From Dongia sedimenti (GTDB lineage: Bacteria > Pseudomonadota > Alphaproteobacteria > Dongiales > Dongiaceae), in the NCBI GenBank assembly GCA_030715195.1, contig JAUYVI010000001.1, forward strand, positions 124,001-188,000: DNA of 64,000 nucleotides, written 5' to 3'. Of the stretch, positions 1 through 64,000 are shown one piece after another. The notes under the pieces were generated by a model that was not told where the DNA came from, did no database searches, and saw only the letters and a program-made list of their open reading frames with translations. The position numbers and the translations under genes were made by a program. The first letter of the stretch is position 1. Each line of letters opens with the position of its first letter.

Positions 1-216
1 ACGAACCATGAAGCCGTCGCCAAGGCAATCGGCGCGACCGACAAGGTTGCCGCCGAGGGCCGGATCCAGTTCGATCCGAAGACTCATCTGTCGGTGCAGG
101 GCGACGACAACGTGCCGCTGCTGTTCTTCCAGATCTGGAAGGGCGACCGCGTCCTGATCCAGCCCGACAAGTTCAGCACCGGCGAATTTCAGCTGCCGCC
201 CTGGATGAGCAAGTGA
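1..216 (+). CDS. C-terminal end of a Liv-type ABC substrate-binding protein (partial)
   Basis: The open frame enters from the left edge and stops at the TGA at 214-216, giving 71 residues. They read as the C-terminal end of a periplasmic Leu/Ile/Val-type binding protein: the run VPLLFFQIWKGDRV followed by a short tail ending PPWMSK is typical of these solute receptors. The ATPase and permease genes of the same transporter follow directly, the first 31 bases downstream. The signal peptide and binding cleft lie outside the window, so the substrate cannot be judged. Confidence 0.75.
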   Translation, partial: TNHEAVAKAIGATDKVAAEGRIQFDPKTHLSVQGDDNVPLLFFQIWKGDRVLIQPDKFSTGEFQLPPWMSK

Positions 217-247
217 GATCGGGCGGGTTGAAGACACGGCATGGCGC

Positions 248-976
248 ATGCCCCTGCTGACCGTCGAATCCGCTTCGAAATCCTTCGGCGCGCTCCGTGC
301 CGTGGACGGGGTGTCGTTCTCGGTCGAGCCCGGCGAGCTCTTCGGCATCGCCGGGCCGAACGGGAGCGGCAAGAGCACGCTCTTCAACCTCATCTCCGGT
401 ATTCCCTTCGGCCCCGATAGCGGAAGGATCCTGTTCGCCGGGGAAGATCTCGCCGGCCGCAAGGGCCATCAGATCGCGCGGCTGGGCCTGGTGCGGACCT
501 TTCAGCGCGAAACTGCCTTCGACACGCTGAGCGTCTTCGACAATGCGCTGATGGGGGCCACCTATGGCGGCAAGGGCCCAGTGCCCGAAGAGCGCAGCGC
601 CGAAGCGCTCGCCTTCGTCGGCTTCGCGCCGGCGGATTTCGACCGCAAGGCCGCTGAACTCTCGGTCTACGACCGCAAGCGCCTGATGCTGGCGAGCGCG
701 CTTGCCCTCTCGCCGCGCCTGCTCCTGCTGGATGAACCCGCCTCCGGCCTCACCAAGCCGGAGATCGAGGCGCTGATCGCGCTCATCCGCCGGATCGCGG
801 CCACCGGTGCCACGATCCTGTTGATCGAGCATGTCCTGACGGTGCTGCTGGCGCTCTCGCAGCGGCTGATGGTGCTGAACGAGGGCAGCCTCCTGGTGCT
901 CGACCGCCCGGATGTCGTGGTCCGCGATCCCCGCGTGATCCGCGCCTACCTCGGCGATCGGAGGCACGTGGCGTGA
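248..976 (+). CDS. Liv-type ABC transporter ATP-binding protein (LivG-like), system I
   Basis: A 242-residue cytoplasmic ATPase of a branched-chain amino-acid type (HAAT) importer. Walker A is GPNGSGKST at residues 36-44 and Walker B is LLLLDEP near 157-163. The C-loop reads LSVYDRK instead of LSGGQ; LivG proteins usually have a relaxed signature but this one is further off. The length (242) is normal. It ends with a GTGA overlap into the second ATPase, so the two are probably translationally coupled. Substrate unknown; the adjacent M20 hydrolase suggests an acylated or amide-linked amino compound (inference). Confidence 0.9.
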   Translation: MPLLTVESASKSFGALRAVDGVSFSVEPGELFGIAGPNGSGKSTLFNLISGIPFGPDSGRILFAGEDLAGRKGHQIARLGLVRTFQRETAFDTLSVFDNALMGATYGGKGPVPEERSAEALAFVGFAPADFDRKAAELSVYDRKRLMLASALALSPRLLLLDEPASGLTKPEIEALIALIRRIAATGATILLIEHVLTVLLALSQRLMVLNEGSLLVLDRPDVVVRDPRVIRAYLGDRRHVA

Positions 977-1701
977 GCGATCTCCTCGAAGTCGAGGCGC
1001 TGGAGAGCGGCTATGGCCGCATCGGCATCCTGCATGGCATCTCGCTCGCGACCGGCGGTCACAATGTCGGCCTGTTCGGCCCGAATGGCCACGGCAAGAC
1101 GACTCTGCTGCGCACGATTTCCGGCGTGATCCGTGCGACCCGCGGCAAGATCCGCTTCGCCGGCGAGGACGTCACCGCCTGGCCGGCGCGCCGCATCGTC
1201 GAGCTCGGGCTCCTGCACGTGCCGCAAGGCAGCCGCCTGTTCCCCGATCTCACCATCCGCGAGACCTTGCGCCTCGGTGCCTGGCCGCGGCGGGCGCGAC
1301 CGCGCGAGGCGCGCAACCTGGAACGCGCCGTCGCAATCTTCCCCCGGCTGAAGGAGCGCTGGAACCAGCCGGTGAAGACCCTCTCCGGCGGCGAGCGCCA
1401 GATGGTCGCGATCTCGGTCGCGCTGATGGGCGATCCGAAGCTCTTGATTCTCGACGAGCCCACCCTCGGTCTCGCGCCCCGCTTGAAGGACGAGCTCTGC
1501 GCGGCGATCCGCCAGGTCTCCGACGAAGGCGTTCGCCTGGTCGTGGTCGAGCAGGACGTCGAGTTCCTGCTCGATCTCGCCGATCATCTCTATCTCGTCA
1601 ATCACGGCGAGATCGCCGCGGAGATCCGTCCCGGCGAGAGCATGAACCACCAGGCGATCATGGAAATGTATTTCGGCCGCGAACTGGGTCCCCTCACATG
1701 A
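973..1701 (+). CDS. Liv-type ABC transporter ATP-binding protein (LivF-like), system I
   Basis: A 242-residue second ATPase of the same importer, expected to pair with the LivG-like subunit. Walker A is GPNGHGKTT (about residues 36-44), the signature LSGGERQ is intact (near 139) and Walker B is LLILDEPTLGL. The GTG start at 973 overlaps the preceding stop; the stop overlaps the ATG of the permease at 1698. The tight overlaps place the system in one operon. Confidence 0.9.
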   Translation: MSDLLEVEALESGYGRIGILHGISLATGGHNVGLFGPNGHGKTTLLRTISGVIRATRGKIRFAGEDVTAWPARRIVELGLLHVPQGSRLFPDLTIRETLRLGAWPRRARPREARNLERAVAIFPRLKERWNQPVKTLSGGERQMVAISVALMGDPKLLILDEPTLGLAPRLKDELCAAIRQVSDEGVRLVVVEQDVEFLLDLADHLYLVNHGEIAAEIRPGESMNHQAIMEMYFGRELGPLT

Positions 1702-2582
1702 CCGTGCTCGGCCAGATCCTGTTGAGCGCCCTGTTCCAGGGCTCGCTCTACGCCATGATGGCGGTGGGGCTGGCGCTGGTCTGGACCACGATCGGCGTGT
1801 TCAATTTCTGCCACGGCGTGCTGATGACCTTGGGCGCCTATCTCGCCTGGCAATTCGTGGATCCCGAGGCGCTGGGCCTGCCGATGTTTGTCGCTTTGCC
1901 GCTGGCGCTGCTGGTCGTCGCGGCGATCGGGTTCGCGCTGCAGGCACTGCTGATCCGCCCCTTCATCGGTCGCGGCGACGTCGTCCTGGTGGCGGTGATC
2001 ACCACGCTTGCGGCCTCCTCCATCCTGAAGAACGGCACGCTGCTGGTCTGGGGCCCGCGGCCGAAGAGCATCCCGCCGCTCGCCCCGGACACGATCGCGC
2101 TCGGTGCCAGCAACGTCTCGGCGCATCAGCTGGCGATCATCGCGATCACGCCGGTCGTTCTCGGCCTGGTCTGGCTGTTCCTCAACCGGACGCGCGTGGG
2201 CCTCGCCTTGCGTGCCGTGGCGCAGAACGAGGATGCCTGCCAGCTCGTCGGCATGAACGTGACCGCGCTCTATGCGCTGGCTTTCGGCCTGGCGGCGGCG
2301 CTCGCCGCCCTGGCCGGGATCTTCTTCGGCGGCTTCAAGTTCATGTCCCCCGACATGGGCACTGAGCCGCTGACCAAGGCGCTGGTCGTGGTGATCTTCG
2401 GCGGGATCGCCAATATCACAGGCCCGATCCTCGCCGCCTATATCATCGGCTTGTTCGAGGCGGTCAGCATCTATTACGTCGGCTTCTACTGGACGCCGGC
2501 GCTCCTCTTCGCCGTGCTGATTGTGGTCCTGATGGTGCGCCCGGAAGGCCTGTTCGCCCGTTCCAGCCGGGGGCTCGCATGA
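1698..2582 (+). CDS. Liv-type ABC permease (LivH-like), system I
   Basis: A 294-residue inner-membrane permease with about eight hydrophobic segments. The N-terminal motif GSLYAMMAVGLALVWTTIG and the FNFCHG segment are typical of LivH, as is the late stretch FGGIANITGPILAA. Normal length. ATGA overlaps occur at both ends, so it belongs in the middle of the transporter operon. Forms a heterodimer with the LivM-like protein that follows. Confidence 0.9.
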   Translation: MTVLGQILLSALFQGSLYAMMAVGLALVWTTIGVFNFCHGVLMTLGAYLAWQFVDPEALGLPMFVALPLALLVVAAIGFALQALLIRPFIGRGDVVLVAVITTLAASSILKNGTLLVWGPRPKSIPPLAPDTIALGASNVSAHQLAIIAITPVVLGLVWLFLNRTRVGLALRAVAQNEDACQLVGMNVTALYALAFGLAAALAALAGIFFGGFKFMSPDMGTEPLTKALVVVIFGGIANITGPILAAYIIGLFEAVSIYYVGFYWTPALLFAVLIVVLMVRPEGLFARSSRGLA

Positions 2583-3583
2583 AGCTCTCCGGATTCAAGC
2601 GCGAACTGTGCGGAATGATCCTCGGCCTCGCGGTGCTCGCGATCCTGCCAGTCTTCATCCAGGACACCTATCTCCGCCATCTGCTCATCATGATCTTCGT
2701 CTACGGCATGGTGGCGGCGAGCTGGGATCTCAGCCTCGGCTATGGCGGCGTGTTCAACTTCGGCCATCTCGCGCTGTTCGGCGTCGGTCTCTACACCTAT
2801 GCGCTGCTGACCAAGCAGCTCGGCGTCGATCCCTGGCTGGCTCTGGCCGCATCCGGCGGTGCGGCGGTGATCGCGGCCGGCCTCATGGTGATCCCGATCC
2901 TGCGGCTCAAAGGCATCTATGTCGTCCTGCTGAGCTTCGCCTTCAGCCAGTTGATCCTTCAGGTCATCGTCAGCCAGTCCGATTATACCGGCGGCAATCA
3001 AGGCATGGTGATGGTGCCGGCGCTGAAGCTCGGCGACCACAACATGATGCGAGACAAGAAGCTCGCCTATTATTACATCGCCCTCACACTGCTTTCGGCC
3101 TGCCTGCTGTTCTTGCGGGTTTTCGTCCGCTCGGCGCTGGGTAAGAGCATCGTGGCGCTGCGCGACAACGAGGAATACGCGGTCAGCCGCGGCGTCTCGC
3201 TCGGCCGCCAGCGCCTGCTGACGCTGACCGGCAGCGCGCTCTTCACCGGCATCGCCGGCGGGTTCTACGGCGGCTATTTCCGCAACACCTCGACCGACGT
3301 CTTCGGCATCGATCTCACCACCCTGATCCTCAGCATGGTGCTGCTCGGCGGAAGGGCGACGATCTACGGCCCACTCCTGGCGTCCCTGGCGCTGACCCTG
3401 CTCTCCGAGGCCACCGCCGATATCGGCGTCTGGCGGCCGATCATCATCGGCGCGGTCATCATCCTGGTCCTGCTGGTCTATCCCGGCGGGCTGGCCGGTG
3501 CGTTGACGGCCGGCTGGCGGCGCCTCTCAGCAATGCGCACGCCGCGCGGGCAAGGCGCGGCGATCAACAAGGTGGCATCATGA
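2579..3583 (+). CDS. Liv-type ABC permease (LivM-like), system I
   Basis: A 334-residue inner-membrane permease. The segments SLGYGGVFNFGHLALFGVG and GIAGGFYGGY are hallmarks of the LivM family. About nine or ten membrane segments and a basic C-terminal tail (around residues 307-334). The start overlaps the LivH-like stop (ATGA) and its own stop overlaps the start of the M20 hydrolase, so the transporter and the hydrolase are co-transcribed. Confidence 0.9.
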   Translation: MKLSGFKRELCGMILGLAVLAILPVFIQDTYLRHLLIMIFVYGMVAASWDLSLGYGGVFNFGHLALFGVGLYTYALLTKQLGVDPWLALAASGGAAVIAAGLMVIPILRLKGIYVVLLSFAFSQLILQVIVSQSDYTGGNQGMVMVPALKLGDHNMMRDKKLAYYYIALTLLSACLLFLRVFVRSALGKSIVALRDNEEYAVSRGVSLGRQRLLTLTGSALFTGIAGGFYGGYFRNTSTDVFGIDLTTLILSMVLLGGRATIYGPLLASLALTLLSEATADIGVWRPIIIGAVIILVLLVYPGGLAGALTAGWRRLSAMRTPRGQGAAINKVAS

Positions 3584-4743
3584 CGGCATTGCTCCGACCG
3601 GCGACGGAGATCCTGGAAAAGCTCGTCGGTTTCGACACGGTCAGCCGCAATTCCAATCTCGCCTTGATCGAATGGATTGCGCGGCATCTCGCCGGGCAAG
3701 GCGTCGCGGCGACCGTCCTCAAGAGCCCGGACGGCACCAAGGCCAATCTCTTCGCCAGCATCGGCCCCAGGACCGACGGCGGCATCGTGCTCAGCGGCCA
3801 TACCGATGTGGTCCCGGTCGACGGCCAGATCTGGCTGCGCGATCCGTTCCGCATGACGTCGGAGAACGGACGCTATTACGGCCGCGGCACCACCGACATG
3901 AAAGGCTATATCGCCTGCGTGCTGGCCTTGGTGCCGCAGCTGCTGCAGGCGCGGCTGAAGCGGCCGGTGCATTTCGCCTTCAGCTATGACGAGGAGGTCG
4001 GCTGCTTCGGCGCACATGGCCTCGTCGACCACATCAAGGCCGCGGGGATCCGACCCCACATGGCCTTCATCGGTGAGCCCACGCGCATGCAGGTGGTCAA
4101 CGGCCACAAGGGGAGCTGCGGGATGCTGACCAGCATCACCGGCCGGTCCTGCCATTCCTCGCGCACCGATCTCGGCGCCAACGCGATCTATGCTGCGATG
4201 GATGTGGTCGCCGTTCTGCGGCGCCGGGCGGAGGCGCTGGAAGCCGACCCCAGCGACACGATGTTCGATCCGCCCTACACGACGGTCAGCGTCGGTGTGC
4301 TGAATTCCGGCACGGCGCGCAATGCCGTGCCCGGCGATGCGACGATCCAATGGGACATCCGCGCGACCCGTCCCGGCATGCTCGACCCGATCCGCCAGGA
4401 GCTGGATGCGGAGGTGCGCGGCCGGATCCTGCCGGCTTTGCGCGCGCGCCACGCGGGCGCGGAGATTGCGACCGAGACGATCTACGACGTGCCGCCGCTG
4501 ACGCCGGAACCGGATGCGGAAGCGGAAGTGCTGGCGAAACGGCTCGCCGGCACCAACGATGCGACGACCGCGCCTTATGGTTCGGAGGCCGGCATCTTCC
4601 AGCAGGCGGGCATCCCGACCATCATCTGCGGCCCCGGCGACATCGCCCAGGCGCATATCGCCGACGAGTGGATCGAAGTCTCCGAGCTCGAGAGCTGTCT
4701 CGGTTTCCTCGCGCGGCTGGTGAAGCACGAGAGCGCAAGCTGA
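3580..4743 (+). CDS. argE: ArgE/DapE-type M20 metallohydrolase (acetylornithine deacetylase-like)
   Basis: A 387-residue dinuclear zinc amidohydrolase of peptidase family M20A. Expected metal ligands are visible: H74 in SGHTDVVPVDG, D106 in GRGTTDMKG, the E138-E139 pair in SYDEEVGC, a glutamate in GEPT and a late histidine in IAQAH. The length and motifs are those of alphaproteobacterial ArgE, which removes the acetyl group from N-acetylornithine. Its position as the last transporter-coupled gene (ATGA overlap with the permease) suggests that it hydrolyses an imported N-acyl amino compound rather than serving arginine synthesis; that part is inference. Confidence 0.85.
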   Translation: MTALLRPATEILEKLVGFDTVSRNSNLALIEWIARHLAGQGVAATVLKSPDGTKANLFASIGPRTDGGIVLSGHTDVVPVDGQIWLRDPFRMTSENGRYYGRGTTDMKGYIACVLALVPQLLQARLKRPVHFAFSYDEEVGCFGAHGLVDHIKAAGIRPHMAFIGEPTRMQVVNGHKGSCGMLTSITGRSCHSSRTDLGANAIYAAMDVVAVLRRRAEALEADPSDTMFDPPYTTVSVGVLNSGTARNAVPGDATIQWDIRATRPGMLDPIRQELDAEVRGRILPALRARHAGAEIATETIYDVPPLTPEPDAEAEVLAKRLAGTNDATTAPYGSEAGIFQQAGIPTIICGPGDIAQAHIADEWIEVSELESCLGFLARLVKHESAS

Positions 4744-4774
4744 CGCCGAGAAGAATAACAGGGGAGAGTTTCGC

Positions 4775-5677
4775 ATGTATGCCGGGCCGATCATCGATGC
4801 CCATACCCATCTCTGGAACCTCTCGATGGACCGGCATCCCTGGCTGCGTCCTTCCGATGGCGAGGTCCAGGCCTTGGGCGGGCTCGAGCGGATCCGGAGG
4901 AATTACGGCGTCGAGGATTACCGCGCGGCGAGCGCCAGGCAGGGCATCATCGCCAGCGTCCATATCGAGGCGCTGTGGGACGCGCAGGATCCCGTCGGCG
5001 AGACCCGCTGGCTGGAGACCCTCGACAAGAGCGACGGCATCGCCTGCCGCTATGTCGGCGCCGCCCCGTTCGGCACGCCGCAGGCGGCCGCCGTCCTGGA
5101 AGAGCAGGCCGGCTACAAGCGCATGGTGGGCATCCGCGCCGTGCTCAGCCATCACCCGACGCTGCCGGCCAAGAGCTTCGCGCCGCGGGGTGATCTCGCC
5201 TTCGATGCGGCCTGGCGCGAGGATTTCGCGCGCTTGGCGCGGCTCGGCCTCACGCTCGAGCTGATGATGTATCCCTATCAACTCGACGGCGTGATCGAGA
5301 TCGCGCGCAGCAACCCGGACCTCACGCTGGTCATCAACCACTGCGGCAGCCCGATCGACCGGGACGAGCAAGGCCTGGCGCGCTGGCGCTCGGCGATCAT
5401 CACGCTGGCCCGCGAGCCGAACATCATGATCAAGGTCTCGAACATCCAGGCTTATGATCCGAGCCCGACCTATGACAGCGTGCGCGCGGTCGCGCGCCAT
5501 TGCATCGAGAGCTTCGGCGTCAATCGCAGCATCCTCGCCACCGATTGGCCGGTGATCACCCTCACCAACACCTTCGACGAGGTCTATGATCTTTTCCGGC
5601 GCATCACCGCCGATCTCGGCGCGGCGGAACAGCAGGCGCTGTTCCACGACAACGCGAAGCGGCTCTACCGGCTCTGA
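4775..5677 (+). CDS. Amidohydrolase family 2 protein (PDC-lactonase/TIM-barrel hydrolase type)
   Basis: A 300-residue TIM-barrel hydrolase of the amidohydrolase_2 family. The N-terminal metal motif DAHTHLW (residues 8-14) is followed by HCGSPID in the centre and ATDWPV near the C terminus, where the catalytic aspartate is expected. Relatives include 2-pyrone-4,6-dicarboxylate lactonase and other lactone or carboxylate hydrolases. A GGGGAGAG ribosome-binding sequence precedes ATG 4775; the gene lies 31 bases after the M20 gene, probably in the same operon. It may process the product of that hydrolase. Confidence 0.8.
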   Translation: MYAGPIIDAHTHLWNLSMDRHPWLRPSDGEVQALGGLERIRRNYGVEDYRAASARQGIIASVHIEALWDAQDPVGETRWLETLDKSDGIACRYVGAAPFGTPQAAAVLEEQAGYKRMVGIRAVLSHHPTLPAKSFAPRGDLAFDAAWREDFARLARLGLTLELMMYPYQLDGVIEIARSNPDLTLVINHCGSPIDRDEQGLARWRSAIITLAREPNIMIKVSNIQAYDPSPTYDSVRAVARHCIESFGVNRSILATDWPVITLTNTFDEVYDLFRRITADLGAAEQQALFHDNAKRLYRL

Positions 5678-5720
5678 GCCGGCGCGGAACCGATTTCAGC
5701 TCTTTTGATGAGCCCGATAA

Positions 5721-6788
5721 TCAAGGAATGATCTTGCGGCGCCTTAGCTCCGCGAAATGGCGCGCGAACATGGCCTCGCTGTCCTCCATGTCGCTGAAGC
5801 CGGCCTGGCGCAGCTTGGTGGTGCTCGAGATCACGTCGAAGTCGCAGCGGAACACGAAATCGCCAAAGCCCCAGGCGGCGGCCGCCTCGTAGGGCGTGTC
5901 GATCAGCCCGTGCTTCTTCACCACGCGCTGCCAGACCGGCGCCTTGTCGGCCATGAACTCGGTGAGGCGGATGGTCTGCTGGGCGCCGACGTCCATGTCG
6001 AACATTTGAGCGAGGCGCGGCCAGATCTGGTTCCAGCGGAACAGGTCGCCATTGGTGACGTTGTAGGCCTGGTTCGACGGGGCGGAGGTCGCCGCCCAGG
6101 CCGAGGCGCGCGCGAGCAGCGCCGCATCCGTCACCTGGGCGAGCCGACCGTAGCAATCGGGCGTGCCGGGAAAGCGCAGGGGCAGGCCCAGCTCCTTGCT
6201 GATCGCCGCATAGACGGCGAGCACCATGATGAGGCTCATCGGGCTGCCGACCGCGAAGCCGCAGACCACGTCCGGCCGCAGCACGCCGTAGTCCCAGGAT
6301 TTCCCGATCGAATTCGCTTTCAGCCAGTCTTCCTGGTCGTAGTAGAAATTGGGCGGCATGTGGCGCGGATCGTCCTCCCGCGCCGGCGTGGTGAACGGCC
6401 CGAGATGCACGCCGTAATACTTCGCGCCCTCATAGAGGATGACCCGCCGCAACGCGGGGGAGGCCGCCTCCGCCGCGCCCACCAGATTGGCGAGCAGGGC
6501 GAGATTCACCGAGACCTGGTCGGCCGGGCGCGCCTGTTCCTGATAGGCCGCATGGAAGATGTACTCGATGTCCGTCAATCCGCCGAGCGCGCGGCGCGCA
6601 TCGGCGGGATCGAGGAGATCGATCGGGATGTAGGTGGCGCGACTTTCGAAATTCGCTGCGCGGCGGGAGAGGGCGATGATCTCCCAATCGTCATCCGCGG
6701 AAAGGTGATCGACCAGATTGCGGCCGATCACGCCGAGGCCGCCGGAGACGATGGCGCGCTTGCGGCGGCCCGACGCTGATTCTGTCAC
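5721..6788 (-). CDS. PRISE-type SDR oxidoreductase (progesterone 5-beta-reductase/iridoid synthase-like)
   Basis: A 355-residue NAD(P)-dependent atypical short-chain dehydrogenase. The N-terminal Rossmann motif is GGLGVIG (residues 16-22). Instead of the usual YxxxK, the chain shows EGAKYYG and NFYYDQEDWL, which hold the lysine and tyrosine used by the PRISE family to reduce enone double bonds. Bacterial PRISE members are common but mostly uncharacterised. It is transcribed with the aminotransferase upstream (12-base gap), opposite to the transporter operon. The substrate is unknown; an unsaturated carbonyl compound is the family expectation. Confidence 0.85.
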   Translation of the reverse strand: MTESASGRRKRAIVSGGLGVIGRNLVDHLSADDDWEIIALSRRAANFESRATYIPIDLLDPADARRALGGLTDIEYIFHAAYQEQARPADQVSVNLALLANLVGAAEAASPALRRVILYEGAKYYGVHLGPFTTPAREDDPRHMPPNFYYDQEDWLKANSIGKSWDYGVLRPDVVCGFAVGSPMSLIMVLAVYAAISKELGLPLRFPGTPDCYGRLAQVTDAALLARASAWAATSAPSNQAYNVTNGDLFRWNQIWPRLAQMFDMDVGAQQTIRLTEFMADKAPVWQRVVKKHGLIDTPYEAAAAWGFGDFVFRCDFDVISSTTKLRQAGFSDMEDSEAMFARHFAELRRRKIIP

Positions 6789-6800
6789 GGAAATGGGTCC

Positions 6801-8156
6801 TCAGGCGGCGATGGCGTATTGTTTGGTGACCGCCTCGATCGCTTCCTTGAAGGTCTCGACCGTCCGGTCGAAATCCGCCTTGGTCGCGATCAGGGCGGGG
6901 GCGACCTCGATCGCCGTGCCGGCGGCGCCCACCAGCACACCCATGGCTTTCATCCGGTCGGCGATCGCCTTGGGCATCCTGGGATCGGGCAGCGCCTTGG
7001 TCCTGCGGTCGCTGGTGAAATCGATGGCGTGCCAATGCCCCAGTCCGCGGATGTCGCCGACGCAAGGGTGATCGCCGAGCGCGTCCTTGAGCGCCGCCTG
7101 GAAATAGACGCCGTTGTCGGCGGCTTTCTGGATCAGGTTCTCGCGCTTCTTGATCGCAATCACCGCAAGGGCGGCGGCGGCGCAGCCCGCATGGCCGCTG
7201 AATGTGTGCACATGCCGGAAATGCGGGATCGCGTCGGCGATCGCCTCCGTCGTCAGCACGGCGCCCATTGGCGCGTAGCCCGCGGTCAGCGCCTTCGCCA
7301 TGGTGATGATGTCCGGCACCACGTCGAAATGTTCCGTGGCGAACCACTTGCCGGTGCGTCCGAAGCAGCAGATGACCTCGTCGATGATCAGCAGAACGCC
7401 GTACTTGTCGCAGATCTCGCGCACCCGCTGCCAATAGGCCTTGGAGGGTATCTGCGTGCCGTTGGCCTGCATCACCGGCTCGCCGATGAAGGCCGCGACC
7501 AGTTCCGGACCCTCGTGCAGGATCTGCTGCTCGAGATAGTCGGCGCAAAACGCGAAGTACTCGTCCTCGCCCATGCCGAAGGGATTGCGATAGTTGCTGG
7601 GGTTCGGGATCTTGCTCACCCCGGGCATCATCGGATCCGGCGTGTTCGCGACCGAGAGATGATTGGTCAGCGCCATCGCCCCGGCCGTAGCACCATGATA
7701 GGCGTTCCAGCGGGAGATGATCTTGTAGGCATGGGGTTTCTTGCCGCTGCCGATCTGGTACTGCTTGGCGATCTTCACCGCCGATTCCACCGCCTCCGAC
7801 CCGCCGCTGACGAAGAAGGCGCGCGAAAGATCGCCCGGCGCCAGCGAAGCGAGCTGCTGCGCCAGCTGCACCATGGGCTCGGTCACGATCGAGACCGTGC
7901 CGGCGTAATGCATCCGGACCTGCTGGTCGTACATCGCCTTGGCAACCTCATGGTTGCCGTAGCCCAGGGAGTTGGCTCGGGTATAGGCGCTGATCATGTC
8001 GAGATGCGGCACGCCCGCGCCGTCGGTGATGGTGAGGCCGGAACCGGACTCGATCACGGCCGGGCCGTCGCGGCGAATATCGGCCGCGTCCACGATCGGA
8101 AAGATGCAGTGGTCGATCGCCAGGCTGGCCAGGTCGTTCTTCAACGCATTCGACAT
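6801..8156 (-). CDS. Class III PLP-dependent aminotransferase
   Basis: A 451-residue fold-type I aminotransferase. The PLP region is visible: the IIDEVICCFGRTG strand with the ring-nitrogen aspartate and the lysine in MAKALTAGYAPMGA. Members use omega-amino groups or alpha-keto acids such as pyruvate. I place the start at 8156 because AAGGA sits about six bases upstream and the protein then has the family's usual length; the frame stays open further upstream (to 8390) but that extension is not protein-like. It is the first gene of a minus-strand pair with the PRISE reductase and diverges from Liv-type system II, suggesting that it deaminates an imported amine. Confidence 0.88.
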   Translation of the reverse strand: MSNALKNDLASLAIDHCIFPIVDAADIRRDGPAVIESGSGLTITDGAGVPHLDMISAYTRANSLGYGNHEVAKAMYDQQVRMHYAGTVSIVTEPMVQLAQQLASLAPGDLSRAFFVSGGSEAVESAVKIAKQYQIGSGKKPHAYKIISRWNAYHGATAGAMALTNHLSVANTPDPMMPGVSKIPNPSNYRNPFGMGEDEYFAFCADYLEQQILHEGPELVAAFIGEPVMQANGTQIPSKAYWQRVREICDKYGVLLIIDEVICCFGRTGKWFATEHFDVVPDIITMAKALTAGYAPMGAVLTTEAIADAIPHFRHVHTFSGHAGCAAAALAVIAIKKRENLIQKAADNGVYFQAALKDALGDHPCVGDIRGLGHWHAIDFTSDRRTKALPDPRMPKAIADRMKAMGVLVGAAGTAIEVAPALIATKADFDRTVETFKEAIEAVTKQYAIAA

Positions 8157-8490
8157 GTCGATTCCTTGAATGGGCGGCCGGCACGACCTCCGGCCGGTGA
8201 ATCTGTTCTTCAGGCGCGCCGAGGGCCATGCCCGCGCCGCCTGTTCCGCGCCGCAGCATTCCGGCCCGAAGAAGGCCGTTCCCGTCATGGCAATTCCGAT
8301 CGCCAAGTCTAGGCGGACGGCGCGGCCTCCGGTCAAGTCCTTATGCGGGGCATCTTTCTTCGTGGGGTCCATCGAAAGGTGGATAGCCACCGCGAAGACT
8401 TGCCTTTCATCATCCGCATTGTGCGGTTGCGATATGGCCCTGCTGCAGGTGCGATGTTTCGCAGCCCGAGCGCTTCACGCGGAGGCCAGG
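8157..8490. other. Divergent intergenic region between aminotransferase and Liv-type system II
   Basis: A 334-base stretch between two divergent starts. Open frames run through it on both strands but neither gives convincing protein sequence, and both neighbours have good ribosome-binding sites at its edges. It must hold two promoters; I could not identify operators with confidence. Confidence 0.5.
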
Positions 8491-9345
8491 ATGAACCTGC
8501 TTCGGAAAGCCGAGGTTGCGATGCCGCCGCCGCCCGCCATGTCGGTTCCGGGCGATGTGCCGCCGGAACAGCGCCTGCTTCCCGGCGTCGAGAAGAAGCT
8601 GCGCCCCGGCGTGAAGGCGGGCCTGGTGGTCCAGGGCCTCAGCAAGAAGTTCGGCGGCATCTACGCGGTGAAGGATGTCTATCTCGACTGCCGCATCGGG
8701 CAGATCGTCGGGCTGATCGGCCCCAACGGCGCCGGCAAGACCACGATGATGAACCTGATCTCCGGCGCGCTGCGGCCGGACAGCGGCGTCGTCTTCATCG
8801 ACGGAGAAACCGTCAGCGCCGCCTCGCCGGCCGACTGCGCCGAGGCCGGCATCGCGCGCACCTTCCAGAACATCCGCCTGTTCAAGCGGATGACCGTGCG
8901 GCAGAACGTCGAGGTCGCGCGCATCACCCACCGCCGCGTCGCCAAGGGCAAGGAAAGCGGCCCGGGCGTCGATGAGATCCTGAAGCTGCTCAACCTGGAC
9001 GGACTGGCCGAGCTCAAGGCCGGCAATCTCCCCTATGGGCATCAGCGGCGGGTGGAGATCGCCCGCGCCATGGCGTTGTCGCCCCGCGTGATCCTGCTGG
9101 ACGAGCCTGCCGCCGGCATGAACGAGCAGGAATCCCGCGCCCTGATCGGCTCGGTGCAGATGATCCGCGACCGGTTCGGCTGCGGCGTCATCGTCATCGA
9201 CCACGACCTCAAGTTCATCATGGAGGTGAGCGAGCACCTTTATGTCATGCATCTCGGCGAGGTGATCGTGCATGGGCCGCCGGAGCAGGTGCGCCATGAC
9301 GAGCGGGTGATCGAAATCTATCTCGGGCGGAAGGCCCGCAAGTGA
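8491..9345 (+). CDS. Liv-type ABC transporter ATP-binding protein (LivG-like), system II
   Basis: A 284-residue ATPase of a second HAAT importer. Walker A is GPNGAGKTT at residues 77-85; the relaxed LivG signature LPYGHQRR and Walker B ILLDEPAAGM follow. I choose ATG 8491 because GGAGG lies at 8481-8485; the frame is open back to 8170 but that part is not protein-like. Even with this start there is an extra N-terminal stretch of about 40 residues rich in proline and basic residues before the ATPase fold begins, which is longer than usual. It leads an operon of five transporter genes. Confidence 0.88.
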   Translation: MNLLRKAEVAMPPPPAMSVPGDVPPEQRLLPGVEKKLRPGVKAGLVVQGLSKKFGGIYAVKDVYLDCRIGQIVGLIGPNGAGKTTMMNLISGALRPDSGVVFIDGETVSAASPADCAEAGIARTFQNIRLFKRMTVRQNVEVARITHRRVAKGKESGPGVDEILKLLNLDGLAELKAGNLPYGHQRRVEIARAMALSPRVILLDEPAAGMNEQESRALIGSVQMIRDRFGCGVIVIDHDLKFIMEVSEHLYVMHLGEVIVHGPPEQVRHDERVIEIYLGRKARK

Positions 9346-9400
9346 ACGCCGCTCCGGCGGACGTTCCGAAAAACCAGAATCGACCCAACAGGAGGCTTCA

Positions 9401-10549
9401 TTGAAAAGAGTTTGCGCATTCACCCTTTCCGTCGCCCTGGCGCTGCCGTTCGCCCCGGCGCAGGCGGCCGACGACATCATCATCGGCTACGCCGCCGCCA
9501 TCACCGGCATGTATGCGCCCTATGACAGCGTGGACGGTGCGAAGTGCGAGATCGACCGGCTCAACGAGGCGGGCGGCGTGCTCGGCCGCAAGTTCCGCCT
9601 GGAAGCGCGCGACATGAAGAGCGACGCGGTGGTCTCCGCCACCGCCGGGCAGGAGCTGATCGATCTCGGCGCGACGGCGATCCTCTCGCCGCCGTCCGAC
9701 GACACTTCGATCCCGATCGCGGCCTTGGCGGCGCCGCTCGGCATTCCCGTGCTCTCGGTCGCCTCGACCCAGGTGCAGTTCCCGGCAGCGGCGCCGGAAA
9801 ACGCTTATCTGGTGCCCTATGGCGACAACCTCTCGGCCGGGGCCGCCGCGCAATACGCGATCAAGCAAGGCTACAAGACCGCCGTGCTGATGATCACCCA
9901 GGATATCGGCTCCTACGGCTTCGCCACGCCGGAATATTTCGGCGTCGCCTTCGAGCATCTCGGCGGCAAGGTGCTGAAGAAGATCAACTACAACACCGGC
10001 CTCTCAGACTATCGCGCTCAGCTCGCCGAGGTGCAGGCGATGGACCCGAAGCCGGACGTGATCTTCGGCGGATTCATCACGCCGGACGGCGGCGTGTTCC
10101 CGCGCCAATTTAAGTCCGCCGGCCTCGGCAACATCGTCTTCATGGGTACCGACGGCTACGACGATCCGGGAATCCTGCAGATCGCCGCGGATGCGGCGGG
10201 CATGATCAAGTTCGTGACCCACGGCTTTCCGGAGGAGGGCTCGGCGCTGAAGGAGTTCTACGACGACTGCACCAAGCGCGGGTACAAGATCCAGAACATC
10301 TTTTTCGGTCTTGCCGGAGAGTCGATCCTGATCATCAAGACCGCGATCGAGGCCGCCGGCTCGGCCGAACCCGCCAAGGTGAACGCCGCGATCAGGGAGA
10401 TCGTCAACATGAAGGGCATCACCACCGACGAGATCACCTACAAGGATCGCGGCGGCGTGCCGATCAAGCGCATGGCGGTGGTCGAGGTGAAGGACGGCAA
10501 GTTCTCGCTGGTCGAGCGGATCCTGCCGGACTACGTCCCCGCGCCCTGA
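9401..10549 (+). CDS. Liv-type ABC substrate-binding protein, system II
   Basis: A 382-residue periplasmic receptor. It starts with TTG at 9401, supported by GGAGG at 9391-9395, and carries a clear Sec signal peptide (basic MKR, hydrophobic core, cleavage after AQA around residue 23). The body shows the type I periplasmic binding fold, beginning IIIGYAAAITGMYAPYD, the usual opening of amide or branched-chain receptors. The receptor gene lies between the two ATPase genes rather than at an operon end, which is less common. Ligand unknown. Confidence 0.9.
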   Translation: MKRVCAFTLSVALALPFAPAQAADDIIIGYAAAITGMYAPYDSVDGAKCEIDRLNEAGGVLGRKFRLEARDMKSDAVVSATAGQELIDLGATAILSPPSDDTSIPIAALAAPLGIPVLSVASTQVQFPAAAPENAYLVPYGDNLSAGAAAQYAIKQGYKTAVLMITQDIGSYGFATPEYFGVAFEHLGGKVLKKINYNTGLSDYRAQLAEVQAMDPKPDVIFGGFITPDGGVFPRQFKSAGLGNIVFMGTDGYDDPGILQIAADAAGMIKFVTHGFPEEGSALKEFYDDCTKRGYKIQNIFFGLAGESILIIKTAIEAAGSAEPAKVNAAIREIVNMKGITTDEITYKDRGGVPIKRMAVVEVKDGKFSLVERILPDYVPAP

Positions 10550-10564
10550 GCCCGGAGAGCGCCC

Positions 10565-11278
10565 GTGCTCGAGCTCTCGAACATCGTCGTCCAGTACGGC
10601 ATGGTCAAAGCCGTGCGCAATGTCAGCCTGACGGTCGGCAAGGGCGAGATCGTCGCCCTGCTCGGCCCGAACGGGGCGGGCAAGACCACCCTGGTCTCCG
10701 CGGCGGTCGGCATCCTGCCGGTCGCCGCGGGCAACATCCGCTTCGACGGCGCCGACATTACCAAGCGCCCCGCGGAGTCGGTGGTGGCGATGGGACTGAC
10801 CTTGACGCCCGAGGGCAGGCGGGTGTTCGCGGAGCTCAGCGTCGCCGACAACCTCACGCTCGGCGCGGCGACGCGCAAGGACCGGGCAGGGGTCGCCGAG
10901 GATATCGACCGCTATCTGAAGATGTTTCCGATCCTCGGCGAGCGCTATCACCAGGTGGCGAAGACCCTTTCGGGCGGCGAGCAGCAGATGCTCGCGGTCG
11001 CCCGCTCGCTGATGTCGCGGCCGAAGCTGCTGATGCTGGACGAACCCTCGCTCGGGCTCGCGCCGCGCATCGTCGAGCGCATCTTCGAGCTGATGATCGA
11101 TCTGCGGAAGAGCGGCCTCACCATGCTCGTGGTCGAGCAGAACGCGACCGAGGCCCTCGGGATCGCCGACCGCGGCTACATCATGGCCAGCGGGCAGGTG
11201 GTTTACGAGGGCAATGCCGCCGAGATGGTGGATTCCGAAGACCTTATGGAGGCCTATCTCGGTGCCGGCGTTCACTGA
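10565..11278 (+). CDS. Liv-type ABC transporter ATP-binding protein (LivF-like), system II
   Basis: A 237-residue ATPase starting with GTG 10565 behind GGAGAG. Walker A is GPNGAGKTT (about residues 33-41), signature LSGGEQQ, Walker B LLMLDEPSLGLAP. The length and motifs are standard for LivF. The gap from the receptor gene is 15 bases. Confidence 0.9.
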   Translation: MLELSNIVVQYGMVKAVRNVSLTVGKGEIVALLGPNGAGKTTLVSAAVGILPVAAGNIRFDGADITKRPAESVVAMGLTLTPEGRRVFAELSVADNLTLGAATRKDRAGVAEDIDRYLKMFPILGERYHQVAKTLSGGEQQMLAVARSLMSRPKLLMLDEPSLGLAPRIVERIFELMIDLRKSGLTMLVVEQNATEALGIADRGYIMASGQVVYEGNAAEMVDSEDLMEAYLGAGVH

Positions 11279-11302
11279 GCCCGGGCCCGAACGGAGCAGC
11301 AC

Positions 11303-12202
11303 ATGGAATACCTGATCCAGCAGGTCGTGAACGCCCTCAGCGTCGGCAGCGAATACGCGCTGCTGGCGCTCGGGCTCGCGATCGTCTTCAGCATCATCGG
11401 CCTGGTGAATTTCGCCCATGGCGAGCTGATCACGGTCGCCGGCTATTCGATCTTCTTCGCCGCGGCGATCTATCTGCCCTCGCCCTGGCTCGCCTTGCCG
11501 ATCGCCGTGCTCGGCGCGATGTTGGCCGCGATCCTGTTCGAGCGGGTCGCCTTCAGGGCGATCCGCAACGCCTCGACCAACACGGGCATATTGACAGCGT
11601 TCGGCGTCAGCATCGTGGTGCAGAACGCCTTCGTCATCTTCGTCGCGACCCGGCCGAAGCCGGTGGCGACGCCGGAGTGGCTGTCGTCGATGCTGGAAGT
11701 CGGCACGCTGCAGCTGCCGGTGCTGCAGATCGTCGAAACCCTGGTCACCGTGGTCGCCATCTTGGCTTTGGCCGTGCTGCTGAGGCGCACGACGATCGGA
11801 CTTGCAATGCGGGCGGCGGCGAAGGACTTCATCGCGGTCCGGCTCATGGGCATCAAGGCCAACCGGGTGATTCTGGCGGCCTTCGCCATCTCCGGCTTCC
11901 TGGCCGGCCTGGCCGCGGTCTTCATCATCAGCCGCCGCGGCGCGATCGATCCGTTCATGGGCTCGGTGCCGGTGCTGAAGGCCTTCGTCGCCTGCGTGCT
12001 GGGCGGTCTCGGCTCGCTGCAAGGCGCCGTGGTCGGCGGGATTGCGCTCGGCGTCCTCGAGGTTCTGCTTCAGGCCTTCCTGCCCCGCGAGGTGACCATG
12101 TTCCGCGACGCCATCGTGTTCGCCGCAGTCGCCATCGTCCTGGTCAAATTCCCGGAAGGCCTGCTCGGCCGGAAGCACGAATTGGGAGACAAAGAGGCAT
12201 GA
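11303..12202 (+). CDS. Liv-type ABC permease (LivH-like), system II
   Basis: A 299-residue inner-membrane permease. The opening segment GSEYALLALGLAIVFSIIG, the NFAHGE motif and the late VLGGLGSLQGAVVGG stretch identify it as LivH type. About eight membrane segments. It ends with an ATGA overlap into the LivM-like gene. Confidence 0.9.
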   Translation: MEYLIQQVVNALSVGSEYALLALGLAIVFSIIGLVNFAHGELITVAGYSIFFAAAIYLPSPWLALPIAVLGAMLAAILFERVAFRAIRNASTNTGILTAFGVSIVVQNAFVIFVATRPKPVATPEWLSSMLEVGTLQLPVLQIVETLVTVVAILALAVLLRRTTIGLAMRAAAKDFIAVRLMGIKANRVILAAFAISGFLAGLAAVFIISRRGAIDPFMGSVPVLKAFVACVLGGLGSLQGAVVGGIALGVLEVLLQAFLPREVTMFRDAIVFAAVAIVLVKFPEGLLGRKHELGDKEA

Positions 12203-13260
12203 ACCTGCTGCTGCGTACCGGCATCAATGCCGTTCTTCCGATCGGCATCCTGGTCTTGCTCGGTTCGGCCATACTGGCCTTCGCCGAGCCTTACCAGGTC
12301 CGCGTCGCCTATGCCTTCTTCATGAACCTGGTCATCGCGATCGGGCTGCAGGTGTTCATGGGCAACACCGGGGTCGTCAGTTTCGGCCATGTCAGCTTCA
12401 TGGGGATCTCGGCCTACGCGGTGAGCCTGCTGACCATCCCGCTGGCCTTGAAGAAGACCCTGATCCCCAAAGCGCCCTTCGAGCTCGCCACGGTCCATGT
12501 CGGCATCGTGCCGGCGATCGTCCTGGCGTTGCTGTTCACCGCGCTGGTGGCTTGGCTGTCCGGCATGGTGCTGAAGCGGGTCGGCGGCGCCGCCGCCGAG
12601 ATTCTGACCCTGGCCTTGCTGGTCATATCCTTCGTCGTGTTCAACGCCTGGATTGATCTCACGCGCGGCCCGCGTTCGCTCTACGGCATCCCGGTGGTCT
12701 CGAGCCTGCCCTGGGCGATGGCGGCGGCCGCGGTCGCGATCTTCGTCGCCAAGCTGTTTCGGGATTCCGATGGCGGCCTGCAGCTGCGCGCCTCCAGCGA
12801 GAACCTGCTGGCGGCCCGCGCCATGGGCGTGCCGGTGGAAAGCCTGCGGCTGCGCGCCTGGGTGATCAGCGCGGTGCTGGTCGGCGTGGGCGGCATCCTG
12901 CACGCGACCTATCTCGGGACCATCGGCCCGAACAGCTACTACTTCACCCAGACGTTCCTGATCATGGCCATGGTCATTCTGGGCGGCATGCGCAGCGTTT
13001 CCGGCACCATCGTCGGCACCGCGCTGATCTCGGTGGGTTCCGAAGCGGCCCGCTCGCTGGAGAACGGACCGGTGATCTTCGGCTCGAAGCTGCCGGAGAT
13101 GTTCGGCCTCACCGGGTTCTTCCTCGGCACCGTCATCGTGCTCTGCATGACCCTGCGGCGCGACGGCATTCTCGGCGACGACGAGTTCGAGGACATCGTC
13201 CGCCAGCGCCGGATGCGCAAGACGGAGGCGGCTGCCGCGGCCGGCGTCGCGGCGTCGTGA
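12199..13260 (+). CDS. Liv-type ABC permease (LivM-like), system II
   Basis: A 353-residue permease starting at the ATG in the ATGA overlap with LivH (12199). LivM features: MGNTGVVSFGHVSFMGISAYA near residues 54-74 and the late VILGGMRSVSGTIVG segment. It carries a charged C-terminal tail with several arginines and alanines. Last gene of Liv-type system II; no clear terminator hairpin follows the stop. Confidence 0.9.
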   Translation: MNLLLRTGINAVLPIGILVLLGSAILAFAEPYQVRVAYAFFMNLVIAIGLQVFMGNTGVVSFGHVSFMGISAYAVSLLTIPLALKKTLIPKAPFELATVHVGIVPAIVLALLFTALVAWLSGMVLKRVGGAAAEILTLALLVISFVVFNAWIDLTRGPRSLYGIPVVSSLPWAMAAAAVAIFVAKLFRDSDGGLQLRASSENLLAARAMGVPVESLRLRAWVISAVLVGVGGILHATYLGTIGPNSYYFTQTFLIMAMVILGGMRSVSGTIVGTALISVGSEAARSLENGPVIFGSKLPEMFGLTGFFLGTVIVLCMTLRRDGILGDDEFEDIVRQRRMRKTEAAAAAGVAAS

Positions 13261-13430
13261 GCGCGCGCCGCAGACCCGCTGCTTAAAAGATCCAGTGCAA
13301 TCGGCCCACGCTGGCCTGCTCTGGAAAGATTCCGAATTCAGAAATTTCGCAAATGTGGCAGACCGCGGTATGGCCTCGGCGCAGGAAATCCGCTATAATC
13401 CTCGCGTATAGGCTGCACGTAATACGCAGC

Positions 13431-13519
13431 CTCTCCGCCGTGCCGGGGCCTTGATGTCCCGATAACGCGGCGCCCCTTCAGTCTCTCGCCGTGCCGGGTA
13501 TTTGTTCCCGATAACGCGG
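13431..13519 (+). repeat. Two-copy imperfect direct repeat, about 50-base period
   Basis: Two units of about 38-40 bases, 13431-13470 and 13482-13519. Both contain GCCGTGCCGGG followed by TCCCGATAACGCGG, separated by a variable part of about 10 bases. The core GTTCCCGATAA recurs at 26331-26341 beside another inverted repeat. Function unknown; possible binding sites or remnant of a dispersed repeat. Confidence 0.6.
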
Positions 13520-13593
13520 CCATTCCGTCAACGACTTGCAGCGACCGATGCCGCGCGCATCGTGCGTTGCCGAATCTTGCATGCGTCGAACCC

Positions 13594-13615
13594 AGACCGG
13601 ACACAGACCGGACAC
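13594..13615 (+). repeat. 11-base tandem duplication ahead of the upstream DUF2280 start
   Basis: AGACCGGACAC occurs twice head to tail (13594-13604, 13605-13615), then AGGATG and the ATG at 13635. A similar 11-base duplication (ACCTTTACCGG / ACCTTTACAGG, 13839-13860) precedes the second in-frame ATG at 13872. Confidence 0.7.
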
Positions 13616-13634
13616 AGACAAGGATGCAGCAGCG

Positions 13635-14642
13635 ATGGCGACCCTGGACGACATACAGGCGCGATTGAGCGCGGAGATAACCCGCATGGTGGCGGCGCGC
13701 ATGGCGTCGCCCCGGGCCGGACCCCGACCGAATGCGGAATCGGCGGCGGCTCTCGCAGCCGAGATCGAAGCGCGGCTGATGCAACCCGCGTCGCGCGCCG
13801 ACCCAGATGAAGCGCCGTCAACCTCGACCGCGTGCCCGACCTTTACCGGACCTTTACAGGATGAAGAAGCGATGCCCCACCTCACCGATGAGATCAAGAC
13901 GTTCATCGTCAAAGGCTTAGCCTGCTACGACACCCCCTCCCAAGTGGCCGAGGCCGTCAAGGCAATGTTCGGCATCGAGGTCAGCCGGCAGCAGGTCTAC
14001 GTCTACGACCCGGGCTGTTCGCAACCGTCGGCGCAACGCTGGCGGGATCTCCATGCGGCGACACGCGCGGCTTTGCTGCGCGAGCTTGGCGAGATCGGCA
14101 TCGCCCACCGGGCGGTCCGCCTCCGCAGGTTGGATCGCCTGGCCAGCCGCTCCGAACGCAACAACGTAACGACGGCGCTGAAATGCCTGGAGATGGCGGC
14201 GAAGGAGTGCGGCGGCATGTATGAAAACCGCAAGCCCATCGTCCTGCAGCCCAGCCTGTCGCGGAACGCGCTGCCGGAACCCGCGGTGCAACCCGTTGCG
14301 GCACCGCCGCAGCCCGCGGCGGCACAGGCGGCAGAGCCGCAGCCTCTGGCACCGCTTCCCGCGGCAGCGCCGTCCGTGGCGCAGCAACCGTCAATGCCGG
14401 AGCGCGCCGCGCCCCAGGTCGCCGTGCAACAGGTCGCTACGCCCCAGGTCGCCGTGCCACAGCCGCGGGCCACCGCGCTGTCTGCGCCGCTTCCTCCGGC
14501 CGTGCCGGCGCAACCGCCACAGCCTCCGGCGTTGCCGGAAGCTCGGCCGCTCAGCCGGGTGGAGCGCCACCTTGCCTATGTGCGCGACCGTCATGCGCGC
14601 GATCGGGCGGTCGCGGCCGAGGCGCGCTTGAACAAGGGCTGA
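13635..14642 (+). CDS. DUF2280 protein (phage small-terminase-like) with proline-rich tail
   Basis: A 335-residue protein if it starts at ATG 13635; the conserved DUF2280 part starts at the in-frame ATG 13872 (256 residues). From there PHLTDEIKTFIVKGLACYD and SQVAEAVKAMFGIEVSRQQV, then IGIAHRAVRLRRLDR and AAKECGGMYENR, match the DUF2280 family found in tailed phages, where it sits in the small-terminase position and has a DNA-binding look. After it comes about 110 residues rich in Pro, Ala and Gln with a repeated APQVAV unit, then a basic helix at the C terminus. No other phage genes are nearby, so it is an orphan: a prophage relic or a domesticated gene. The tail and the N-terminal 79 residues are unlike the usual short phage version. 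Confidence 0.7.
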   Translation: MATLDDIQARLSAEITRMVAARMASPRAGPRPNAESAAALAAEIEARLMQPASRADPDEAPSTSTACPTFTGPLQDEEAMPHLTDEIKTFIVKGLACYDTPSQVAEAVKAMFGIEVSRQQVYVYDPGCSQPSAQRWRDLHAATRAALLRELGEIGIAHRAVRLRRLDRLASRSERNNVTTALKCLEMAAKECGGMYENRKPIVLQPSLSRNALPEPAVQPVAAPPQPAAAQAAEPQPLAPLPAAAPSVAQQPSMPERAAPQVAVQQVATPQVAVPQPRATALSAPLPPAVPAQPPQPPALPEARPLSRVERHLAYVRDRHARDRAVAAEARLNKG

Positions 14643-14879
14643 TTGCCGCCGCGCCGCCGGCGACTTAAACCGTCAGGCCCGGCAATGACGTTCGCTTGGA
14701 AGATCCCGCTCCGGCAAGGCAGCAGCACGCGAATCCCGCGGATCTGGCACATCCCGAGGTCGTTCGGGCGGACGATCGGCAGGTCCTGCGATCCACCGGA
14801 AGGCGGATGGCGCGTGCGGCGCGGCCGCTTATTCTTGGCGCAACGGGTCCGAGACCCGAACGAGACGGGAGCGCACGTC

Positions 14880-15782
14880 ATGTCACTCAATCATCTTCCG
14901 AACACCGCCACGCCGGAGGAGGTCGCCGCCGCCATCAACCGCGACGGCTACGTCATCGTGGACGAGCTGGCGCCGGCCGGACTGATGGACCGCATCCAGT
15001 CCGAGATGTCGCCCTACGTCCAGGATTCGATGTACGGCATCGACAACATGCTCGGCTTCAAGACCAAGCGCACCGGTGCTCTGATCGCCCGCTCGCCGGC
15101 GGCGCGGGAGCTGATCATGAACCCGACCGCGCTGGGCGCCGCCGGGACCGTGCTGGAGAAGGCCTCGACCTTCCAGCTGCACCTCACCCAGATCATCAGC
15201 GTCTTCCCGGGCGAGCCGGCGCAGAAGCTGCACCAGGACGAGGTTGCCTGGGATTTCTTCCCATTCCCGCTGGACTACAACATCCAGTGCAACCTGCTCT
15301 GGGCGCTGACCGACTACACCGAGGAGATGGGCGCCACCCGCGTCGTGCCCGGCAGTCACCTCTCCGATCGCAAGAAGTACACCCAGGAGGATACGCTGCC
15401 GGCGGTGATGAAGCGCGGATCGGCGCTGTTCTACACCGGCAAGATCTTCCACGGGGCCGGCGCCAACCGCTCGGACCGGGTGCGGCAGGCGATCAACATC
15501 ACCTATGCCGTCGGGTGGGTGCGCCAGGAGGAGAATCAGTTTCTTTCGACGCCGATCGAGATCGCCCGCACCCTGCCGGACGACCTGCTGAAGGTCATGG
15601 GCTACCAGCTCGGCTGCTTCTCCCTCGGCTATGTGCGCGATGGAGAGGACCCCATGGTCGCGATCCGCGAGCCGGAGAAGCGCGTCCCCTACAACTGCGG
15701 CATCCTGCAGGAGAACGCCAAGAACCGGCGCGCCCTCCAGGGCTTCCTGAGCGACGTCAAGATCGCCGAGCCGGCGGAGTAG
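14880..15782 (+). CDS. Phytanoyl-CoA dioxygenase family protein (2OG/Fe(II) oxygenase), copy 1
   Basis: A 300-residue non-haem iron, 2-oxoglutarate-dependent oxygenase. The iron ligands appear as H118-x-D120 in LHQDEVAWD and H191 in FHGAGANRS, with arginines in VRQAINI suited to bind 2-oxoglutarate. I start at ATG 14880 (GGGAG upstream); the frame is open to 14643 but that part is not protein-like. Family members hydroxylate fatty acyl, ectoine, phosphonate or small amine substrates, so the substrate is open. A close paralogue follows after 13 bases. Confidence 0.88.
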   Translation: MSLNHLPNTATPEEVAAAINRDGYVIVDELAPAGLMDRIQSEMSPYVQDSMYGIDNMLGFKTKRTGALIARSPAARELIMNPTALGAAGTVLEKASTFQLHLTQIISVFPGEPAQKLHQDEVAWDFFPFPLDYNIQCNLLWALTDYTEEMGATRVVPGSHLSDRKKYTQEDTLPAVMKRGSALFYTGKIFHGAGANRSDRVRQAINITYAVGWVRQEENQFLSTPIEIARTLPDDLLKVMGYQLGCFSLGYVRDGEDPMVAIREPEKRVPYNCGILQENAKNRRALQGFLSDVKIAEPAE

Positions 15783-15795
15783 GGAGGAAACGCGC

Positions 15796-16707
15796 ATGAC
15801 GGGAGCCAAGCAGCAGCCGGTCGCCAAGCATCTGCCCTCGACCGCGACCGCCGACGAAGTGGTCGCGCAGTTGCGAGCCGAGGGCTATGCGATCGTGGAC
15901 GATCTGGTGCCGACCGCCCTGATGGACCGCATCACCGCGGAGATGGATCCCTATATCCAGCGCAGCCTCCACGGCGACGACAATTTCGTCGGCAAGCTCA
16001 CCAAGCGCACGGGCATGATGATCGCCCGTTCGCCGGCGGCGCGTGAGCTGATCATGAATCCGCTGGCGATCGGCACGGCGGGCGAGTTCCTGGCGCATGC
16101 CAGCACCTTTCAGCTGCACCTCACGCAGGTGATCAGCGTCTTCCCCGGGTCGAAGGCGCAGCCGCTCCACCGCGACCAGGTCGCCTGGGATTTCTTCCCC
16201 TTCCCGAAGGACTACGAGGTCCAGTGCAACCTGCTCTGGGCGATGAGCGACTATACGGCGGAGATGGGTGCGACACGCGTGGTCCCGGGCAGCCAGTTCG
16301 AGCCGGACCGCGAATACACGCTCGAAGAGTCGATCCCGGCCGAGATGCGGCGCGGCTCGGCGCTGTTCTACACCGGCAAGGTCTATCACGGGGCCGGCGA
16401 GAACAAGTCCGACAAGATCCGCCAGGCGATCAACATCACCTATGCGGTGGGATGGGTGCGTCAGGAGGAGAACCAGTTCCTGGCAACGCCGCTGGAGATC
16501 GCCCGCACCCTGCCGGAGGATCTGCTTAAGGTCATGGGCTACCAGATGGGTTGCTTCGCCATGGGCTATGTCGGCGACTTCGAGGACCCGATGAACGTGA
16601 TCAAGGAACCCGAGGTGCGCCGGGTGTTCAACGTCGAGCTGATGCAGAAGCGCTCGACCGATGCAAGGGACGCCTCGATGCTGATGCGCGCCGCGGCCGG
16701 CGAATGA
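15796..16707 (+). CDS. Phytanoyl-CoA dioxygenase family protein, copy 2
   Basis: A 303-residue paralogue of the preceding gene, with long identical blocks (for example RSPAARELIMNP, AWDFFPFP, GATRVVPGS, QAINITYAVGWVRQEENQF). Iron ligands H125-x-D127 (LHRDQVAWD) and H198 (YHGAGENKS) are kept. AGGGAGGAAA precedes ATG 15796. The pair may act in sequence on one substrate, act as a heteromer, or have slightly different specificities. Confidence 0.88.
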   Translation: MTGAKQQPVAKHLPSTATADEVVAQLRAEGYAIVDDLVPTALMDRITAEMDPYIQRSLHGDDNFVGKLTKRTGMMIARSPAARELIMNPLAIGTAGEFLAHASTFQLHLTQVISVFPGSKAQPLHRDQVAWDFFPFPKDYEVQCNLLWAMSDYTAEMGATRVVPGSQFEPDREYTLEESIPAEMRRGSALFYTGKVYHGAGENKSDKIRQAINITYAVGWVRQEENQFLATPLEIARTLPEDLLKVMGYQMGCFAMGYVGDFEDPMNVIKEPEVRRVFNVELMQKRSTDARDASMLMRAAAGE

Positions 16708-16726
16708 AGGCGGGGAGGGCAGCAGG

Positions 16727-17137
16727 ATGATCACCCGATCGAACCCGGAGGTCGGATACTTCGCAGCGGAGGTGTTCGAGACCTTCGCCTTCAGCCAGTC
16801 GGTGCGTGCCGGCGACACGGTCTACTACTCGGGCGTGGCGCCGCTGCGGGGCACCTTGGCGAATATGGAACTGGTCGGCCCTGGCGACATGAAGGCGCAA
16901 TTCGAGTTTGTCCTGCGGGTGATCGACGATCTCCTGAAGGCCGACGGCCTGGACCGCAGCAAGCTGGTGAGTTGGACCTTCTACACGACCAAGGTCGCGG
17001 CGTTCATGGAGGTCCTGCCGACGGTCCTCAAACCGTGGATCGCCGGCCATGCCCCCTGCAGCACCACGATCGGGGTCGGCGGTTTCGTCCACCCGGAGCA
17101 GATGCTGGAAATCACCGCCATCGCCGTCGACGCCTAG
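16727..17137 (+). CDS. RidA (YjgF/UK114) family protein
   Basis: A 136-residue RidA-fold protein: VRAGDTVYYSGVAP near the N terminus, LVSWTFYTTKVAAF in the middle and MLEITAIAVDA at the end. RidA deaminates reactive enamines/imines, but the arginine that binds the substrate carboxylate in E. coli RidA (in its PARS motif) is not present at the matching PCST segment, so it is more likely one of the Rid subgroups with another substrate. Nineteen bases after the dioxygenases and probably in their operon; it may handle an unstable product of theirs. Confidence 0.85.
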   Translation: MITRSNPEVGYFAAEVFETFAFSQSVRAGDTVYYSGVAPLRGTLANMELVGPGDMKAQFEFVLRVIDDLLKADGLDRSKLVSWTFYTTKVAAFMEVLPTVLKPWIAGHAPCSTTIGVGGFVHPEQMLEITAIAVDA

Positions 17138-17225
17138 TCCGGCGCCTACCGCTCGCCTCGCTGCCCTCACACATATTGAGGAGTCCGGCGGCCGTCGCGC
17201 CCGCTCGGTGGAGACACCGCAATAC

Positions 17226-17240
17226 TGGCACGGGACTTGC
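17226..17240 (+). promoter_or_regulatory. Sigma-54 (-24/-12) promoter ahead of the first LuxR-type gene
   Basis: TGGCACGGGACTTGC matches the sigma-54 consensus TGGCAC-N5-TTGC, with GG and GC ten bases apart. It lies in the non-coding gap after the RidA gene and about 97 bases before the start at 17337, with a GGAGGA further on. No sigma-54 activator gene is adjacent; the only one in the window is at 59745-61652. Confidence 0.75.
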
Positions 17241-17336
17241 GGGTTTCCTGGCAACAAGAAGCATTTTCATCTGGAGGAGACCCGAGAGGCGATGTGATCG
17301 CGTGACAACCGCAGGTTTTGTCCGAGGAGATTCGAC

Positions 17337-18038
17337 ATGCAGTTGGCAGACGACACCACCTCGACAGCGATGATCCGCGAGGCGCTGCAGTTCAGCCGCA
17401 ACTCGCTGGAGGCTTCCTCATCCGTCTTCTTCTGGATCGAGGACCGCAAGCGCATCTCCGGCATCGAGCTGAGCGGGATGCCGCAGGAATTGATGACCCG
17501 CTATCTCGAGGGGATGAACGTCTACGATCCCCTGAACATCTTCGAATTGGTCAATACCGACAAGCGGATCGCCGTCCTGGCGCAGGAACGCTGCCGCCGT
17601 TCCAGCGCCGAAAACCAGATCTACGGCGAGTTTCTCGGGTCGTACGGGTTGGTCGACGAAGTCGACTTCCTGTTCTGGCACGACGGTGCGCCGTTCGCCT
17701 TTCTGGGGATCCTCAAGCGCCGCAACGATCCGCCGTTCTCGGCCGGCATGATCGATTGGGAGGCCATGCGGAGCTATCTCGAGTTCAATTTGAAGATGCA
17801 TTCCCGCATGCGCCGGGTCCGCTGGATCTCCACCCTGCAGCATCGCTACGGCCTCACCCAGCGGGAGATCGAGGTTGTCGAGCTGCTTAACAATGGTGCA
17901 TCGAATCTCACCATTGCGCAGATTCTAGGCATCGGCGTTGCCACGGTGAAGACCTACATCATCAAGATCCTGAACAAGCTCGGCGTCGAAAGCCGGGCGG
18001 CCATCGTCTCCTTCACGATGCGCCTGCAGATGCTGTAG
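17337..18038 (+). CDS. LuxR-type transcriptional regulator without a clear autoinducer domain
   Basis: A 233-residue regulator. The last 60 residues form the LuxR helix-turn-helix: YGLTQREIEVVELL, ASNLTIAQILGIGVATVKTY, then KILNKLGVESRAA. The N-terminal 165 residues look like a small sensory (GAF-like) domain; the pattern of tryptophan, tyrosine and aspartate seen in acyl-homoserine-lactone binders is not obvious. AGGAG precedes ATG 17337. It sits behind a sigma-54 promoter and ahead of a second LuxR gene. Confidence 0.82.
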   Translation: MQLADDTTSTAMIREALQFSRNSLEASSSVFFWIEDRKRISGIELSGMPQELMTRYLEGMNVYDPLNIFELVNTDKRIAVLAQERCRRSSAENQIYGEFLGSYGLVDEVDFLFWHDGAPFAFLGILKRRNDPPFSAGMIDWEAMRSYLEFNLKMHSRMRRVRWISTLQHRYGLTQREIEVVELLNNGASNLTIAQILGIGVATVKTYIIKILNKLGVESRAAIVSFTMRLQML

Positions 18039-18212
18039 CCGGCTCGACCCCACCCGCGCCGTATCACCGCCCAGCCCAATCAACGTCACGAAGGTGAACG
18101 TGCGCGGTACCCGCGCTTCCCATAACCGACGAGCAGTGGCTGGCGACGAGAGCGGCCACCGGTCATTGACAGCCGGCAAGAAAATAAGCGAGCATTTGAT
18201 CCGGAGCGAGCC

Positions 18213-19004
18213 GTGCTCTTCAGGACCAGTGGTGTCGCGCGACCCATGTTGGACGGCCTAATTCGGGAGATCGAGGAGTCGGCCGATGTCGATCGGTGCC
18301 TAGATCTGTTGTTGCGGTGCGCGCAGCACCTGGGCTTCTCCGCTGTTGTCTATGATTATGCCGCTGTCCCGCTGTCCCATGACGGGGACATGATCCCGCC
18401 GAGCATCATGCGGACGCGCGACCTGCCGGAGGACTTCAGCGATCTATGGCTGCACCAGGGGTTCTATCGTATCGACCCCGCGCAGCAGCTCTGCGTCCGT
18501 AGAAGCGTTCCCTTCGTGTGGTCTCACCAAGTGGATGCGGAAGAGGTGGGCGGTCTGATGCTGACCGCGGAACATGCACCGGTCCTCACCTACCTGCGCG
18601 ACTGCCGCCTGACCTGCGGCGTGACGGTGCCGATCTACGGCACCGGCGGCGGTCTGGCGACCGTGACCGCGGTTCGGGAAGGACCCGGCCACAATTTCCT
18701 GCATCACGCGCGCAAGGAGTTGGCGTCTTTCGCGCTCTCCGCGCAGCATGCGCATGCAGCGGTCTATCAATCCCTTGCCGACGAATACAAGACCTGCCAG
18801 GCCGTAAGACTGACGCCCCGGGAACTGGAATGCATCCGGTGGGTGGCGCGCGGCAAGACCGCGGATGACATCGCCCTCATTCTCGGCCTCTCGCTCGCGA
18901 CGGCGATTTTTCATATCCGTAACGCAACCAGGAAGCTCGGCGCGGGCAGCCGCGGACAGGCGATTGCCCATGCCGCCCACTACCGACTGATCGACCTGCA
19001 CTGA
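18213..19004 (+). CDS. LuxR solo with autoinducer-binding domain (PipR/OryR-like)
   Basis: A 263-residue regulator starting with GTG 18213 (GGAG nearby; ATG 18246 is an alternative). Residues 15-160 form the autoinducer-binding domain and 200-255 the LuxR helix-turn-helix (LTPRELECIRWVARGKTADD). Aligned to TraR by the conserved D70 and W85 (here D88 and W103), the positions of W57 and Y61 hold F75 and W79. The change Y61W is a mark of the plant-signal LuxR subfamily (OryR, XccR, PsoR, PipR), which responds to plant compounds rather than AHLs. No luxI is present. The next gene is a proline iminopeptidase, the typical neighbour of that subfamily. Confidence 0.85.
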   Translation: MLFRTSGVARPMLDGLIREIEESADVDRCLDLLLRCAQHLGFSAVVYDYAAVPLSHDGDMIPPSIMRTRDLPEDFSDLWLHQGFYRIDPAQQLCVRRSVPFVWSHQVDAEEVGGLMLTAEHAPVLTYLRDCRLTCGVTVPIYGTGGGLATVTAVREGPGHNFLHHARKELASFALSAQHAHAAVYQSLADEYKTCQAVRLTPRELECIRWVARGKTADDIALILGLSLATAIFHIRNATRKLGAGSRGQAIAHAAHYRLIDLH

Positions 19005-19169
19005 GCCTTGCCACCCTAACAGTTCTGTGAGCTAGGCGCCGGCTCCCCCGGATCATATTTTCGACCGTTACCTCCGCATTCGGCACGCAAGCGTCGGCCG
19101 CATCCGAACGCGCCGTTGCAGAGGCTTGGGCCAGGGGGAGCCCCGGGGAGCAAGAGGGGAGGCGAGGTG

Positions 19170-20078
19170 GTGCCGCAGTTCAGTCAGATCACGGCCGAGG
19201 GCAAGTATCGGATCCACCGCGTGCCGGTCGATGGCCACCAGGTCGTAGCCTACGACTACGGCGACAGCGAGGAAGTGCTGTATTGCCTGAACGGCGGCCC
19301 GGGCTTGCCCTGCGACTATGTCCGGGACAGCCATCGGATCATGGCCGAGCGCGGCTACCGGGTTGTCATCCATGATCAGTTGGGGACCGGCGCCTCGGAC
19401 CGACCGAGCGATCCGAGCCTCTGGACCATCGAGCGCTATGTCGCCGAGGTGGAGACGGTCCGGCAGGCACTGAATCTCGGGCGGGTCCACTTGCTGGGAC
19501 AGTCCTGGGGCACCTGGCTGGGGCTCGACTATTGCCTCGCCCATCCCGAGGCGATCAAGACCTTCACGTTCGCGAACGGCACGGCTGAAATAGCGCTTCA
19601 CCTGCAAGATCTGGCGAGGCTGCGCGGCGCGCTCGGCACGGAAACCGTGGCCATGATGGCCAAGCACGAGGCCGAGGGCACGACCGACCACCCGGAATAT
19701 CAGGGTGCCATCACGATCCTGAACTATCGCCATGTCTGCCGGCTGGATATCTGGCCTGCCGCCCTCAACCGCTCGCTGGCCGGGATCAACATGGAAATCT
19801 ACGGCACTATGTGGGGACCGAACGAATTCACCTGCATCGGCACCTTGCGTGACTGGGACCGGCTCGCCGATCTGCCGAAGCTGCAGGCGCCCTGCCTGGT
19901 GCTGTGCGGGATGCACGACGAACTCACCCCGGACAGCGCAGCCCGCATCCACCGCGGGCTGCCAAATTCGCGCCTCAAGGTCTTCAAGAACAGCGCGCAT
20001 ATGCCGTTCTTTGAAGAGCCCGAGGCCTACTTTTCCGTGCTGAGCGACTTCTTGCGCGACCACCACGGAAGGAAATGA
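19170..20078 (+). CDS. pip: Proline iminopeptidase-type alpha/beta hydrolase (Pip)
   Basis: A 302-residue alpha/beta hydrolase of peptidase family S33. NGGPG (oxyanion region, residues 42-46), the nucleophile S112 in GQSWG, the acid in GMHDELTP and the histidine in NSAHMPFF are all present. Family enzymes release N-terminal proline or related small acyl amides. I use GTG 19170, about seven bases after GGGGAGG; GTG 19167 and TTG 19116 are alternatives. The gene lies between a LuxR solo and a peptide ABC transporter, the setting in which pip genes are induced by plant signals. Confidence 0.87.
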   Translation: MPQFSQITAEGKYRIHRVPVDGHQVVAYDYGDSEEVLYCLNGGPGLPCDYVRDSHRIMAERGYRVVIHDQLGTGASDRPSDPSLWTIERYVAEVETVRQALNLGRVHLLGQSWGTWLGLDYCLAHPEAIKTFTFANGTAEIALHLQDLARLRGALGTETVAMMAKHEAEGTTDHPEYQGAITILNYRHVCRLDIWPAALNRSLAGINMEIYGTMWGPNEFTCIGTLRDWDRLADLPKLQAPCLVLCGMHDELTPDSAARIHRGLPNSRLKVFKNSAHMPFFEEPEAYFSVLSDFLRDHHGRK

Positions 20079-20124
20079 GCCGATGCCGAATGCAACGGCG
20101 CGGCGCTTCAACAGGGAGACAACA

Positions 20125-21645
20125 ATGAAATTCGCTTGGAAACATGCGCTGTTGGCGGCGGGGCTCATGCTGGGCCTGGCGGGGTGGGGCGCCGACCGGG
20201 CCGCTGCAGCCGGCACCCTCACGATCGCGCGCGAGCAGGACAGCACGACCTTCGACCCGGCCAAGACCATCTTGGCGCCTGACATCTGGGTGCTGACGCA
20301 GTTCTACTCGACGCTGGTCCGTTCGGACATCACCGCGACCAAGATCCTACCGGATCTGGCCGAGAGTTGGACCATTTCCCCGGACGGCAAGACCTATACC
20401 TTCAAGCTGCGGGCGGCGAAGTTCTCGGATGGCAGCCCGGTGCAGGCCTCGGACGTGGTGTTCAGCCTGAAGCGGGTGCGCGACATGAAGGACGCACCGT
20501 TGCGGGCCCTCTTCTCGCCGCTGGACCAAGCGGAGGCACCGGACCCCGCGACGGTGGTCCTCACCCTGAAGACCCCGTCGCCGCCGTTCCTCGCCACCTT
20601 GGCGATGTTCGCGGCGTCGATCCTGCCGGAAAAGGCCGTGACCGCCGCCGGCGATAAGTTCGGCGAGCAGCCGGTGGGCTCCGGCGCGTTCGTGCTGAGG
20701 GAGTGGCGCCGCGGCGACACCGTCGTGCTTGAGCGCAATCCCAACTTCTGGGAGCCGGGACTGCCGAAGCTCGACCGGATCGAGTGGAAATATGTCGACA
20801 ACGACAACACCCGCGTCCTGAAGCTGCAAGCCGGCGAAGTCGATGCGGCGACCTTCATTCCCTGGAATCAGATCAAGCAGCTGCAGGCCGATCCGAAGCT
20901 CAATGTGCAGCTGGATAACTCCACCCGCCTGGACCACATCCTGATCAACCACAGCCACAAGCCCCTGGACAATAAGTTGGTACGCCAGGCTCTGAACACC
21001 GCGATCGACCAGAAGGCGATCGTCGATGTCGTCACGTCCGGCTTCGGCACGGTGGCAAATTCCTTCTTCCCGTTGAACGGCGTGGACTACAACCCCGACA
21101 ACAAGAACTATGCCCACGACCCGGCCAAGGCGAAGGCGATGCTCGAACAGGCCGGCGTGAAGAACCTGAAGCTGGACTTCGTCATCGTCGCCGGGGATTC
21201 CTCGCACGAGCAAATTGCCGTGCTGGTCAAGGACCAGCTTGCCAAGATCGGGGTGGAGCTCAACATCGTTAAGCTCGAAGCCGGCCAGCAATGGGATGCC
21301 CTGGTCGCCGGGGACTACGATCTCGGCATCATGTGGTGGCTGAACGACGTGTCGGACCCGGACGAGAAGGCCCAGTTCTGCGTCTCGGGCGATCCGGAGA
21401 ACCGGTCCTATTATACCAACTACAATAACCCCGAGGTCAGCGTCCTGGTGCAGAAGGCGGCAGTCGAACTCGATCCGGCGAAGCGCAAGGAGATGTATTA
21501 TAAGATCCAGGCGATCGCCAAGGATGACGTGCATTGGATCGACCTCTACTACAGCCCGTTCCGCAACGCCTCGCGCAGCAACGTGAAGGGCTTCGTCCAG
21601 GACCCGCTGGGCCGCTATGCGCTTGAAACCGCAAGCGTCGAATAG
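20125..21645 (+). CDS. Peptide/dipeptide ABC transporter substrate-binding protein (SBP family 5)
   Basis: A 506-residue periplasmic receptor of the DppA/OppA family. Start at ATG 20125 behind AGGGAG, giving a good Sec signal peptide (hydrophobic LLAAGLMLGLAGWG, cleavage after AAA around residue 30). The body opens with LTIAREQDSTTFDPAKT and has the family stretch WTISPDGKTYTFKLR. It leads the transporter genes; the ligand may be a small peptide or a plant-derived amide as in the PipR system (inference). Confidence 0.9.
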   Translation: MKFAWKHALLAAGLMLGLAGWGADRAAAAGTLTIAREQDSTTFDPAKTILAPDIWVLTQFYSTLVRSDITATKILPDLAESWTISPDGKTYTFKLRAAKFSDGSPVQASDVVFSLKRVRDMKDAPLRALFSPLDQAEAPDPATVVLTLKTPSPPFLATLAMFAASILPEKAVTAAGDKFGEQPVGSGAFVLREWRRGDTVVLERNPNFWEPGLPKLDRIEWKYVDNDNTRVLKLQAGEVDAATFIPWNQIKQLQADPKLNVQLDNSTRLDHILINHSHKPLDNKLVRQALNTAIDQKAIVDVVTSGFGTVANSFFPLNGVDYNPDNKNYAHDPAKAKAMLEQAGVKNLKLDFVIVAGDSSHEQIAVLVKDQLAKIGVELNIVKLEAGQQWDALVAGDYDLGIMWWLNDVSDPDEKAQFCVSGDPENRSYYTNYNNPEVSVLVQKAAVELDPAKRKEMYYKIQAIAKDDVHWIDLYYSPFRNASRSNVKGFVQDPLGRYALETASVE

Positions 21646-21649
21646 GTGC

Positions 21650-21717
21650 CGGCGCGGCATTCCCGCGCCGTGCGCGATCTGAAGCGGAAGCGGTAGGGCA
21701 TGTACCGCTTCCGCTTC
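21650..21717 (+). repeat. Two consecutive hairpins between receptor and permease genes, the second spanning a start codon
   Basis: Hairpin 1: 21650-21670, 8-base arms CGGCGCGG/CCGCGCCG with a 5-base loop. Hairpin 2: 21681-21717, perfect 15-base arms GAAGCGGAAGCGGTA / TACCGCTTCCGCTTC with a 7-base loop GGGCATG, whose last three bases are the permease start codon (21700-21702). Likely roles are to stabilise the receptor mRNA and reduce translation of the permease. Confidence 0.8.
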
Positions 21718-22638
21718 GTCCTGTTCCGTCCCCTGCAACTCGTCCCGGTCTTGCTGGGCATCAGCGCCATTACCTTCGTGCTGGTGCGCTCGATCCCCGG
21801 CGATCCCGCGCGCATCCTGCTTGGCAGCAGGGCGACCCCCGAAACCATCGCTCAGATCCGCGCTCAGTTCGGACTGGACGAGCCGCTCTGGCTGCAGTTC
21901 GTTTACTTCCTGAAGAACCTGGTCCATGGCGACATGGGCCGGTCGATCCTCTACAAGTCCGAAGTTCTCGGGATCGTGACCGATCGGATCGAGCCCACCG
22001 CCGTCCTGGTCGCGGGCAGCGTGCTGCTGGCCGTCGTCTTCGCGGTGTCGCTCTCGGCCCTCGCCGCCACCCACAAAGGGCGAGCGACGGATCACCTGGT
22101 CCGGATGTTCTCGACTGCCGGCCTGGGCTTCCCGGCATTCTGGCTGGGAATCATGTTGATGATGGTGTTCAGCGTCCGGCTCGAGCTCTTCCCGGTCTCC
22201 GGATACGGCGACACGCCACTCGACCGGCTGCACCACATGCTCCTGCCCTGCCTCACGGTCGCCCTGGCGCTATCGGCCGTGCTGACGCGAAATCTGCGCG
22301 CCAGCATGATCGCCCAGATGGCCTCGGACTACGCCACCGCCGCCAGGGCCCGCGGTCTGCCGGATCGCGCCATCTTCTGGCGGCACGTGTTGCCGAACTC
22401 GATCGTTCCCACGGTCAACCTGCTGGCGATCAACATCGGCTGGCTGATCGGCGGTACGGTGGTGATCGAATCGGTGTTCTCGATCCCGGGCATGGGGCAG
22501 CTTCTGGTGCGGGCGATCTTCTCCCGCGACTATATGGTCGTGCAGGCGGTCGCGATGGTGTTCGCCTGCGCCAGCGTCCTGGTCAACTTCGCCGCCGACA
22601 TCGCCACCGTGGCGATCGATCCGAGGGTCAAGCTGTGA
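21700..22638 (+). CDS. Peptide ABC transporter permease (DppB-like)
   Basis: A 312-residue inner-membrane permease. The N-terminal LVPVLLGISAITFVLVRSIPGDPA is the DppB/OppB signature and the cytoplasmic EAA-type loop (YATAARARGLPDRAIFWRH) faces the ATPases. About six membrane segments. The start codon lies inside a 15-base-pair hairpin and no strong ribosome-binding site is exposed, which suggests low or regulated translation. The stop overlaps the next gene's GTG start. Confidence 0.9.
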   Translation: MYRFRFVLFRPLQLVPVLLGISAITFVLVRSIPGDPARILLGSRATPETIAQIRAQFGLDEPLWLQFVYFLKNLVHGDMGRSILYKSEVLGIVTDRIEPTAVLVAGSVLLAVVFAVSLSALAATHKGRATDHLVRMFSTAGLGFPAFWLGIMLMMVFSVRLELFPVSGYGDTPLDRLHHMLLPCLTVALALSAVLTRNLRASMIAQMASDYATAARARGLPDRAIFWRHVLPNSIVPTVNLLAINIGWLIGGTVVIESVFSIPGMGQLLVRAIFSRDYMVVQAVAMVFACASVLVNFAADIATVAIDPRVKL

Positions 22639-23486
22639 TCGCCGCGGGTGTGCCGGCGTTGCGCTTCGGGCGGATGCCACGCTGGGCCGGACCCTTGCCG
22701 CTCACGGTCGGCATCGCCGTCATCGCGGTCTGGATCGTCCTGGCGCTCGGTGCGCCCTGGCTGGCGCCTTATGACCCCTTCCTGCAGGACTTGGCGGTGA
22801 GGCTGCAGCCCCCGGGGGCCCTCCATCCCTTCGGCACCGACAATTTCGGCCGCGACATCCTCTCGCGCGTGATCTGGTCGGCCAGGGTCGATCTCACGAT
22901 GGGCGTCATCGGGGTGGCGTTTCCCTTCCTGATCGGCACCGGCATCGGCGCCGTGGCCGGGTATTTCGGTGGCGCAGTCGACCTCATCTTCATGCGGATC
23001 CTGGATATGGTGCTGGCCTTTCCGTTCCTGGTGCTGGTGCTCGCCATCCTGGCAATTCTGGGACCCGGATTGACCAGCTTCTACATCGCCCTGGCGCTGG
23101 TCGGCTGGGTCTCCTATGCCCGCCTGATTCGCGCGCAGGTGCTGGTGGTGAAGGGCAGCGACTTCGTTATCGCGGCGCGCAGCCTCGGCTACAGCCATCT
23201 CCGGATCATGTTCCGGCACGTCCTGCCGAACTCGATCGTGGCCTCGATCGTCTTCGCGATGTCGGACATCGTGCTCGTGGTGCTGTCCGGCTCGGCGATC
23301 AGCTATCTCGGCCTCGGTGTCCAGCCGCCGACGGCGGAATGGGGCGTGATGATCGCCGAGGGCCAGAGCTACATCTCGACCGCCTGGTGGATCACGACCT
23401 TCCCCGGGGTCGCGATCGTTCTGATGGCCTTTGGCTTCAGCATGCTGGCGGACGGGCTCGGCGAGAAACTGGGTCTGGACGGATGA
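22635..23486 (+). CDS. Peptide ABC transporter permease (DppC-like)
   Basis: A 283-residue permease, GTG start at 22635 overlapping the DppB-like stop. DppC features include LAPYDPFLQD, HPFGTDNFGRDILSR (residues about 60-75) and the EAA loop FVIAARSLGYSHLRIMFRH. The N terminus is short, as in DppC. The stop overlaps the ATG of the first ATPase (ATGA). Confidence 0.9.
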   Translation: MIAAGVPALRFGRMPRWAGPLPLTVGIAVIAVWIVLALGAPWLAPYDPFLQDLAVRLQPPGALHPFGTDNFGRDILSRVIWSARVDLTMGVIGVAFPFLIGTGIGAVAGYFGGAVDLIFMRILDMVLAFPFLVLVLAILAILGPGLTSFYIALALVGWVSYARLIRAQVLVVKGSDFVIAARSLGYSHLRIMFRHVLPNSIVASIVFAMSDIVLVVLSGSAISYLGLGVQPPTAEWGVMIAEGQSYISTAWWITTFPGVAIVLMAFGFSMLADGLGEKLGLDG

Positions 23487-24484
23487 CCGACCCGGTGCTT
23501 GAGGTCCGCGCGCTTTCGGTGACGACCGCGGGATCCGTTCCGCCGCGGACCATCGTCGACGGCGTCTCCTTCGATCTCGGCGCCGCCGAGATTCTCGGCC
23601 TGGTCGGCGAAAGCGGCTCGGGGAAGAGCGTCACCTGCCGCGCCCTGATGCGCCTGCTTCCCCCCGACAGTCTGCGAATCTCGGGCGGTGCGGTCTGGAT
23701 AGGCGGACGCGACATCGTCGCCGCCTCGGAAGCGCAATTGCACGCCGTGCGCGGCGGCGAAATCGGCATGATCTTCCAGAATCCCTCCAGCCATCTCAAC
23801 CCTTTGATGCGGATCGGTGAGCAGATCGGGGAGAGTCTTCGCTTCCACCGCGGCATCGGCCGTCGCGAGGCGCGCGGCGAATCTATTGAACTTCTGCGGC
23901 AGGTCGGGATCGCCGATCCCGAGAGCCGATTCTCCGAATTCCCTCACCAGTTCTCCGGCGGGATGCGGCAGCGGGCGATGATCGCCATGGCCCTCGCCTG
24001 TCATCCGGCAATCCTGATCGCCGACGAGCCGACGACGGCGCTAGACGTCACGGTACAGGCGCAGATCCTGCGGTTGCTGTTGGAGTTGCGCGACAAGCGC
24101 GGTCTCTCGATCATCCTGGTCACGCATGATCTCGGCATCGTGGCGCAGACCTGCGACGCCATCGCCATCATGTATGCCGGGCGCATCGCCGAACGCGGGC
24201 CGAAGCGCGAGGTGCTGCGGCGGCCGCTGCATTCCTACACTGCGCGGCTGATCGATTGTCAGCCGTCGCGACCGACATCCGATATCCATCTCGCGACCAT
24301 CCCTGGGCAGCCGCCCTCGCTGGACGACATGCCCGGCGGCTGCCGCTTCCACCCGCGCTGCGACGACGCGTTACCGGTCTGCCGCATTGCTTGTCCGGAA
24401 CTGATTGATTTCTCGGATGCCGCGGCCGGCCGACATCTCGCCGCGTGCCATGTTGCGACGCGCCGCCGGGCGGAGGTTGCATGA
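23483..24484 (+). CDS. Peptide ABC transporter ATP-binding protein (DppD-like)
   Basis: A 333-residue ATPase starting at ATG 23483 in an ATGA overlap. Walker A GESGSGKS, signature FSGGMRQR, Walker B ILIADEPTTALDV. The C-terminal oligopeptide-transporter extension with the cysteine pattern CRFHPRC...CRIACPEL is intact; that motif binds an iron-sulfur cluster in some members. Pairs with the DppF-like gene that follows with another ATGA overlap. Confidence 0.9.
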   Translation: MTDPVLEVRALSVTTAGSVPPRTIVDGVSFDLGAAEILGLVGESGSGKSVTCRALMRLLPPDSLRISGGAVWIGGRDIVAASEAQLHAVRGGEIGMIFQNPSSHLNPLMRIGEQIGESLRFHRGIGRREARGESIELLRQVGIADPESRFSEFPHQFSGGMRQRAMIAMALACHPAILIADEPTTALDVTVQAQILRLLLELRDKRGLSIILVTHDLGIVAQTCDAIAIMYAGRIAERGPKREVLRRPLHSYTARLIDCQPSRPTSDIHLATIPGQPPSLDDMPGGCRFHPRCDDALPVCRIACPELIDFSDAAAGRHLAACHVATRRRAEVA

Positions 24485-25473
24485 CTGCCGCCGCACCGCT
24501 GCTCGAAATCTCCAATCTCGCGGTGCGCTATCGCACGGGCGGCTTCGCCAGGCCGGGCCATGATCGCCCGATGGTGCGTGCGGTGGACGACGTCAGCTTC
24601 GCGCTGCACGCCGGCGAGACGCTGGGCGTGGTTGGCGAGTCAGGCTGCGGCAAGAGCACCCTGGCCCGGGCGATTCTCCGCCTGGAGCCAATCGCGGGAG
24701 GCAGCATCCGCCTGGACGGCCGCGAGATGGCTTCGGCGCAGGGAGCGGAGATCGCCTGGCTCCGCGCCCGCACGGCGATGATCTTCCAGGATCCCTACAA
24801 CGCGCTCAACCCGCGCATGAGCGTCGGCGAGACGCTGGGTGAGGTGGTGCGGGTCCATCGGAAAGCTGCCTCGCTTGAGAACCGCACCCGCGTGCTGGAT
24901 CTGATGGCCCTGGTCGGGCTGGGGCCGGAACTGGTCGATCGCAAGCCGCGGTCGCTGAGCGGCGGGCAATGCCAGCGAGTGGGCATCGCCCGCGCCTTGG
25001 CCCTGGAACCGGAGCTGGTGATCGCCGACGAATGCGTGGCGGCGCTCGACGTCTCGATCCAGGGCCAGATCATCAATCTCCTGATCGATCTCAAGGCGAA
25101 GATGCGGCTCGCCCTGATCTTTATCGCCCATGACCTCACGGTGGTCCGGCGCCTCTGCGACCGTGTGGCCGTTATGTATTTGGGGCGCATCGTCGAGATC
25201 GGCTCGACGGAAGAAATCTTCACCCGCCCGAAGCACCCCTACACGCGGGCGCTCATTCGGGCGATTCCGGAAATGGACCCCAACCGGCCCTTGTTCCAGG
25301 AACTACTGCCCGGCGAGCCGCCGAGCCCGATCCGGACACCCGCCGGCTGCGCCTTCCATCCCCGTTGCCCGGAGGTCATGCAGATCTGCCGCGATGGCCC
25401 ACCGCCAATCTTGAGCACGGCGGAAGATCGGAATGTCGCATGCCATCGTTTCCCGGGCGCGGGGGTTCCGTAG
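24481..25473 (+). CDS. Peptide ABC transporter ATP-binding protein (DppF-like)
   Basis: A 330-residue ATPase, ATG 24481 overlapping the previous stop. Walker A GESGCGKST, signature LSGGQCQR, Walker B LVIADECVAALDVS; note a cysteine in place of the proline of the usual DEP. The C-terminal FHPRCPEVMQICR cysteine region is present. Last gene of the peptide-transporter operon. Confidence 0.9.
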   Translation: MTAAAPLLEISNLAVRYRTGGFARPGHDRPMVRAVDDVSFALHAGETLGVVGESGCGKSTLARAILRLEPIAGGSIRLDGREMASAQGAEIAWLRARTAMIFQDPYNALNPRMSVGETLGEVVRVHRKAASLENRTRVLDLMALVGLGPELVDRKPRSLSGGQCQRVGIARALALEPELVIADECVAALDVSIQGQIINLLIDLKAKMRLALIFIAHDLTVVRRLCDRVAVMYLGRIVEIGSTEEIFTRPKHPYTRALIRAIPEMDPNRPLFQELLPGEPPSPIRTPAGCAFHPRCPEVMQICRDGPPPILSTAEDRNVACHRFPGAGVP

Positions 25474-25547
25474 CTAGAGGCCGAGGCGGAGGACACGTGC
25501 GCTCAGTAAAGGCACGGATACTGTGTGCGCCGCATTGCTCGACTGCC

Positions 25548-25565
25548 ATTGGCGCGAAGCGGACC
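25548..25565 (+). repeat. Copy 1 of a short dispersed repeat (TTGGCGCAWAGCGGAC type)
   Basis: ATTGGCGCGAAGCGGACC, upstream of the SET-domain gene. Similar copies occur at 26153, 38098, 38386 and 44333, all on the + strand and all in gene-poor stretches. Confidence 0.5.
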
Positions 25566-25692
25566 TGGCTTGACGCGGATGATCTCGTCTGGCAGATGAG
25601 CCCGCTCGCGGTCAGCGGTCTGGCGATTCTCTCGTGCATGCCGATCGCCATCACGCACTGAGATTCCCACCATCATTGCCAAAGACTTCACT

Positions 25693-26127
25693 ATGCGTCG
25701 CATTGCCGTTCGTCACTCCCCAGTTCACGGTCGGGGTCTCTTCGCGCTTACCCAGATCAGTGAGGGCGATCGAATCATCGAGTACAAGGGCAGGCGCGTC
25801 TCGTGGGAGAGTTCGGAAGCGGTCGATCATAGTCATACGTTTCTCTTCGGCCTGGATAACGGGCAGGTCGTGGACGGCGCGCAAGGCGGGAACTCGGCAC
25901 GGTGGATCAACCACAGCTGCGAGCCAAACGCCGAAGTGCAGGAGGAAGAGGATCGGCTCTTCGTTACCGCATTGCGGACCATTGAGGCCGGAACGGAGCT
26001 CTCTATCGACTATGGTCTGCAAGTCGATGTCAGGAAAACCAAGGCGCTGAAAAAGCTCTACGAATGCCGCTGCAGAGCGCGTGCCTGCAGAGGCACCATG
26101 CTGCAACTGCGATCCGGCAAATCCTAG
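25693..26127 (+). CDS. SET-domain protein (putative protein-lysine methyltransferase)
   Basis: A 144-residue stand-alone SET domain. The opening GRGLFA (residues 13-18), the SAM-binding RWINHSCEPN (70-79), the catalytic ELSIDYG (102-108) and a post-SET tail with C125, C127 and C132 that could hold zinc with C76 are all present, so it should be an active methyltransferase. SET proteins of this eukaryote-like type occur sporadically in bacteria; the target could be a host-cell or a bacterial protein. The gene is isolated, with a weak ribosome-binding site, and is bracketed by two copies of a dispersed repeat, which points to acquisition. Confidence 0.85.
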   Translation: MRRIAVRHSPVHGRGLFALTQISEGDRIIEYKGRRVSWESSEAVDHSHTFLFGLDNGQVVDGAQGGNSARWINHSCEPNAEVQEEEDRLFVTALRTIEAGTELSIDYGLQVDVRKTKALKKLYECRCRARACRGTMLQLRSGKS

Positions 26128-26152
26128 GCGCTGCATCCCGCCGAGTCCGGAG

Positions 26153-26168
26153 TTGGCGCAAAGCGGAC
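26153..26168 (+). repeat. Copy 2 of the short dispersed repeat, downstream of the SET gene
   Basis: TTGGCGCAAAGCGGAC, same orientation as copy 1 at 25548, so the SET gene lies between direct repeats 600 bases apart. Confidence 0.5.
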
Positions 26169-26334
26169 GGAAAGCAAGCACCGCTTGCGTGGATCATCCA
26201 AAAGCGCGGCAATGCCGCCGGCATGACTTCGGCGATATGGAATTCGGCGAAGAAGCCGGAATGCCGGAATCCAGAGCTCTCGGCAGCCTCTTCCAATAGG
26301 CTCTCGCGAGCCTCCTTACCCCGTCTCATGGTTC

Positions 26335-26364
26335 CCGATAATGCCTAAATGAACAAATTATCGG
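26335..26364. repeat. AT-rich inverted repeat past the end of the UgpC gene
   Basis: Perfect 8-base arms CCGATAAT/ATTATCGG with a 14-base loop, about 30 bases beyond the stop of the minus-strand ATPase gene. It could act as a terminator hairpin, but there is no T tract on either side. Confidence 0.4.
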
Positions 26365-26396
26365 CCATGTCGAGAATGCTGAGTCAGGAATGTCGC

Positions 26397-27479
26397 TCAG
26401 CTCCTGACGGACATTCCGCTCTCTGCATCGAAGATATGCACGGCCCCGAGGCACGGCCTTAAGAATATCGGCTCTCCCGGTTTCGCGTTGTGGCGCTGGT
26501 TGACGTGAACACCGATCGATACGCCTTGCACGTTCCCAACCAGGAGTGTCGAAGCACCCGTCGTTTCTACAGCGTCCACCTGAGCTTCTATCGTACCCTC
26601 CAGGGCTCCCGGTCCGATATCCAAGTGCTCCGGCCGGATGCCATAAATGACCGGCTGGCCATCCATCCCAGGAGTCTCGGCAGCCAGCGGAAGATGCAGT
26701 GCAGGGCCGGCATCCACATAGGCAAGGCCGCCCTTGCGCCGTACGGTCCCCGGTATGAAGTTCATTGCCGGCGAGCCGATGAACCCCGCAACGAAGGTGT
26801 TCGATGGTCGATCGTAGAGCTCGAGCGGCGCGCCAATCTGCTCGACGTGGCCTGCGCGCAGAATGGCCATTCGATCGGCCATCGTCATGGCCTCGATCTG
26901 ATCGTGGGTGACGTAAATCGACGTCGTTCGTAGCCGCTGATGCAGGGCCCGGATCTCTGCCCGCATTTGGACGCGAAGTTGTGCATCGAGATTGGAGAGC
27001 GGCTCGTCAAACAGGAACACCTGCGGATCGCGGCTGATCGCCCGCCCCATGGCCACGCGTTGACGTTGGCCGCCGGAGAGTTGCCGTGGAAGACGGCCGA
27101 GGTAGGATTCGAGATCGAGGATCGTTGCCGCGTTCTTGACACGCTTATCGATCTCCGCTTTGTCCATGCCTCGCAACTTCAGAGCGAACGCGATGTTCTT
27201 TCGGACCGTCATATGTGGATAGAGCGCATAATTCTGGAATACCATCGCGATGTCTCGCTCCTTAGGCGAGACATCGTTGACGATACGTCCTCCGATCGAG
27301 ATCGCTCCGTCCGTCGTTTCCTCTAACCCGGCGATCATTCGCAGCAGTGTGGATTTGCCGCAACCCGATGGCCCGACCAGCACCATGAACTCGCCATCGT
27401 CAACTGTGATGTCGACGCCATGCAGGACCTCGACGGATCCATAGCTCTTGCGCAGCGCGCAAATCTCGACGTTGGCCAT
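26397..27479 (-). CDS. ugpC: UgpC/MalK-type sugar ABC transporter ATP-binding protein
   Basis: A 360-residue ATPase. Start at 27479, with GGAGG eight bases upstream. Walker [10 protein letters not shown], signature [13 protein letters not shown], Walker [11 protein letters not shown] and the C-terminal regulatory (TOBE/OB) domain of the MalK group are present ([13 protein letters not shown]). It has no transporter genes beside it; the sugar-type receptor and permeases 5-8 kb away at 32609-35829 lack an ATPase, so this is the likely partner. It diverges from the TetR gene at 27637. Confidence 0.88.
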
Positions 27480-27608
27480 CTCCTTTGCCTCCCGCTCGTT
27501 CAATCGGCTATTGGTTGTTGGCTCATAGCGGTCACGCCGTGGCAGGCTTCAAACCACCACTCTAACTGCTTGCCCTGGCCCTCTTGTCGGACTAGAAGCG
27601 ACCAGAGT

Positions 27609-27622
27609 CAACTAGAAGGTTG
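27609..27622. promoter_or_regulatory. Candidate TetR operator before the TetR gene
   Basis: CAACTAGAAGGTTG, with CAAC/GTTG arms, in the gap between ugpC and the TetR gene, 15 bases before the GTG start. It matches 10 of 14 bases of CAACCAACTGGTTG at 28321-28334, ahead of the epimerase gene, as expected for an autoregulated TetR. Confidence 0.4.
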
Positions 27623-27636
27623 AAGGTACGACTAAC

Positions 27637-28281
27637 GTGAGGAAGCACCCGGCCGATATCCGTCAACAAGACCGTGGGCCGGAAAGCACCCGGTACAGCC
27701 TGCTGATGGCAGCGCGCGCGGCCTTCGCCGAAGGCGGGCTCGAGGGCGCCCGCGTGGACGACATCGCGCGCCGCGCCGGAGCCAACAAGCAGCTGGTCTA
27801 TCACTATTTCGGCAGCAAGGACGATCTCTACGTCGCTGTGCTGGAGGACATCTATCGCGAAATCCGTGACCGCGAAGCGGCCTTGGCGTTGGACGCGTTT
27901 CCGCCGGAGGAGGCGATGCGGAAGCTGGTCGAATTCTCCTTCGACTATCTGGAGCAAAACCCTGATTTCGTGCGCATTCTTGCCGACGAGAACACGCATG
28001 GGGGACGGCATCTCAGGGACTCCAAGGTGGTGCCCGAGGTTAATCGGCCGATCATCAATCTAATCCGCAAGACGCTGGCTCGCGGGGTGAAGGACGGTGT
28101 TTTCCGGCGCGGCCTCGATCCGCTGCAGGTCTACCTCTCGATCGCGGGTATGTCGTTCTTCTTCTTCGCCAATCTTCACACGCTCAGCCGGGCGTTCGAC
28201 CCTCAGCTCGGCAGTGCAGAGGGCGTCGCCAAGCGGCGCGCCCATATCGTCGATTTCGCGTTGAACGCCATGCGCCGCTGA
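27637..28281 (+). CDS. TetR-family transcriptional regulator
   Basis: A 214-residue repressor starting with GTG 27637. The N-terminal helix-turn-helix spans about residues 20-65: AARAAFAEGGLEGARVDD, then GANKQLVYHYFGSKDDLY. The C-terminal part is a TetR_C-type ligand domain. It diverges from ugpC and precedes the epimerase-GNAT-DHDPS genes, so these are its likely targets along with itself; candidate operators lie on both sides. Confidence 0.88.
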   Translation: MRKHPADIRQQDRGPESTRYSLLMAARAAFAEGGLEGARVDDIARRAGANKQLVYHYFGSKDDLYVAVLEDIYREIRDREAALALDAFPPEEAMRKLVEFSFDYLEQNPDFVRILADENTHGGRHLRDSKVVPEVNRPIINLIRKTLARGVKDGVFRRGLDPLQVYLSIAGMSFFFFANLHTLSRAFDPQLGSAEGVAKRRAHIVDFALNAMRR

Positions 28282-28320
28282 TTCCTGGCTTGACAAGCGT
28301 GCTGGCTTTTGACCGAATAT

Positions 28321-28334
28321 CAACCAACTGGTTG
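28321..28334. promoter_or_regulatory. Candidate TetR operator in the epimerase promoter
   Basis: CAACCAACTGGTTG, inverted repeat of CAACCA/TGGTTG with a two-base centre, located just after a TTGACA (28290-28295) and GAATAT (28315-28320) pair (19-base spacing, longer than ideal) and 22 bases before the start of the epimerase gene. Confidence 0.45.
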
Positions 28335-28355
28335 GATGGAAAAACAAGGATAAGC

Positions 28356-29396
28356 ATGAAGGCGTCGGCTGCAATCGAGGAATCGTCCGGGTTCGCCGAC
28401 GCGGAGGCGCTCGAGGAGCGGCTCTCGCGGCCTGACGCCGACGTCGTGGCCGATCTCGCGCGCCTGGAAGGCGACATCTTGATCCTCGGTGCGACGGGAA
28501 AGATGGGCCCCACGCTCGCGCGCATGGCCAAGCGTGCGGCGCCGGACCGCCGGGTCTGGGCGATGGCGCGCTTCAGCGATCGCTCGCTGCTGCAGCGTTT
28601 CGAGCAACAGAACATCGAGCCGGTGCAGGGGGACCTGCTGGATCCGCCCACGCTCGATCGCCTGCCGGATGCGCCCAATGTGATCATGATGACCGGCTTC
28701 AAGTTCGGCGCGTCCGACAGCCCGGCGCGGACCTGGGCGGTCAACGCGCTGCTGCCGGCGCAGGTGACCGCTCGGCTGGGTGGGCGCCGCGTAGTCGCGT
28801 TCTCGACCGGCTGCGTATATCCGTTCGTGCCGATCTCGTCGGGTGGCGCCGCGGAAGACGTCGAACTGACGCCTCTCGGCGAATATGCCAACAGCTGCGT
28901 CGGCCGCGAGCGGCTGGTGCAATGGGAAGCCGCGAGATGCGGCGCGCGAGTGCTGATGTTCCGCCTCAACTATGCGATCGATTGCCGCTACGGCGTGCTC
29001 TACGACATCGCCACCAAGGTGCTGAACGGCGCTCCGCTCGACCTGAGCACCGGGTATTTCAACGTCATCTGGCAGGGCGATGCCAATGCCATGGCGCTGC
29101 GCAGCCTCGCGCACTGCGCCGATCCCGCTGTGGTGCTCAATATCACCGGTCCCGAGACGGTGTCGCTGCGGCGCGTCGCCGGCTGGTTCGGCGATCGCCT
29201 GGGCAGGACGCCGCGCTTCACCGGCGAGGAGGCGCCCACCGCCTGGCTCAACAACGCCGGTAAGGCGCACGCCCTGATGGGCTATCCCAAGGTCTCGCTG
29301 GAGCAGATGATGGAGTGGGTGGCCGACTGGGTGGAGCGCGCGATGCCCGGCCTCAACAAGCCGACAGGGTTCGAGGTCCGGACCGGTGCCTACTGA
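28356..29396 (+). CDS. NAD-dependent epimerase/dehydratase
   Basis: A 346-residue extended SDR-like protein. ATG 28356 follows AAGGA. The nucleotide-binding motif is GATGKMGPT at about residues 48-56; STGCVYPF holds a serine and a tyrosine of the catalytic region. The YxxxK lysine is not obvious (the chain continues with an acidic, arginine-rich stretch), so the exact reaction is uncertain. First gene of a three-gene set with the GNAT and the DHDPS-like lyase. Confidence 0.8.
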   Translation: MKASAAIEESSGFADAEALEERLSRPDADVVADLARLEGDILILGATGKMGPTLARMAKRAAPDRRVWAMARFSDRSLLQRFEQQNIEPVQGDLLDPPTLDRLPDAPNVIMMTGFKFGASDSPARTWAVNALLPAQVTARLGGRRVVAFSTGCVYPFVPISSGGAAEDVELTPLGEYANSCVGRERLVQWEAARCGARVLMFRLNYAIDCRYGVLYDIATKVLNGAPLDLSTGYFNVIWQGDANAMALRSLAHCADPAVVLNITGPETVSLRRVAGWFGDRLGRTPRFTGEEAPTAWLNNAGKAHALMGYPKVSLEQMMEWVADWVERAMPGLNKPTGFEVRTGAY

Positions 29397-30234
29397 CTCG
29401 GCCGCTCTGGAATCCGGCGTCAGCGCGATGGCGTCTCCGGACGTCGCGCGCGGCCTGGAGCTCTCGCGCGCGGCGGGATGGAATCAGACCGAGGCGGATT
29501 GGGGCATGATGCTGCGCCTCGGCGCCGGATACGGCGCGCGCGATGCGGAGGGTCGGCTGGTCGCGAGCAGCATAGTCCTGCCCTATCCGCCGGCCATCGG
29601 CTGGATCAGCATGGTGCTGGTCGATGAGAGCGCACGGCGGCGCGGCCTGGCGACGCGCCTGCTCGAGAACGCCATCGCCGTCCTGCGGAAGCAGGGACTG
29701 GTTCCCATGGTCGATGCGACGCCGGCGGGCCGCGAGGTCTACCGGCGGATGGGCTTCGTCGATGTCGCGCCGATCAGCCGGTGGCGCGGCCGGGGCGCCG
29801 GCGTATCCGCGCAGTCACGCGAGACATCGAGCGCCGTCGAACTCGCCGCGGGAATCGCCCAGGACGAAGCTGCGTTCGGGATCTCCCGCCGGCCGCTGCT
29901 GCTGGAACTCGCCGGTCGGCGCGGGGCGATCACGCTCAGCCTGTCGGATCGCCGCGGCCAGTTGTGGTCGCGCGCCGGCCGAACGGCGACGCAGATCGGG
30001 CCGGTGGTCGCGGCGGGCGAGGGCGACGGCCTGGCGCTCTGCGCGATGGCGCTCGATGCCATGGCCGGGCCGGTGCTGCTCGACGTGCCGGATCGCAATG
30101 CGCCGCTGGCTGACCTGCTGGCCAGCCGCGGCTTCTCGATCGAGCGGCCGTTCATTCGCATGGCGCTCGGTGTTCCCTCGGCTTCCACGCTCGGTGCCGC
30201 GATGCGCGTCATTGCCGGGCCCGAACTTGGATGA
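29386..30234 (+). CDS. GNAT-family N-acetyltransferase
   Basis: A 282-residue protein starting with GTG 29386, overlapping the epimerase stop by 11 bases. The acetyl-CoA binding motif A is VLVDESARRRGLATRLL (near residues 70-86), with YRRMGFVDV following. The C-terminal half (about 145-282) is a second domain of the type often fused to GNATs of this class. Its stop overlaps the DHDPS-like ATG. Substrate unknown. Confidence 0.82.
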   Translation: MPTDSAALESGVSAMASPDVARGLELSRAAGWNQTEADWGMMLRLGAGYGARDAEGRLVASSIVLPYPPAIGWISMVLVDESARRRGLATRLLENAIAVLRKQGLVPMVDATPAGREVYRRMGFVDVAPISRWRGRGAGVSAQSRETSSAVELAAGIAQDEAAFGISRRPLLLELAGRRGAITLSLSDRRGQLWSRAGRTATQIGPVVAAGEGDGLALCAMALDAMAGPVLLDVPDRNAPLADLLASRGFSIERPFIRMALGVPSASTLGAAMRVIAGPELG

Positions 30235-31289
30235 GCGCCATGCACTGGACTGAAATTCCCGCCGACGTCCTCGCGAGCTTCCGCGCGGGGGCGGTGATTC
30301 CCGCCCAGCCGCTTGCGCTCGACCGGCACCGCCAGCTCGACCGCCGCCGCCAGCGGGCGCTGTCGCGCTACTATATCGACGCCGGGGCCGGCGGCCTGGC
30401 CGTGGGCGTCCATACCACCCAGTTCGGGATCCGCGAGGTCGGCTTGTTCGAACCGGTGCTGGAGACGGCGGCCGAAACGGCGGCCGGCTGGTCCGACCGT
30501 CCGCTGATGTTGATCTCCGGCGTGGTCGGCCGCACGGCCCAAGCGGTTGGAGAAGCGCAGATCGCGCGCGGGCTCGGCTACCATGCGGTCCTGGTTAGCC
30601 TCGCCGCCCTGCGGGGCGCGAGCGACGACGAGCTGATCGAACACTGCGCGACGATTGCCCGCGAGATGCCGCTAATCGGCTTCTATCTGCAGTCCGCGGT
30701 CGGTGGCATCCGGCTGACGACATCCTTCTGGCAGCGCTTCGCGGCCCTCGACAACGTCATCGGCATCAAGGTCGCGCCGTTCAACCGCTACGCAACCCTC
30801 GACGTGGTCCATGGCGTGGCCAGTTCTGGGGCGCGCGAGCGTGTGACGCTCTACACCGGCAACGATGACCACATCGTGCTCGACCTGACGGTGCCGTTCC
30901 GCACCGAAGCCGGCCCGATCCAGTTTGCCGGCGGACTGCTCGGGCACTGGTCGGTCTGGACCAGGACTGCGGTTACCATCCTGGAGCGCTGCAAGGCGGC
31001 TCGCGCGACCGCCGCGGTACCGGCCGATCTACTGGCGCTCGACAGTGCGGTGACCGATTGCAATGCCGCGTTCTTCGACGTGGCCAACGATTTCAGCGGC
31101 GTCATCGCCGGCTGCCATGAGGTGCTGCGCCGGCAGGGGCTACTCGAGGGCCGCTGGTGCCTGGATCCCGACGAGGAACTGAGCCCCGGCCAGTCGACGG
31201 CGATCGACCGGGTCTACCTACTCTATCCCGAGCTCAACGACGACGGCTTCGTTGCGGCCAACCTCGACCGCTGGCTCGGCGCCAACTAG
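30231..31289 (+). CDS. Dihydrodipicolinate synthase-family lyase/aldolase
   Basis: A 352-residue class I aldolase-type TIM barrel. The Schiff-base lysine is K180 in NVIGIKVAPFNRY and a conserved tyrosine is Y152 in IGFYLQSA. DHDPS-family proteins split or join pyruvate-derived compounds; sugar-acid aldolases belong here. It is longer than DapA (about 290), mostly because of extra C-terminal sequence, so it is not the lysine-pathway enzyme. ATGA overlap with the GNAT gene. Confidence 0.82.
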   Translation: MSAMHWTEIPADVLASFRAGAVIPAQPLALDRHRQLDRRRQRALSRYYIDAGAGGLAVGVHTTQFGIREVGLFEPVLETAAETAAGWSDRPLMLISGVVGRTAQAVGEAQIARGLGYHAVLVSLAALRGASDDELIEHCATIAREMPLIGFYLQSAVGGIRLTTSFWQRFAALDNVIGIKVAPFNRYATLDVVHGVASSGARERVTLYTGNDDHIVLDLTVPFRTEAGPIQFAGGLLGHWSVWTRTAVTILERCKAARATAAVPADLLALDSAVTDCNAAFFDVANDFSGVIAGCHEVLRRQGLLEGRWCLDPDEELSPGQSTAIDRVYLLYPELNDDGFVAANLDRWLGAN

Positions 31290-31308
31290 CGTGCGCAGCC
31301 CCGTGCAC

Positions 31309-32397
31309 TCATGCCGTCTGGAACCGCGCCGGGACCCAGCTCCGGTATCTCGGATGCTCGGGCCCGATCGGCAGGCGTACGTCGATGCCGGCTTCCGCCG
31401 AATGGTAGAAGGCGGTCGCGAGCTCCAGAGAGCGGCGCGCGTCGGCCGAGGTGACTGGCAAGGCGGCGCCTTGCGCCACGGCCGCGTGGAACCGGGCGAA
31501 CTGGGTCTGGTAGCCGGGCGCCACGTCGGGCCAGCCGGACAGCAGCGAATCGATCTGCCGCGCGATCTCGGAACTGGCCGGCACGATGCGCCAGGGCTTG
31601 ACGCCCGGCGCGTAGGGAGTCTGGTCGCTCTCGAAAGTGACGTGCTCGAAGGCGAGCCGCAGCCGGCTGAACTCCTCCTGGCTACCCAGCGTCCCGGAAA
31701 GGGCGGCAAGTGCGCCGCACTCGAGCTGTACCGAGGCGCTGAAGCAATCCTCGACTTCGATCGGGTTGACGCGGGTCGCCGTGCGGCCGAACAGCGCCGC
31801 CGCCGGCCCCATCAGGTGAAGCAGGAGGTCGTGGATGTGGATGGCGTGTCCCATCAGCATGCCGCCCAGCTCGGTTGCCCAGCGGCCGCGCCACGGCACG
31901 GCGTAGTAGTCGGCGCGCCGGGTCCAGAAGGTTTCCGCCGTCGCGACATAGGGGCGGCCGGCGACCCCGCTGTCGATGATCCGCTTGGCCTGCTCGGCGC
32001 CGTTGCCGAACCGGTACTGGAAGACCGGCATCAGCTTGCCGGTCGCTCGGCTCTCCGCCGCGATGACTTCGTCTATCTGTTGCAGAGAGCCGACCAGCGG
32101 TTTCTCGCACACCACGTGCTTGCCGACGGCGAGCGCCGCCAGGATCTGCTCGCGGTGCAGCTGCGGCGGCGTGCAGATGTCGATGACGTCGATATCCTCC
32201 ATCGCCAGCAGGTCCGCGAAGTGCGCAACCCGGCGCGGGATGCCGAGAGCATCGGCTACGGCGTCGCGCTTGCCGGCATCGATGTCGCAGATCGCCAGCA
32301 CCCGGAATTTATCGGCGTTGGGCAGGTAGCCCTCCTCGATGTGCTGCCGGCCGATGCCACAGCCGACCACGGCGACGGACATGGTGGGAGAGGTCAT
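31309..32397 (-). CDS. Gfo/Idh/MocA-family oxidoreductase (1)
   Basis: A 362-residue NAD(P)-dependent sugar or inositol dehydrogenase-like enzyme. N-terminal Rossmann motif VVGCGIGRQH (residues 10-19) and the signature CEKPLVGSL near 96-104, in which the lysine is catalytic. It is transcribed away from the binding-protein operon; two LacI-type operators lie in the shared promoter region. It ends 19 bases beyond the end of the DHDPS-like gene (convergent). Confidence 0.87.
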   Translation of the reverse strand: MTSPTMSVAVVGCGIGRQHIEEGYLPNADKFRVLAICDIDAGKRDAVADALGIPRRVAHFADLLAMEDIDVIDICTPPQLHREQILAALAVGKHVVCEKPLVGSLQQIDEVIAAESRATGKLMPVFQYRFGNGAEQAKRIIDSGVAGRPYVATAETFWTRRADYYAVPWRGRWATELGGMLMGHAIHIHDLLLHLMGPAAALFGRTATRVNPIEVEDCFSASVQLECGALAALSGTLGSQEEFSRLRLAFEHVTFESDQTPYAPGVKPWRIVPASSEIARQIDSLLSGWPDVAPGYQTQFARFHAAVAQGAALPVTSADARRSLELATAFYHSAEAGIDVRLPIGPEHPRYRSWVPARFQTA

Positions 32398-32461
32398 TGC
32401 ATGCGCTCCGCTGCTGCTGGCTCCGGCTGCGAGTCATCGAGCCGGTATGCGTGATCGTTAA

Positions 32462-32475
32462 TGCAATCGCTTGCA
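32462..32475. promoter_or_regulatory. LacI-family operator 1
   Basis: TGCAATCGCTTGCA: 5-base arms TGCAA/TTGCA around a central CG, the pattern of LacI/GalR operators. It lies in the divergent region between the Gfo/Idh gene and the sugar-transporter operon. Confidence 0.7.
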
Positions 32476-32528
32476 GTATTCAAGTTCAATATATCGAAAT
32501 ACCGCGCTAATAATGCGGATGATTGACT

Positions 32529-32542
32529 TGCAAGCGTTTGCA
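32529..32542. promoter_or_regulatory. LacI-family operator 2
   Basis: TGCAAGCGTTTGCA, same arms and centre as operator 1, 67 bases away (centre to centre), so that looping or cooperative binding is possible. It is followed by CATAAT (32541-32546), a candidate -10 element of the rightward promoter. Confidence 0.7.
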
Positions 32543-32608
32543 TAATAGCGTCGTGACCGGGCTGCCACGACGAAGGGCACCTAGGGAAGGCAACAGAAGG
32601 AGGCGACC

Positions 32609-33898
32609 ATGAATGTCAGGATCGACCGGCGGCAGTTCCTGCTGACCGGCGTTGCGATCTCCGCTGCGGGTTTCTCCGCACGACGTGCCGTGGCTGCGGA
32701 TGCGCGGTTGCGGATGGCGTGGTGGGGCGGCAAGGCGCGCGCCGAGCTGACCCAGAAGGCGATCGACCTCTACGTCTCAAAGCACCCGGGCGTTCAGGTT
32801 GAAACCGAGTATCTGGGATGGGGCGACTACTGGGCGCGGCTTTCGACCCAGACCTCGGGCGGCAACTCGCCCGATATCGTGCAGATCGACATCGAGTATC
32901 TCGCCGACTACGCGACGCGCGGCGTCCTGCTGCCGCTCGAACCGTTGATCCCAAAGCCGCTCGACGTCAGCGACTTCCAGCCCGACTTGCTCGGCAACGG
33001 CAAGGTGGACGGCAAGCAGTATGCCGTACCTTGCGGCGTGAATGCCGGCGCCCTGGTGCTCGACAAGACGGCATTCGACGAAGCCGGCGTGGCGCTGCCC
33101 GATCACAACACCACCTGGGCGCAGTTCGAGTCGATCATGGCAGAGTTCACCAAGCGGACGCCGCGCAAGGGCATGTTCGGCTCGACCGATGCGAGCGGCA
33201 GCGAGGCAGTGCTGGAGACCTGGCTGCGCCAGCGCGGGAAACAGCTCTATCATCCCGACGGGACGCTGGCTTACGATCAGACCGACATGACCGGGTGGTT
33301 CGAGATGTGGGAGCAGATGCGGAGTTCCGGTGCCGCGGCTCCTGCCGAGGTCGAAGCGCTCGATCATGGCGAGGTCGACAGCTCGCTGTTGAGCCAGGGC
33401 AAGGCGGCTCTTGCCTTCGAGAACTCGAACCAGTTCGTCGCCTTCCAGAGTCTCACCAAGGACCAACTCGCCCTGGCGCCCTATCCGAAGGTCGACAGCA
33501 ACAGCAAAGGCGGTCTCTACATCAAGCCGACCATGTTCTATTCGATATCGTCGCAGTCCAAGAACCCGCAGGCCGCCGCCGAGCTGCTCGACTTCATCCT
33601 GCGCGATCCCGAAGCCACGGTGATCCTCGGCGGCGAGCGGGGTGTTCCGGCGTCTGCATCGGTCCGGGAACGGCTGCGGCCGAAGATGGATGCCGCGGGC
33701 GACGCCATGGTCGACTACATCGACGGCCTCGGCGACTTGGCCGGCACGCTGCCGCCGCCGAATCCGCCGGGCGGCAGCGAGGTTACCGACGCCTTGATCG
33801 CCGCCAGTCAGGAAGTCGCCTTCAAGACGAAGACGGCGGCCCAAGGCGCTGCGGACTTCGTCGAAAAGGCGAAGCAGATACTGGATCGCGCGAAGTGA
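32609..33898 (+). CDS. Sugar-type ABC transporter substrate-binding protein (SBP family 1, Tat signal)
   Basis: A 429-residue periplasmic receptor. The N terminus holds a twin-arginine motif (DRRQFLLTG, residues 6-14) and a hydrophobic region up to about 30, so export is probably by Tat. The body is of the MalE/UgpB group (RLRMAWWGGKARAEL, VQIDIEYLADYATRG). AAGGAGG precedes ATG 32609. First gene of the receptor-permease-permease-oxidoreductase-LacI operon. Confidence 0.9.
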   Translation: MNVRIDRRQFLLTGVAISAAGFSARRAVAADARLRMAWWGGKARAELTQKAIDLYVSKHPGVQVETEYLGWGDYWARLSTQTSGGNSPDIVQIDIEYLADYATRGVLLPLEPLIPKPLDVSDFQPDLLGNGKVDGKQYAVPCGVNAGALVLDKTAFDEAGVALPDHNTTWAQFESIMAEFTKRTPRKGMFGSTDASGSEAVLETWLRQRGKQLYHPDGTLAYDQTDMTGWFEMWEQMRSSGAAAPAEVEALDHGEVDSSLLSQGKAALAFENSNQFVAFQSLTKDQLALAPYPKVDSNSKGGLYIKPTMFYSISSQSKNPQAAAELLDFILRDPEATVILGGERGVPASASVRERLRPKMDAAGDAMVDYIDGLGDLAGTLPPPNPPGGSEVTDALIAASQEVAFKTKTAAQGAADFVEKAKQILDRAK

Positions 33899-34034
33899 CC
33901 GGCGCCGGGGTCGCCCGTCGCTCGCTCAGGCGCGGCGCGGCTCCGGCTCGCCTGGAGGCGGGCAGGAATTGACTGCCGGCGCGAATCAGCCTCCCTTCGC
34001 CACGCGAGGGGCGGCCAGTCGAAAGGAAGCAGGC

Positions 34035-34952
34035 GTGGCTGCAAGCGCACGTCCAATGGCAGTGCAGTGGAAGCGAAGGCTCGCACGCAGCAAGGCGGGG
34101 TACCTATTCCTGCTGCCCTGGCTGGTCGGGTTCTTCGGCCTGACTCTCGGACCGGCGCTGGCTTCGCTCTATCTCTCCTTCACCCGTTTCGACCTGTTCC
34201 GGGCTCCGAAATGGGTGGGGGCGGCCAACTACGTGCGCATCGCGACGGACGATCCCAACTTCATGGCGTCCATGCGGGTTACGTTCCTCTACGTGGCGTG
34301 CTCCATTCCCTTGAAGCTCGCGGTGGCGCTGGCACTCGCAATGGTGCTCAACCGCGGCATCCGCGGGCTTCCGATCTATCGCGCTTTGTTCTATCTGCCG
34401 TCCCTGCTCGGGGCGAGCGTGGCGGTCGCAATCTTGTGGCGCCAGCTGTTCGCCGGAGACGGCTTGGTCAACGCCTTGCTCGCCAACTTCGGAATTCAGG
34501 GGCCGAGCTGGATCTCCAATCCGCACTATGCGCTCTGGACCCTGGTGCTGCTCAGCATCTGGCAGTTCGGCTCGCCGATGGTGATTTTCCTGGCCGGCCT
34601 GAGGCAGATCCCGGCCGACCTCTATGAGGCGGCCAATCTCGACGGTGCCTCCCGGCCGCGCCGGTTCTTTTCGATCACCTTGCCGCTGCTGACGCCGGTC
34701 ATCTTCTTCAACTTCATCGTCCAGATGATCGACGCGTTCCAGTCCTTCACCCCGGCGTTCATCGTGTCGCGGGGGACCGGCGGTCCGGTCAATTCCACGC
34801 TGTTCTACGCGCTCTACATTTATCAGGAGGCTTTCAGCCATTTTCAGATGGGCTACGCGGCGGCCCTCGCCTGGATCCTGCTGCTGCTGATCGCGGCCTT
34901 TACCGCCTTCTCGTTCCTGTCGTCTCGATTCTGGGTGTACTACGATGCTTGA
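34035..34952 (+). CDS. Sugar ABC transporter permease (MalF/UgpA-like)
   Basis: A 305-residue permease with six membrane segments; FLLPWLVGFFGLTLGPALAS is the typical first one and ADLYEAANLDGASRPRRFF is the EAA loop. GTG 34035 follows GAAAGGAAG; TTG 33969 and ATG 34056 are in-frame alternatives. Its end overlaps the second permease gene by eight bases. Confidence 0.88.
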   Translation: MAASARPMAVQWKRRLARSKAGYLFLLPWLVGFFGLTLGPALASLYLSFTRFDLFRAPKWVGAANYVRIATDDPNFMASMRVTFLYVACSIPLKLAVALALAMVLNRGIRGLPIYRALFYLPSLLGASVAVAILWRQLFAGDGLVNALLANFGIQGPSWISNPHYALWTLVLLSIWQFGSPMVIFLAGLRQIPADLYEAANLDGASRPRRFFSITLPLLTPVIFFNFIVQMIDAFQSFTPAFIVSRGTGGPVNSTLFYALYIYQEAFSHFQMGYAAALAWILLLLIAAFTAFSFLSSRFWVYYDA

Positions 34953-35829
34953 GACCGCGCCGCTCGCGCAAGGCATGTCGGCACGGCGCGGTGCGGCGCG
35001 GCGGAAGCCGCTGCGCACCGCGATCGTCCACAGCATGCTGTTCGCCGCTTCCGTGCTAATGCTCTACCCGCTGCTGTGGATGCTCTCCGCCTCGTTCAAG
35101 CCGCAGGATGAGATCTTCAGTGGCTCGCTCTTTCCGTCCAGCGTCTCACTCGACGCCTATGTCCGCGGTTGGAACGGGCTGAGCGTCAGCTTCGGCACGT
35201 TCTTCATGAACTCCCTCGTGATCGCTGCCCTTTCCATCATCGGCAATCTGGCCGCCTGCTCGCTAACCGCTTTCGCCTTTTCCCGTCTGCAGTTCGTCGG
35301 GCGGCGGCTCTGGTTCGGCGTCATGCTGGTCACCATGATGCTGCCGTATCACGTCACCCTGATCCCCCAATACGTGCTGTTCTTCAACCTCGGCTGGGTC
35401 AACACGATCCTGCCCCTGGTGGTGCCGAAGTTCCTGGCCGCCGACGGGTTCTTCATCTTCCTGATGGTGCAGTTCTTCCGCTCGATTCCCTTCGAGCTGC
35501 AGGAGGCCGCCATGATCGACGGCTGCGGCCCTTGGCAGATCTACTTCAACATCATGCTGCCGCTCTCCAAGCCGGTGCTGGCAACCGCGGCGATCTTCAC
35601 CTTCATCTTCACCTGGGATGACTTCTTCGGGCCGCTGGTCTATCTCAGCGACGTGCGCAACTACACCGTCGCGCTCGGCTTGAGGACCTTCGTCGACTCC
35701 CAGGGCCTCTCGGACTGGAGCGCGGTCTTTGCCATGTCGTGCCTGGTGATCGTCCCCGTGTTTCTCGTGTTCGTGTTCTTCCAGCGCTTTCTGATCGAGG
35801 GAATTGCAACCAGCGGGCTCAAGCGATGA
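34945..35829 (+). CDS. Sugar ABC transporter permease (MalG/UgpE-like)
   Basis: A 294-residue permease. MLYPLLWMLSASFKPQDE near residues 38-55 and the EAA loop ELQEAAMIDGCGPWQIYF are MalG type. It overlaps both neighbours (eight bases at the start, ATGA at the end). The operon has no ATPase of its own; UgpC at 26397-27479 is the probable partner. Confidence 0.9.
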   Translation: MLETAPLAQGMSARRGAARRKPLRTAIVHSMLFAASVLMLYPLLWMLSASFKPQDEIFSGSLFPSSVSLDAYVRGWNGLSVSFGTFFMNSLVIAALSIIGNLAACSLTAFAFSRLQFVGRRLWFGVMLVTMMLPYHVTLIPQYVLFFNLGWVNTILPLVVPKFLAADGFFIFLMVQFFRSIPFELQEAAMIDGCGPWQIYFNIMLPLSKPVLATAAIFTFIFTWDDFFGPLVYLSDVRNYTVALGLRTFVDSQGLSDWSAVFAMSCLVIVPVFLVFVFFQRFLIEGIATSGLKR

Positions 35830-36866
35830 CGTCAATGGCTCCCAAGATCCGGTTCGCCGCGATCGGGCTCAACCACGACCATATCTACATGCAGGCCGAC
35901 TGCGTCCGCGCCGCAGGCGGCGAGCTGATCGGTTTCCATGCCGACGAAGACGATCTCGCGGCCGAGTTCGCCCGCACCTATCCATCGGCCCGGCGGATGG
36001 CCAGCCAGGCCGAGATCCTGGAGGATCCGTCGATCAGCCTGATCGTGACCGCGGCGATACCGAGCGATCGCGCCGGGATCGGTGTCGCCGCGATGCGCCA
36101 CGGCAAGGATGTCATGACCGACAAGCCCGGCGCGACGTCGCTGGAGCAGCTCGCCGAGCTGCGGCAGGTGCAGGCGGAGACCGGCCGCTTCTATTCGATC
36201 TACTACGAGGAACGCTTGGAGAGCCGCGCCACGGTGCGGGCCTGCGAGCTGGTGCGAGCCGGCGCGATCGGCCGGTTCGTGCATTCGATCGGCCTCGGCC
36301 CGCACACCATTCGTCGGGAGAGCCGCCCGGCGTGGTTCTTCGACCGGACGCGATACGGCGGCATCATCTGCGATCTCGGCTCGCACCAGTGCGACCAGTT
36401 CCTCTATCTCGCGGATACGCTGGAGGCCGAGGTTGCCTTCGCCAGCGTCGAGAACCGGGCGAATGGCAGCACGCCGGGTCTGCAGGATATCGGCGAAGCG
36501 CGGTTGACCGCCGCACAGGCGAGCGGCTATTTCCGGCTCGACTGGTTCACGCCCAGCGGGCTGCCGGTGTTCGGCGACTGCCGGCTGCTGATCGTCGGGA
36601 CCGAGGGAACGATTGAGGTGCGCAAATACATCGACATCGGCCATGCCGGGTCCGAGCATGAGCTGTTCCTGATCAATGGCGAGTCGGTCCGGACCATCGA
36701 CTGCAGCAAGGTCGAGCTTCCCTATGGGCGGCAACTGGTCGATGACGTGCTAAACCGGACCGAGACGGCGATGAGTCAGGCACATTGCTTCAAGGCGACC
36801 GAGCTGGCGCTGCGGGCTCAGGCAATGGCCGAGCAGCACCGCGAACCGTACGGGTCCAGCCGCTGA
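35826..36866 (+). CDS. Gfo/Idh/MocA-family oxidoreductase (2)
   Basis: A 346-residue oxidoreductase starting at ATG 35826 in an ATGA overlap. N-terminal FAAIGLNHDH is a variant of the Rossmann glycine pattern and MTDKPGATSLEQL holds the lysine of the family's EKP motif (here DKP). GSHQCDQFLYL shows the late histidine region. Co-transcribed with the transporter, so it probably oxidises the imported sugar or derivative. Confidence 0.85.
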   Translation: MTSMAPKIRFAAIGLNHDHIYMQADCVRAAGGELIGFHADEDDLAAEFARTYPSARRMASQAEILEDPSISLIVTAAIPSDRAGIGVAAMRHGKDVMTDKPGATSLEQLAELRQVQAETGRFYSIYYEERLESRATVRACELVRAGAIGRFVHSIGLGPHTIRRESRPAWFFDRTRYGGIICDLGSHQCDQFLYLADTLEAEVAFASVENRANGSTPGLQDIGEARLTAAQASGYFRLDWFTPSGLPVFGDCRLLIVGTEGTIEVRKYIDIGHAGSEHELFLINGESVRTIDCSKVELPYGRQLVDDVLNRTETAMSQAHCFKATELALRAQAMAEQHREPYGSSR

Positions 36867-37870
36867 TGAACGACAAGGGTCGCGCACCGACCATCAGCCA
36901 GGTGGCGAAGGCCGCCGGGGTCAATCCGTCAAGCGTCTCCCGTGCGTTCAGCCATCCGGAGCTTCTCAGCCATGAGACGGTGGCGCTCATCAAAGCGACC
37001 GCCGAGAAACTCGGCTATTCCCCCAACCGCAGCGCGCAGGCCCTGAGCACCGGCCGGTCGGGCAATATCGCGCTGGTCGTTCCTGACGTCGCCAACCCGT
37101 TCTTTCCTCCGCTGATTCGGGGCGCCCAGGCCGAGGCGGATCGTTCTGCATTCTGCGTCTTCATCGGCAACACCGACGAGGACTTGCGCAAGGAGGAGCT
37201 GTTGCTGCGCCGTTTCTCCGGCCAAGTTGACGGCGTAGTTCTGGCCGCGCCGCAGATGCCGGACGAGCGGATTCGGGCCTATGCCGAGCGGATGCCCCTG
37301 GTGCTCGTTAACCGCGATGTTCCCGGGGTCCCGCGCGTGCTGATCGACAGCGCTCCCGGCATCGGGGAGGCGGTGGCGCATCTCGCGGGCTGCGGCCACC
37401 GGCGCATTGCCTATATCGGAGGGCCGGGAACGTCCTGGTCCAACAAGCAGCGCCACAGCGCGATCCAGAAGGCGGCGGCGCGGCACGGCCTCGCTCTCGT
37501 AAAGGTGCCGAACCAGTTGCCGAGCTACGAAGCCGGCCGGCAGGCCGTTCAGTCGATCGAGGGCGCAGGCGTGACGGCTATTGTTGCTTTCGACGACATC
37601 ATTGCTCAAGGCGTGATAGCCGGGCTGGCGGCGCGCAACATCGAGGTGCCGCGCGACGTTGCACTCGTGGCCTGCGACGATACGCTGGGCGTTGCAACCT
37701 ACCCACGGCTCACGACCATATCAAACCAGTCTGAGGCTGCCGGCAGGGCCGCCGTCTCCCTCATGAATGACATCCTCGGCTCAAGAGTAGCAAGAGACGT
37801 GCGCTATGTGCTCGGCACACATTTGGTCATCCGTATGACCAGCGGCGTCCCAAGCCCGCCTCCCGACTGA
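36866..37870 (+). CDS. LacI-family transcriptional regulator
   Basis: A 334-residue repressor. Helix-turn-helix at residues 9-30 (TISQVAKAAGVNPSSVSRA) with the hinge-helix NRSAQALSTGRSGN, then a periplasmic-binding-like sugar-sensing domain (IALVVPDVANPFFPPLI). Start at ATG 36866 sharing the A of the preceding TGA. The two TGCAA-N4-TTGCA operators at 32462 and 32529 are the expected binding sites. Confidence 0.9.
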   Translation: MNDKGRAPTISQVAKAAGVNPSSVSRAFSHPELLSHETVALIKATAEKLGYSPNRSAQALSTGRSGNIALVVPDVANPFFPPLIRGAQAEADRSAFCVFIGNTDEDLRKEELLLRRFSGQVDGVVLAAPQMPDERIRAYAERMPLVLVNRDVPGVPRVLIDSAPGIGEAVAHLAGCGHRRIAYIGGPGTSWSNKQRHSAIQKAAARHGLALVKVPNQLPSYEAGRQAVQSIEGAGVTAIVAFDDIIAQGVIAGLAARNIEVPRDVALVACDDTLGVATYPRLTTISNQSEAAGRAAVSLMNDILGSRVARDVRYVLGTHLVIRMTSGVPSPPPD

Positions 37871-38151
37871 GCAGATGGGAATCGAGCCCGTGGTCGCGCC
37901 GTCCTTGACCTAGAAGAGCAACACTTGTCATTGACAATGTCCTTCTCGGTACTCGCAGAGGTACGGCCGCCGAACGCCAACGGACTCTGATCGCTTCCTT
38001 TGCTCGCTATCTGGCAAATCACTATGAGGCTGTCGATCTAGTGATCGTGATCGCACAGGCTCAAAGAGATTCGCAGAACCTCCGACTGACTACTGCTATT
38101 GGCGCATAGCGGACTATCGGATTTTCGGCTGCCTCTTCCAGATTCCCAGAT
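37871..38151. other. Gene-free stretch after the LacI gene
   Basis: About 280 bases with no supported gene. It contains copy 3 of the dispersed repeat (38098-38115). Base composition is less GC-rich than the operon before it. Confidence 0.5.
38098..38115 (+). repeat. Copy 3 of the short dispersed repeat
   Basis: ATTGGCGCATAGCGGACT, 16 of 18 bases as copy 1. It lies 36 bases beyond the end of the small basic ORF on the other strand. Confidence 0.5.
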
Positions 38152-38325
38152 TCAGTAGGAATCCCCGGCCACCGGGCGCTTCTTCGCCTTGCCGTTTGCT
38201 CTGAATACGGCGTCGACTTTCTTGCGGAACGCTCGGGGATCTCTAAATGCGCGGTCAAATCGGCGGTCGAACTCTGCCTCAAGCTTCTTGAGGGCTCGCG
38301 TTGCTCTTTTCGTCAGCTTCGCCAC
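38152..38325 (-). CDS. Small basic helical protein, hypothetical
   Basis: A possible 57-residue protein starting with GTG 38325, eight bases after GGGAG. It is rich in Lys, Arg and charged residues (RALKKLEAEFDRRFDRAF, then FRKKVDAVFRANGKAKKR), reads as one or two amphipathic helices and has no membrane segment or known domain. The biased, protein-like composition argues for a real gene; isolation and length argue against. It sits between dispersed-repeat copies 3 and 4. I do not recognise the family. Confidence 0.4.
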   Translation of the reverse strand: MAKLTKRATRALKKLEAEFDRRFDRAFRDPRAFRKKVDAVFRANGKAKKRPVAGDSY

Positions 38326-38385
38326 TTTCTGAGCTCCCACTCCGCGCGCGTCTGAATGTGGACTAGCACATCAGGAAAGGACCGG

Positions 38386-38404
38386 TTTTGGCGCAAAGCT
38401 GACT
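38386..38404 (+). repeat. Copy 4 of the short dispersed repeat
   Basis: TTTTGGCGCAAAGCTGACT, one base different from the core (CTGAC for CGGAC); same orientation as copy 3, 290 bases away. Confidence 0.4.
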
Positions 38405-38476
38405 CGCCCGATATAGGCCGTCTCTCGGCGAGCTTCCAAGTGCTTCTCGATCAACTCCTATTGATGACTCTGGCCC

Positions 38477-38896
38477 TCAAGGATGCCGGCTGACGATCTG
38501 GGCGTCCTCGCTCCAGCGGCTATTGCCCGAACGCGGCGTCAAGAACAACAACGAGACTTCATCGGTGCGGATCTCAAAGCAATGCGGGATGCCGCGTGGG
38601 ATCAGGATCACATCGCCAGCACCCGCCTGCAGCACGCGATCCGCATGCGCTTCGTGAAAGGTCGCAGTGAGCTGACCCGCGACCAGCACCAGGATCGCGT
38701 CTCCGCCGTCGTGCCGTTCCCAGAGACCGCGGATGGTGTCATGCTTCCACCGCGCGACGCCGACTATTACCGCGCCGTCGGTATCAAAATCCGCCAGAAT
38801 CCGCGGCTGGTCGCAGTCCAGGATCGTCGCCGCCACGGCACTCACCGCGCATACCCGCGGCACCGTGAAACGGCGCACCTCACCAAAGCCATCCAT
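38477..38896 (-). CDS. Cupin-domain protein
   Basis: A 139-residue small beta-barrel protein starting at 38896, six bases after AAGGAGG. The cupin motifs are visible: WERHDGGDAILVLVAGQLTATF, then AGDVILIPRGIPHCFEI, with histidines in both as metal ligands. It diverges from the TetR gene with an inverted repeat between them, so the TetR probably controls both. Could be a small-molecule isomerase or dioxygenase-like, or a binding protein. Confidence 0.82.
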   Translation of the reverse strand: MDGFGEVRRFTVPRVCAVSAVAATILDCDQPRILADFDTDGAVIVGVARWKHDTIRGLWERHDGGDAILVLVAGQLTATFHEAHADRVLQAGAGDVILIPRGIPHCFEIRTDEVSLLFLTPRSGNSRWSEDAQIVSRHP

Positions 38897-38926
38897 CTCA
38901 ATCCTCCTTGTCCAATCCTCTTGAAT

Positions 38927-38946
38927 ATGTGATGAATCGTTCACAT
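38927..38946. promoter_or_regulatory. 20-base inverted repeat, candidate TetR operator
   Basis: ATGTGATGAATCGTTCACAT: arms ATGTGA/TCACAT, with an inner TGAA/TTCA pair shifted by half a base. It lies in the 76-base gap between the divergent cupin and TetR starts. Confidence 0.55.
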
Positions 38947-38972
38947 TTACTATTCGCATTCCGGATGGACCC

Positions 38973-39590
38973 ATGGCGAAGGACGCAAACCCGCGGAAAC
39001 AGCCGCGCCAGGAGCGCGCCAAGGCGACTGTCGACGCGATCATGAAGGCTGCCGCTCAGGTTTTGATCGCGGAGGGCTACGAGAACGCGACGACCGCTCG
39101 GATCGCCGAGCGGGCCGGCGTCAGCATCGGCTCGCTCTATCAATATTTCCCCAACAAGGAGGCGCTGGTCGCCGCCCTGATCGAGCGCCATTCCGACGAG
39201 ATCGTCGCCACGGTGGACGAGGCGCTCACGGCCACAAGCCATGAAACCCTCGAAGACGGCATGCGGGCCTTGATACATGCAGCGGTCACCGCCCATCGCC
39301 TCGATCCGAAACTCCACAAGATCCTGCACGAGCAGGTGCCGCGAGTCGGCCGGCTCGCCAAGGCCCTGGACACCACCCGCCGCGTGACCAATGCGATCGA
39401 AGTCTTTCTGCGGCAGCACGAGGCCGAGCTGAAGAACAAACGCGATCCCGCGATGGCGGCCCTGGTGGTCGAGACCGCGCTTGAAGCGCTTTCGCATAAG
39501 GCCGTGATCGAGCGCCACGACCTGCTCCGGAGCGGCGCCTTCGAGGGCGAGATGCTGAGCCTCGTCACCAGCTACCTGACCGGCAAGTAA
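38973..39590 (+). CDS. TetR-family transcriptional regulator
   Basis: A 205-residue regulator, ATG 38973. Helix-turn-helix around residues 18-62: AQVLIAEGYENATTARIAE and GVSIGSLYQYFPNKEALVAAL. The C-terminal domain is of the AefR/TetR_C type. It probably represses itself and the divergent cupin gene. Confidence 0.88.
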   Translation: MAKDANPRKQPRQERAKATVDAIMKAAAQVLIAEGYENATTARIAERAGVSIGSLYQYFPNKEALVAALIERHSDEIVATVDEALTATSHETLEDGMRALIHAAVTAHRLDPKLHKILHEQVPRVGRLAKALDTTRRVTNAIEVFLRQHEAELKNKRDPAMAALVVETALEALSHKAVIERHDLLRSGAFEGEMLSLVTSYLTGK

Positions 39591-39819
39591 CCAGTCCGTC
39601 GCCTCTCCGACTCCTTATCCCTTCGCACGGTAACGCCTGAGAGCGCAGCGGAAACGCGTTCGTTGATCGCGGCAAAGCGTCAAGCCTTGGAGACAGTGTC
39701 CCGAGGATATCTGCGGCGTGTTCAACCGCGGCCCTGCGCGGGATGAAGCTCTGATCATCAGCCTTCCACAGCATTTCTAAGAGATGCCCGCGGGCCGCGG
39801 CTGGTCGGTGCGGCCGCAG

Positions 39820-39831
39820 TTTGGCCGGATT
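39820..39831 (+). promoter_or_regulatory. 12-mer shared with the AraC promoter, candidate AraC site
   Basis: TTTGGCCGGATT, identical to 43000-43011. Here it is 114 bases ahead of the TonB receptor start. Confidence 0.45.
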
Positions 39832-39889
39832 GACCTATCGATTGGCGAAACCGCGAGAGCCTGTTCCTCCGAATCCAGTTTATTCAGAT

Positions 39890-39908
39890 GCTAATACGGA
39901 TCATTCGC
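39890..39908. promoter_or_regulatory. Weak Fur-box-like site before the TonB receptor
   Basis: GCTAATACGGATCATTCGC agrees with 12 of 19 bases of GATAATGATAATCATTATC. It is 37 bases before the start codon, a place where iron repression would act. Weak on its own. Confidence 0.3.
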
Positions 39909-39944
39909 AATTGGTGTCGCAGATTGTTCAATCGGGGGCGGTCA

Positions 39945-42104
39945 ATGAAGTTTTCCATCACCTACACACTATCGGCGAGGCCGATATTTCTGCTTGCGAC
40001 GTTCCTGGCTTCGGGATGGGCCTGCGTCGCAGAGGCGCAGACGGCATCAGCACAGACAGAGCCAGCACAAACGAATGCCCAGCCGGACACGCCGGTCCTC
40101 GAACCCATCGTCGTTACGGCCAGAAAGACCAAGGAGGACCTCAAACAGGTCCCTCAAAGCATCACAGTGGTTACCCCGGAAAGCTTGAAGTTGGCACCGT
40201 TCGATCCCGGCGCGGCGATCGCCCGCAATTCGCCAAACGTGCAGTGGGTCAACAGAGCCATAGGTTCGCAGTTTTTCTCGATTCGCGGCGTGAGTTCCCT
40301 CGGAACGCCCGTCAATTATTCCGACGGCACGGTTGCCTTCAGCACCGACGGCGTGCCGAACAGCATGATGAGCGCTTCCAATGTTCTCCTCGATGTCAAT
40401 CGGGTCGAGGTGATGCGCGGCCCGCAAGGCACGCTCTGGGGCAGCAATGCCCTGGGCGGCGCCATCAATGTCGTGACCAATCAGCCGGACGGGACGCGGG
40501 ATATCCATGCGACCGGCGAGATTGGCGCAAACGACTATCGCATGGGCGAGGTGGTCCTGGGTGGCAATATCATCACCGATACGCTCGATGGACGCATGGC
40601 CCTACGTTACGGGCACCAGGGCGGCGACGTCCGCAGCCTGTACACCGACGACCTCGACAAGCGCGATCTCGGGGCCTTTCGTGGCGGCATCCGCTTTACC
40701 GGCACAGACGATACGACTGTCACCCTCACGGGCAGCTACCTGCGGGATGAAGGCAACGCACCGTTCTACCTCCTGCGCGATGCGTCACGCTTTCCGACCA
40801 GCGGAACCTTGACCGAACCGAAGTCGGTGACGACGCAAGGCGGCACAACGCTGACCGTGGAACACGAGTTCGGCGCTTTCAGGGTCACCTCCGTCAGCGC
40901 CTATCAGTACAACGAGCTGGACAGCAAGAGCGACAACGCCGACAAGCTGGTCTACGACCAGCTTGGATTTCCGGCTGTCAGTTCTCGCGGTCACCTCGAC
41001 GATAAAGAGAACATCTTCAGCCAGGAGCTTCGGCTGAATTCGCTGGAAGGCGATCCGATCCGGTGGGTCATGGGCGCCAGCGTCGCTCACGGCGAGGGAA
41101 GCCGTACATGCGTCAGCGCCCAATGCGCGCCCGCGCCTTACTTCGACACCATCAGAATGGACACCGATCTCGACAGCACCAATCTCGGCCTGTTCGGTGA
41201 CATTTCGATCCCGTTCGCGGAACGATGGGAGTTTTCGATCGGCGGTAGATTGAACCATGACGACATCGAGCTCAAGCGTCGGAACTCGCGGGATATTGCC
41301 GATCTGACGGGCTCCAATTCGACCTCGGAAACCTATCCGACGGGCCGAATGGCGCTGGCTTACAAGTGGTCGGATGAGGTCCAGACTTATGTTTCGGTGG
41401 CGCGCGGACACGCGGCGCGTGTCTATCCGTTGTTCGGTTTCCCGGTGAATGGCGTCGTGGACGATCCATATCCGGCAGCGACCGGCTGGACCTATGAGGC
41501 CGGCATCAAGACAAGCCTGTTCGACGACCGCCTCGAGCTAGATGCCAGCGTCTATCACAACGACATCAAGAACGGTGTCATGACCTTCATTGATCCGGCG
41601 CTCGGCACGTTCCGCACGACCTATCAGGATTACGAGACCACCGGCTTCGAGCTTCAGGGGCGGTTGCTGATCTCGGAGGGACTGACCCTGACGGGCGGCC
41701 TCGGCTACACATACAGCGAACTGGGCGCCAATGGCGCCAGCACCAACACCGTCTCGGGGAACAAGGTGCCCAATGCGCCGGAATGGACGGCCGCCACGGG
41801 GCTGCAATACGGCACCTCAGCCCAAGCTGTGAGTCTCCCGGGTTCGCTTTCCTTTGGCGTGCAGTATCAGTTCACCGGGAGCCGTTCCGCCGATGTCGAC
41901 AATTCGTTTGATCTGAAGCCTTACCACATTGTGGACACGAGGGTCGGGTGGAAGAACGATGCGAACGACCTGGAGGTCTATGCCTTCGGGCGCAATCTTC
42001 TCGACCAACGCGCAGAAACCTTCGGTGCGCTCTATCTCGGCATCGAAACCGTCGCGGTCGGACCGGGACGCATCTTCGGGCTGGGGATCACCAAGAGCTT
42101 TTGA
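39945..42104 (+). CDS. TonB-dependent outer-membrane receptor (siderophore type)
   Basis: A 719-residue outer-membrane transporter. ATG 39945 follows GGGGGCG and gives a Sec signal peptide (LLATFLASGWACVAEA, cleavage about residue 32). The TonB box/plug start is PIVVTARKTKEDLKQVPQSI, the plug continues with VEVMRGPQGTLWGSNALGGAINVV, and a beta-barrel of normal length ends in a phenylalanine (LGITKSF) as needed for outer-membrane insertion. The adjacent AraC regulator suggests siderophore uptake, but no inner-membrane ferric transporter is next to it. Confidence 0.9.
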   Translation: MKFSITYTLSARPIFLLATFLASGWACVAEAQTASAQTEPAQTNAQPDTPVLEPIVVTARKTKEDLKQVPQSITVVTPESLKLAPFDPGAAIARNSPNVQWVNRAIGSQFFSIRGVSSLGTPVNYSDGTVAFSTDGVPNSMMSASNVLLDVNRVEVMRGPQGTLWGSNALGGAINVVTNQPDGTRDIHATGEIGANDYRMGEVVLGGNIITDTLDGRMALRYGHQGGDVRSLYTDDLDKRDLGAFRGGIRFTGTDDTTVTLTGSYLRDEGNAPFYLLRDASRFPTSGTLTEPKSVTTQGGTTLTVEHEFGAFRVTSVSAYQYNELDSKSDNADKLVYDQLGFPAVSSRGHLDDKENIFSQELRLNSLEGDPIRWVMGASVAHGEGSRTCVSAQCAPAPYFDTIRMDTDLDSTNLGLFGDISIPFAERWEFSIGGRLNHDDIELKRRNSRDIADLTGSNSTSETYPTGRMALAYKWSDEVQTYVSVARGHAARVYPLFGFPVNGVVDDPYPAATGWTYEAGIKTSLFDDRLELDASVYHNDIKNGVMTFIDPALGTFRTTYQDYETTGFELQGRLLISEGLTLTGGLGYTYSELGANGASTNTVSGNKVPNAPEWTAATGLQYGTSAQAVSLPGSLSFGVQYQFTGSRSADVDNSFDLKPYHIVDTRVGWKNDANDLEVYAFGRNLLDQRAETFGALYLGIETVAVGPGRIFGLGITKSF

Positions 42105-42155
42105 TCGTGAACACGACGCGTATCGGGACGGCCAGCCTTGCCGGAACGACCCTTC

Positions 42156-42977
42156 TCATCCCCCGCCGTGATCGCGCGGCGCAGGCCTCAGTCGCTCCAG
42201 GAGGTACCGGGTCGGCGGTTTGCCGACCATCTTGCGGAACATGGTCACGAAGCCGCTGGCGCTTTCATAGCCGAGATCCATCGCGACGGCTTGGACGGTT
42301 TGGCCGGTGCTGAGATGCCGCAGGGCGAGGACAATATGCAACTGCCGGCGCCAGCGGCCAAAACTCATGCCGACCTCTTCCGCCAGCATGCGGCTGAGGC
42401 TGCGCTCGCTGAGCGCGACGCGGGAGGCCCATTCCGCGACGGTCGCACGATCCGCCGGCGCCGCGATCAACAGGTCGGTGAGCTTCTTCAGCCGCGGATC
42501 ACTGGGGATGGGGAGGCGGAGATCTTCGACCGGCGCCACAGCCAGCTCATCCAAGATGACCGACACGATGCGGCCGTCCGGACCGTCAACGTCATAGCGT
42601 TCCGGAAGCTCGTTGGCCCGCATCAGCAGATGGCGGAGCAGGTCCGATACCGTGATCGTGCAGCACTTGTCCGGCAGGTTCGGCGCCTCAGGAGGCTCGA
42701 TGAAGAGGGAAATACACTCCACCTCGCCGGAACCGAAAACCGTGTGGGGCAGTCCGCCGGGTATCCACACGGCGCATTGCGGCGGCACGATCCAGACGGC
42801 GTCATCGATCTCGCAGTTGATGATCCCACGCACCGTGAAAAGCAGTTGCGCCTTCTGATGCGAGTGCCGCGGCGATTGCTCCAGGGTCGTGAGACTGGCG
42901 ACAGAATTGGTCGCGACGAGAGTGCGTGGGATCTCATCGATGTAAGAGAGCCAGTCGCTGCGCACGTCCAAATACAT
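42156..42977 (-). CDS. AraC-family transcriptional regulator
   Basis: A 273-residue activator. A cupin sensor domain comes first (SHQKAQLLFTVRGI, PPQCAVWIPGGLPH), then two helix-turn-helix units: ATVAEWASRVALSERSLSR and ALDLGYESASGFVTMFRK-type sequence ending VGKPPTRYL. I take ATG 42977 as the start since the shared 12-mer at 43000-43011 then lies upstream; ATG 43046 would add 23 residues. It converges with the TonB receptor, whose expression it probably controls. Confidence 0.87.
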   Translation of the reverse strand: MYLDVRSDWLSYIDEIPRTLVATNSVASLTTLEQSPRHSHQKAQLLFTVRGIINCEIDDAVWIVPPQCAVWIPGGLPHTVFGSGEVECISLFIEPPEAPNLPDKCCTITVSDLLRHLLMRANELPERYDVDGPDGRIVSVILDELAVAPVEDLRLPIPSDPRLKKLTDLLIAAPADRATVAEWASRVALSERSLSRMLAEEVGMSFGRWRRQLHIVLALRHLSTGQTVQAVAMDLGYESASGFVTMFRKMVGKPPTRYLLERLRPAPRDHGGG

Positions 42978-42999
42978 CGGGGCCTCGGCATTGGTCAAT

Positions 43000-43011
43000 T
43001 TGGCCGGATTA
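43000..43011. promoter_or_regulatory. 12-mer shared with the TonB receptor promoter
   Basis: TTTGGCCGGATT, followed on the + strand by AT-rich AAAACATATAATGG, a likely promoter. It is 23 bases from the AraC start and about 140 bases ahead of the small membrane-protein gene, so one site could serve both directions. Confidence 0.45.
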
Positions 43012-43153
43012 AAACATATAATGGTTGGATTGCGCAATGACGCCATACGCCGCGTGAACTATTGCTTTCAGGGTGAGGGACACGCGGCGCGCTTTTCTTC
43101 GAGAGGAGCGGCACGCAACTTCCTGGCAAGAAAATTCGAAGAGGAGTGTCTAC

Positions 43154-43552
43154 GTGATCGAAACGAAAGCAGTCAGGCTCGCTCTCGCCTGGCTTGTGCC
43201 TGCGGCGGGCACCGCGATCTTCGCCATGATCCAGATCTTCTCGTATCTGAACGACTACCTCAGAAGCGGTGGAACGATGCCGACCATAACGTTCGATTCC
43301 GCCGCGCTCTGGGGCTTCTCGATATTTTACGGCGCCTGGGTCGTCCCGTGCTTGCTGGCTCTTGCCGGAAGGCGCGCTGCCGACTGGGCCATGCTTCTTC
43401 TCGGCGGATTCCTTTTAACGATGAGCACGCTCGGCGGCGTATTCGACGGCTTGCGCGACGGCGGCCATCTCGTTGCCTTGGAGCTGCTGGCCGTCACGCT
43501 TCCGGGCGCGGTCGCGCTGATCATGTCGTGGCGGCACATCCGCTCCACGTGA
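43154..43552 (+). CDS. Small inner-membrane protein, hypothetical
   Basis: A 132-residue protein starting with GTG 43154 after GAGGAG. Four hydrophobic segments are visible, around residues 5-27, 47-65, 73-93 and 103-123; the link between the first two is polar (YLNDYLRSGGTMP). No recognised domain. It is divergent from the AraC gene and precedes a small soluble protein, and may be part of the receptor-linked set. Function unknown. Confidence 0.7.
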   Translation: MIETKAVRLALAWLVPAAGTAIFAMIQIFSYLNDYLRSGGTMPTITFDSAALWGFSIFYGAWVVPCLLALAGRRAADWAMLLLGGFLLTMSTLGGVFDGLRDGGHLVALELLAVTLPGAVALIMSWRHIRST

Positions 43553-43581
43553 GAGCATCCATTCCCATCAGGAGACAATAC

Positions 43582-43986
43582 ATGCCACTCGACAGCACGA
43601 ACTTTCCGTTGGTCTGGGTGACTTTTGAACAAGCTCCAGATCATGACGGCGACAAGGATTTCCAAGCATTCGAGGCGAACCTGAAACGCGGGGAGCCATT
43701 CGTGCTGCTGACGGATTCCGCGCCGGACGAGGAGCATGAGCACAGCGCGGAAGAAAAGAAACGCAATGCGCTGTGGATGAAGAAACACAAGGCCGAACTG
43801 CGCAACCTGGTACTGGCGATGATTGTGATCGAGCCCAGCGCCGCCAAGCGTCTTGCGTTCAAGGCATTCGGCGTGGCTTTCGCCAAATTCTGGGGCTATC
43901 CGATGCGGCTCGCCTCGTCTCGCGAGGAGGCCATGGAAATCGCCGGCAAGCTGCTGTCGGAGCGCGCCGGGTCTCCGGTTGTCTGA
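43582..43986 (+). CDS. Small STAS/SpoIIAA-like protein, hypothetical
   Basis: A 134-residue soluble protein, ATG 43582 behind GGAG. The alternation LVWVTFEQAP, FEANLKRGEPFVLLTDS, LVLAMIVIEPSAA and AFAKFWGYPMRLASS resembles the STAS-like fold of small proteins, with a charged central part (EEHEHSAEEKKRN). That assignment is by eye and weak. It follows the membrane protein by 29 bases and is probably co-transcribed. Confidence 0.65.
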   Translation: MPLDSTNFPLVWVTFEQAPDHDGDKDFQAFEANLKRGEPFVLLTDSAPDEEHEHSAEEKKRNALWMKKHKAELRNLVLAMIVIEPSAAKRLAFKAFGVAFAKFWGYPMRLASSREEAMEIAGKLLSERAGSPVV

Positions 43987-44332
43987 CAAAACGACGCTCC
44001 GTGCTCCACGTCCCATGCCATCATCGAGAGATTGGGTATTGATGGTGTGACTTTCAGCTACGAGCAAGGGAGGCGAATGTTGGTCGGCGTGGCCGGCCTG
44101 GGAGGTGAGACAAGGCAAGCCAAGAATGCCGGCGTCGAGAAGATCAGACGACGAGCATAGGCGCCTCTTCGGCAGTCTCATATTTCACGCGTATCGTTCG
44201 CTTGGCCTTGTAGACCTCGAAAAGCACAACCAAATCGAAGCTACTATTGGACGGCGTTCCGTTCGTAACGCTGGATATCATAGGCGCGATCTCGGGGCAG
44301 TTGGCTGGGCGCCCCGAGGGCCGGGGGGCAGC

Positions 44333-44350
44333 TAATGGCGCATAGCGGAC
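44333..44350 (+). repeat. Copy 5 of the short dispersed repeat
   Basis: TAATGGCGCATAGCGGAC; 15 of the 16 core bases as in copy 3. Confidence 0.45.
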
Positions 44351-44816
44351 CGAATCGGCGCGCCGGTGGGTCTGGGGTGACTCCCTGTAGCGTAAAAGCA
44401 CAGGGGTTCGCGTCACCAGTTCTAAGGAGCCCGAAGGCGCCTCCGGTTGCACTCGTTGTCGCGTGATCGACCCGGCGGTAGCAGACTTGGCCCCAGCCGG
44501 AGTGCCTATGCGCGGCAGCGATAGGCGAGGCTCGGCGGTGGGTCCGGCTGGCTGGCGGCGATCCAGTCCAGTTTGTGCCCATACCCGGGACGTGCCGGCG
44601 CCGCCGATTGCAAGAATATGTCGCCGCCGCCGCACTCGACCTCGGCGCCGACGTCATGGCGGCGCTCGATCCGCTCGCGGCAGAGGTCGAGGGATTTGCG
44701 GTCTAGGAAAGAGGCCACGGCCAAGGTCTATACCGGCAGACACCAACTGTATGAATTCAAACGGCGAGACTGCGTAGCCAACCAGGCGAATGACCGCTCC
44801 TGGCGCCCTAAACGGA

Positions 44817-44869
44817 CCTTTGCTCTCCGAAGGCAAAGGTCGTACGTTCGAATCGTATCGGGTGCGCCA
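44817..44869 (+). pseudogene. 3' fragment of a tRNA-Arg(CCG), possible attachment-site remnant
   Basis: The stretch carries an anticodon arm TTGCT-CTCCGAA-GGCAA (anticodon CCG), the variable AGGTC, a T arm with the loop TTCGAAT and the 3' acceptor CGGGTGC-G-CCA, then a T run. It closely follows the known bacterial tRNA-Arg(CCG) 3' half. No D arm or matching 5' acceptor (GCACCCG) is found upstream, so it is truncated. Confidence 0.55.
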
Positions 44870-44984
44870 GATTTTTCATCGGGCTAGATGATAGTTGTCT
44901 GCTTGCTGCTTTTTCCACGGAAGCACCACGGAAGCAGACTGCGTCGCAATTTGGCGTGTTTCATGCTGTCTTCTGGCCGGGCAC

Positions 44985-45030
44985 CCTGGCTACGAATCAG
45001 AAGATCAGGCGTTCGAATCTGAATTACGAC
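44985..45030 (+). pseudogene. Degenerate 3' fragment resembling tRNA-Arg(ACG)
   Basis: CCTGG-CTACGAA-TCAGA reads as an anticodon arm with ACG, followed by an AGATC variable region and a T arm with the loop TTCGAAT. The T stem pairs poorly and the acceptor end is lost. Weaker than the fragment 115 bases upstream. Confidence 0.4.
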
Positions 45031-45266
45031 CCCTGCCGGAAGGACGTTGTATTGGAGGTCCGCAATGCATCTAGTTCGGAGATTCGATGCCGATCGGCGA
45101 AGTCTATTATTAAGAGCGCATTGTCCCTGATATTCCGGAGTCATTTCGAGGCCTGCTGAGTATCCGGCTGAGCTCTCGCGGCAGGATTGCGATTAGAGGC
45201 GATCGCCGCGGATGCGACGGTCAATCGCAGGCAGCGACGTCGCAGAGCAATTCTCCTGGTCCAGGA

Positions 45267-45797
45267 TCATCCAGCCCATTCCTTTCTGAGGATAGCAAAC
45301 TGCATCGTGTTCTCGAATACCGGGGCGCCTTCGTCGTCCTGCTTGAAGGACGTGAACTCCTTGAACAATCCCTCTCGCCGCATTCCCAGCCGTGCGCACA
45401 GCCGCTGTGAAGCGTAATTGTCTTCTTCAACATAGGCGTAAAGGCGCCGGGCGTGCTTCACCGAGAATAGGTATTCGAAGAGCGCCCGCGCAGCCTCCGT
45501 CGCGAGCCCGGCGCCGCCGAACTGCGCATTGAAGTTCCACCCGATCGCATAAGTGTCGGGATGTTCGAGGATGCAGAATAGGTCGCCGATCAGTCTGCCT
45601 GAGCTTCGCAAGCACACAGCAATATGCTCATCGCTTTTGCTGCGCGTCTCCACTTCTGTCTCGGCAGCGCCAAGATCCTCCAGTTGGAGTGAGAAGAAGC
45701 AACTCGCCCTTGGTTGGTGCAGATACGCAAGCAGATCGATTGCATCTCCCTGTCTGAAATTTCTCAAGGTCAATTGGTCAGTCTCTATCGCGTCCAT
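45267..45797 (-). CDS. GNAT-family N-acetyltransferase (RimJ/RimL type)
   Basis: A 176-residue acetyltransferase, ATG 45797 with GGAG about seven bases upstream. It opens like RimJ/RimL (IETDQLTLRNFRQGDA), has the acetyl-CoA motif FGGAGLATEAARALFEYLF and the late ENYASQRLCARLGMRREG. May acetylate a ribosomal or other protein N terminus, an amine or an antibiotic. It stands alone beside the tRNA scars, so may have been acquired. Confidence 0.85.
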   Translation of the reverse strand: MDAIETDQLTLRNFRQGDAIDLLAYLHQPRASCFFSLQLEDLGAAETEVETRSKSDEHIAVCLRSSGRLIGDLFCILEHPDTYAIGWNFNAQFGGAGLATEAARALFEYLFSVKHARRLYAYVEEDNYASQRLCARLGMRREGLFKEFTSFKQDDEGAPVFENTMQFAILRKEWAG

Positions 45798-46371
45798 ACA
45801 GATTCTCCATGGGCCTTGTCGCCGTCGAAGTGGTTAGCTCCTTCGAAACGCCGAATGACAGGGGTTGCGCCGCTCCGTGGCGATCTCGCGCCCAAAGCCC
45901 CGCTCTGGCGCGCATGATGATCGCCGGCATCGCGCATCTCCACGGTCCATTCTCGCCGGTCTGCCGAAACCAGCGCGGCTGCGTCTTCTGAACGAATGGC
46001 AGGCGCTGCCGGCGTTGCGTTGGGTCGGCCTTCCCGAGGAAGCCGAGACAGGAGAAGGAGCGACGACCCGGCGCCGCCGAGCGCCCACCAGACATTCGCT
46101 AAGCTTCGAGTCGCGCACATCAAGGCCGACCGTACATGAGGGCCGTTGAGGGACGGCGCGAGATGCGCCATATTCTTCAACACAGAGTCGAAAATCGCTC
46201 ACCACTGATCTGTTGTTTCACGCAAGGCCTGCAAAGCAGGCCAGTCGTTTTGAAATCTGAGCGGGCGAAGGGATTCTTTCGCAATCCGCCCGCTGTAACC
46301 GGATGAATCGGTCCAGCACTCGCCGCGCCGACACATGCCGCGCGGCCAGATCGTCGCAGTCGTCTGGATCG
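45798..46371. other. Gene-free stretch between GNAT gene and kinase gene, with hairpins
   Basis: About 570 bases. Minus-strand frames cross it (to 132 codons) but look non-coding. It carries two hairpins at 46226-46242 and 46260-46294, placed to end the minus-strand RND operon. Confidence 0.5.
46226..46294 (-). terminator. Two hairpins beyond the RND operon end
   Basis: 46226-46242: perfect GGCCTGC-AAA-GCAGGCC. 46260-46294: AGCGGGC/GCCCGCT with inner GGATT/AATCC and a short bulge. There is no long T run in either direction, so a terminator role is likely but not certain. Confidence 0.5.
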
Positions 46372-47451
46372 TCAGTCATGCGCATCCTCTGCAAGAGCGG
46401 GCCTTCGCGCCAGGCGGATCTCCACCGTCAGGCCGGGAGCCGCCTGCTGCAGGATCCTGGCCTCACCGCCATGGGCGCGGGCAATGGCGCGCACGATGGG
46501 CAGGCCAAGGCCGAAACCGCCAAGGCTGCGGCCGCGCGACTCATCCGCACGCCAGAAGCGGTCGAAGGCCCGCAACCGGCCTTCCTCAGAAAGCCCTGGC
46601 CCTGTGTCCGCACAGCGGAAAAACACTTTCTCGCCATCCACTCCTGTTTCGACATGCACGCAGCTTTGTGGAGCGTAACGACGACAGTTTTCCAGAACCG
46701 CGACGAAGGCCTGCCGCAGCCGTGTCCTGTCGGCAAGGGTGACGGCAGTACCCAGCGATCGGGTCAGTGTGATGCCCGCGCCCGTCAGTTCGGCCTCCAG
46801 CGAGCCCAGCGCGGCAGCGGCTTCGATCGCCAAATCAATGCGGGTGCAGGTCAGGTCCAGTTGACCTGCATTGCTCAACGCCAGGGTGCGCAATTCCTCG
46901 ACGATCGCTGACAGGTCATCGACATGCGCGATCAGACGCTCGTAAAGCTGTGGGCTGGGGTCGAAGACGCCATCCACAAGGCCCTGCAGGCGCCCGCGCA
47001 GGATGGTCAGCGGTGTGCGCAACTCATGAGCGATGGCGGAGTTGGAATAGGCCAGTTCGGCCTCGGCACGTTGCAAGCGCTCGGCCATCTGGTTGAAATC
47101 GGCAACCAAATCGCCTGCTTCGCGGAAGCTGGCCGGGGCAAGCGAGGCGCGAGCGGAAAAGTCACCGGTCGCAACCCGGCGCGCCGCGCTCGCCACCGAC
47201 CTCAGAGGCTCGACGATGCGTCGGGCCAGTCGCCAGCCGATACCCAAAGCCGTCAGAAGGCCGAAGCACAACAGCAGCCCAACCATGACGGTATCGCCCA
47301 GCCGCCAGTTGTCGTCATAGTTCGCGTCGGGATAAAGCCAGTCATAGATAAAGAAGAAATAGGCCATCAGGCCGAAATAGACGACCGCGAAGGCGACTAG
47401 CGTCAGCGCGATCATTGTCCGGGTAATTCGGGAATTGAGGCTAGCGGACAT
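46372..47451 (-). CDS. Sensor histidine kinase (AdeS/BaeS-like)
   Basis: A 359-residue membrane kinase: two membrane segments (about residues 12-38 and 54-74), a very short periplasmic loop (DWLYPDANYDDNWR), HAMP, the phospho-acceptor H142 in IAHELRTPLTIL, and an ATPase domain with ENCRRYAPQ, DTGPGLSEE and GGFGLGLPIV boxes. The sequence following the histidine (RGRLQGLVDGVF) is like AdeS of Acinetobacter. It overlaps the response-regulator gene by 11 bases and is the last gene of the RND operon. Confidence 0.9.
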   Translation of the reverse strand: MSASLNSRITRTMIALTLVAFAVVYFGLMAYFFFIYDWLYPDANYDDNWRLGDTVMVGLLLCFGLLTALGIGWRLARRIVEPLRSVASAARRVATGDFSARASLAPASFREAGDLVADFNQMAERLQRAEAELAYSNSAIAHELRTPLTILRGRLQGLVDGVFDPSPQLYERLIAHVDDLSAIVEELRTLALSNAGQLDLTCTRIDLAIEAAAALGSLEAELTGAGITLTRSLGTAVTLADRTRLRQAFVAVLENCRRYAPQSCVHVETGVDGEKVFFRCADTGPGLSEEGRLRAFDRFWRADESRGRSLGGFGLGLPIVRAIARAHGGEARILQQAAPGLTVEIRLARRPALAEDAHD

Positions 47452-48139
47452 GAGCAGCGTCCAGCCGGTAACCGACGCCGCGGACGCCTACCAGCATGCC
47501 ACCGGCGCCAGCAGCGGCCAGTTTACGGCGAAGGTTGCTGACATGGCTGTCGACGGTGCGGTCCAGTGCCTCGCCTTCGGGCAGGCAGGCGTCGACCAGT
47601 TCACCGCGCTCAAACGCTCGTCCCGATGAACCGGCCATATGCGCTAGAATGCGGAATTCGGTCGGGGTCAGGTCCAGCACCACCGGCCCGGCAACGCTTT
47701 CGACCACGGCGCGATAGGCTTGAGGATCAACAGTCAGCGGTCCAAGGCGCAGCAGGTGGTCCGGGCCGCGCCCCATAGTGCGCCGCAGCACCGCACGGGC
47801 GCGGGCAACCACCTCCAGCGGGTTGAAAGGCTTGACGACGTAGTCATCGGCGCCGATCCGCAGGGCCTGCAGCTTGTCCAGGTCCTCGGCGAGCGCGGTG
47901 ACCATGATCACCGGCGTATCGCCTCGTCGACGGATCGCGGCCAGAACTTCATAGCCGTCCTGACCGGGCAGCTTGATGTCCAGCACCACCAGATCGGGCC
48001 GTAGCCGCTGGTGATGGGCTAGGCAGGTCGGCCCGTCCCCGGCGCTGATCACGCGAAACCCTTCACGCGCGAAATAGGTCTCCAGGATCTCGGCAATCTC
48101 GGGTTCGTCTTCGACAATCAAGACAAGGGCGTCTGTCAT
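47441..48139 (-). CDS. OmpR-type response regulator (AdeR/BaeR-like)
   Basis: A 232-residue regulator. Receiver domain with the acidic pair E10-D11, phospho-acceptor D54 in VVLDIKLPG and the lysine of VKPFNP; C-terminal winged helix with LTPTEFRILAHMAG and DSHVSNLRRKL. Its start overlaps the pump stop (ATGA) and its end overlaps the kinase, so regulator and pump share one transcript. Confidence 0.92.
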   Translation of the reverse strand: MTDALVLIVEDEPEIAEILETYFAREGFRVISAGDGPTCLAHHQRLRPDLVVLDIKLPGQDGYEVLAAIRRRGDTPVIMVTALAEDLDKLQALRIGADDYVVKPFNPLEVVARARAVLRRTMGRGPDHLLRLGPLTVDPQAYRAVVESVAGPVVLDLTPTEFRILAHMAGSSGRAFERGELVDACLPEGEALDRTVDSHVSNLRRKLAAAGAGGMLVGVRGVGYRLDAAHVR

Positions 48140-51100
48140 GACGGTGCCTTCTGGTTCTGCTCTTTGGAAATGCGGCGGGTCAGGCGACTGACAGAGACAT
48201 AGAGCACCGGGACAAAGAAAATCGCCAGCACCGTGGCCGAGACCATGCCTCCGAACACGCCCGTGCCGATGGCGTTCTGGATTTCTGAACCCGCCCCGCG
48301 GGCCAGCATCAACGGCACCACGCCGAGGATGAAAGCCAGCGAAGTCATGATGATGGGTCGCAGCCGAAGCCGTGCGGCCTGCAAGATGGCGCGGTATAGG
48401 CCCATACCGTGATCGCGCAGGTGGCGGGCGTATTCGACCATCAGGATCGCGTTCTTGGCCGAAAGCCCGATGATCGTGATCAGCCCGACCTTGAAGAACA
48501 CGTCATTCTCAGCGCCGCGTACCATCACTGCCGTCACCGCGCCCAACACCCCAAGCGGCACCACCAGCATCACCGCCAGCGGAATCGACCAGCTTTCATA
48601 GAGCGCCGCTAGCACCAGGAACACCACAAGCATAGAGGCCGCCAGCAGAATTGGTGCCTGGTTGGCCGATTGCTGTTCCTGCAGGGACTGACCGGTCCAT
48701 TCCATACCAAACCCCCGAGGCAGTTCCTTGGCCAGCCGCTCCATCTCGGCCATGGCCGCGCCGCTGGACACGCCGTCAGTGGCCGAGCCAGAGATGCGGG
48801 CGGCCGGATAGCCGTTGTAACGCGCCAGTTGCAACGGCGTATTTTGCCATATCGGCGTGACCACCTCCGACAGCGTTACCATGCCACCATCGAGATTGCG
48901 TGCCTCAAGGCGCAGTACGTCATCGATATGCATCCTTCCGGGCGCATCAGCCTGTACGATCACCTGCTGCAAACGGCCCTGGTTTGGAAAGTCGTTCACA
49001 TAGGTTGAGCCGACGGCAGTCGAGATCGTCTCCCTGATCGCGTCGAACGGCACGCCAAGAGCCTGCGCCTTTTGCCGGTCGATCTGCAAGGCGATGCTTG
49101 AGCCATCGGGCAAGCCTTCGGTCATCACGCCGGTTAGCAGCGGACTGGCCGAGGCCAGCGCGATGAGCTGATCCTCTGCGGCCTTCAGCGCGGCCGGACC
49201 GGCATTAGCGCGATCCTCCAGCCGTAGCGAAAAGCCCGAAGTGGTGCCGAGCGATTCAATCGCAGGAGGCTTCATGATTATCGCCGTGCCTTCCGCAAGA
49301 TCGGCCATCGCAGCCTCGGCCGCGGCAATTTCCTGATCCACGGTCACGTTACGATCATCCCAATCCTTCAGGCTGGTGAAGGCCTGCGCGGCATTCGGAC
49401 CCGAACCCGAAAAGCCGAAACCGAGGATCACCGTGTTTTCCGTGATGTTGGGCCGGGTTGCAGTGTAAGCCTCGTACGCAGTGACGATGGCACGGGTTCG
49501 CTCGGCCGTGGCGCCTGCGGGCAGCTCAAACATGGCCATGAAGCTGCCCTGATCCTCGTCGGGAACGAAAGAGGTGGGAATCTGCATATATCCGATGCCC
49601 ACCACGCCCAGGAGCGCCACATAGATAACCAGCATCCGACCGCCGCGCCGCAGCATCCAGCCGACCCAGCCGGTGTAGCGTTGTGTCAGTACGTCGAAGC
49701 CGCCGTTGAACCAGCCGAAGAATCCGCGCGACGTTCCATGGGGCGAGGCTGGCTTCAGGATTGTCGCACAAAGAGCAGGTGTCAGCGTCAGCGCCAGAAA
49801 GGCCGAGAACAGGATCGAGACCGCCATCGACAGGGTGAACTGACGATAGATTGCTCCGACCGAGCCGCCAGCCAGCCCCATCGGGATGAAGACAGCGGCA
49901 AGAACCAGCGTGATCCCGACGATGGCGCCTGAGATCTCCCGCATCGCCTGGCGGGTCGCGGCCTTTGGCGACAGGCCTTGGCGCGCCATGATGCGTTCGA
50001 CGTTCTCGACAACGACGATGGCGTCATCGACAATGATGCCGATGGCCAGCACCATGCCAAACATGGTCAGCACGTTGATCGAGTAACCCGCAAGCCACAT
50101 CACCGCGAAAGTGCCTAACAGCGCGATCGGCGCGACGATGGTCGGGATCAACGTGTAGCGCAGCTTCTGCAAGAACAGCAGCATGACGAGGAAGACCAGC
50201 GCCATCGCCTCGATCAACGTGTGGATCACCTTGGTAATCGACACCTTCACGAAGGGCGCGGTGTTGTAGGAGATCGACACCTGCATGTCCTTGGGCATTG
50301 CGATCTGTAGTTCGGCGAGCCGCGCCTCGATAGCGGCGGCGGTGCGCACGGCATTGGCCCCGGGCGACATCTGGATCGCAGCGGCGGCAGCGGGCTTGCC
50401 GTTGCTGCTGACACTGAAGGCCATGGTCTGCGCGCCCACCTCCAGCCGTGCCACATCGCCCAACACCAGGCGCGAGCCATCGGTCCTTACGCGCAGTGGG
50501 ATAGCGGCGAAAGCCTCGGGCGAGGTCAGTTGGCCGCGCAAGGTCAGCGCAGTGGAAACGCGCGTGCCGGGCACTGTCGGCTCGTCCCCCACACGACCGG
50601 GAGTGGCGTACGCGTTTTCGCGAGCGACGGCATCGGTCACATCCGCCATAGTCAGGCCATAGGCGCCCAGCTTCACCGGGTCGACCCAGACCCGCATCGC
50701 GCGCTCCGATCCGAATTGCTGCACGCGCCCGACACCGGAGACACGCTTCAGCTCTTCAGCCAGGCTGCGGGTCAGATAGTCACCAAGGCTTAGCTCATCA
50801 GTCTTACCCTCACGCGATTTCAACGTGATGACCATGAGGAAGTCAGAGTCCGCCGCCTCGACGCCGATGCCGGCGCGACGAACCGCCTCGGGCAGGAGGG
50901 CTTCGACATTCTTCAGCCGGTTTTGCACATCCACCTGCGCCAGTTCTGCATTGGTGCCAGGTCTGAAGGTGACGAAGACATTGGCCCCACCGGTCGCATC
51001 CACGGTAGATTCGTAATAGAGCATGTTCTTAACGCTCGAGAGCTCCTTCTCGATCGGACGGATGACACTATCGCTGACGGTCTGCACATCGGCGCCGGAG

Positions 51101-51246
51101 TAGTTGGCGAAAATGCTGATGCTGGGCGGCGCAATGTCAGGGAAGCGCGCGACAGGCAGTTGCGGGATTGCGACAATCCCGGCTAGCGCAATGAAAATGG
51201 CGATGACCCAGGCAAAGACCGGGCGGTTGATGAAGAACTGCGACAT
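48136..51246 (-). CDS. RND multidrug efflux pump, inner-membrane subunit (AcrB/MexB/AdeB type)
   Basis: A 1036-residue hydrophobe/amphiphile efflux-1 transporter. N terminus SQFFINRPVFAWVIAIF is standard, the proton-relay aspartate pair is in GIIVDDAIVVVENVERI, and the periplasmic docking domain and twelve membrane segments are complete. It uses the proton gradient to export drugs, dyes or solvents with the adaptor encoded just upstream. Twelve bases separate it from the adaptor. No outer-membrane channel gene accompanies it. Confidence 0.95.
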   Translation of the reverse strand: MSQFFINRPVFAWVIAIFIALAGIVAIPQLPVARFPDIAPPSISIFANYSGADVQTVSDSVIRPIEKELSSVKNMLYYESTVDATGGANVFVTFRPGTNAELAQVDVQNRLKNVEALLPEAVRRAGIGVEAADSDFLMVITLKSREGKTDELSLGDYLTRSLAEELKRVSGVGRVQQFGSERAMRVWVDPVKLGAYGLTMADVTDAVARENAYATPGRVGDEPTVPGTRVSTALTLRGQLTSPEAFAAIPLRVRTDGSRLVLGDVARLEVGAQTMAFSVSSNGKPAAAAAIQMSPGANAVRTAAAIEARLAELQIAMPKDMQVSISYNTAPFVKVSITKVIHTLIEAMALVFLVMLLFLQKLRYTLIPTIVAPIALLGTFAVMWLAGYSINVLTMFGMVLAIGIIVDDAIVVVENVERIMARQGLSPKAATRQAMREISGAIVGITLVLAAVFIPMGLAGGSVGAIYRQFTLSMAVSILFSAFLALTLTPALCATILKPASPHGTSRGFFGWFNGGFDVLTQRYTGWVGWMLRRGGRMLVIYVALLGVVGIGYMQIPTSFVPDEDQGSFMAMFELPAGATAERTRAIVTAYEAYTATRPNITENTVILGFGFSGSGPNAAQAFTSLKDWDDRNVTVDQEIAAAEAAMADLAEGTAIIMKPPAIESLGTTSGFSLRLEDRANAGPAALKAAEDQLIALASASPLLTGVMTEGLPDGSSIALQIDRQKAQALGVPFDAIRETISTAVGSTYVNDFPNQGRLQQVIVQADAPGRMHIDDVLRLEARNLDGGMVTLSEVVTPIWQNTPLQLARYNGYPAARISGSATDGVSSGAAMAEMERLAKELPRGFGMEWTGQSLQEQQSANQAPILLAASMLVVFLVLAALYESWSIPLAVMLVVPLGVLGAVTAVMVRGAENDVFFKVGLITIIGLSAKNAILMVEYARHLRDHGMGLYRAILQAARLRLRPIIMTSLAFILGVVPLMLARGAGSEIQNAIGTGVFGGMVSATVLAIFFVPVLYVSVSRLTRRISKEQNQKAPS

Positions 51247-51258
51247 GATGTCGGTCCC

Positions 51259-52413
51259 TCAGGATTGGCCGGCAGGCGGCAGGGCAGCAGCGCCGCGCAC
51301 CGTGACTTTGGTCGGCGCGCCGGCCGGAATACGGTCTTGTCCGCGGATGGCGACGCTCTCGCCCTGATTCAGACCGGATGTGACGACGATCCGGTCACCA
51401 ATGACGTCGCCCAGCGTCACATCGCGCCGCATCGCCTCACCGTCGCCCGAGACAACGACGACTTGCGCCCCGCCTGCACCAGCGCGAAGCACGGCCTCCT
51501 CGGGCACCAGCAGCGCGTCAGGGAGAACCCCTCGCGGCACGCGGGCACGGACGAACATGCCGGGTAACAGCGCGAGGCCGGGATTGGAAACCTCGATCCG
51601 GACCGAGACATTCCCGGTTCCCGGATCGACGATCACGTCCGAGAATTTCAGCTGACCCTTCTGTGGGTGGACCCTGCCACGATCCGTCAGGATCTCGACC
51701 AGACCCAAACCTTGTCCGGCCGCGCGCTGGATTGCATCCAGCCGTGCGGCAGGCAGGCGCAGATCGACATAGACTTTGTCCAAATCTTGAACCACGGCCA
51801 GCGCCCGCTCGGCCCCCAGCGCCGCCAGACCACCGATATCGGCAATCCCCGCCGCGACGTAGCCATCGATCGGTGAGCGCAGAGTGGCGAATTCCAGGTC
51901 CAGTCGCCGTCGCGCGACGGCGGCGCGCGCCTCGGCAAGGCTGGCTGCTGCAAGCGCCACCTCGTTGCGGGCGGCATCGTTCTTTTCACCGCTTGTTATA
52001 TTTCTTGCCAGCAGCGTATCTGAGCGTTCCAAGCCGCGCCTGGCATAGGCTTCAGCTGCGATGGCGCGCGCAAGCGCCGCCTCGGCTATCGCCAGATCTG
52101 CCTTCAGTGGTGCCGGATCGATACGGAACAGCACATCTCCGGCCGTGACGCGCGATCCCTCGTTCGCCTGGCTTTCCAGAATCAGACCGCCGATCTGTGG
52201 TCGAATCTCGACCCGCCGGAACGGCGCGACCCGTCCGGGCAATTCGTCCTGTAGCACCACCCGCTCCGGCGCCAAGGTGGATACGGTGACGGGCAAGGGC
52301 AGATCCGCCTCAAGTTCCTGAGCCCGCAATACCGAGCCTAACGGCTCGATCAGGGCAAGCGATGCAGACAGCAGGCCGAAGGTCAGGAGGGTTGAAAGAA
52401 TGCGGCGCATCAT
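51259..52413 (-). CDS. RND efflux periplasmic adaptor (membrane fusion protein)
   Basis: A 384-residue MFP of the AcrA/MexA group. Signal peptide over about residues 1-30 (no lipobox cysteine is visible near its end), then the lipoyl half-motifs GRVAPFRRVEIRPQIGG and SPIDGYVAAGIADIGG around a coiled coil rich in Ala, Arg and Glu, and a beta-barrel end. It is the first gene of the four-gene operon; ATG 52413 or the following ATG could be used. Confidence 0.92.
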   Translation of the reverse strand: MMRRILSTLLTFGLLSASLALIEPLGSVLRAQELEADLPLPVTVSTLAPERVVLQDELPGRVAPFRRVEIRPQIGGLILESQANEGSRVTAGDVLFRIDPAPLKADLAIAEAALARAIAAEAYARRGLERSDTLLARNITSGEKNDAARNEVALAAASLAEARAAVARRRLDLEFATLRSPIDGYVAAGIADIGGLAALGAERALAVVQDLDKVYVDLRLPAARLDAIQRAAGQGLGLVEILTDRGRVHPQKGQLKFSDVIVDPGTGNVSVRIEVSNPGLALLPGMFVRARVPRGVLPDALLVPEEAVLRAGAGGAQVVVVSGDGEAMRRDVTLGDVIGDRIVVTSGLNQGESVAIRGQDRIPAGAPTKVTVRGAAALPPAGQS

Positions 52414-52833
52414 CTCGGGAAACCATCAGTTGCTTTCGATACCCGATGACAGCCAGCCGTTGATGAACCGCGAAGGTTGTGTGGATATTTCGTGGAGAAG
52501 GCGATGCAGTTCCGTCGTTGACGGTGCCGGGATCTCCTCCGACCAGTTGGCCAGGCTGGCGAACAGATGGCTGCTGCGAAACGTATCCCGACCACCACAT
52601 TCACCAGTAAAGGCGCTTCATGTCAGAACAATTGTGCATCCATCCTGTGCGTCATTGCCGCCCAGCCCTTTCGGCAAGAAGTGGAATCGTCAGGGGTGAT
52701 GGTGGGCTCTTCCTCTGTTCATCGTCCTCCATGCTCCCTCGACACAACCTGCAAAAAACCGCGACGCTCTAAGGGTAGTCTCTAGTGCGAAAACCGATTT
52801 CGGCAACGAGACTGCCAAAACAATGAGGGCTGC
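52414..52833. other. Divergent intergenic region between RND operon and cytochrome b561
   Basis: A 420-base region between the divergent adaptor and cytochrome genes. Short frames cross it but none is supported. It must hold both promoters; I found no convincing regulator box. Confidence 0.5.
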
Positions 52834-53403
52834 ATGACGGAAGCTTTTCGAGGACGCCGCGGTGTCAAATATCCTGTGTCGATCCGCATCCTGCACTGGC
52901 TGCGGGCAGTTCTGATCTTGGGGCTAATCATGTGCGGCTTGTACATGACCGGGCGCGACGAACAAGATGCCATCGCCGGCATCTTGTACCCAAACCACAA
53001 GCAATTCGGGATCCTGGTCTGGTTGCTGGCGCTGGTGCATCTGGCCATGCGCTGGCACTACGATGCTGTGCTGCCGCGAGCGCCAAAGGCGCTAAAACCT
53101 TGGGAGAGAGGACTTTCCTACGGCGCTCACCGGCTGATCGTCGCTTTGACGCTACTGACTCCACTGCTGGGCTACGCCATGTCGAGCAGCCTCACTCAGA
53201 GCGACGGCGTGCCATTCTTCTTCCTTTCGCATGTGCCGGAGATCCTTCCGAAGAACGATGCGGCATTTGCAGTGTTTCAGGCGTTGCACAAGTATTGCGC
53301 TTATCTGTTGCTGGCCTGCATCGCTTTGCACATCGCAGGCACTGTGAAGCATCGGCTGCAGGATAAGGGCGGCGAGACCGACGTTTTGCCGCGCATGATT
53401 TGA
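52834..53403 (+). CDS. Cytochrome b561-family protein
   Basis: A 189-residue four-helix membrane cytochrome. The histidines expected to bind two b-type haems are in ILHWLRA (helix 1), ALVHLAMRWHY (helix 2), and the paired ALHKYCAYLLLACIALHI of helix 4. The family moves electrons from quinol to periplasmic acceptors, including superoxide in E. coli CybB. It is a single gene divergent from the RND operon. Confidence 0.88.
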   Translation: MTEAFRGRRGVKYPVSIRILHWLRAVLILGLIMCGLYMTGRDEQDAIAGILYPNHKQFGILVWLLALVHLAMRWHYDAVLPRAPKALKPWERGLSYGAHRLIVALTLLTPLLGYAMSSSLTQSDGVPFFFLSHVPEILPKNDAAFAVFQALHKYCAYLLLACIALHIAGTVKHRLQDKGGETDVLPRMI

Positions 53404-53563
53404 AATGTGCGGCGCTCCCGAAGCGAGAACTCGGACATCCTTATCTCATGTCGATTTCCTGTTCGCCCCCTCCGCGCCAAGTGCGGGCGACGGCCAAGCC
53501 GTGGCGGCGGCCAATTGTGCCGGACCAAGCTCGACCACTCCGCTTGAGCTGGAAACGCGTGGC

Positions 53564-55303
53564 TCAATCGCCAGGCATGTCGGACAGCGCGTTTGTCCGC
53601 AAGCGCACCACGACCTGGGACAGCACCACCGAGGTGAGTGCGATGGCGCCGAGGATGGTGAAGACCGCATTGACGGACGGCGTGAACCCGAAGCGCATCT
53701 GATTGAACACCCAGATCGGCAGCGTCTGCGAGGGGCCGGATAGAAACAACGTGACCATCACGTCATCGGCAGAAAGCGTCAACCCGAGCAGCGCCCCGCT
53801 GATGACCGCGCCTCGTATCAACGGAAAGATCACGTGGACGAAACTGCGGAACCGTCCCGCCCCGAGGTCGCGCGATGCCTCCATGAGCGATGGATCGAGG
53901 CGCCGCAGGCGGGTGAGCACGAGCAGCATCGTCACCGGCATGATGAAGCTCGCCTGGCCGACGACGGTCCGCGGCAATCCGGAGGGGACGCCGACAAGCT
54001 CTGTGCCCAGCACCATGACGATGCCAAGCACCACCGCCGGCATGGCCAACGGCAAGGCCAGCAGAAGCTCGATGAGCTGCGATCCGGGCCCGCGGCGATA
54101 GTGCAGGGTCAGGGCGAAGCCGGTGCCGATCAGCGTCGAGGCCAGGACCACGCAGACCGCGACGATGACCGAGCGCTGCGCCGCGGCAATCAGGCCGCCA
54201 TTGCCGGCCAGGGCCTCGTACCATCGCCAGGTAAAGCCCTGTAGCGGAAAGGACTGCAGCGTCGAATCGTTGAGCGAGAACAACACCATCAGCAGCAGCG
54301 GCGCGTAGAGGAAGGCGATCGCCAGGGCATAGAACAGCGCGCCGGACAATGTCGTCAGGGCGGACGGCGTCGCGTGCGTCCGCGCCTTGGCCGCGCCCCC
54401 CTCGTCCCCGGAGAAGACGCCGCGGGCGGGGCAAAGCCACAGCACCACCGCAAGCACGACGCCGACACAGAGAATGAGGGCGATCGAGAGCGCGGCGCCA
54501 TAGGGCCAGTTGTTGGCCATGCCGAATTGCGACGAGATCAGCACGCCGAGCGTGGTTCCGTTCATTCCGCCCACCATCGACGGCGTCACGTAGTCTCCCA
54601 CCGTGACCAGAAAAGCGAGGCTGAAACCGATCGCCAGGCTGCGTCGGGTCAGCGGCCAGATCACGAAACAGAATGTCTGGAACTTCGAGGCGCCCGAATC
54701 TTCCGAGGCCTCGATCAGGGCCGCCGGAATCTTCTCAAAGGCGTTCAAGCAGGAGATGAACACGAACGGGATGGAGACGTAGGCGAAGGTCAGAACGACG
54801 GAAGCCGCGGTGTAGAGAAACGCGGCCGAGGGTTGTTCGAGCAGGCCGCTGGTCACCAGGAACGAATTGAGGACGCCGTTCTGGCCCAGGATCAAGCGCC
54901 AGGAAAAGACCCGCATCAGCAGACTGATCCACAGCGGTACGAGCACGAGAATGGTCAGAAGCGCCTTGTTGCGATGGGCGATGCGCCCGACAAAATAAGC
55001 CATCGGATAGGCGGCCAGCGCACCGCAAAGGCTTGCGATGAGGCTGAACTCCAGCGTTGCCTCCAGCAGGCGCCAGAAGCCGGCGGAACCCAGCAGCCGA
55101 GCATAGTTTCCGAAGGAAAGAACGAAATTGAGGCGACCGTTGGATGCGGTGAGAAAGCTGATCGCGATCAGCAGCAGGTTGGGCAGCACGACGATCAGCA
55201 GCAGCCAGGCATAGACCGGAATCCGGACCGGATCGATGTGAAGGGCCAGGCGTTTCCGGGGCTTCACCTCGGCCGCCGATGCCGCTTCCGCCAGACTAGC
55301 CAT
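53564..55303 (-). CDS. Fused polyamine-type ABC transporter permease (PotB-PotC in one chain)
   Basis: A 579-residue inner-membrane protein in which two permeases are joined. Residues about 28-292 are PotB-like, with the EAA loop EASEDSGASKFQTFCFVIWPL; a charged, unstructured linker follows (about 297-315); residues about 320-572 are PotC-like, with EASRDLGAGRFRSFVHVIFPL. Each half has about six membrane segments. Spermidine/putrescine-type transporters normally use two separate permeases; fused ones are known for iron transporters (FbpB type) but are unusual here. It overlaps the ATPase gene by eight bases. Confidence 0.88.
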   Translation of the reverse strand: MASLAEAASAAEVKPRKRLALHIDPVRIPVYAWLLLIVVLPNLLLIAISFLTASNGRLNFVLSFGNYARLLGSAGFWRLLEATLEFSLIASLCGALAAYPMAYFVGRIAHRNKALLTILVLVPLWISLLMRVFSWRLILGQNGVLNSFLVTSGLLEQPSAAFLYTAASVVLTFAYVSIPFVFISCLNAFEKIPAALIEASEDSGASKFQTFCFVIWPLTRRSLAIGFSLAFLVTVGDYVTPSMVGGMNGTTLGVLISSQFGMANNWPYGAALSIALILCVGVVLAVVLWLCPARGVFSGDEGGAAKARTHATPSALTTLSGALFYALAIAFLYAPLLLMVLFSLNDSTLQSFPLQGFTWRWYEALAGNGGLIAAAQRSVIVAVCVVLASTLIGTGFALTLHYRRGPGSQLIELLLALPLAMPAVVLGIVMVLGTELVGVPSGLPRTVVGQASFIMPVTMLLVLTRLRRLDPSLMEASRDLGAGRFRSFVHVIFPLIRGAVISGALLGLTLSADDVMVTLFLSGPSQTLPIWVFNQMRFGFTPSVNAVFTILGAIALTSVVLSQVVVRLRTNALSDMPGD

Positions 55304-56378
55304 GGAACAACCTCGCCTCGGTGAGGTCGAAGGCGACTTTCACGGTCTGGCCGTTCACGAAGCCAGGCGCGTGGCTGGCGGGAACGCTGCTCATGATGCG
55401 CAACGCGCCGCAGCGGACATCGACCTCGAAGCTGGTGCCGAGGAACAGCACGTTCTCCACGACGCCGGCGAGCTCGCCCGCGCGCCGCTCGCACCCATCG
55501 TCGGCCTCGAGCTTCACGTGGCCGTACCGGATCGCGACGCGACCCTGCCCGGCGACGTTGGAGCGCATTTCCGGAAGCTTGGTGCCCTGTATCGTTGCGA
55601 CATAGCTTTCCCGGTCCGGCTCGAAGTCCACCGGCAGCATGTTCGAGTTTCCGACGAATTCGGCCACGAACTCCGATTGCGGCTTGTAATAGAGGTCCAG
55701 CGGCGTGCCGAGCTGCGCAATCCGCCCGTCGCGCATGACCAGGACCCGGTCGGACATCGACAAGGCCTCGCTCTGGTCGTGCGTGACATAGACGAAGGCG
55801 ATCCGCAGTTCCTTCTGCAAGGAGACGAGCGTGTGCTGCATCTGCTGGCGCAGCCGGAGATCGAGCGCGCCCAGCGGCTCGTCGAGCAGCAGCAACGGCG
55901 GACGGGAGACGATCGCCCGGGCGAGCGCAACCCGTTGCCGCTGTCCGCCGGAAAGTTGATGGGGGAGTCGTGTCGCGTAGCCTTCCATCGCCACATGCTC
56001 GAGCGCCTCGACCGACCTGCGCGCCCGCTCCGGCCGGGACACGCCCTGCATCCGCAGCGGATACTGGACGTTCTCCGCCACGGTCAGATGCGGGAACAGG
56101 GCATAGCTCTGGAAGACGGTGCGGACGTCTCGCTTGTTCGGCACCAGCTGCGTGACGTCGACACCCGCCATCAGCACGCGACCGCGGTCCGGCCGCTCAA
56201 AGCCCGCGATCGTTCGCAGGATCGTGGTCTTGCCGGAGCCGCTCGGGCCGAGGATCGAGAAGAATTCCCCGGCCGCCACCTCGAACGAAACCGAATCGAG
56301 GGCGGGCTTGCGGCTGCCCGGATAGGTCTTGCTGACATGGTCGAGCCTGAGGACGGGACCATCGGATACCTGCCGCAT
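55296..56378 (-). CDS. Polyamine-type ABC transporter ATP-binding protein (PotA-like)
   Basis: A 360-residue ATPase. Walker A GPSGSGKTT, signature [13 protein letters not shown], Walker B LLLLDEPLGALD, and a C-terminal TOBE domain (VAIRYGHVKLEADDG). I use ATG 56378, the first codon of the conserved protein, with AAGGTGG upstream; 56429 is a longer alternative that would overlap the receptor gene. Second gene of the receptor-ATPase-permease operon. Confidence 0.9.
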   Translation of the reverse strand: MRQVSDGPVLRLDHVSKTYPGSRKPALDSVSFEVAAGEFFSILGPSGSGKTTILRTIAGFERPDRGRVLMAGVDVTQLVPNKRDVRTVFQSYALFPHLTVAENVQYPLRMQGVSRPERARRSVEALEHVAMEGYATRLPHQLSGGQRQRVALARAIVSRPPLLLLDEPLGALDLRLRQQMQHTLVSLQKELRIAFVYVTHDQSEALSMSDRVLVMRDGRIAQLGTPLDLYYKPQSEFVAEFVGNSNMLPVDFEPDRESYVATIQGTKLPEMRSNVAGQGRVAIRYGHVKLEADDGCERRAGELAGVVENVLFLGTSFEVDVRCGALRIMSSVPASHAPGFVNGQTVKVAFDLTEARLFHG

Positions 56379-56398
56379 CGTGCTGCCACCTTCGCCGA

Positions 56399-57505
56399 TC
56401 AGAGGGTGCCGGACTTGAAGTCGTTCCACATTTGCAGGCGACGATCCAGGTTCTCCGGCTTCTGGAAGATGACCAGCTTGTTCCAGAATGCGGCGTCGGC
56501 CGAATCGATGATGTTGGTCACCTTGAGAATGTCATCGCCGAGCCCAGCCTTGCGCGCGGCTTCCGCGCTGAGCACGCCGTTGTTGGTCGACTTCTTGATG
56601 AAGCGCGACTGCCAGTCGAGGCCAAGATTGTCATTCAGGAACTTGTAGACGATCGGCCGATCGCCTTGCTTCGAGATCGCGGCGCAGTCGATCCAGGTGG
56701 GCGTTCCTTCCTTCGGCAGCGAATATCTGAAGTTCTTGCCTTTTGCCTGAAGTGCGGTCACCACGGCGACGTTCTGGCAATAGCCGACTACGGCGTCGCC
56801 GGCGGCGTAGATCGAAGTCGCGTCGTCGAAGCCGCGGGCGATGACGCGGATCTGCTGGCGCAGGGCGCGCAGGGCATCGGCACATTTGTTGAACTCGTCC
56901 TCGGTGAGATTGAACGGGTCCTTGGCGCCGATATAGAGGGCGATCATCGGGAAGGTGATCGTGCAGTCGTCGAACATGTTGACCTTGCCCTCGTAGGCCG
57001 TGTCCCACAAGATCGTCCAGCTGTCCGTCTTGGTGACGACATCGGCGTCGAACATGAGCGGCTGGGTCCCCCAGTTGTAGGGGACACCGACAACCTCACC
57101 GCCGACTTCGGTGTACTTCTTCCAGTCGAGGTTCGGGCTGATATTGGCGGCGTTCGGCAGCTGGCCGACGTCGATGGCCTTGATCAGGCCGGCGTCCTTG
57201 AAACGCGACAGCGAGCCGGTTTCGATGTAGAGGACATCCGGTTGCACGGCGCCGGAATTGGGCTGCGAAAACAGCTCGTCTACCGAGCCGATGCGGACGG
57301 CGCGGACTTCGGTGTTGTTGGCACGACCCCATGCTTCGATCCATTCGTCGTCGTGATAGGTTTCCCAGGTCAACAGCAGGATCGACTCCGCGGCCTGTGC
57401 GGGGCGGATGAGGTTCGGAGTGAACAGCGCGGTGGTGATGATGGCGCCGCCCGTCTTCAGCATCGTCCGACGGTTCAGCGACCTCTTCGGATTGGCATTG
57501 GTCAT
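56399..57505 (-). CDS. Polyamine-type ABC transporter substrate-binding protein (PotD-like)
   Basis: A 368-residue periplasmic receptor. ATG 57505 follows GGGAAG; the N terminus has a twin-arginine-like motif (LNRRTMLKTGG) and hydrophobic stretch to about residue 36, suggesting Tat export. The mature part opens ILLLTWETYHDDEWIEAW, as in spermidine/putrescine or opine-type receptors. First gene of the operon, 42 bases from a sigma-54 promoter. The ligand is an amine or amine-like compound by family. Confidence 0.88.
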   Translation of the reverse strand: MTNANPKRSLNRRTMLKTGGAIITTALFTPNLIRPAQAAESILLLTWETYHDDEWIEAWGRANNTEVRAVRIGSVDELFSQPNSGAVQPDVLYIETGSLSRFKDAGLIKAIDVGQLPNAANISPNLDWKKYTEVGGEVVGVPYNWGTQPLMFDADVVTKTDSWTILWDTAYEGKVNMFDDCTITFPMIALYIGAKDPFNLTEDEFNKCADALRALRQQIRVIARGFDDATSIYAAGDAVVGYCQNVAVVTALQAKGKNFRYSLPKEGTPTWIDCAAISKQGDRPIVYKFLNDNLGLDWQSRFIKKSTNNGVLSAEAARKAGLGDDILKVTNIIDSADAAFWNKLVIFQKPENLDRRLQMWNDFKSGTL

Positions 57506-57546
57506 CGAATGCTTCCCTGTTTTATTGTTGTAACTTCGACGATCAC

Positions 57547-57561
57547 GCAATCGCTATGCCA
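57547..57561 (-). promoter_or_regulatory. Sigma-54 promoter of the polyamine-type transporter operon
   Basis: On the minus strand TGGCATAGCGATTGC, with GG and GC ten bases apart. It lies 42 bases ahead of the receptor start. Nearly the same 15-mer stands before the flavin reductase (59642-59656). Confidence 0.8.
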
Positions 57562-57724
57562 GATATATTGCGCCGCAGCATCCCATTCATCAACGGCGGA
57601 TAGCGTGTGGATCGCTGCTCCGGAATCTCAGATTTAACAATATATTAGGGCTCGCGTGCCGCCGCGTGGATCGCGGCACGTCGGGCGATATCGTCGGCGG
57701 GGCGTCGCATTTCTGGTCCGGGCC

Positions 57725-57740
57725 GTCTCTCGTTTGAGAC
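57725..57740. promoter_or_regulatory. Inverted repeat, candidate activator site (UAS) for the transporter operon
   Basis: GTCTCTCGTTTGAGAC: arms GTCTC/GAGAC, about 165 bases upstream of the sigma-54 promoter at 57547. Same layout as 59698-59713. Confidence 0.7.
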
Positions 57741-57786
57741 AATCCTGTGCTGGACCATCGCCGCGGCGGCGGCGACCCGACCGCCA

Positions 57787-59061
57787 TCAGAATCGCTTAG
57801 GCGAGAAGGGCTCCAAGGCGATGCGTGGGCGGCGGCCGGAGACCAGATCCGCGACCAGCAGGCCGGTTTGCGCGCCCCCCGCCATGCCGACATGGCCGTG
57901 GCCGAACGCATAGACGACATCGGCAGTCCGGGAAGCCGGGCCGATGACCGGCAGGGAATCCGGCATGCTGGGACGGAATCCCATCCAGACCGATATGCGA
58001 TCGCCGGCGGCGTCGGTCGCCAATTGCGGAAACAGGCGCGCGCCCAGCGCGAGGAGCCGCTTGGCCCGGTTCCAGTCGGGCTTGGCTTCCAGGCCGGCGA
58101 ACTCAACCGTCCCCGCTAGCCGCAGTCCCATCTCCATCGGCGTTGCGACGAATTTCCCGACGGTATCGAGGACCGGCGCGCGCGGCATCAGGCCGGGCTC
58201 CTTGACGACGACGTGATAGCCGCGCTCGGTGTCAAGCGGGATCGCATCGCCCAGGCCATGGGCGAGCGGCCGCGAGAACGCTCCGGCCGCCACGACCGCG
58301 CGATCGGCGGGGATGGGGCCTTGGTCGGTGCGCACCGCCTTCAGCCGTCCGTCCACCACGTCGAAATCGAGCGCTCTTGCCCGCTGGATCCGGCCGCCGT
58401 CGCGCAGGAATGCTTCCGCGAGCGCGGCGACAAAACGGTTGGGGTTGATGGTATGGCCGTTATTGGGCAGGAACACGCCCAGGCGATAGTCGTGCGACAG
58501 CGCCGGCTCTTGCTGCCGGAGCGCGTCATCCTCCAGAACCGTGTAGCCGATCCCGTTGTCGCTGCGCAGCTTCCAGGCCAGCGCGTCCGCTTCGAACGCG
58601 CGGCGGTCCGGATACACCATCAGGTGGCCGTCCTTCCGGACCAGCGCCCGGGCGCCGGCATTCTCCACGAGGGGGCGATAGACACCGGTGGAGTCACGGA
58701 GCAGATCGCCGAGCGCCTTGGCTTGCGCCGCCACGCGATCCGGCGCCGCGGCTTTCAGGAAACGCCCGAGCCAGGGCGCGAGCTGCGGAAGATATCCCCA
58801 GCGGATGGAAAGCGGCCCGAGGGGATCCAGCAGCCAGCCGGGCACTTTGCGCAGATTGCCCGGCATCGACATCGGCACGACCGATGACGGGTTGAAGCAG
58901 CCGGCATTTCCGAAGGACGCGCCGCCGGCGATCTCGCCCGGCTCGACGATGGTGACCGCAAACCCTTCCCGCAGCAGCCAGCTCGCCGCGCAAACACCGA
59001 TGACGCCGCCGCCGATGACCACTACGTGCAGCGGTGCAGTTCCGTTGGCCCTTGCGCTCAT
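57787..59061 (-). CDS. DadA-like FAD-dependent amine/amino-acid dehydrogenase
   Basis: A 424-residue DAO-family flavoprotein. The FAD motif VVVIGGGVIGVCAASWLL is at about residues 12-29, with GASFGNAGCFNPSSV after it as in D-amino-acid dehydrogenase; the C-terminal GFRPSMPDSLPVIGPAS and GHGHVGMAGGAQTG complete the fold. It should oxidise a D-amino acid, secondary amine or amino acid derivative and pass electrons to a quinone. Start ATG 59061 in an ATGA overlap with the flavin reductase, so the pair is one transcript. Confidence 0.88.
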   Translation of the reverse strand: MSARANGTAPLHVVVIGGGVIGVCAASWLLREGFAVTIVEPGEIAGGASFGNAGCFNPSSVVPMSMPGNLRKVPGWLLDPLGPLSIRWGYLPQLAPWLGRFLKAAAPDRVAAQAKALGDLLRDSTGVYRPLVENAGARALVRKDGHLMVYPDRRAFEADALAWKLRSDNGIGYTVLEDDALRQQEPALSHDYRLGVFLPNNGHTINPNRFVAALAEAFLRDGGRIQRARALDFDVVDGRLKAVRTDQGPIPADRAVVAAGAFSRPLAHGLGDAIPLDTERGYHVVVKEPGLMPRAPVLDTVGKFVATPMEMGLRLAGTVEFAGLEAKPDWNRAKRLLALGARLFPQLATDAAGDRISVWMGFRPSMPDSLPVIGPASRTADVVYAFGHGHVGMAGGAQTGLLVADLVSGRRPRIALEPFSPKRF

Positions 59062-59576
59062 GCGGTGCCGCTGTGCTTGGCGCCGGCCGGCAGGACGGAG
59101 CGCAACCCGTCGAACTTTCCGTCGACATAGAGCAGGGGATGGACGACCGGCCCGCGGATCATGACGCGGACGACCTCGCCGAAGAGCACGGTGTGGCTCT
59201 GCACCTCCACCGCACGATGGATCCGGCAGTCGAAATTGGTCAGCGCATTGATGAGCGCCGGTGCGCCGGTCGCGAGCGCTTCCCAAGGGCAGAACTCGAA
59301 ACGCCGATGCCGGTGCTCGGACGAGCTGAATACCCGGGCGGTCTCGATCTCGGCCTCGCTCAGGACGTTGACGCAGAAACTGCCGGAGCGCAGCAGGATA
59401 TCGTGGCAAGTGACCGACTTGTTGACGCAGACCAGCAGCAACGGCGCCGGGTCGGCGGAGACTGAGGTCACCGAGGTCGCCGAAAAGCCGTGCGGCTGCC
59501 GGCCGTCCATGGTGGTCACCACCGACACACCGGCCGCGAGCCGGCGCATGCCTTGTTTGAACTCGGATAGATCCAT
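59058..59576 (-). CDS. Flavin reductase (HpaC/DIM6-type), reducing partner of a flavin monooxygenase
   Basis: A 172-residue NAD(P)H:flavin oxidoreductase. The family start FKQGMRRLAAGVSVVTT, then GFSATSVTSVSADPAPLLLVCVN-type sequence and the late GEVVRVMIRG are clear. Start at 59576 (GGAAGG upstream) gives the usual length. It supplies reduced FMN or FAD to a two-component monooxygenase; the luciferase-like protein at 61914-63023 is the obvious partner. It lies behind a sigma-54 promoter at 59642-59656. Confidence 0.88.
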   Translation of the reverse strand: MDLSEFKQGMRRLAAGVSVVTTMDGRQPHGFSATSVTSVSADPAPLLLVCVNKSVTCHDILLRSGSFCVNVLSEAEIETARVFSSSEHRHRRFEFCPWEALATGAPALINALTNFDCRIHRAVEVQSHTVLFGEVVRVMIRGPVVHPLLYVDGKFDGLRSVLPAGAKHSGTA

Positions 59577-59641
59577 CGTCTCGTGCCTTCCCCGCCGCGG
59601 TCCGTCGGCCATCGATCGACGGTCGTCGCGGGTGATGCTCC

Positions 59642-59656
59642 GCAAGCGCTATGCCA
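59642..59656 (-). promoter_or_regulatory. Sigma-54 promoter of the flavin reductase-dehydrogenase operon
   Basis: On the minus strand TGGCATAGCGCTTGC, GG and GC ten bases apart, 66 bases ahead of the start at 59576. Fourteen of 15 bases equal the transporter-operon promoter. Confidence 0.8.
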
Positions 59657-59697
59657 TCCGCGGGCAGCGCGTAGACCTGAATGATCGCGGCGGGATC

Positions 59698-59713
59698 GTC
59701 TCAGAATTGAGAC
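59698..59713. promoter_or_regulatory. Perfect 16-base inverted repeat, candidate activator site
   Basis: GTCTCAGAATTGAGAC, arms GTCTCA/TGAGAC. It lies about 42 bases upstream of the -24 element; a further half-site TGAGAC is at 59728-59733. It is also just beyond the stop of the activator gene (59745). Confidence 0.75.
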
Positions 59714-59744
59714 CGCCTTGCCCGGCTTGAGACGGGACAAGGCG

Positions 59745-61652
59745 TCAGCGGATGACTTTGTACGAGCCGAGCGCGTGCTGGCGCATTTTCCGGTACAGCG
59801 TCGCCCGGCCCATGTTGAGCGCTCGTGCAGCCTTGGTCACGTCGCTGGAATGCAGCGCCAGCATCTCCTGGATCATCTGCTTCTCCGCGGCCCGCAGCGG
59901 TTCGCGCGGGTCGCGCAAGCCCGGCGGCGCAAGCTCCTGGGCGTCCTGCCCGGCGGTCGACGGCAGGCACAGGTCCTGAGCTTTGATCAGGTTGCCTTCG
60001 CAAATATGGACGGCGCGCAGCAGCACGAACCGAAGTTCGCGGATGTTGCCCGGCCAGCAATACCGGCGCAATGCGGCCGTAGCGTCGTCGCCGAGCTCGG
60101 CAGGTGACCCGCTGGCGCGCAACAGGCTCTGGGCGATTTCCAGGATATCCGATCGCTCGCGCAGCGGCTGCATCTCGACGACCAGCCCGGCGAGACGGAA
60201 ATACAGGTCCTGCCGGAAGCGGCGCTCGGCAACGCTCTTCAGCAGGTCGTGATTGGTCGCCGCGATGATATTGACGTCGATGTGCTGCGCCTTCCCCGAG
60301 CCGAGCGGGCTGACCTCGCCGCTCTCGAGCACCCGAAGCAGCCGGGTCTGCAGCGCAAGCGGCATGTCGCCGATCTCATCGAGGAACAGTGTCCCGCCAT
60401 CGGCTTCCCGCAGGCGGCCGGTATTGCCGTCCCGCTTCGCACCGGTAAAGGCACCGGCGGAATAGCCGAACAGCTCGCTGTCGATCAGGCTCTCCGGCAC
60501 CGCCGCACAGTTGAAGGCGACGAACGGCTTGTCTCTCCGCGCACCGTCGTTATGCAGCGCCCGCGCCAGCGTGTCCTTGCCCGTCCCGGTCTCACCGAGC
60601 AGCAGCAGCGGCAGGGAACCCGACACGTTGCGCAGCAGGCGCGAGAGCTGTGCCATGCGGGGATCGGAACCGAGGCATTGCTCGATCGTGGGGTGCGTCG
60701 CCAAGCGGGGCGTCCTCCCCGCGGTCCGATTGTCCCGCGCGGGGCCGGCTTTGCGCGTCGGCCGCCGCCAGGCGCGGTCCTCTTCAGGCGGCACCAGGAC
60801 GGCGTTGGCGGCTTCGGTGCCGTCGATCTGCCGAAGCCGCGGCAGTGTGCCGCCCTTGGTCATGCCGTCCAGCGTATCCGGGCTCCGCTCGAAGATGCTC
60901 CACAGCTCGTGCTGACCCAAACCGTCGGCGCCCAGCCGATAGAAAGCGCGCGCTTCCCGGTTCGCGCCGATGATGCGCTGGTCCTCATCCAGGGCCAGCA
61001 GCATGACGTGGCTTTCCCGTTGCACGCGAAGGATGGAATTTCTGCTGAACCGATTCATGAAGAGCCGGTTGCTGAGACGCTCCGCCGTGGTGAGCGCCAG
61101 GCCCGCGACGATGCCGAGGGACTCCATCCCGACCTTCGGATTGGAGGTCGCGATATTCAGCACGCCGGCCATTTCCGCATCCGCGGAGAGGACCGGCACC
61201 GCGACGCAGGACAGCGAGGAATAGGCCTGGAAGTAGTGATCCTCACCCGCCACGATCGTCGGGCGGTGCTCCATGATGCAGGTGCCCACGCCGTTCGTGC
61301 CGGCCACGCCCTCGGCCCAGATCGCACCCGGCCGCTCCATTTCCAGGCCCGCGTCGTTGCCCGGCCCGGTCTGATATCGAAGAATGATTCCGGCCATATT
61401 GGAAAAGCTGACGCAGAAACGCGCCGAGCGGAGCGTGCTCTGGATGAACTTCAGCTCATCGTCGATCGTGACCAGATTTTCGTCGAAACCCTCGCTGTGC
61501 TCGCCGATCTCATGCGCCGTCAGCGATGAAAAATACGGCTTGGCCGCGCGGTCGAAACGGTATCTCTCCGCGCACCGACGCCAGGATTCCTGCAGATCGA
61601 CCAGTCCCCGATCCGGAGCGGAGGTCGCGATTTCACTACGCAGTAAAACCAT
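59745..61652 (-). CDS. Sigma-54-dependent activator, AcoR-like
   Basis: A 635-residue enhancer-binding protein. N-terminal sensory part with a GAF domain (about 75-195) and a PAS-like region (210-290); AAA+ domain with Walker A GETGTGKD at 353-360, the sigma-54 contact loop GAFTGA near 401, Walker [14 protein letters not shown]-terminal Fis-type helix-turn-helix ([22 protein letters not shown]). All key parts are present, so it should be active. It is placed between the flavin reductase (same strand) and the monooxygenase (divergent). It likely binds the GTCTC-N6-GAGAC sites and activates the three operons when a small molecule binds the GAF domain. Confidence 0.93.
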
Positions 61653-61771
61653 GCAAGTTCCGATCGGTCAGAGGAACTGTCCGATAGTAATGCAGCATAG
61701 CGTGATGCCGTCAAGTAAGCGCGGTCCCGGCGCGCGCAATGAGGCGCCGCTCCGCCAGAAATGAGACGCCG

Positions 61772-61787
61772 TTCTCTCGGATGAGAC
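61772..61787. promoter_or_regulatory. Candidate activator site for the monooxygenase operon
   Basis: TTCTCTCGGATGAGAC matches 13 of 16 bases of the site at 57725. A half-site TGAGAC is at 61762-61767. It lies about 75 bases upstream of the sigma-54 promoter at 61862. Confidence 0.6.
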
Positions 61788-61861
61788 AGGCCGGCGGTCC
61801 GCGCCGGCGAAAAGTGCCTTCGACGCGTGGCTTAGCGCACCCGCCGATCGTCTGTCGCCCG

Positions 61862-61876
61862 TGGCACGGGCTTTGC
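61862..61876 (+). promoter_or_regulatory. Sigma-54 promoter of the monooxygenase operon
   Basis: TGGCACGGGCTTTGC, a full match to TGGCAC-N5-TTGC, 37 bases ahead of the GTG start at 61914. Confidence 0.85.
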
Positions 61877-61913
61877 GAAATCCGGGTTCAACGGGTCAAG
61901 AAAGGAAGCCGCG

Positions 61914-63023
61914 GTGAAACTCTCATTCTTCATGATGCCCCTCCACAGCATGAACCGGGACTACCACACGACGCTCATGGAGGACGTTGAGTCGGTGGTC
62001 CTAGCCGACAAGCTCGGCTTCGAAGAGGTCTGGATCGGAGAGCACTACACTTGCACGATCGAGCAGGTATCCTCGCCGCTCTTGTTCCTGGCGCACATCG
62101 CCAGCAAGACCAAGAACATCAAGCTGGGGACCGGGGTTATCCCGCTGCCGCTCTATCACCCGGTCATGCTCTCCTCCCACATCGCGCTGCTCGACCATCT
62201 GACTGAGGGCCGGCTGATCCTTGGGGTCGGGACCGGGGCGCTCGGTTCGGATTTCGAGGCGTTCGGGATTCCGAACGCCAACCGGCCGGAGATGATGATG
62301 GACTCGCTGGACATCATGCTGAAGATCTGGGCCTCCAGCGCGCCCTATGAGATCAAGGGGAAATACTGGAACGTCACGTTAAAGGACAAGGTGTGGCCGG
62401 ATCTCGGCGTCGGCGAGCTGCCCAAGCCCTATCAGCTGCCCCATCCGCCGCTGGCCCTCTCCGTCAGCAGCCCGAACTCCAACTCGATCCGCGTGGCGGC
62501 GCAGCGCAATATGATGCCCATCTCCGCCAACTTTGTTGCATCATGGGTGGTGAAGACCCATTGGGCAACTTACGCCGATGAAATGCAGAAGCTCGGCAAG
62601 GTTCCCGACGGCGGGAATTGGCGGGTGGCGCGCAGCATCTTCGTTGCCGATACCGATGCCGCGGCGGAAGCCTATGTCCAGACGCCTCAGGGGGCCTATG
62701 ACTGGTATTACGACTATATGTTCCAGGTCTATAAGCGCCTGGGCGCGGCGGCATTGCTGGCGCCGACCCCTGACACGCCGGAAAGCACCATCACCCACCA
62801 GATGGTCCGCGACAGCTTCGTCATCTATGGAAGCCCCGAGACCGTTGCGCGTAAGATCCTCGCCTTGCGGGAGGAGGTCGGGCCCTTCGAGCGGCTGCTG
62901 ATGACGGCGCATGACGGCAAGGACAAGGCGATCATGCATAAGTCGATGGAGCTCCTCGCCAAGAAGGTCATGCCGATGGTCAATGCGAAACTCGGAGCCC
63001 GGACCCCGGAAATGGCGCGCTGA
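61914..63023 (+). CDS. Luciferase-like flavin-dependent monooxygenase (LLM class, limonene-monooxygenase-like)
   Basis: A 369-residue TIM-barrel oxygenase. GTG 61914 follows AAAGGAAG. It opens with MKLSFFMMPLH and has ADKLGFEEVWIGEHYT, LGTGVIPLPLYHPVML and GRLILGVGTGALGSD, all typical of the bacterial luciferase family; the overall look is of limonene 1,2-monooxygenase-type members. It needs reduced flavin from a separate reductase, here probably the one at 59058. It leads an operon with an FAD-linked oxidase. Confidence 0.9.
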   Translation: MKLSFFMMPLHSMNRDYHTTLMEDVESVVLADKLGFEEVWIGEHYTCTIEQVSSPLLFLAHIASKTKNIKLGTGVIPLPLYHPVMLSSHIALLDHLTEGRLILGVGTGALGSDFEAFGIPNANRPEMMMDSLDIMLKIWASSAPYEIKGKYWNVTLKDKVWPDLGVGELPKPYQLPHPPLALSVSSPNSNSIRVAAQRNMMPISANFVASWVVKTHWATYADEMQKLGKVPDGGNWRVARSIFVADTDAAAEAYVQTPQGAYDWYYDYMFQVYKRLGAAALLAPTPDTPESTITHQMVRDSFVIYGSPETVARKILALREEVGPFERLLMTAHDGKDKAIMHKSMELLAKKVMPMVNAKLGARTPEMAR

Positions 63024-63047
63024 CAGGCGTGAAGATCGGAGACCTTT

Positions 63048-64000
63048 GTGACCGCGCAGTCCGCTGACCTCCTGCAACCCGGCAAACTCTGGTGGAACTG
63101 GTTTGGCGAGCAGAACTTCGTGCCGCGCTACACCACCGCGCCGCGGGACGAGGAGGATGTCCGGCGCATCGTCCTGAAGGCCCAGGAACTGGGACTGCCG
63201 GTGCGTTCCTCCGGCCGGGGGCATTCCAATCCGGCAATCGTGCCGACGCCCGGCATCCATATCGACTTCCGGTCGTTCGGCGCGGTCATCGGCGTCGACA
63301 AGCAGAAGCTGCAGGTCACCGTCCAGCCCGGCATCACGGTCGGCGAGCTCAGCCGCTACCTCCGCACCCAAGGCATGTCGCTCAACAATCAGGGCGACAT
63401 CGACACGCAGTCGGTGTGCGGGGCGATCATGACGGCCACCCATGGCGCCGGCATCACGCTTCCCTGTTTCTCCGCCCAGATGATCGGCGCCCGCATCGTC
63501 ACCGCCGACGGGAGCTTCGTCGATCTTTCCGCGGAAACCGACGGCGAGCTGTTCAAGGCTTTTCGTGCCTCGCTCGGCATGTTCGGCGTCGTGGTCTCGC
63601 TGACGCTCCAGGCCGTCCCGTCCTACAACATCCGCAAGACCTCCTGGAACGCCGATGTCGAGGACTGCATCGGTGGATTGCGCGAGAGATTGGCGAGCAA
63701 CCGCACCTTCTGGTTCTTCTGGCTGCCGCATCGGAAATCCGCAGATCTCTTCGTCCTGCCCAGCGACATTCCGAACAGGGCCAGCCGCGACCACGATATC
63801 TGCCACATGCGCAGCTACAACGCCGTCCCGGTCGCGGATCCGGCGCCGGCACTCGGGCCCGGTGAGCAATTCGACCACAGCTCGGTGATCTTCCCCAACC
63901 TCTACGAGCCGAATTTCCGCGAGATGGAATATGCCGTGCCGATGGATGCGTTCGAGGAGACTTTTGCGGAGGTGCGGCAACTGCTCCTGAGGGAGTATGC
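63048..64000 (+). CDS. FAD-binding oxidase (VAO type, aldonolactone-oxidase-like), partial
   Basis: The frame opens at GTG 63048 (GGAG seven bases before) and runs to the window edge without a stop (317 codons). The FAD-binding domain is clear: TAPRDEEDVRRIVLKA and VRSSGRGHSN near residues 32-68, then GELSRYLRTQGMSLNNQGDI and the GAIMTATHGAG motif at about 125-135 with the usual histidine. The second half resembles the D-arabinono-lactone oxidase domain (FWFFWLPHRKSADLF). It may oxidise the alcohol or lactone product of the monooxygenase 24 bases upstream. The C terminus is outside the window. Confidence 0.85.
   Translation, partial: MTAQSADLLQPGKLWWNWFGEQNFVPRYTTAPRDEEDVRRIVLKAQELGLPVRSSGRGHSNPAIVPTPGIHIDFRSFGAVIGVDKQKLQVTVQPGITVGELSRYLRTQGMSLNNQGDIDTQSVCGAIMTATHGAGITLPCFSAQMIGARIVTADGSFVDLSAETDGELFKAFRASLGMFGVVVSLTLQAVPSYNIRKTSWNADVEDCIGGLRERLASNRTFWFFWLPHRKSADLFVLPSDIPNRASRDHDICHMRSYNAVPVADPAPALGPGEQFDHSSVIFPNLYEPNFREMEYAVPMDAFEETFAEVRQLLLREY

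Follow-up and report, generated by a model that had tools for sequence, protein, structure and literature searches.

A predicted sigma-54 catabolic regulon with an AcoR-type activator in Dongia sedimenti

Described systems and the genes of the locus

In Bacillus, AcoR is the sigma-L (sigma-54) activator of acetoin catabolism, and its binding sites, as quoted in an excerpt of PMC12648084 from the originals (Ali et al. 2001; Peng et al. 2020), carry the hexamer TGAGAC/GTCTCA, with the B. thuringiensis site given as GAGAC-N4-GTCTC; the Phytobacter AcoR site found by the authors of that paper appears there without TGAGAC. EBP regulons of the Clostridiales have been delineated by comparative genomics in a study that lists AcoR, DhaR, AguQ and others (excerpt of PMC6615313). 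The locus that we describe resembles Bacillus AcoR in the GAF + AAA+ + Fis HTH layout of its activator, in that this activator adjoins a catabolic operon that it is expected to control, and in a predicted operator with TGAGAC/GTCTCA, according to the excerpt of PMC12648084. Unlike Bacillus, it comprises several operons rather than one, and the half-sites stand in the opposite order (GTCTC-N6-GAGAC here, GAGAC-N4-GTCTC in the quoted B. thuringiensis site). With the Clostridiales regulons, as they are presented in the excerpt, it shares the plan of one activator with its own UAS motif and one or a few -24/-12 catabolic operons, but the phylum and the gene content are different; the words luciferase and flavin reductase are absent from the main text of PMC6615313.

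We analysed a window of 64,000 nt from Dongia sedimenti (GCA_030715195.1, contig JAUYVI010000001.1, 124,001-188,000 of the forward strand; genome 6.13 Mb). Promoters, operators, gene families, promoter-operator pairing and conservation were all read from the sequence. The genes concerned are as follows, in window coordinates unless another handle is given.

53564-55303, minus strand: ABC permease, a single 579-aa chain with a PotB-like and a PotC-like half (PF00528 twice)
55296-56378, minus strand: ABC transporter ATPase (ATP), PotA-like, 360 aa (PF00005, PF08402)
56399-57505, minus strand: SBP, spermidine/putrescine-type solute-binding protein, 368 aa (PF13416; PDB matches to PotD/PotF-type proteins)
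57787-59061, minus strand: DAO, FAD-dependent amine/D-amino-acid-type oxidoreductase, 424 aa (PF01266)
59058-59576, minus strand: FRED, flavin reductase, 172 aa (PF01613)
59745-61652, minus strand: REG, sigma-54 activator, 635 aa (GAF PF01590, AAA+ PF00158, Fis-type HTH PF02954)
61914-63023, plus strand: LLM, luciferase-like flavin-dependent monooxygenase, 369 aa (PF00296)
63048-64000, continuing to window-equivalent 64313, plus strand: FADox, FAD-linked oxidase of aldonolactone/alditol oxidase type (PF01565, first 317 aa)
L012:4334-5809 (own genome), following FADox: ALDH, aldehyde dehydrogenase

The closest solved structure to LLM is 3,6-diketocamphane 1,6-monooxygenase (E 1e-40); its assignment as NtaA/EmoA/DmoA was rejected on a TIGR03860 score of 29.9 bits against a cut-off of 279.7. 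Degradation of EDTA and nitrilotriacetate uses an LLM monooxygenase, a flavin reductase, an amino-acid-type oxidase and an ABC importer, a similar mix of enzyme types, although LLM here is nearer to diketocamphane monooxygenase than to the NtaA/DmoA model. LLM (PF00296) and FRED (PF01613) are each preceded by a promoter and an operator of the same type, and by family they qualify as a predicted two-component flavin-dependent monooxygenase under shared control. Full-length FADox (L012:3049-4314, own genome) matched L-galactonolactone dehydrogenase chains best (E 1.3e-33), while DAO scored 204 bits against a cut-off of 383 in NCBIfam NF001933 and was rejected as a D-amino acid dehydrogenase.

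By profile scores, the predicted importer is of the same superfamily as the spermidine/putrescine importer and is not an equivalog, with all four Pot scores below cut-off (bits/cut-off: PotA 348/482, PotB 207/348, PotC 188/326, PotD 50/582); the PotB match falls at 30-286 of the permease and the PotC match at 323-569. In SBP, W47, Y50, D179/D180, W271 and D273 are invariant in 15 sequences and align with residues of a spermidine/putrescine-binding chain, which we take to bind the amine there. The putative substrate is probably a small amine-bearing compound that would be imported and oxidised. Of the genes examined around REG, none was recognised as an acetoin dehydrogenase gene, and we rejected REG as AcoR proper, acting on acetoin, since the genes adjoining it belong to other families. 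A regulon with this gene content was not described among the matches listed in the one open-access collection searched, although subscription journals could differ, in agreement with the sequence-only reading, which knew of none; a word search for six terms gave no match in PMC12316311.

Promoters, operators and their pairing

REG has the layout of an AcoR-type activator, with the AAA+ domain matched at E 1.8e-61, the Fis-type HTH above cut-off, and the Pfam search at E 0.001 revealing no receiver domain. The GAFTGA and Walker motifs that had been noted are indeed present in its sequence, and GAFTGA, Walker A/B and the Fis HTH are invariant in an alignment of 15 proteins, which are 39-57% identical to REG. 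The genome has a single rpoN gene, so that the -24/-12 targets expected of a sigma-54 activator lie in an rpoN-bearing genome, and the operator contains TGAGAC, as in AcoR-type systems, if not in the published half-site order. We scored -24/-12 promoters against TGGCAYR-N4-TTGC (exact, 11/11) and obtained the following features.

57547-57561, minus strand: -24/-12 promoter of the ABC transporter operon, TGGCATAGCGATTGC, exact, 56 bp before the SBP start codon
59642-59656, minus strand: -24/-12 promoter of the flavin reductase/DAO operon, TGGCATAGCGCTTGC, exact, 80 bp before the start codon
61862-61876, plus strand: -24/-12 promoter of the LLM/FAD oxidase/ALDH operon, TGGCACGGGCTTTGC, exact, 52 bp before the LLM start codon
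57725-57740, minus strand: predicted operator palindrome, GTCTCAAACGAGAGAC, 10/10, starting 179 bp upstream of the ABC transporter operon promoter
59698-59713, minus strand: predicted operator palindrome, GTCTCAATTCTGAGAC, 10/10, starting 57 bp upstream of the flavin reductase/DAO promoter
61772-61787, plus strand: predicted operator palindrome, TTCTCTCGGATGAGAC, 9/10, starting 90 bp upstream of the LLM operon promoter
61762-61767, plus strand: extra TGAGAC half-site, 20 bp from the TGAGAC at 61782
59728-59733, minus strand: extra GTCTCA half-site, 20 bp farther upstream of the 59698-59713 palindrome

Thus, the three -24/-12 promoters claimed by the sequence-only reading are all exact, and the two said to be 14/15 identical are the minus-strand pair. 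Its three upstream GTCTC-N6-GAGAC-type sites are also there, two exact and the third with 9/10 fixed bases, and the 13/16 match given for the third holds when measured against the 57725-57740 site. The definition of the site needed revision: GTCTC-N6-GAGAC is the commonest form of what is a looser TGAGAC half-site operator, often repeated 20 bp apart, and the operators at 61772 and 59698 are larger than first stated (additional half-sites at 61762 and 59728). Moreover, the operator is less new than had been implied, given TGAGAC/GTCTCA in the Bacillus AcoR sites (excerpt of PMC12648084).

Several other candidates were set aside. A fourth exact -24/-12 site in the window, at 17226 (+), has an upstream palindrome of at best 7/10, and a near-palindrome at 36963 lies inside a LacI-type ORF. 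The exact palindrome at C1:189944 (window-equivalent 65944), with no -24/-12 of at least 9/11 within 300 bp, was ruled out as a fourth member; it sits just before the next gene. A simple scan of 56300-62000 found no sigma-70-type promoter before these operons, its one match there being at chance level, and no exact IHF site (one 8/9 match) lies between operator and promoter.

Palindromes with at most two mismatches number 30 in the window, compared to a shuffle mean of 38, and therefore a palindrome by itself is no evidence; what counts is its pairing with a promoter. The genome holds 16 exact -24/-12 sites (2 for the reversed control pattern), 11 exact palindromes (control, 2) and 160 palindromes at up to one mismatch (control, 84). 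When the full genome was scanned, a palindrome of at least 9/10 was found within 250 bp upstream of only 3 of the 16 exact -24/-12 sites, the three in this regulon; the best upstream palindrome of the remaining 13 is no better than 7/10. Likewise, an 11/11 -24/-12 lies within 300 bp of two exact palindromes out of 11, both in this regulon. Imperfect sites were also searched around the other nine: the nearby sequence gives no better than 9/11 for three of them and nothing of at least 9/11 for six. Calculated by hand from the genome counts, and post hoc, the chance of three exact promoters in 4.3 kb is ~2e-7 and that of a palindrome at three of three promoters ~3e-7.

Related loci

The strongest support for the predicted regulon comes from 19 related loci in Mesorhizobium, Agrobacterium vitis, Ancylobacter, Methylopila and others, soil and plant bacteria in which the same arrangement recurs. 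The operons are reordered and re-oriented across these loci, and a REG homologue lies within each. An exact -24/-12 precedes LLM in 18 of 19 loci, 52-66 bp from the LLM start, as here; it precedes SBP in all 17 relatives with an SBP gene and FRED in 12 of 13. ALDH has one in 5 of 14 loci, those in which it forms its own unit, and DAO has one in 1 of 19, where DAO leads, whereas none precedes ATP (0/18), FADox (0/19) or REG (0/18). Matches below 40% identity were dropped from these counts, and hence the REG of locus L022 (39%) was not counted. One of the 18 ATP matches, at 41% in L019, is probably a paralogue.

The hexamer TGAGAC/GTCTCA is present in 44 of 53 upstream regions of the relatives (200 shuffles: mean 3.7, maximum 10), and a palindrome of at least 9/10 in 35 of 53 (mean 0.29, maximum 3), although some regions are counted twice because divergent promoters share them; merged over every exact promoter in these loci, 26 of 50 have the palindrome. 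The 398 kb of related loci contain 60 exact -24/-12 sites and none of the reversed pattern. GTCTC-N6-GAGAC is the most enriched half-site arrangement (33 occurrences; median over arrangements, 3), and a second half-site ~21 bp away is also seen in L014-L016, L020 and L032. There are exceptions. The exact palindrome is found in only 6 of 19 loci, and in G398 the genome's only exact palindrome is outside the regulon locus. Several SBP promoters have a palindrome of only 6-8/10, and the operator is missing within 200 bp of the FRED promoters in L014-L016, where the best match is 6-7/10. L019 is without any exact -24/-12, and in nine Ancylobacter-type loci tandem palindromes are followed by no good -24/-12 (best 7-9 of 11). 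The class search also gave loci L034-L061; at about 2.5-4.1 kb these do not extend far enough to show the regulator, and they were left out of the evidence.

A wider plasmid family, in Agrobacterium cucumeris, A. larrymoorei and Mesorhizobium loti NZP2037, has LLM at 42-45% and REG at 41-42%, exact -24/-12 sites, some of them preceded by TGAGAC half-sites, and, in every case, genes for an ABC importer. It differs from the Dongia locus in that the search, down to its limit, brought up no FAD oxidase and in that it carries a GMC oxidoreductase with RidA; malate synthase G or riboflavin genes are found in some places. Some loci lack one part or another, and no described function was found for the family.

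Proposed regulation, alternatives and spread

We strongly favor a local sigma-54 catabolic regulon made up of the AcoR-type REG, three -24/-12 promoters and TGAGAC-based predicted operators, in which three adjoining gene groups, all with this uncommon sort of switch and with like binding sites, are very probably under the control of the activator whose gene lies among them. REG would sense a metabolite through its N-terminal, GAF-containing part and bind operators in which TGAGAC half-sites are combined, commonly as the 16-bp GTCTC-N6-GAGAC, another half-site lying ~20 bp off; DNA-bound REG would then loop to sigma-54 polymerase sitting at the three promoters, which its GAFTGA/AAA+ motor would open. 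Switched on would be a polyamine-type ABC importer, the flavin reductase with the FAD-dependent amine/amino-acid-type oxidase, and the LLM monooxygenase with the aldonolactone-type FAD oxidase and aldehyde dehydrogenase, whose products may jointly import and then oxidise the compound. We infer REG as the binder, the need for RpoN, the ligand, the substrate and the order of reactions.

We considered that short degenerate motifs might simply have been picked by eye in a GC-rich window, based on the lack of palindrome enrichment in the window and on the 11 exact palindromes genome-wide compared to 2 for the control. The restriction of the pairing to these three promoters in the genome, together with its conservation across genera far above shuffles of the relatives' upstream regions, makes chance matches so improbable that we regard them as ruled out; the sequence-only reading, too, had held chance unlikely. 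Its sigma-54 regulon is likewise sustained by the activator, the three exact promoters, the operators and rpoN, a combination that follows the operons in 19 loci.

The promoters might instead be sigma-54 dependent while the palindromes are bound by another regulator, such as a repressor, with REG acting elsewhere or nowhere. The operator type is itself predicted, some promoters lack it (FRED of L014-L016), and some tandem operators in Ancylobacter lack a -24/-12. We nevertheless consider this quite improbable, because a REG homologue sits inside each of the 19 loci, the half-site lies upstream of exact -24/-12 sites beside a 41-42% REG on the Mesorhizobium loti and Agrobacterium plasmids, the hexamer is found in published AcoR sites (excerpt of PMC12648084), and the simple scan gave no sigma-70-type promoter before the operons. 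Somewhat less remote, but still unlikely, is a wider regulon, in which genes at other places in the genome also answer to REG by way of imperfect promoters: there are 160 palindromes at up to one mismatch, the search for imperfect -24/-12 sites covered only the surroundings of the 11 exact palindromes, and the Ancylobacter set takes in genes for RidA and GMC oxidoreductase next to the regulon. However, the control gives 84, more than half of these 160, and the other 13 exact -24/-12 sites lack any palindrome better than 7/10.

If the local regulon is real, each operon has its own operator and -24/-12 and could therefore be moved, inverted or excised without loss of control. The location on plasmids in Agrobacterium vitis and Ancylobacter, and the fact that none of the 4 listed genomes of the genus gave an LLM match at E 1e-60, fit a mobile pathway. 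It is an evenly balanced question whether this is an undescribed, horizontally spreading catabolic regulon of Alphaproteobacteria, with an AcoR-type operator and a -24/-12 for each operon, that serves a new pathway for a plant- or soil-derived amine (possibly opine-like) via a Baeyer-Villiger-type LLM monooxygenase. For comparative work, the set is a clean example of a small sigma-54 regulon in which every operon has its predicted activator, operator and promoter, and thus the pathway may be approached through its regulator, whose inducer should be the substrate or an early product. The comparison also suggests that Bacillus AcoR has its TGAGAC half-site in common with distant AcoR-type activators of Alphaproteobacteria, which could help to assign targets to many uncharacterised members of this type.

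Pairing of promoters and palindromes in the Dongia sedimenti genome

Three sigma-54 (-24/-12) promoters, each with an upstream inverted repeat, had been placed around an AcoR-type activator (REG) by the sequence-only reading, and we found all of these elements present as described:

57547-57561, minus strand: promoter of the solute-binding protein (SBP) operon, 56 bp before the SBP start codon; palindrome (57725-57740) 179 bp 5' of the first promoter base
59642-59656, minus strand: promoter of the flavin reductase (FRED) operon, 80 bp before the FRED start codon; palindrome (59698-59713) 57 bp 5' of the first promoter base
61862-61876, plus strand: promoter of the luciferase-like monooxygenase (LLM) operon, 52 bp before the LLM start codon; palindrome (61772-61787) 90 bp 5' of the first promoter base

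Distances to start codons are derived from coordinates. All three promoters are exact TGGCAYR-N4-TTGC sites, two repeats are exact GTCTC-N6-GAGAC palindromes, and the third retains 9/10 fixed bases.

The palindrome by itself is not special; its pairing with a promoter is decisive. Palindromes with up to two mismatches occur at chance level in the window, and the genome holds 160 with at most one mismatch (84 in the control) and 11 exact copies (2 in the reversed control). Exact -24/-12 sites are rare (16 in the 6.13 Mb genome, compared to 2 in the control), and just these three of the 16 have a palindrome of at least 9/10 within 250 bp upstream; for the remaining 13, the best upstream palindrome is 7/10 at most, and 1/13 has a lone half-site (TGAGAC/GTCTCA). 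Both exact palindromes of this locus have an 11/11 promoter close by, and they are the only two of the genome's 11 to do so; three others have only 9/11 promoter matches nearby. Thus, the genome-wide scan proposed by the sequence-only reading, run for exact promoters, returned only its own three promoters as paired. Its observation is confirmed, and its interpretation as a regulon is supported.

The window contains a further exact -24/-12 site at 17226-17240 (+), TGGCACGGGACTTGC. An ORF resembling a LuxR-type regulator (17337-18038) begins about 100 bp downstream of it; we looked for a TGAGAC operator at this promoter and found none.

Genes of the predicted regulon

Leftward lie SBP, an ATPase and a fused permease, all of the spermidine/putrescine superfamily, as well as an amine/D-amino-acid-type oxidoreductase (DAO), FRED and REG. 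Rightward lie LLM, an aldonolactone-type FAD oxidase (FADox) and then, outside the window, a putative aldehyde dehydrogenase (ALDH), with one further gene 3' of it; the ALDH takes its name from the way the A. vitis counterpart, to which it is 77% identical, is annotated. In the permease (53564-55303), PotB-like and PotC-like halves are joined in a single chain. No NCBIfam enzyme or transport model scored above its cut-off, so none assigns a substrate. The nearest solved structure to LLM is 3,6-diketocamphane 1,6-monooxygenase, and SBP keeps aromatic and acidic residues aligned with positions in a spermidine/putrescine-binding chain that have a role in binding amines. Sigma-54 regulons of this kind are already known; the open-access literature searched yielded no publication covering this combination of genes. 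Shortly past the regulon, from about 7.2 kb, Dongia's own locus reads like a putative prophage, with ORFs that look like a LexA/CI-like repressor, a terminase and a portal protein (L012 ~7200-16000, window-equivalent ~67200-76000).

Promoters and predicted operators in related loci

A genome scan with LLM yielded 19 related loci (LLM identity 66-84%) in Mesorhizobium, Agrobacterium vitis, Ancylobacter, Methylopila, Hansschlegelia, Mangrovicella, Acidisoma and three metagenome bins, with a REG homologue in 19/19. There are several gene-order types: three Mesorhizobium loci and A. vitis share the window's order; Methylopila, Hansschlegelia, Mangrovicella and Ancylobacter have REG and the importer on the right-hand side of LLM; and five Ancylobacter-type loci have ALDH ~5 kb to the left, divergent from FRED. 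Despite this variation, an exact -24/-12 site accompanies whichever gene leads a unit, with counts of 18/19 for LLM, 17/17 for SBP and 12/13 for FRED ( in the sole exception, L024, FRED sits behind importer genes). Such sites precede ALDH in 5/14 loci, DAO in 1/19, and the ATPase (0/18), FADox (0/19) and REG (0/18) in none, which argues that REG is probably not under sigma-54 control of its own.

The half-site occurs in 44/53 promoter regions of the related loci and the palindrome (at least 9/10) in 35/53, compared to means of 3.7 and 0.29 in 200 dinucleotide shuffles, although the regions are partly non-independent because divergent promoters share sequence, and the counts are not independent events because the species are related. 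When regions were merged across all exact promoters in the loci, some of them outside this regulon, the figure was 26/50. GTCTC-N6-GAGAC was the commonest half-site arrangement, with a count of 33 where the median arrangement has 3; direct repeats at a 20-bp distance came second (14). Exact palindromes occur in 6/19 loci; the genome's only copy stands before SBP in Mesorhizobium STM 4661, within the locus in Ancylobacter aquaticus (in a tandem pair without -24/-12), and outside the locus in A. mangrovi.

Some results count against this reading. We found no operator within 200 bp of the FRED promoters of three Mesorhizobium loci, and several SBP promoters have a best palindrome of just 6-8/10. 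At L019 we looked for an exact -24/-12 site and found none. Furthermore, nine Ancylobacter-type loci carry palindromes, mostly tandem and 21-22 bp apart, where -24/-12 matches in the next 245 bp downstream are poor (best 7-9/11):

L021 6811/6833; L026 6814/6835; L027 6794/6816; L030 6810/6832: tandem palindromes
L022 8321/8343; L029 8319/8341; L031 8319/8341: tandem palindromes
L025 6842; L023 8342: single listed palindromes

By sequence, the tandem sites are a predicted enhancer pair without a visible promoter; a degenerate promoter may be used, a neighbouring promoter may be served, or the activator may act otherwise there.

AcoR sites and a wider plasmid family

The TGAGAC/GTCTCA hexamer is shared with Bacillus AcoR sites quoted in a 2025 Phytobacter paper (PMC12648084): the B. 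subtilis UAS is CAGTTTGAGAC, and the B. thuringiensis site contains GAGAC-N4-GTCTCA. However, the half-site order in the quoted B. thuringiensis site is unlike the palindrome here, and Phytobacter's own AcoR site lacks the hexamer. Since the hexamer is quoted, and so already known, for AcoR, this analogy supports REG as the candidate binder of the predicted operator, and makes the operator less novel.

Agrobacterium cucumeris, Mesorhizobium loti and Agrobacterium larrymoorei have a more distant version (LLM 42-45%, REG 41-42%) on plasmids, with a GMC oxidoreductase, RidA in 2/3 plasmids, and exact -24/-12 sites on all three, preceded by TGAGAC half-sites in 1/2, 3/3 and 2/4 cases, respectively. 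On plasmid loci L090 and L091, which have LLM homologues, we looked for exact -24/-12 sites and found none. RidA and GMC oxidoreductase genes also adjoin the regulon on an Ancylobacter polymorphus plasmid (L086 8337-10530), where RidA has an exact -24/-12 site and a 9/10 palindrome in front. Genes for malate synthase G, flavin biosynthesis (RibBA, RibB) and riboflavin kinase adjoin distant LLM homologues (L088 3618-7599; L090 10095-10787; L087 5214-5714), perhaps for flavin supply and glyoxylate handling.
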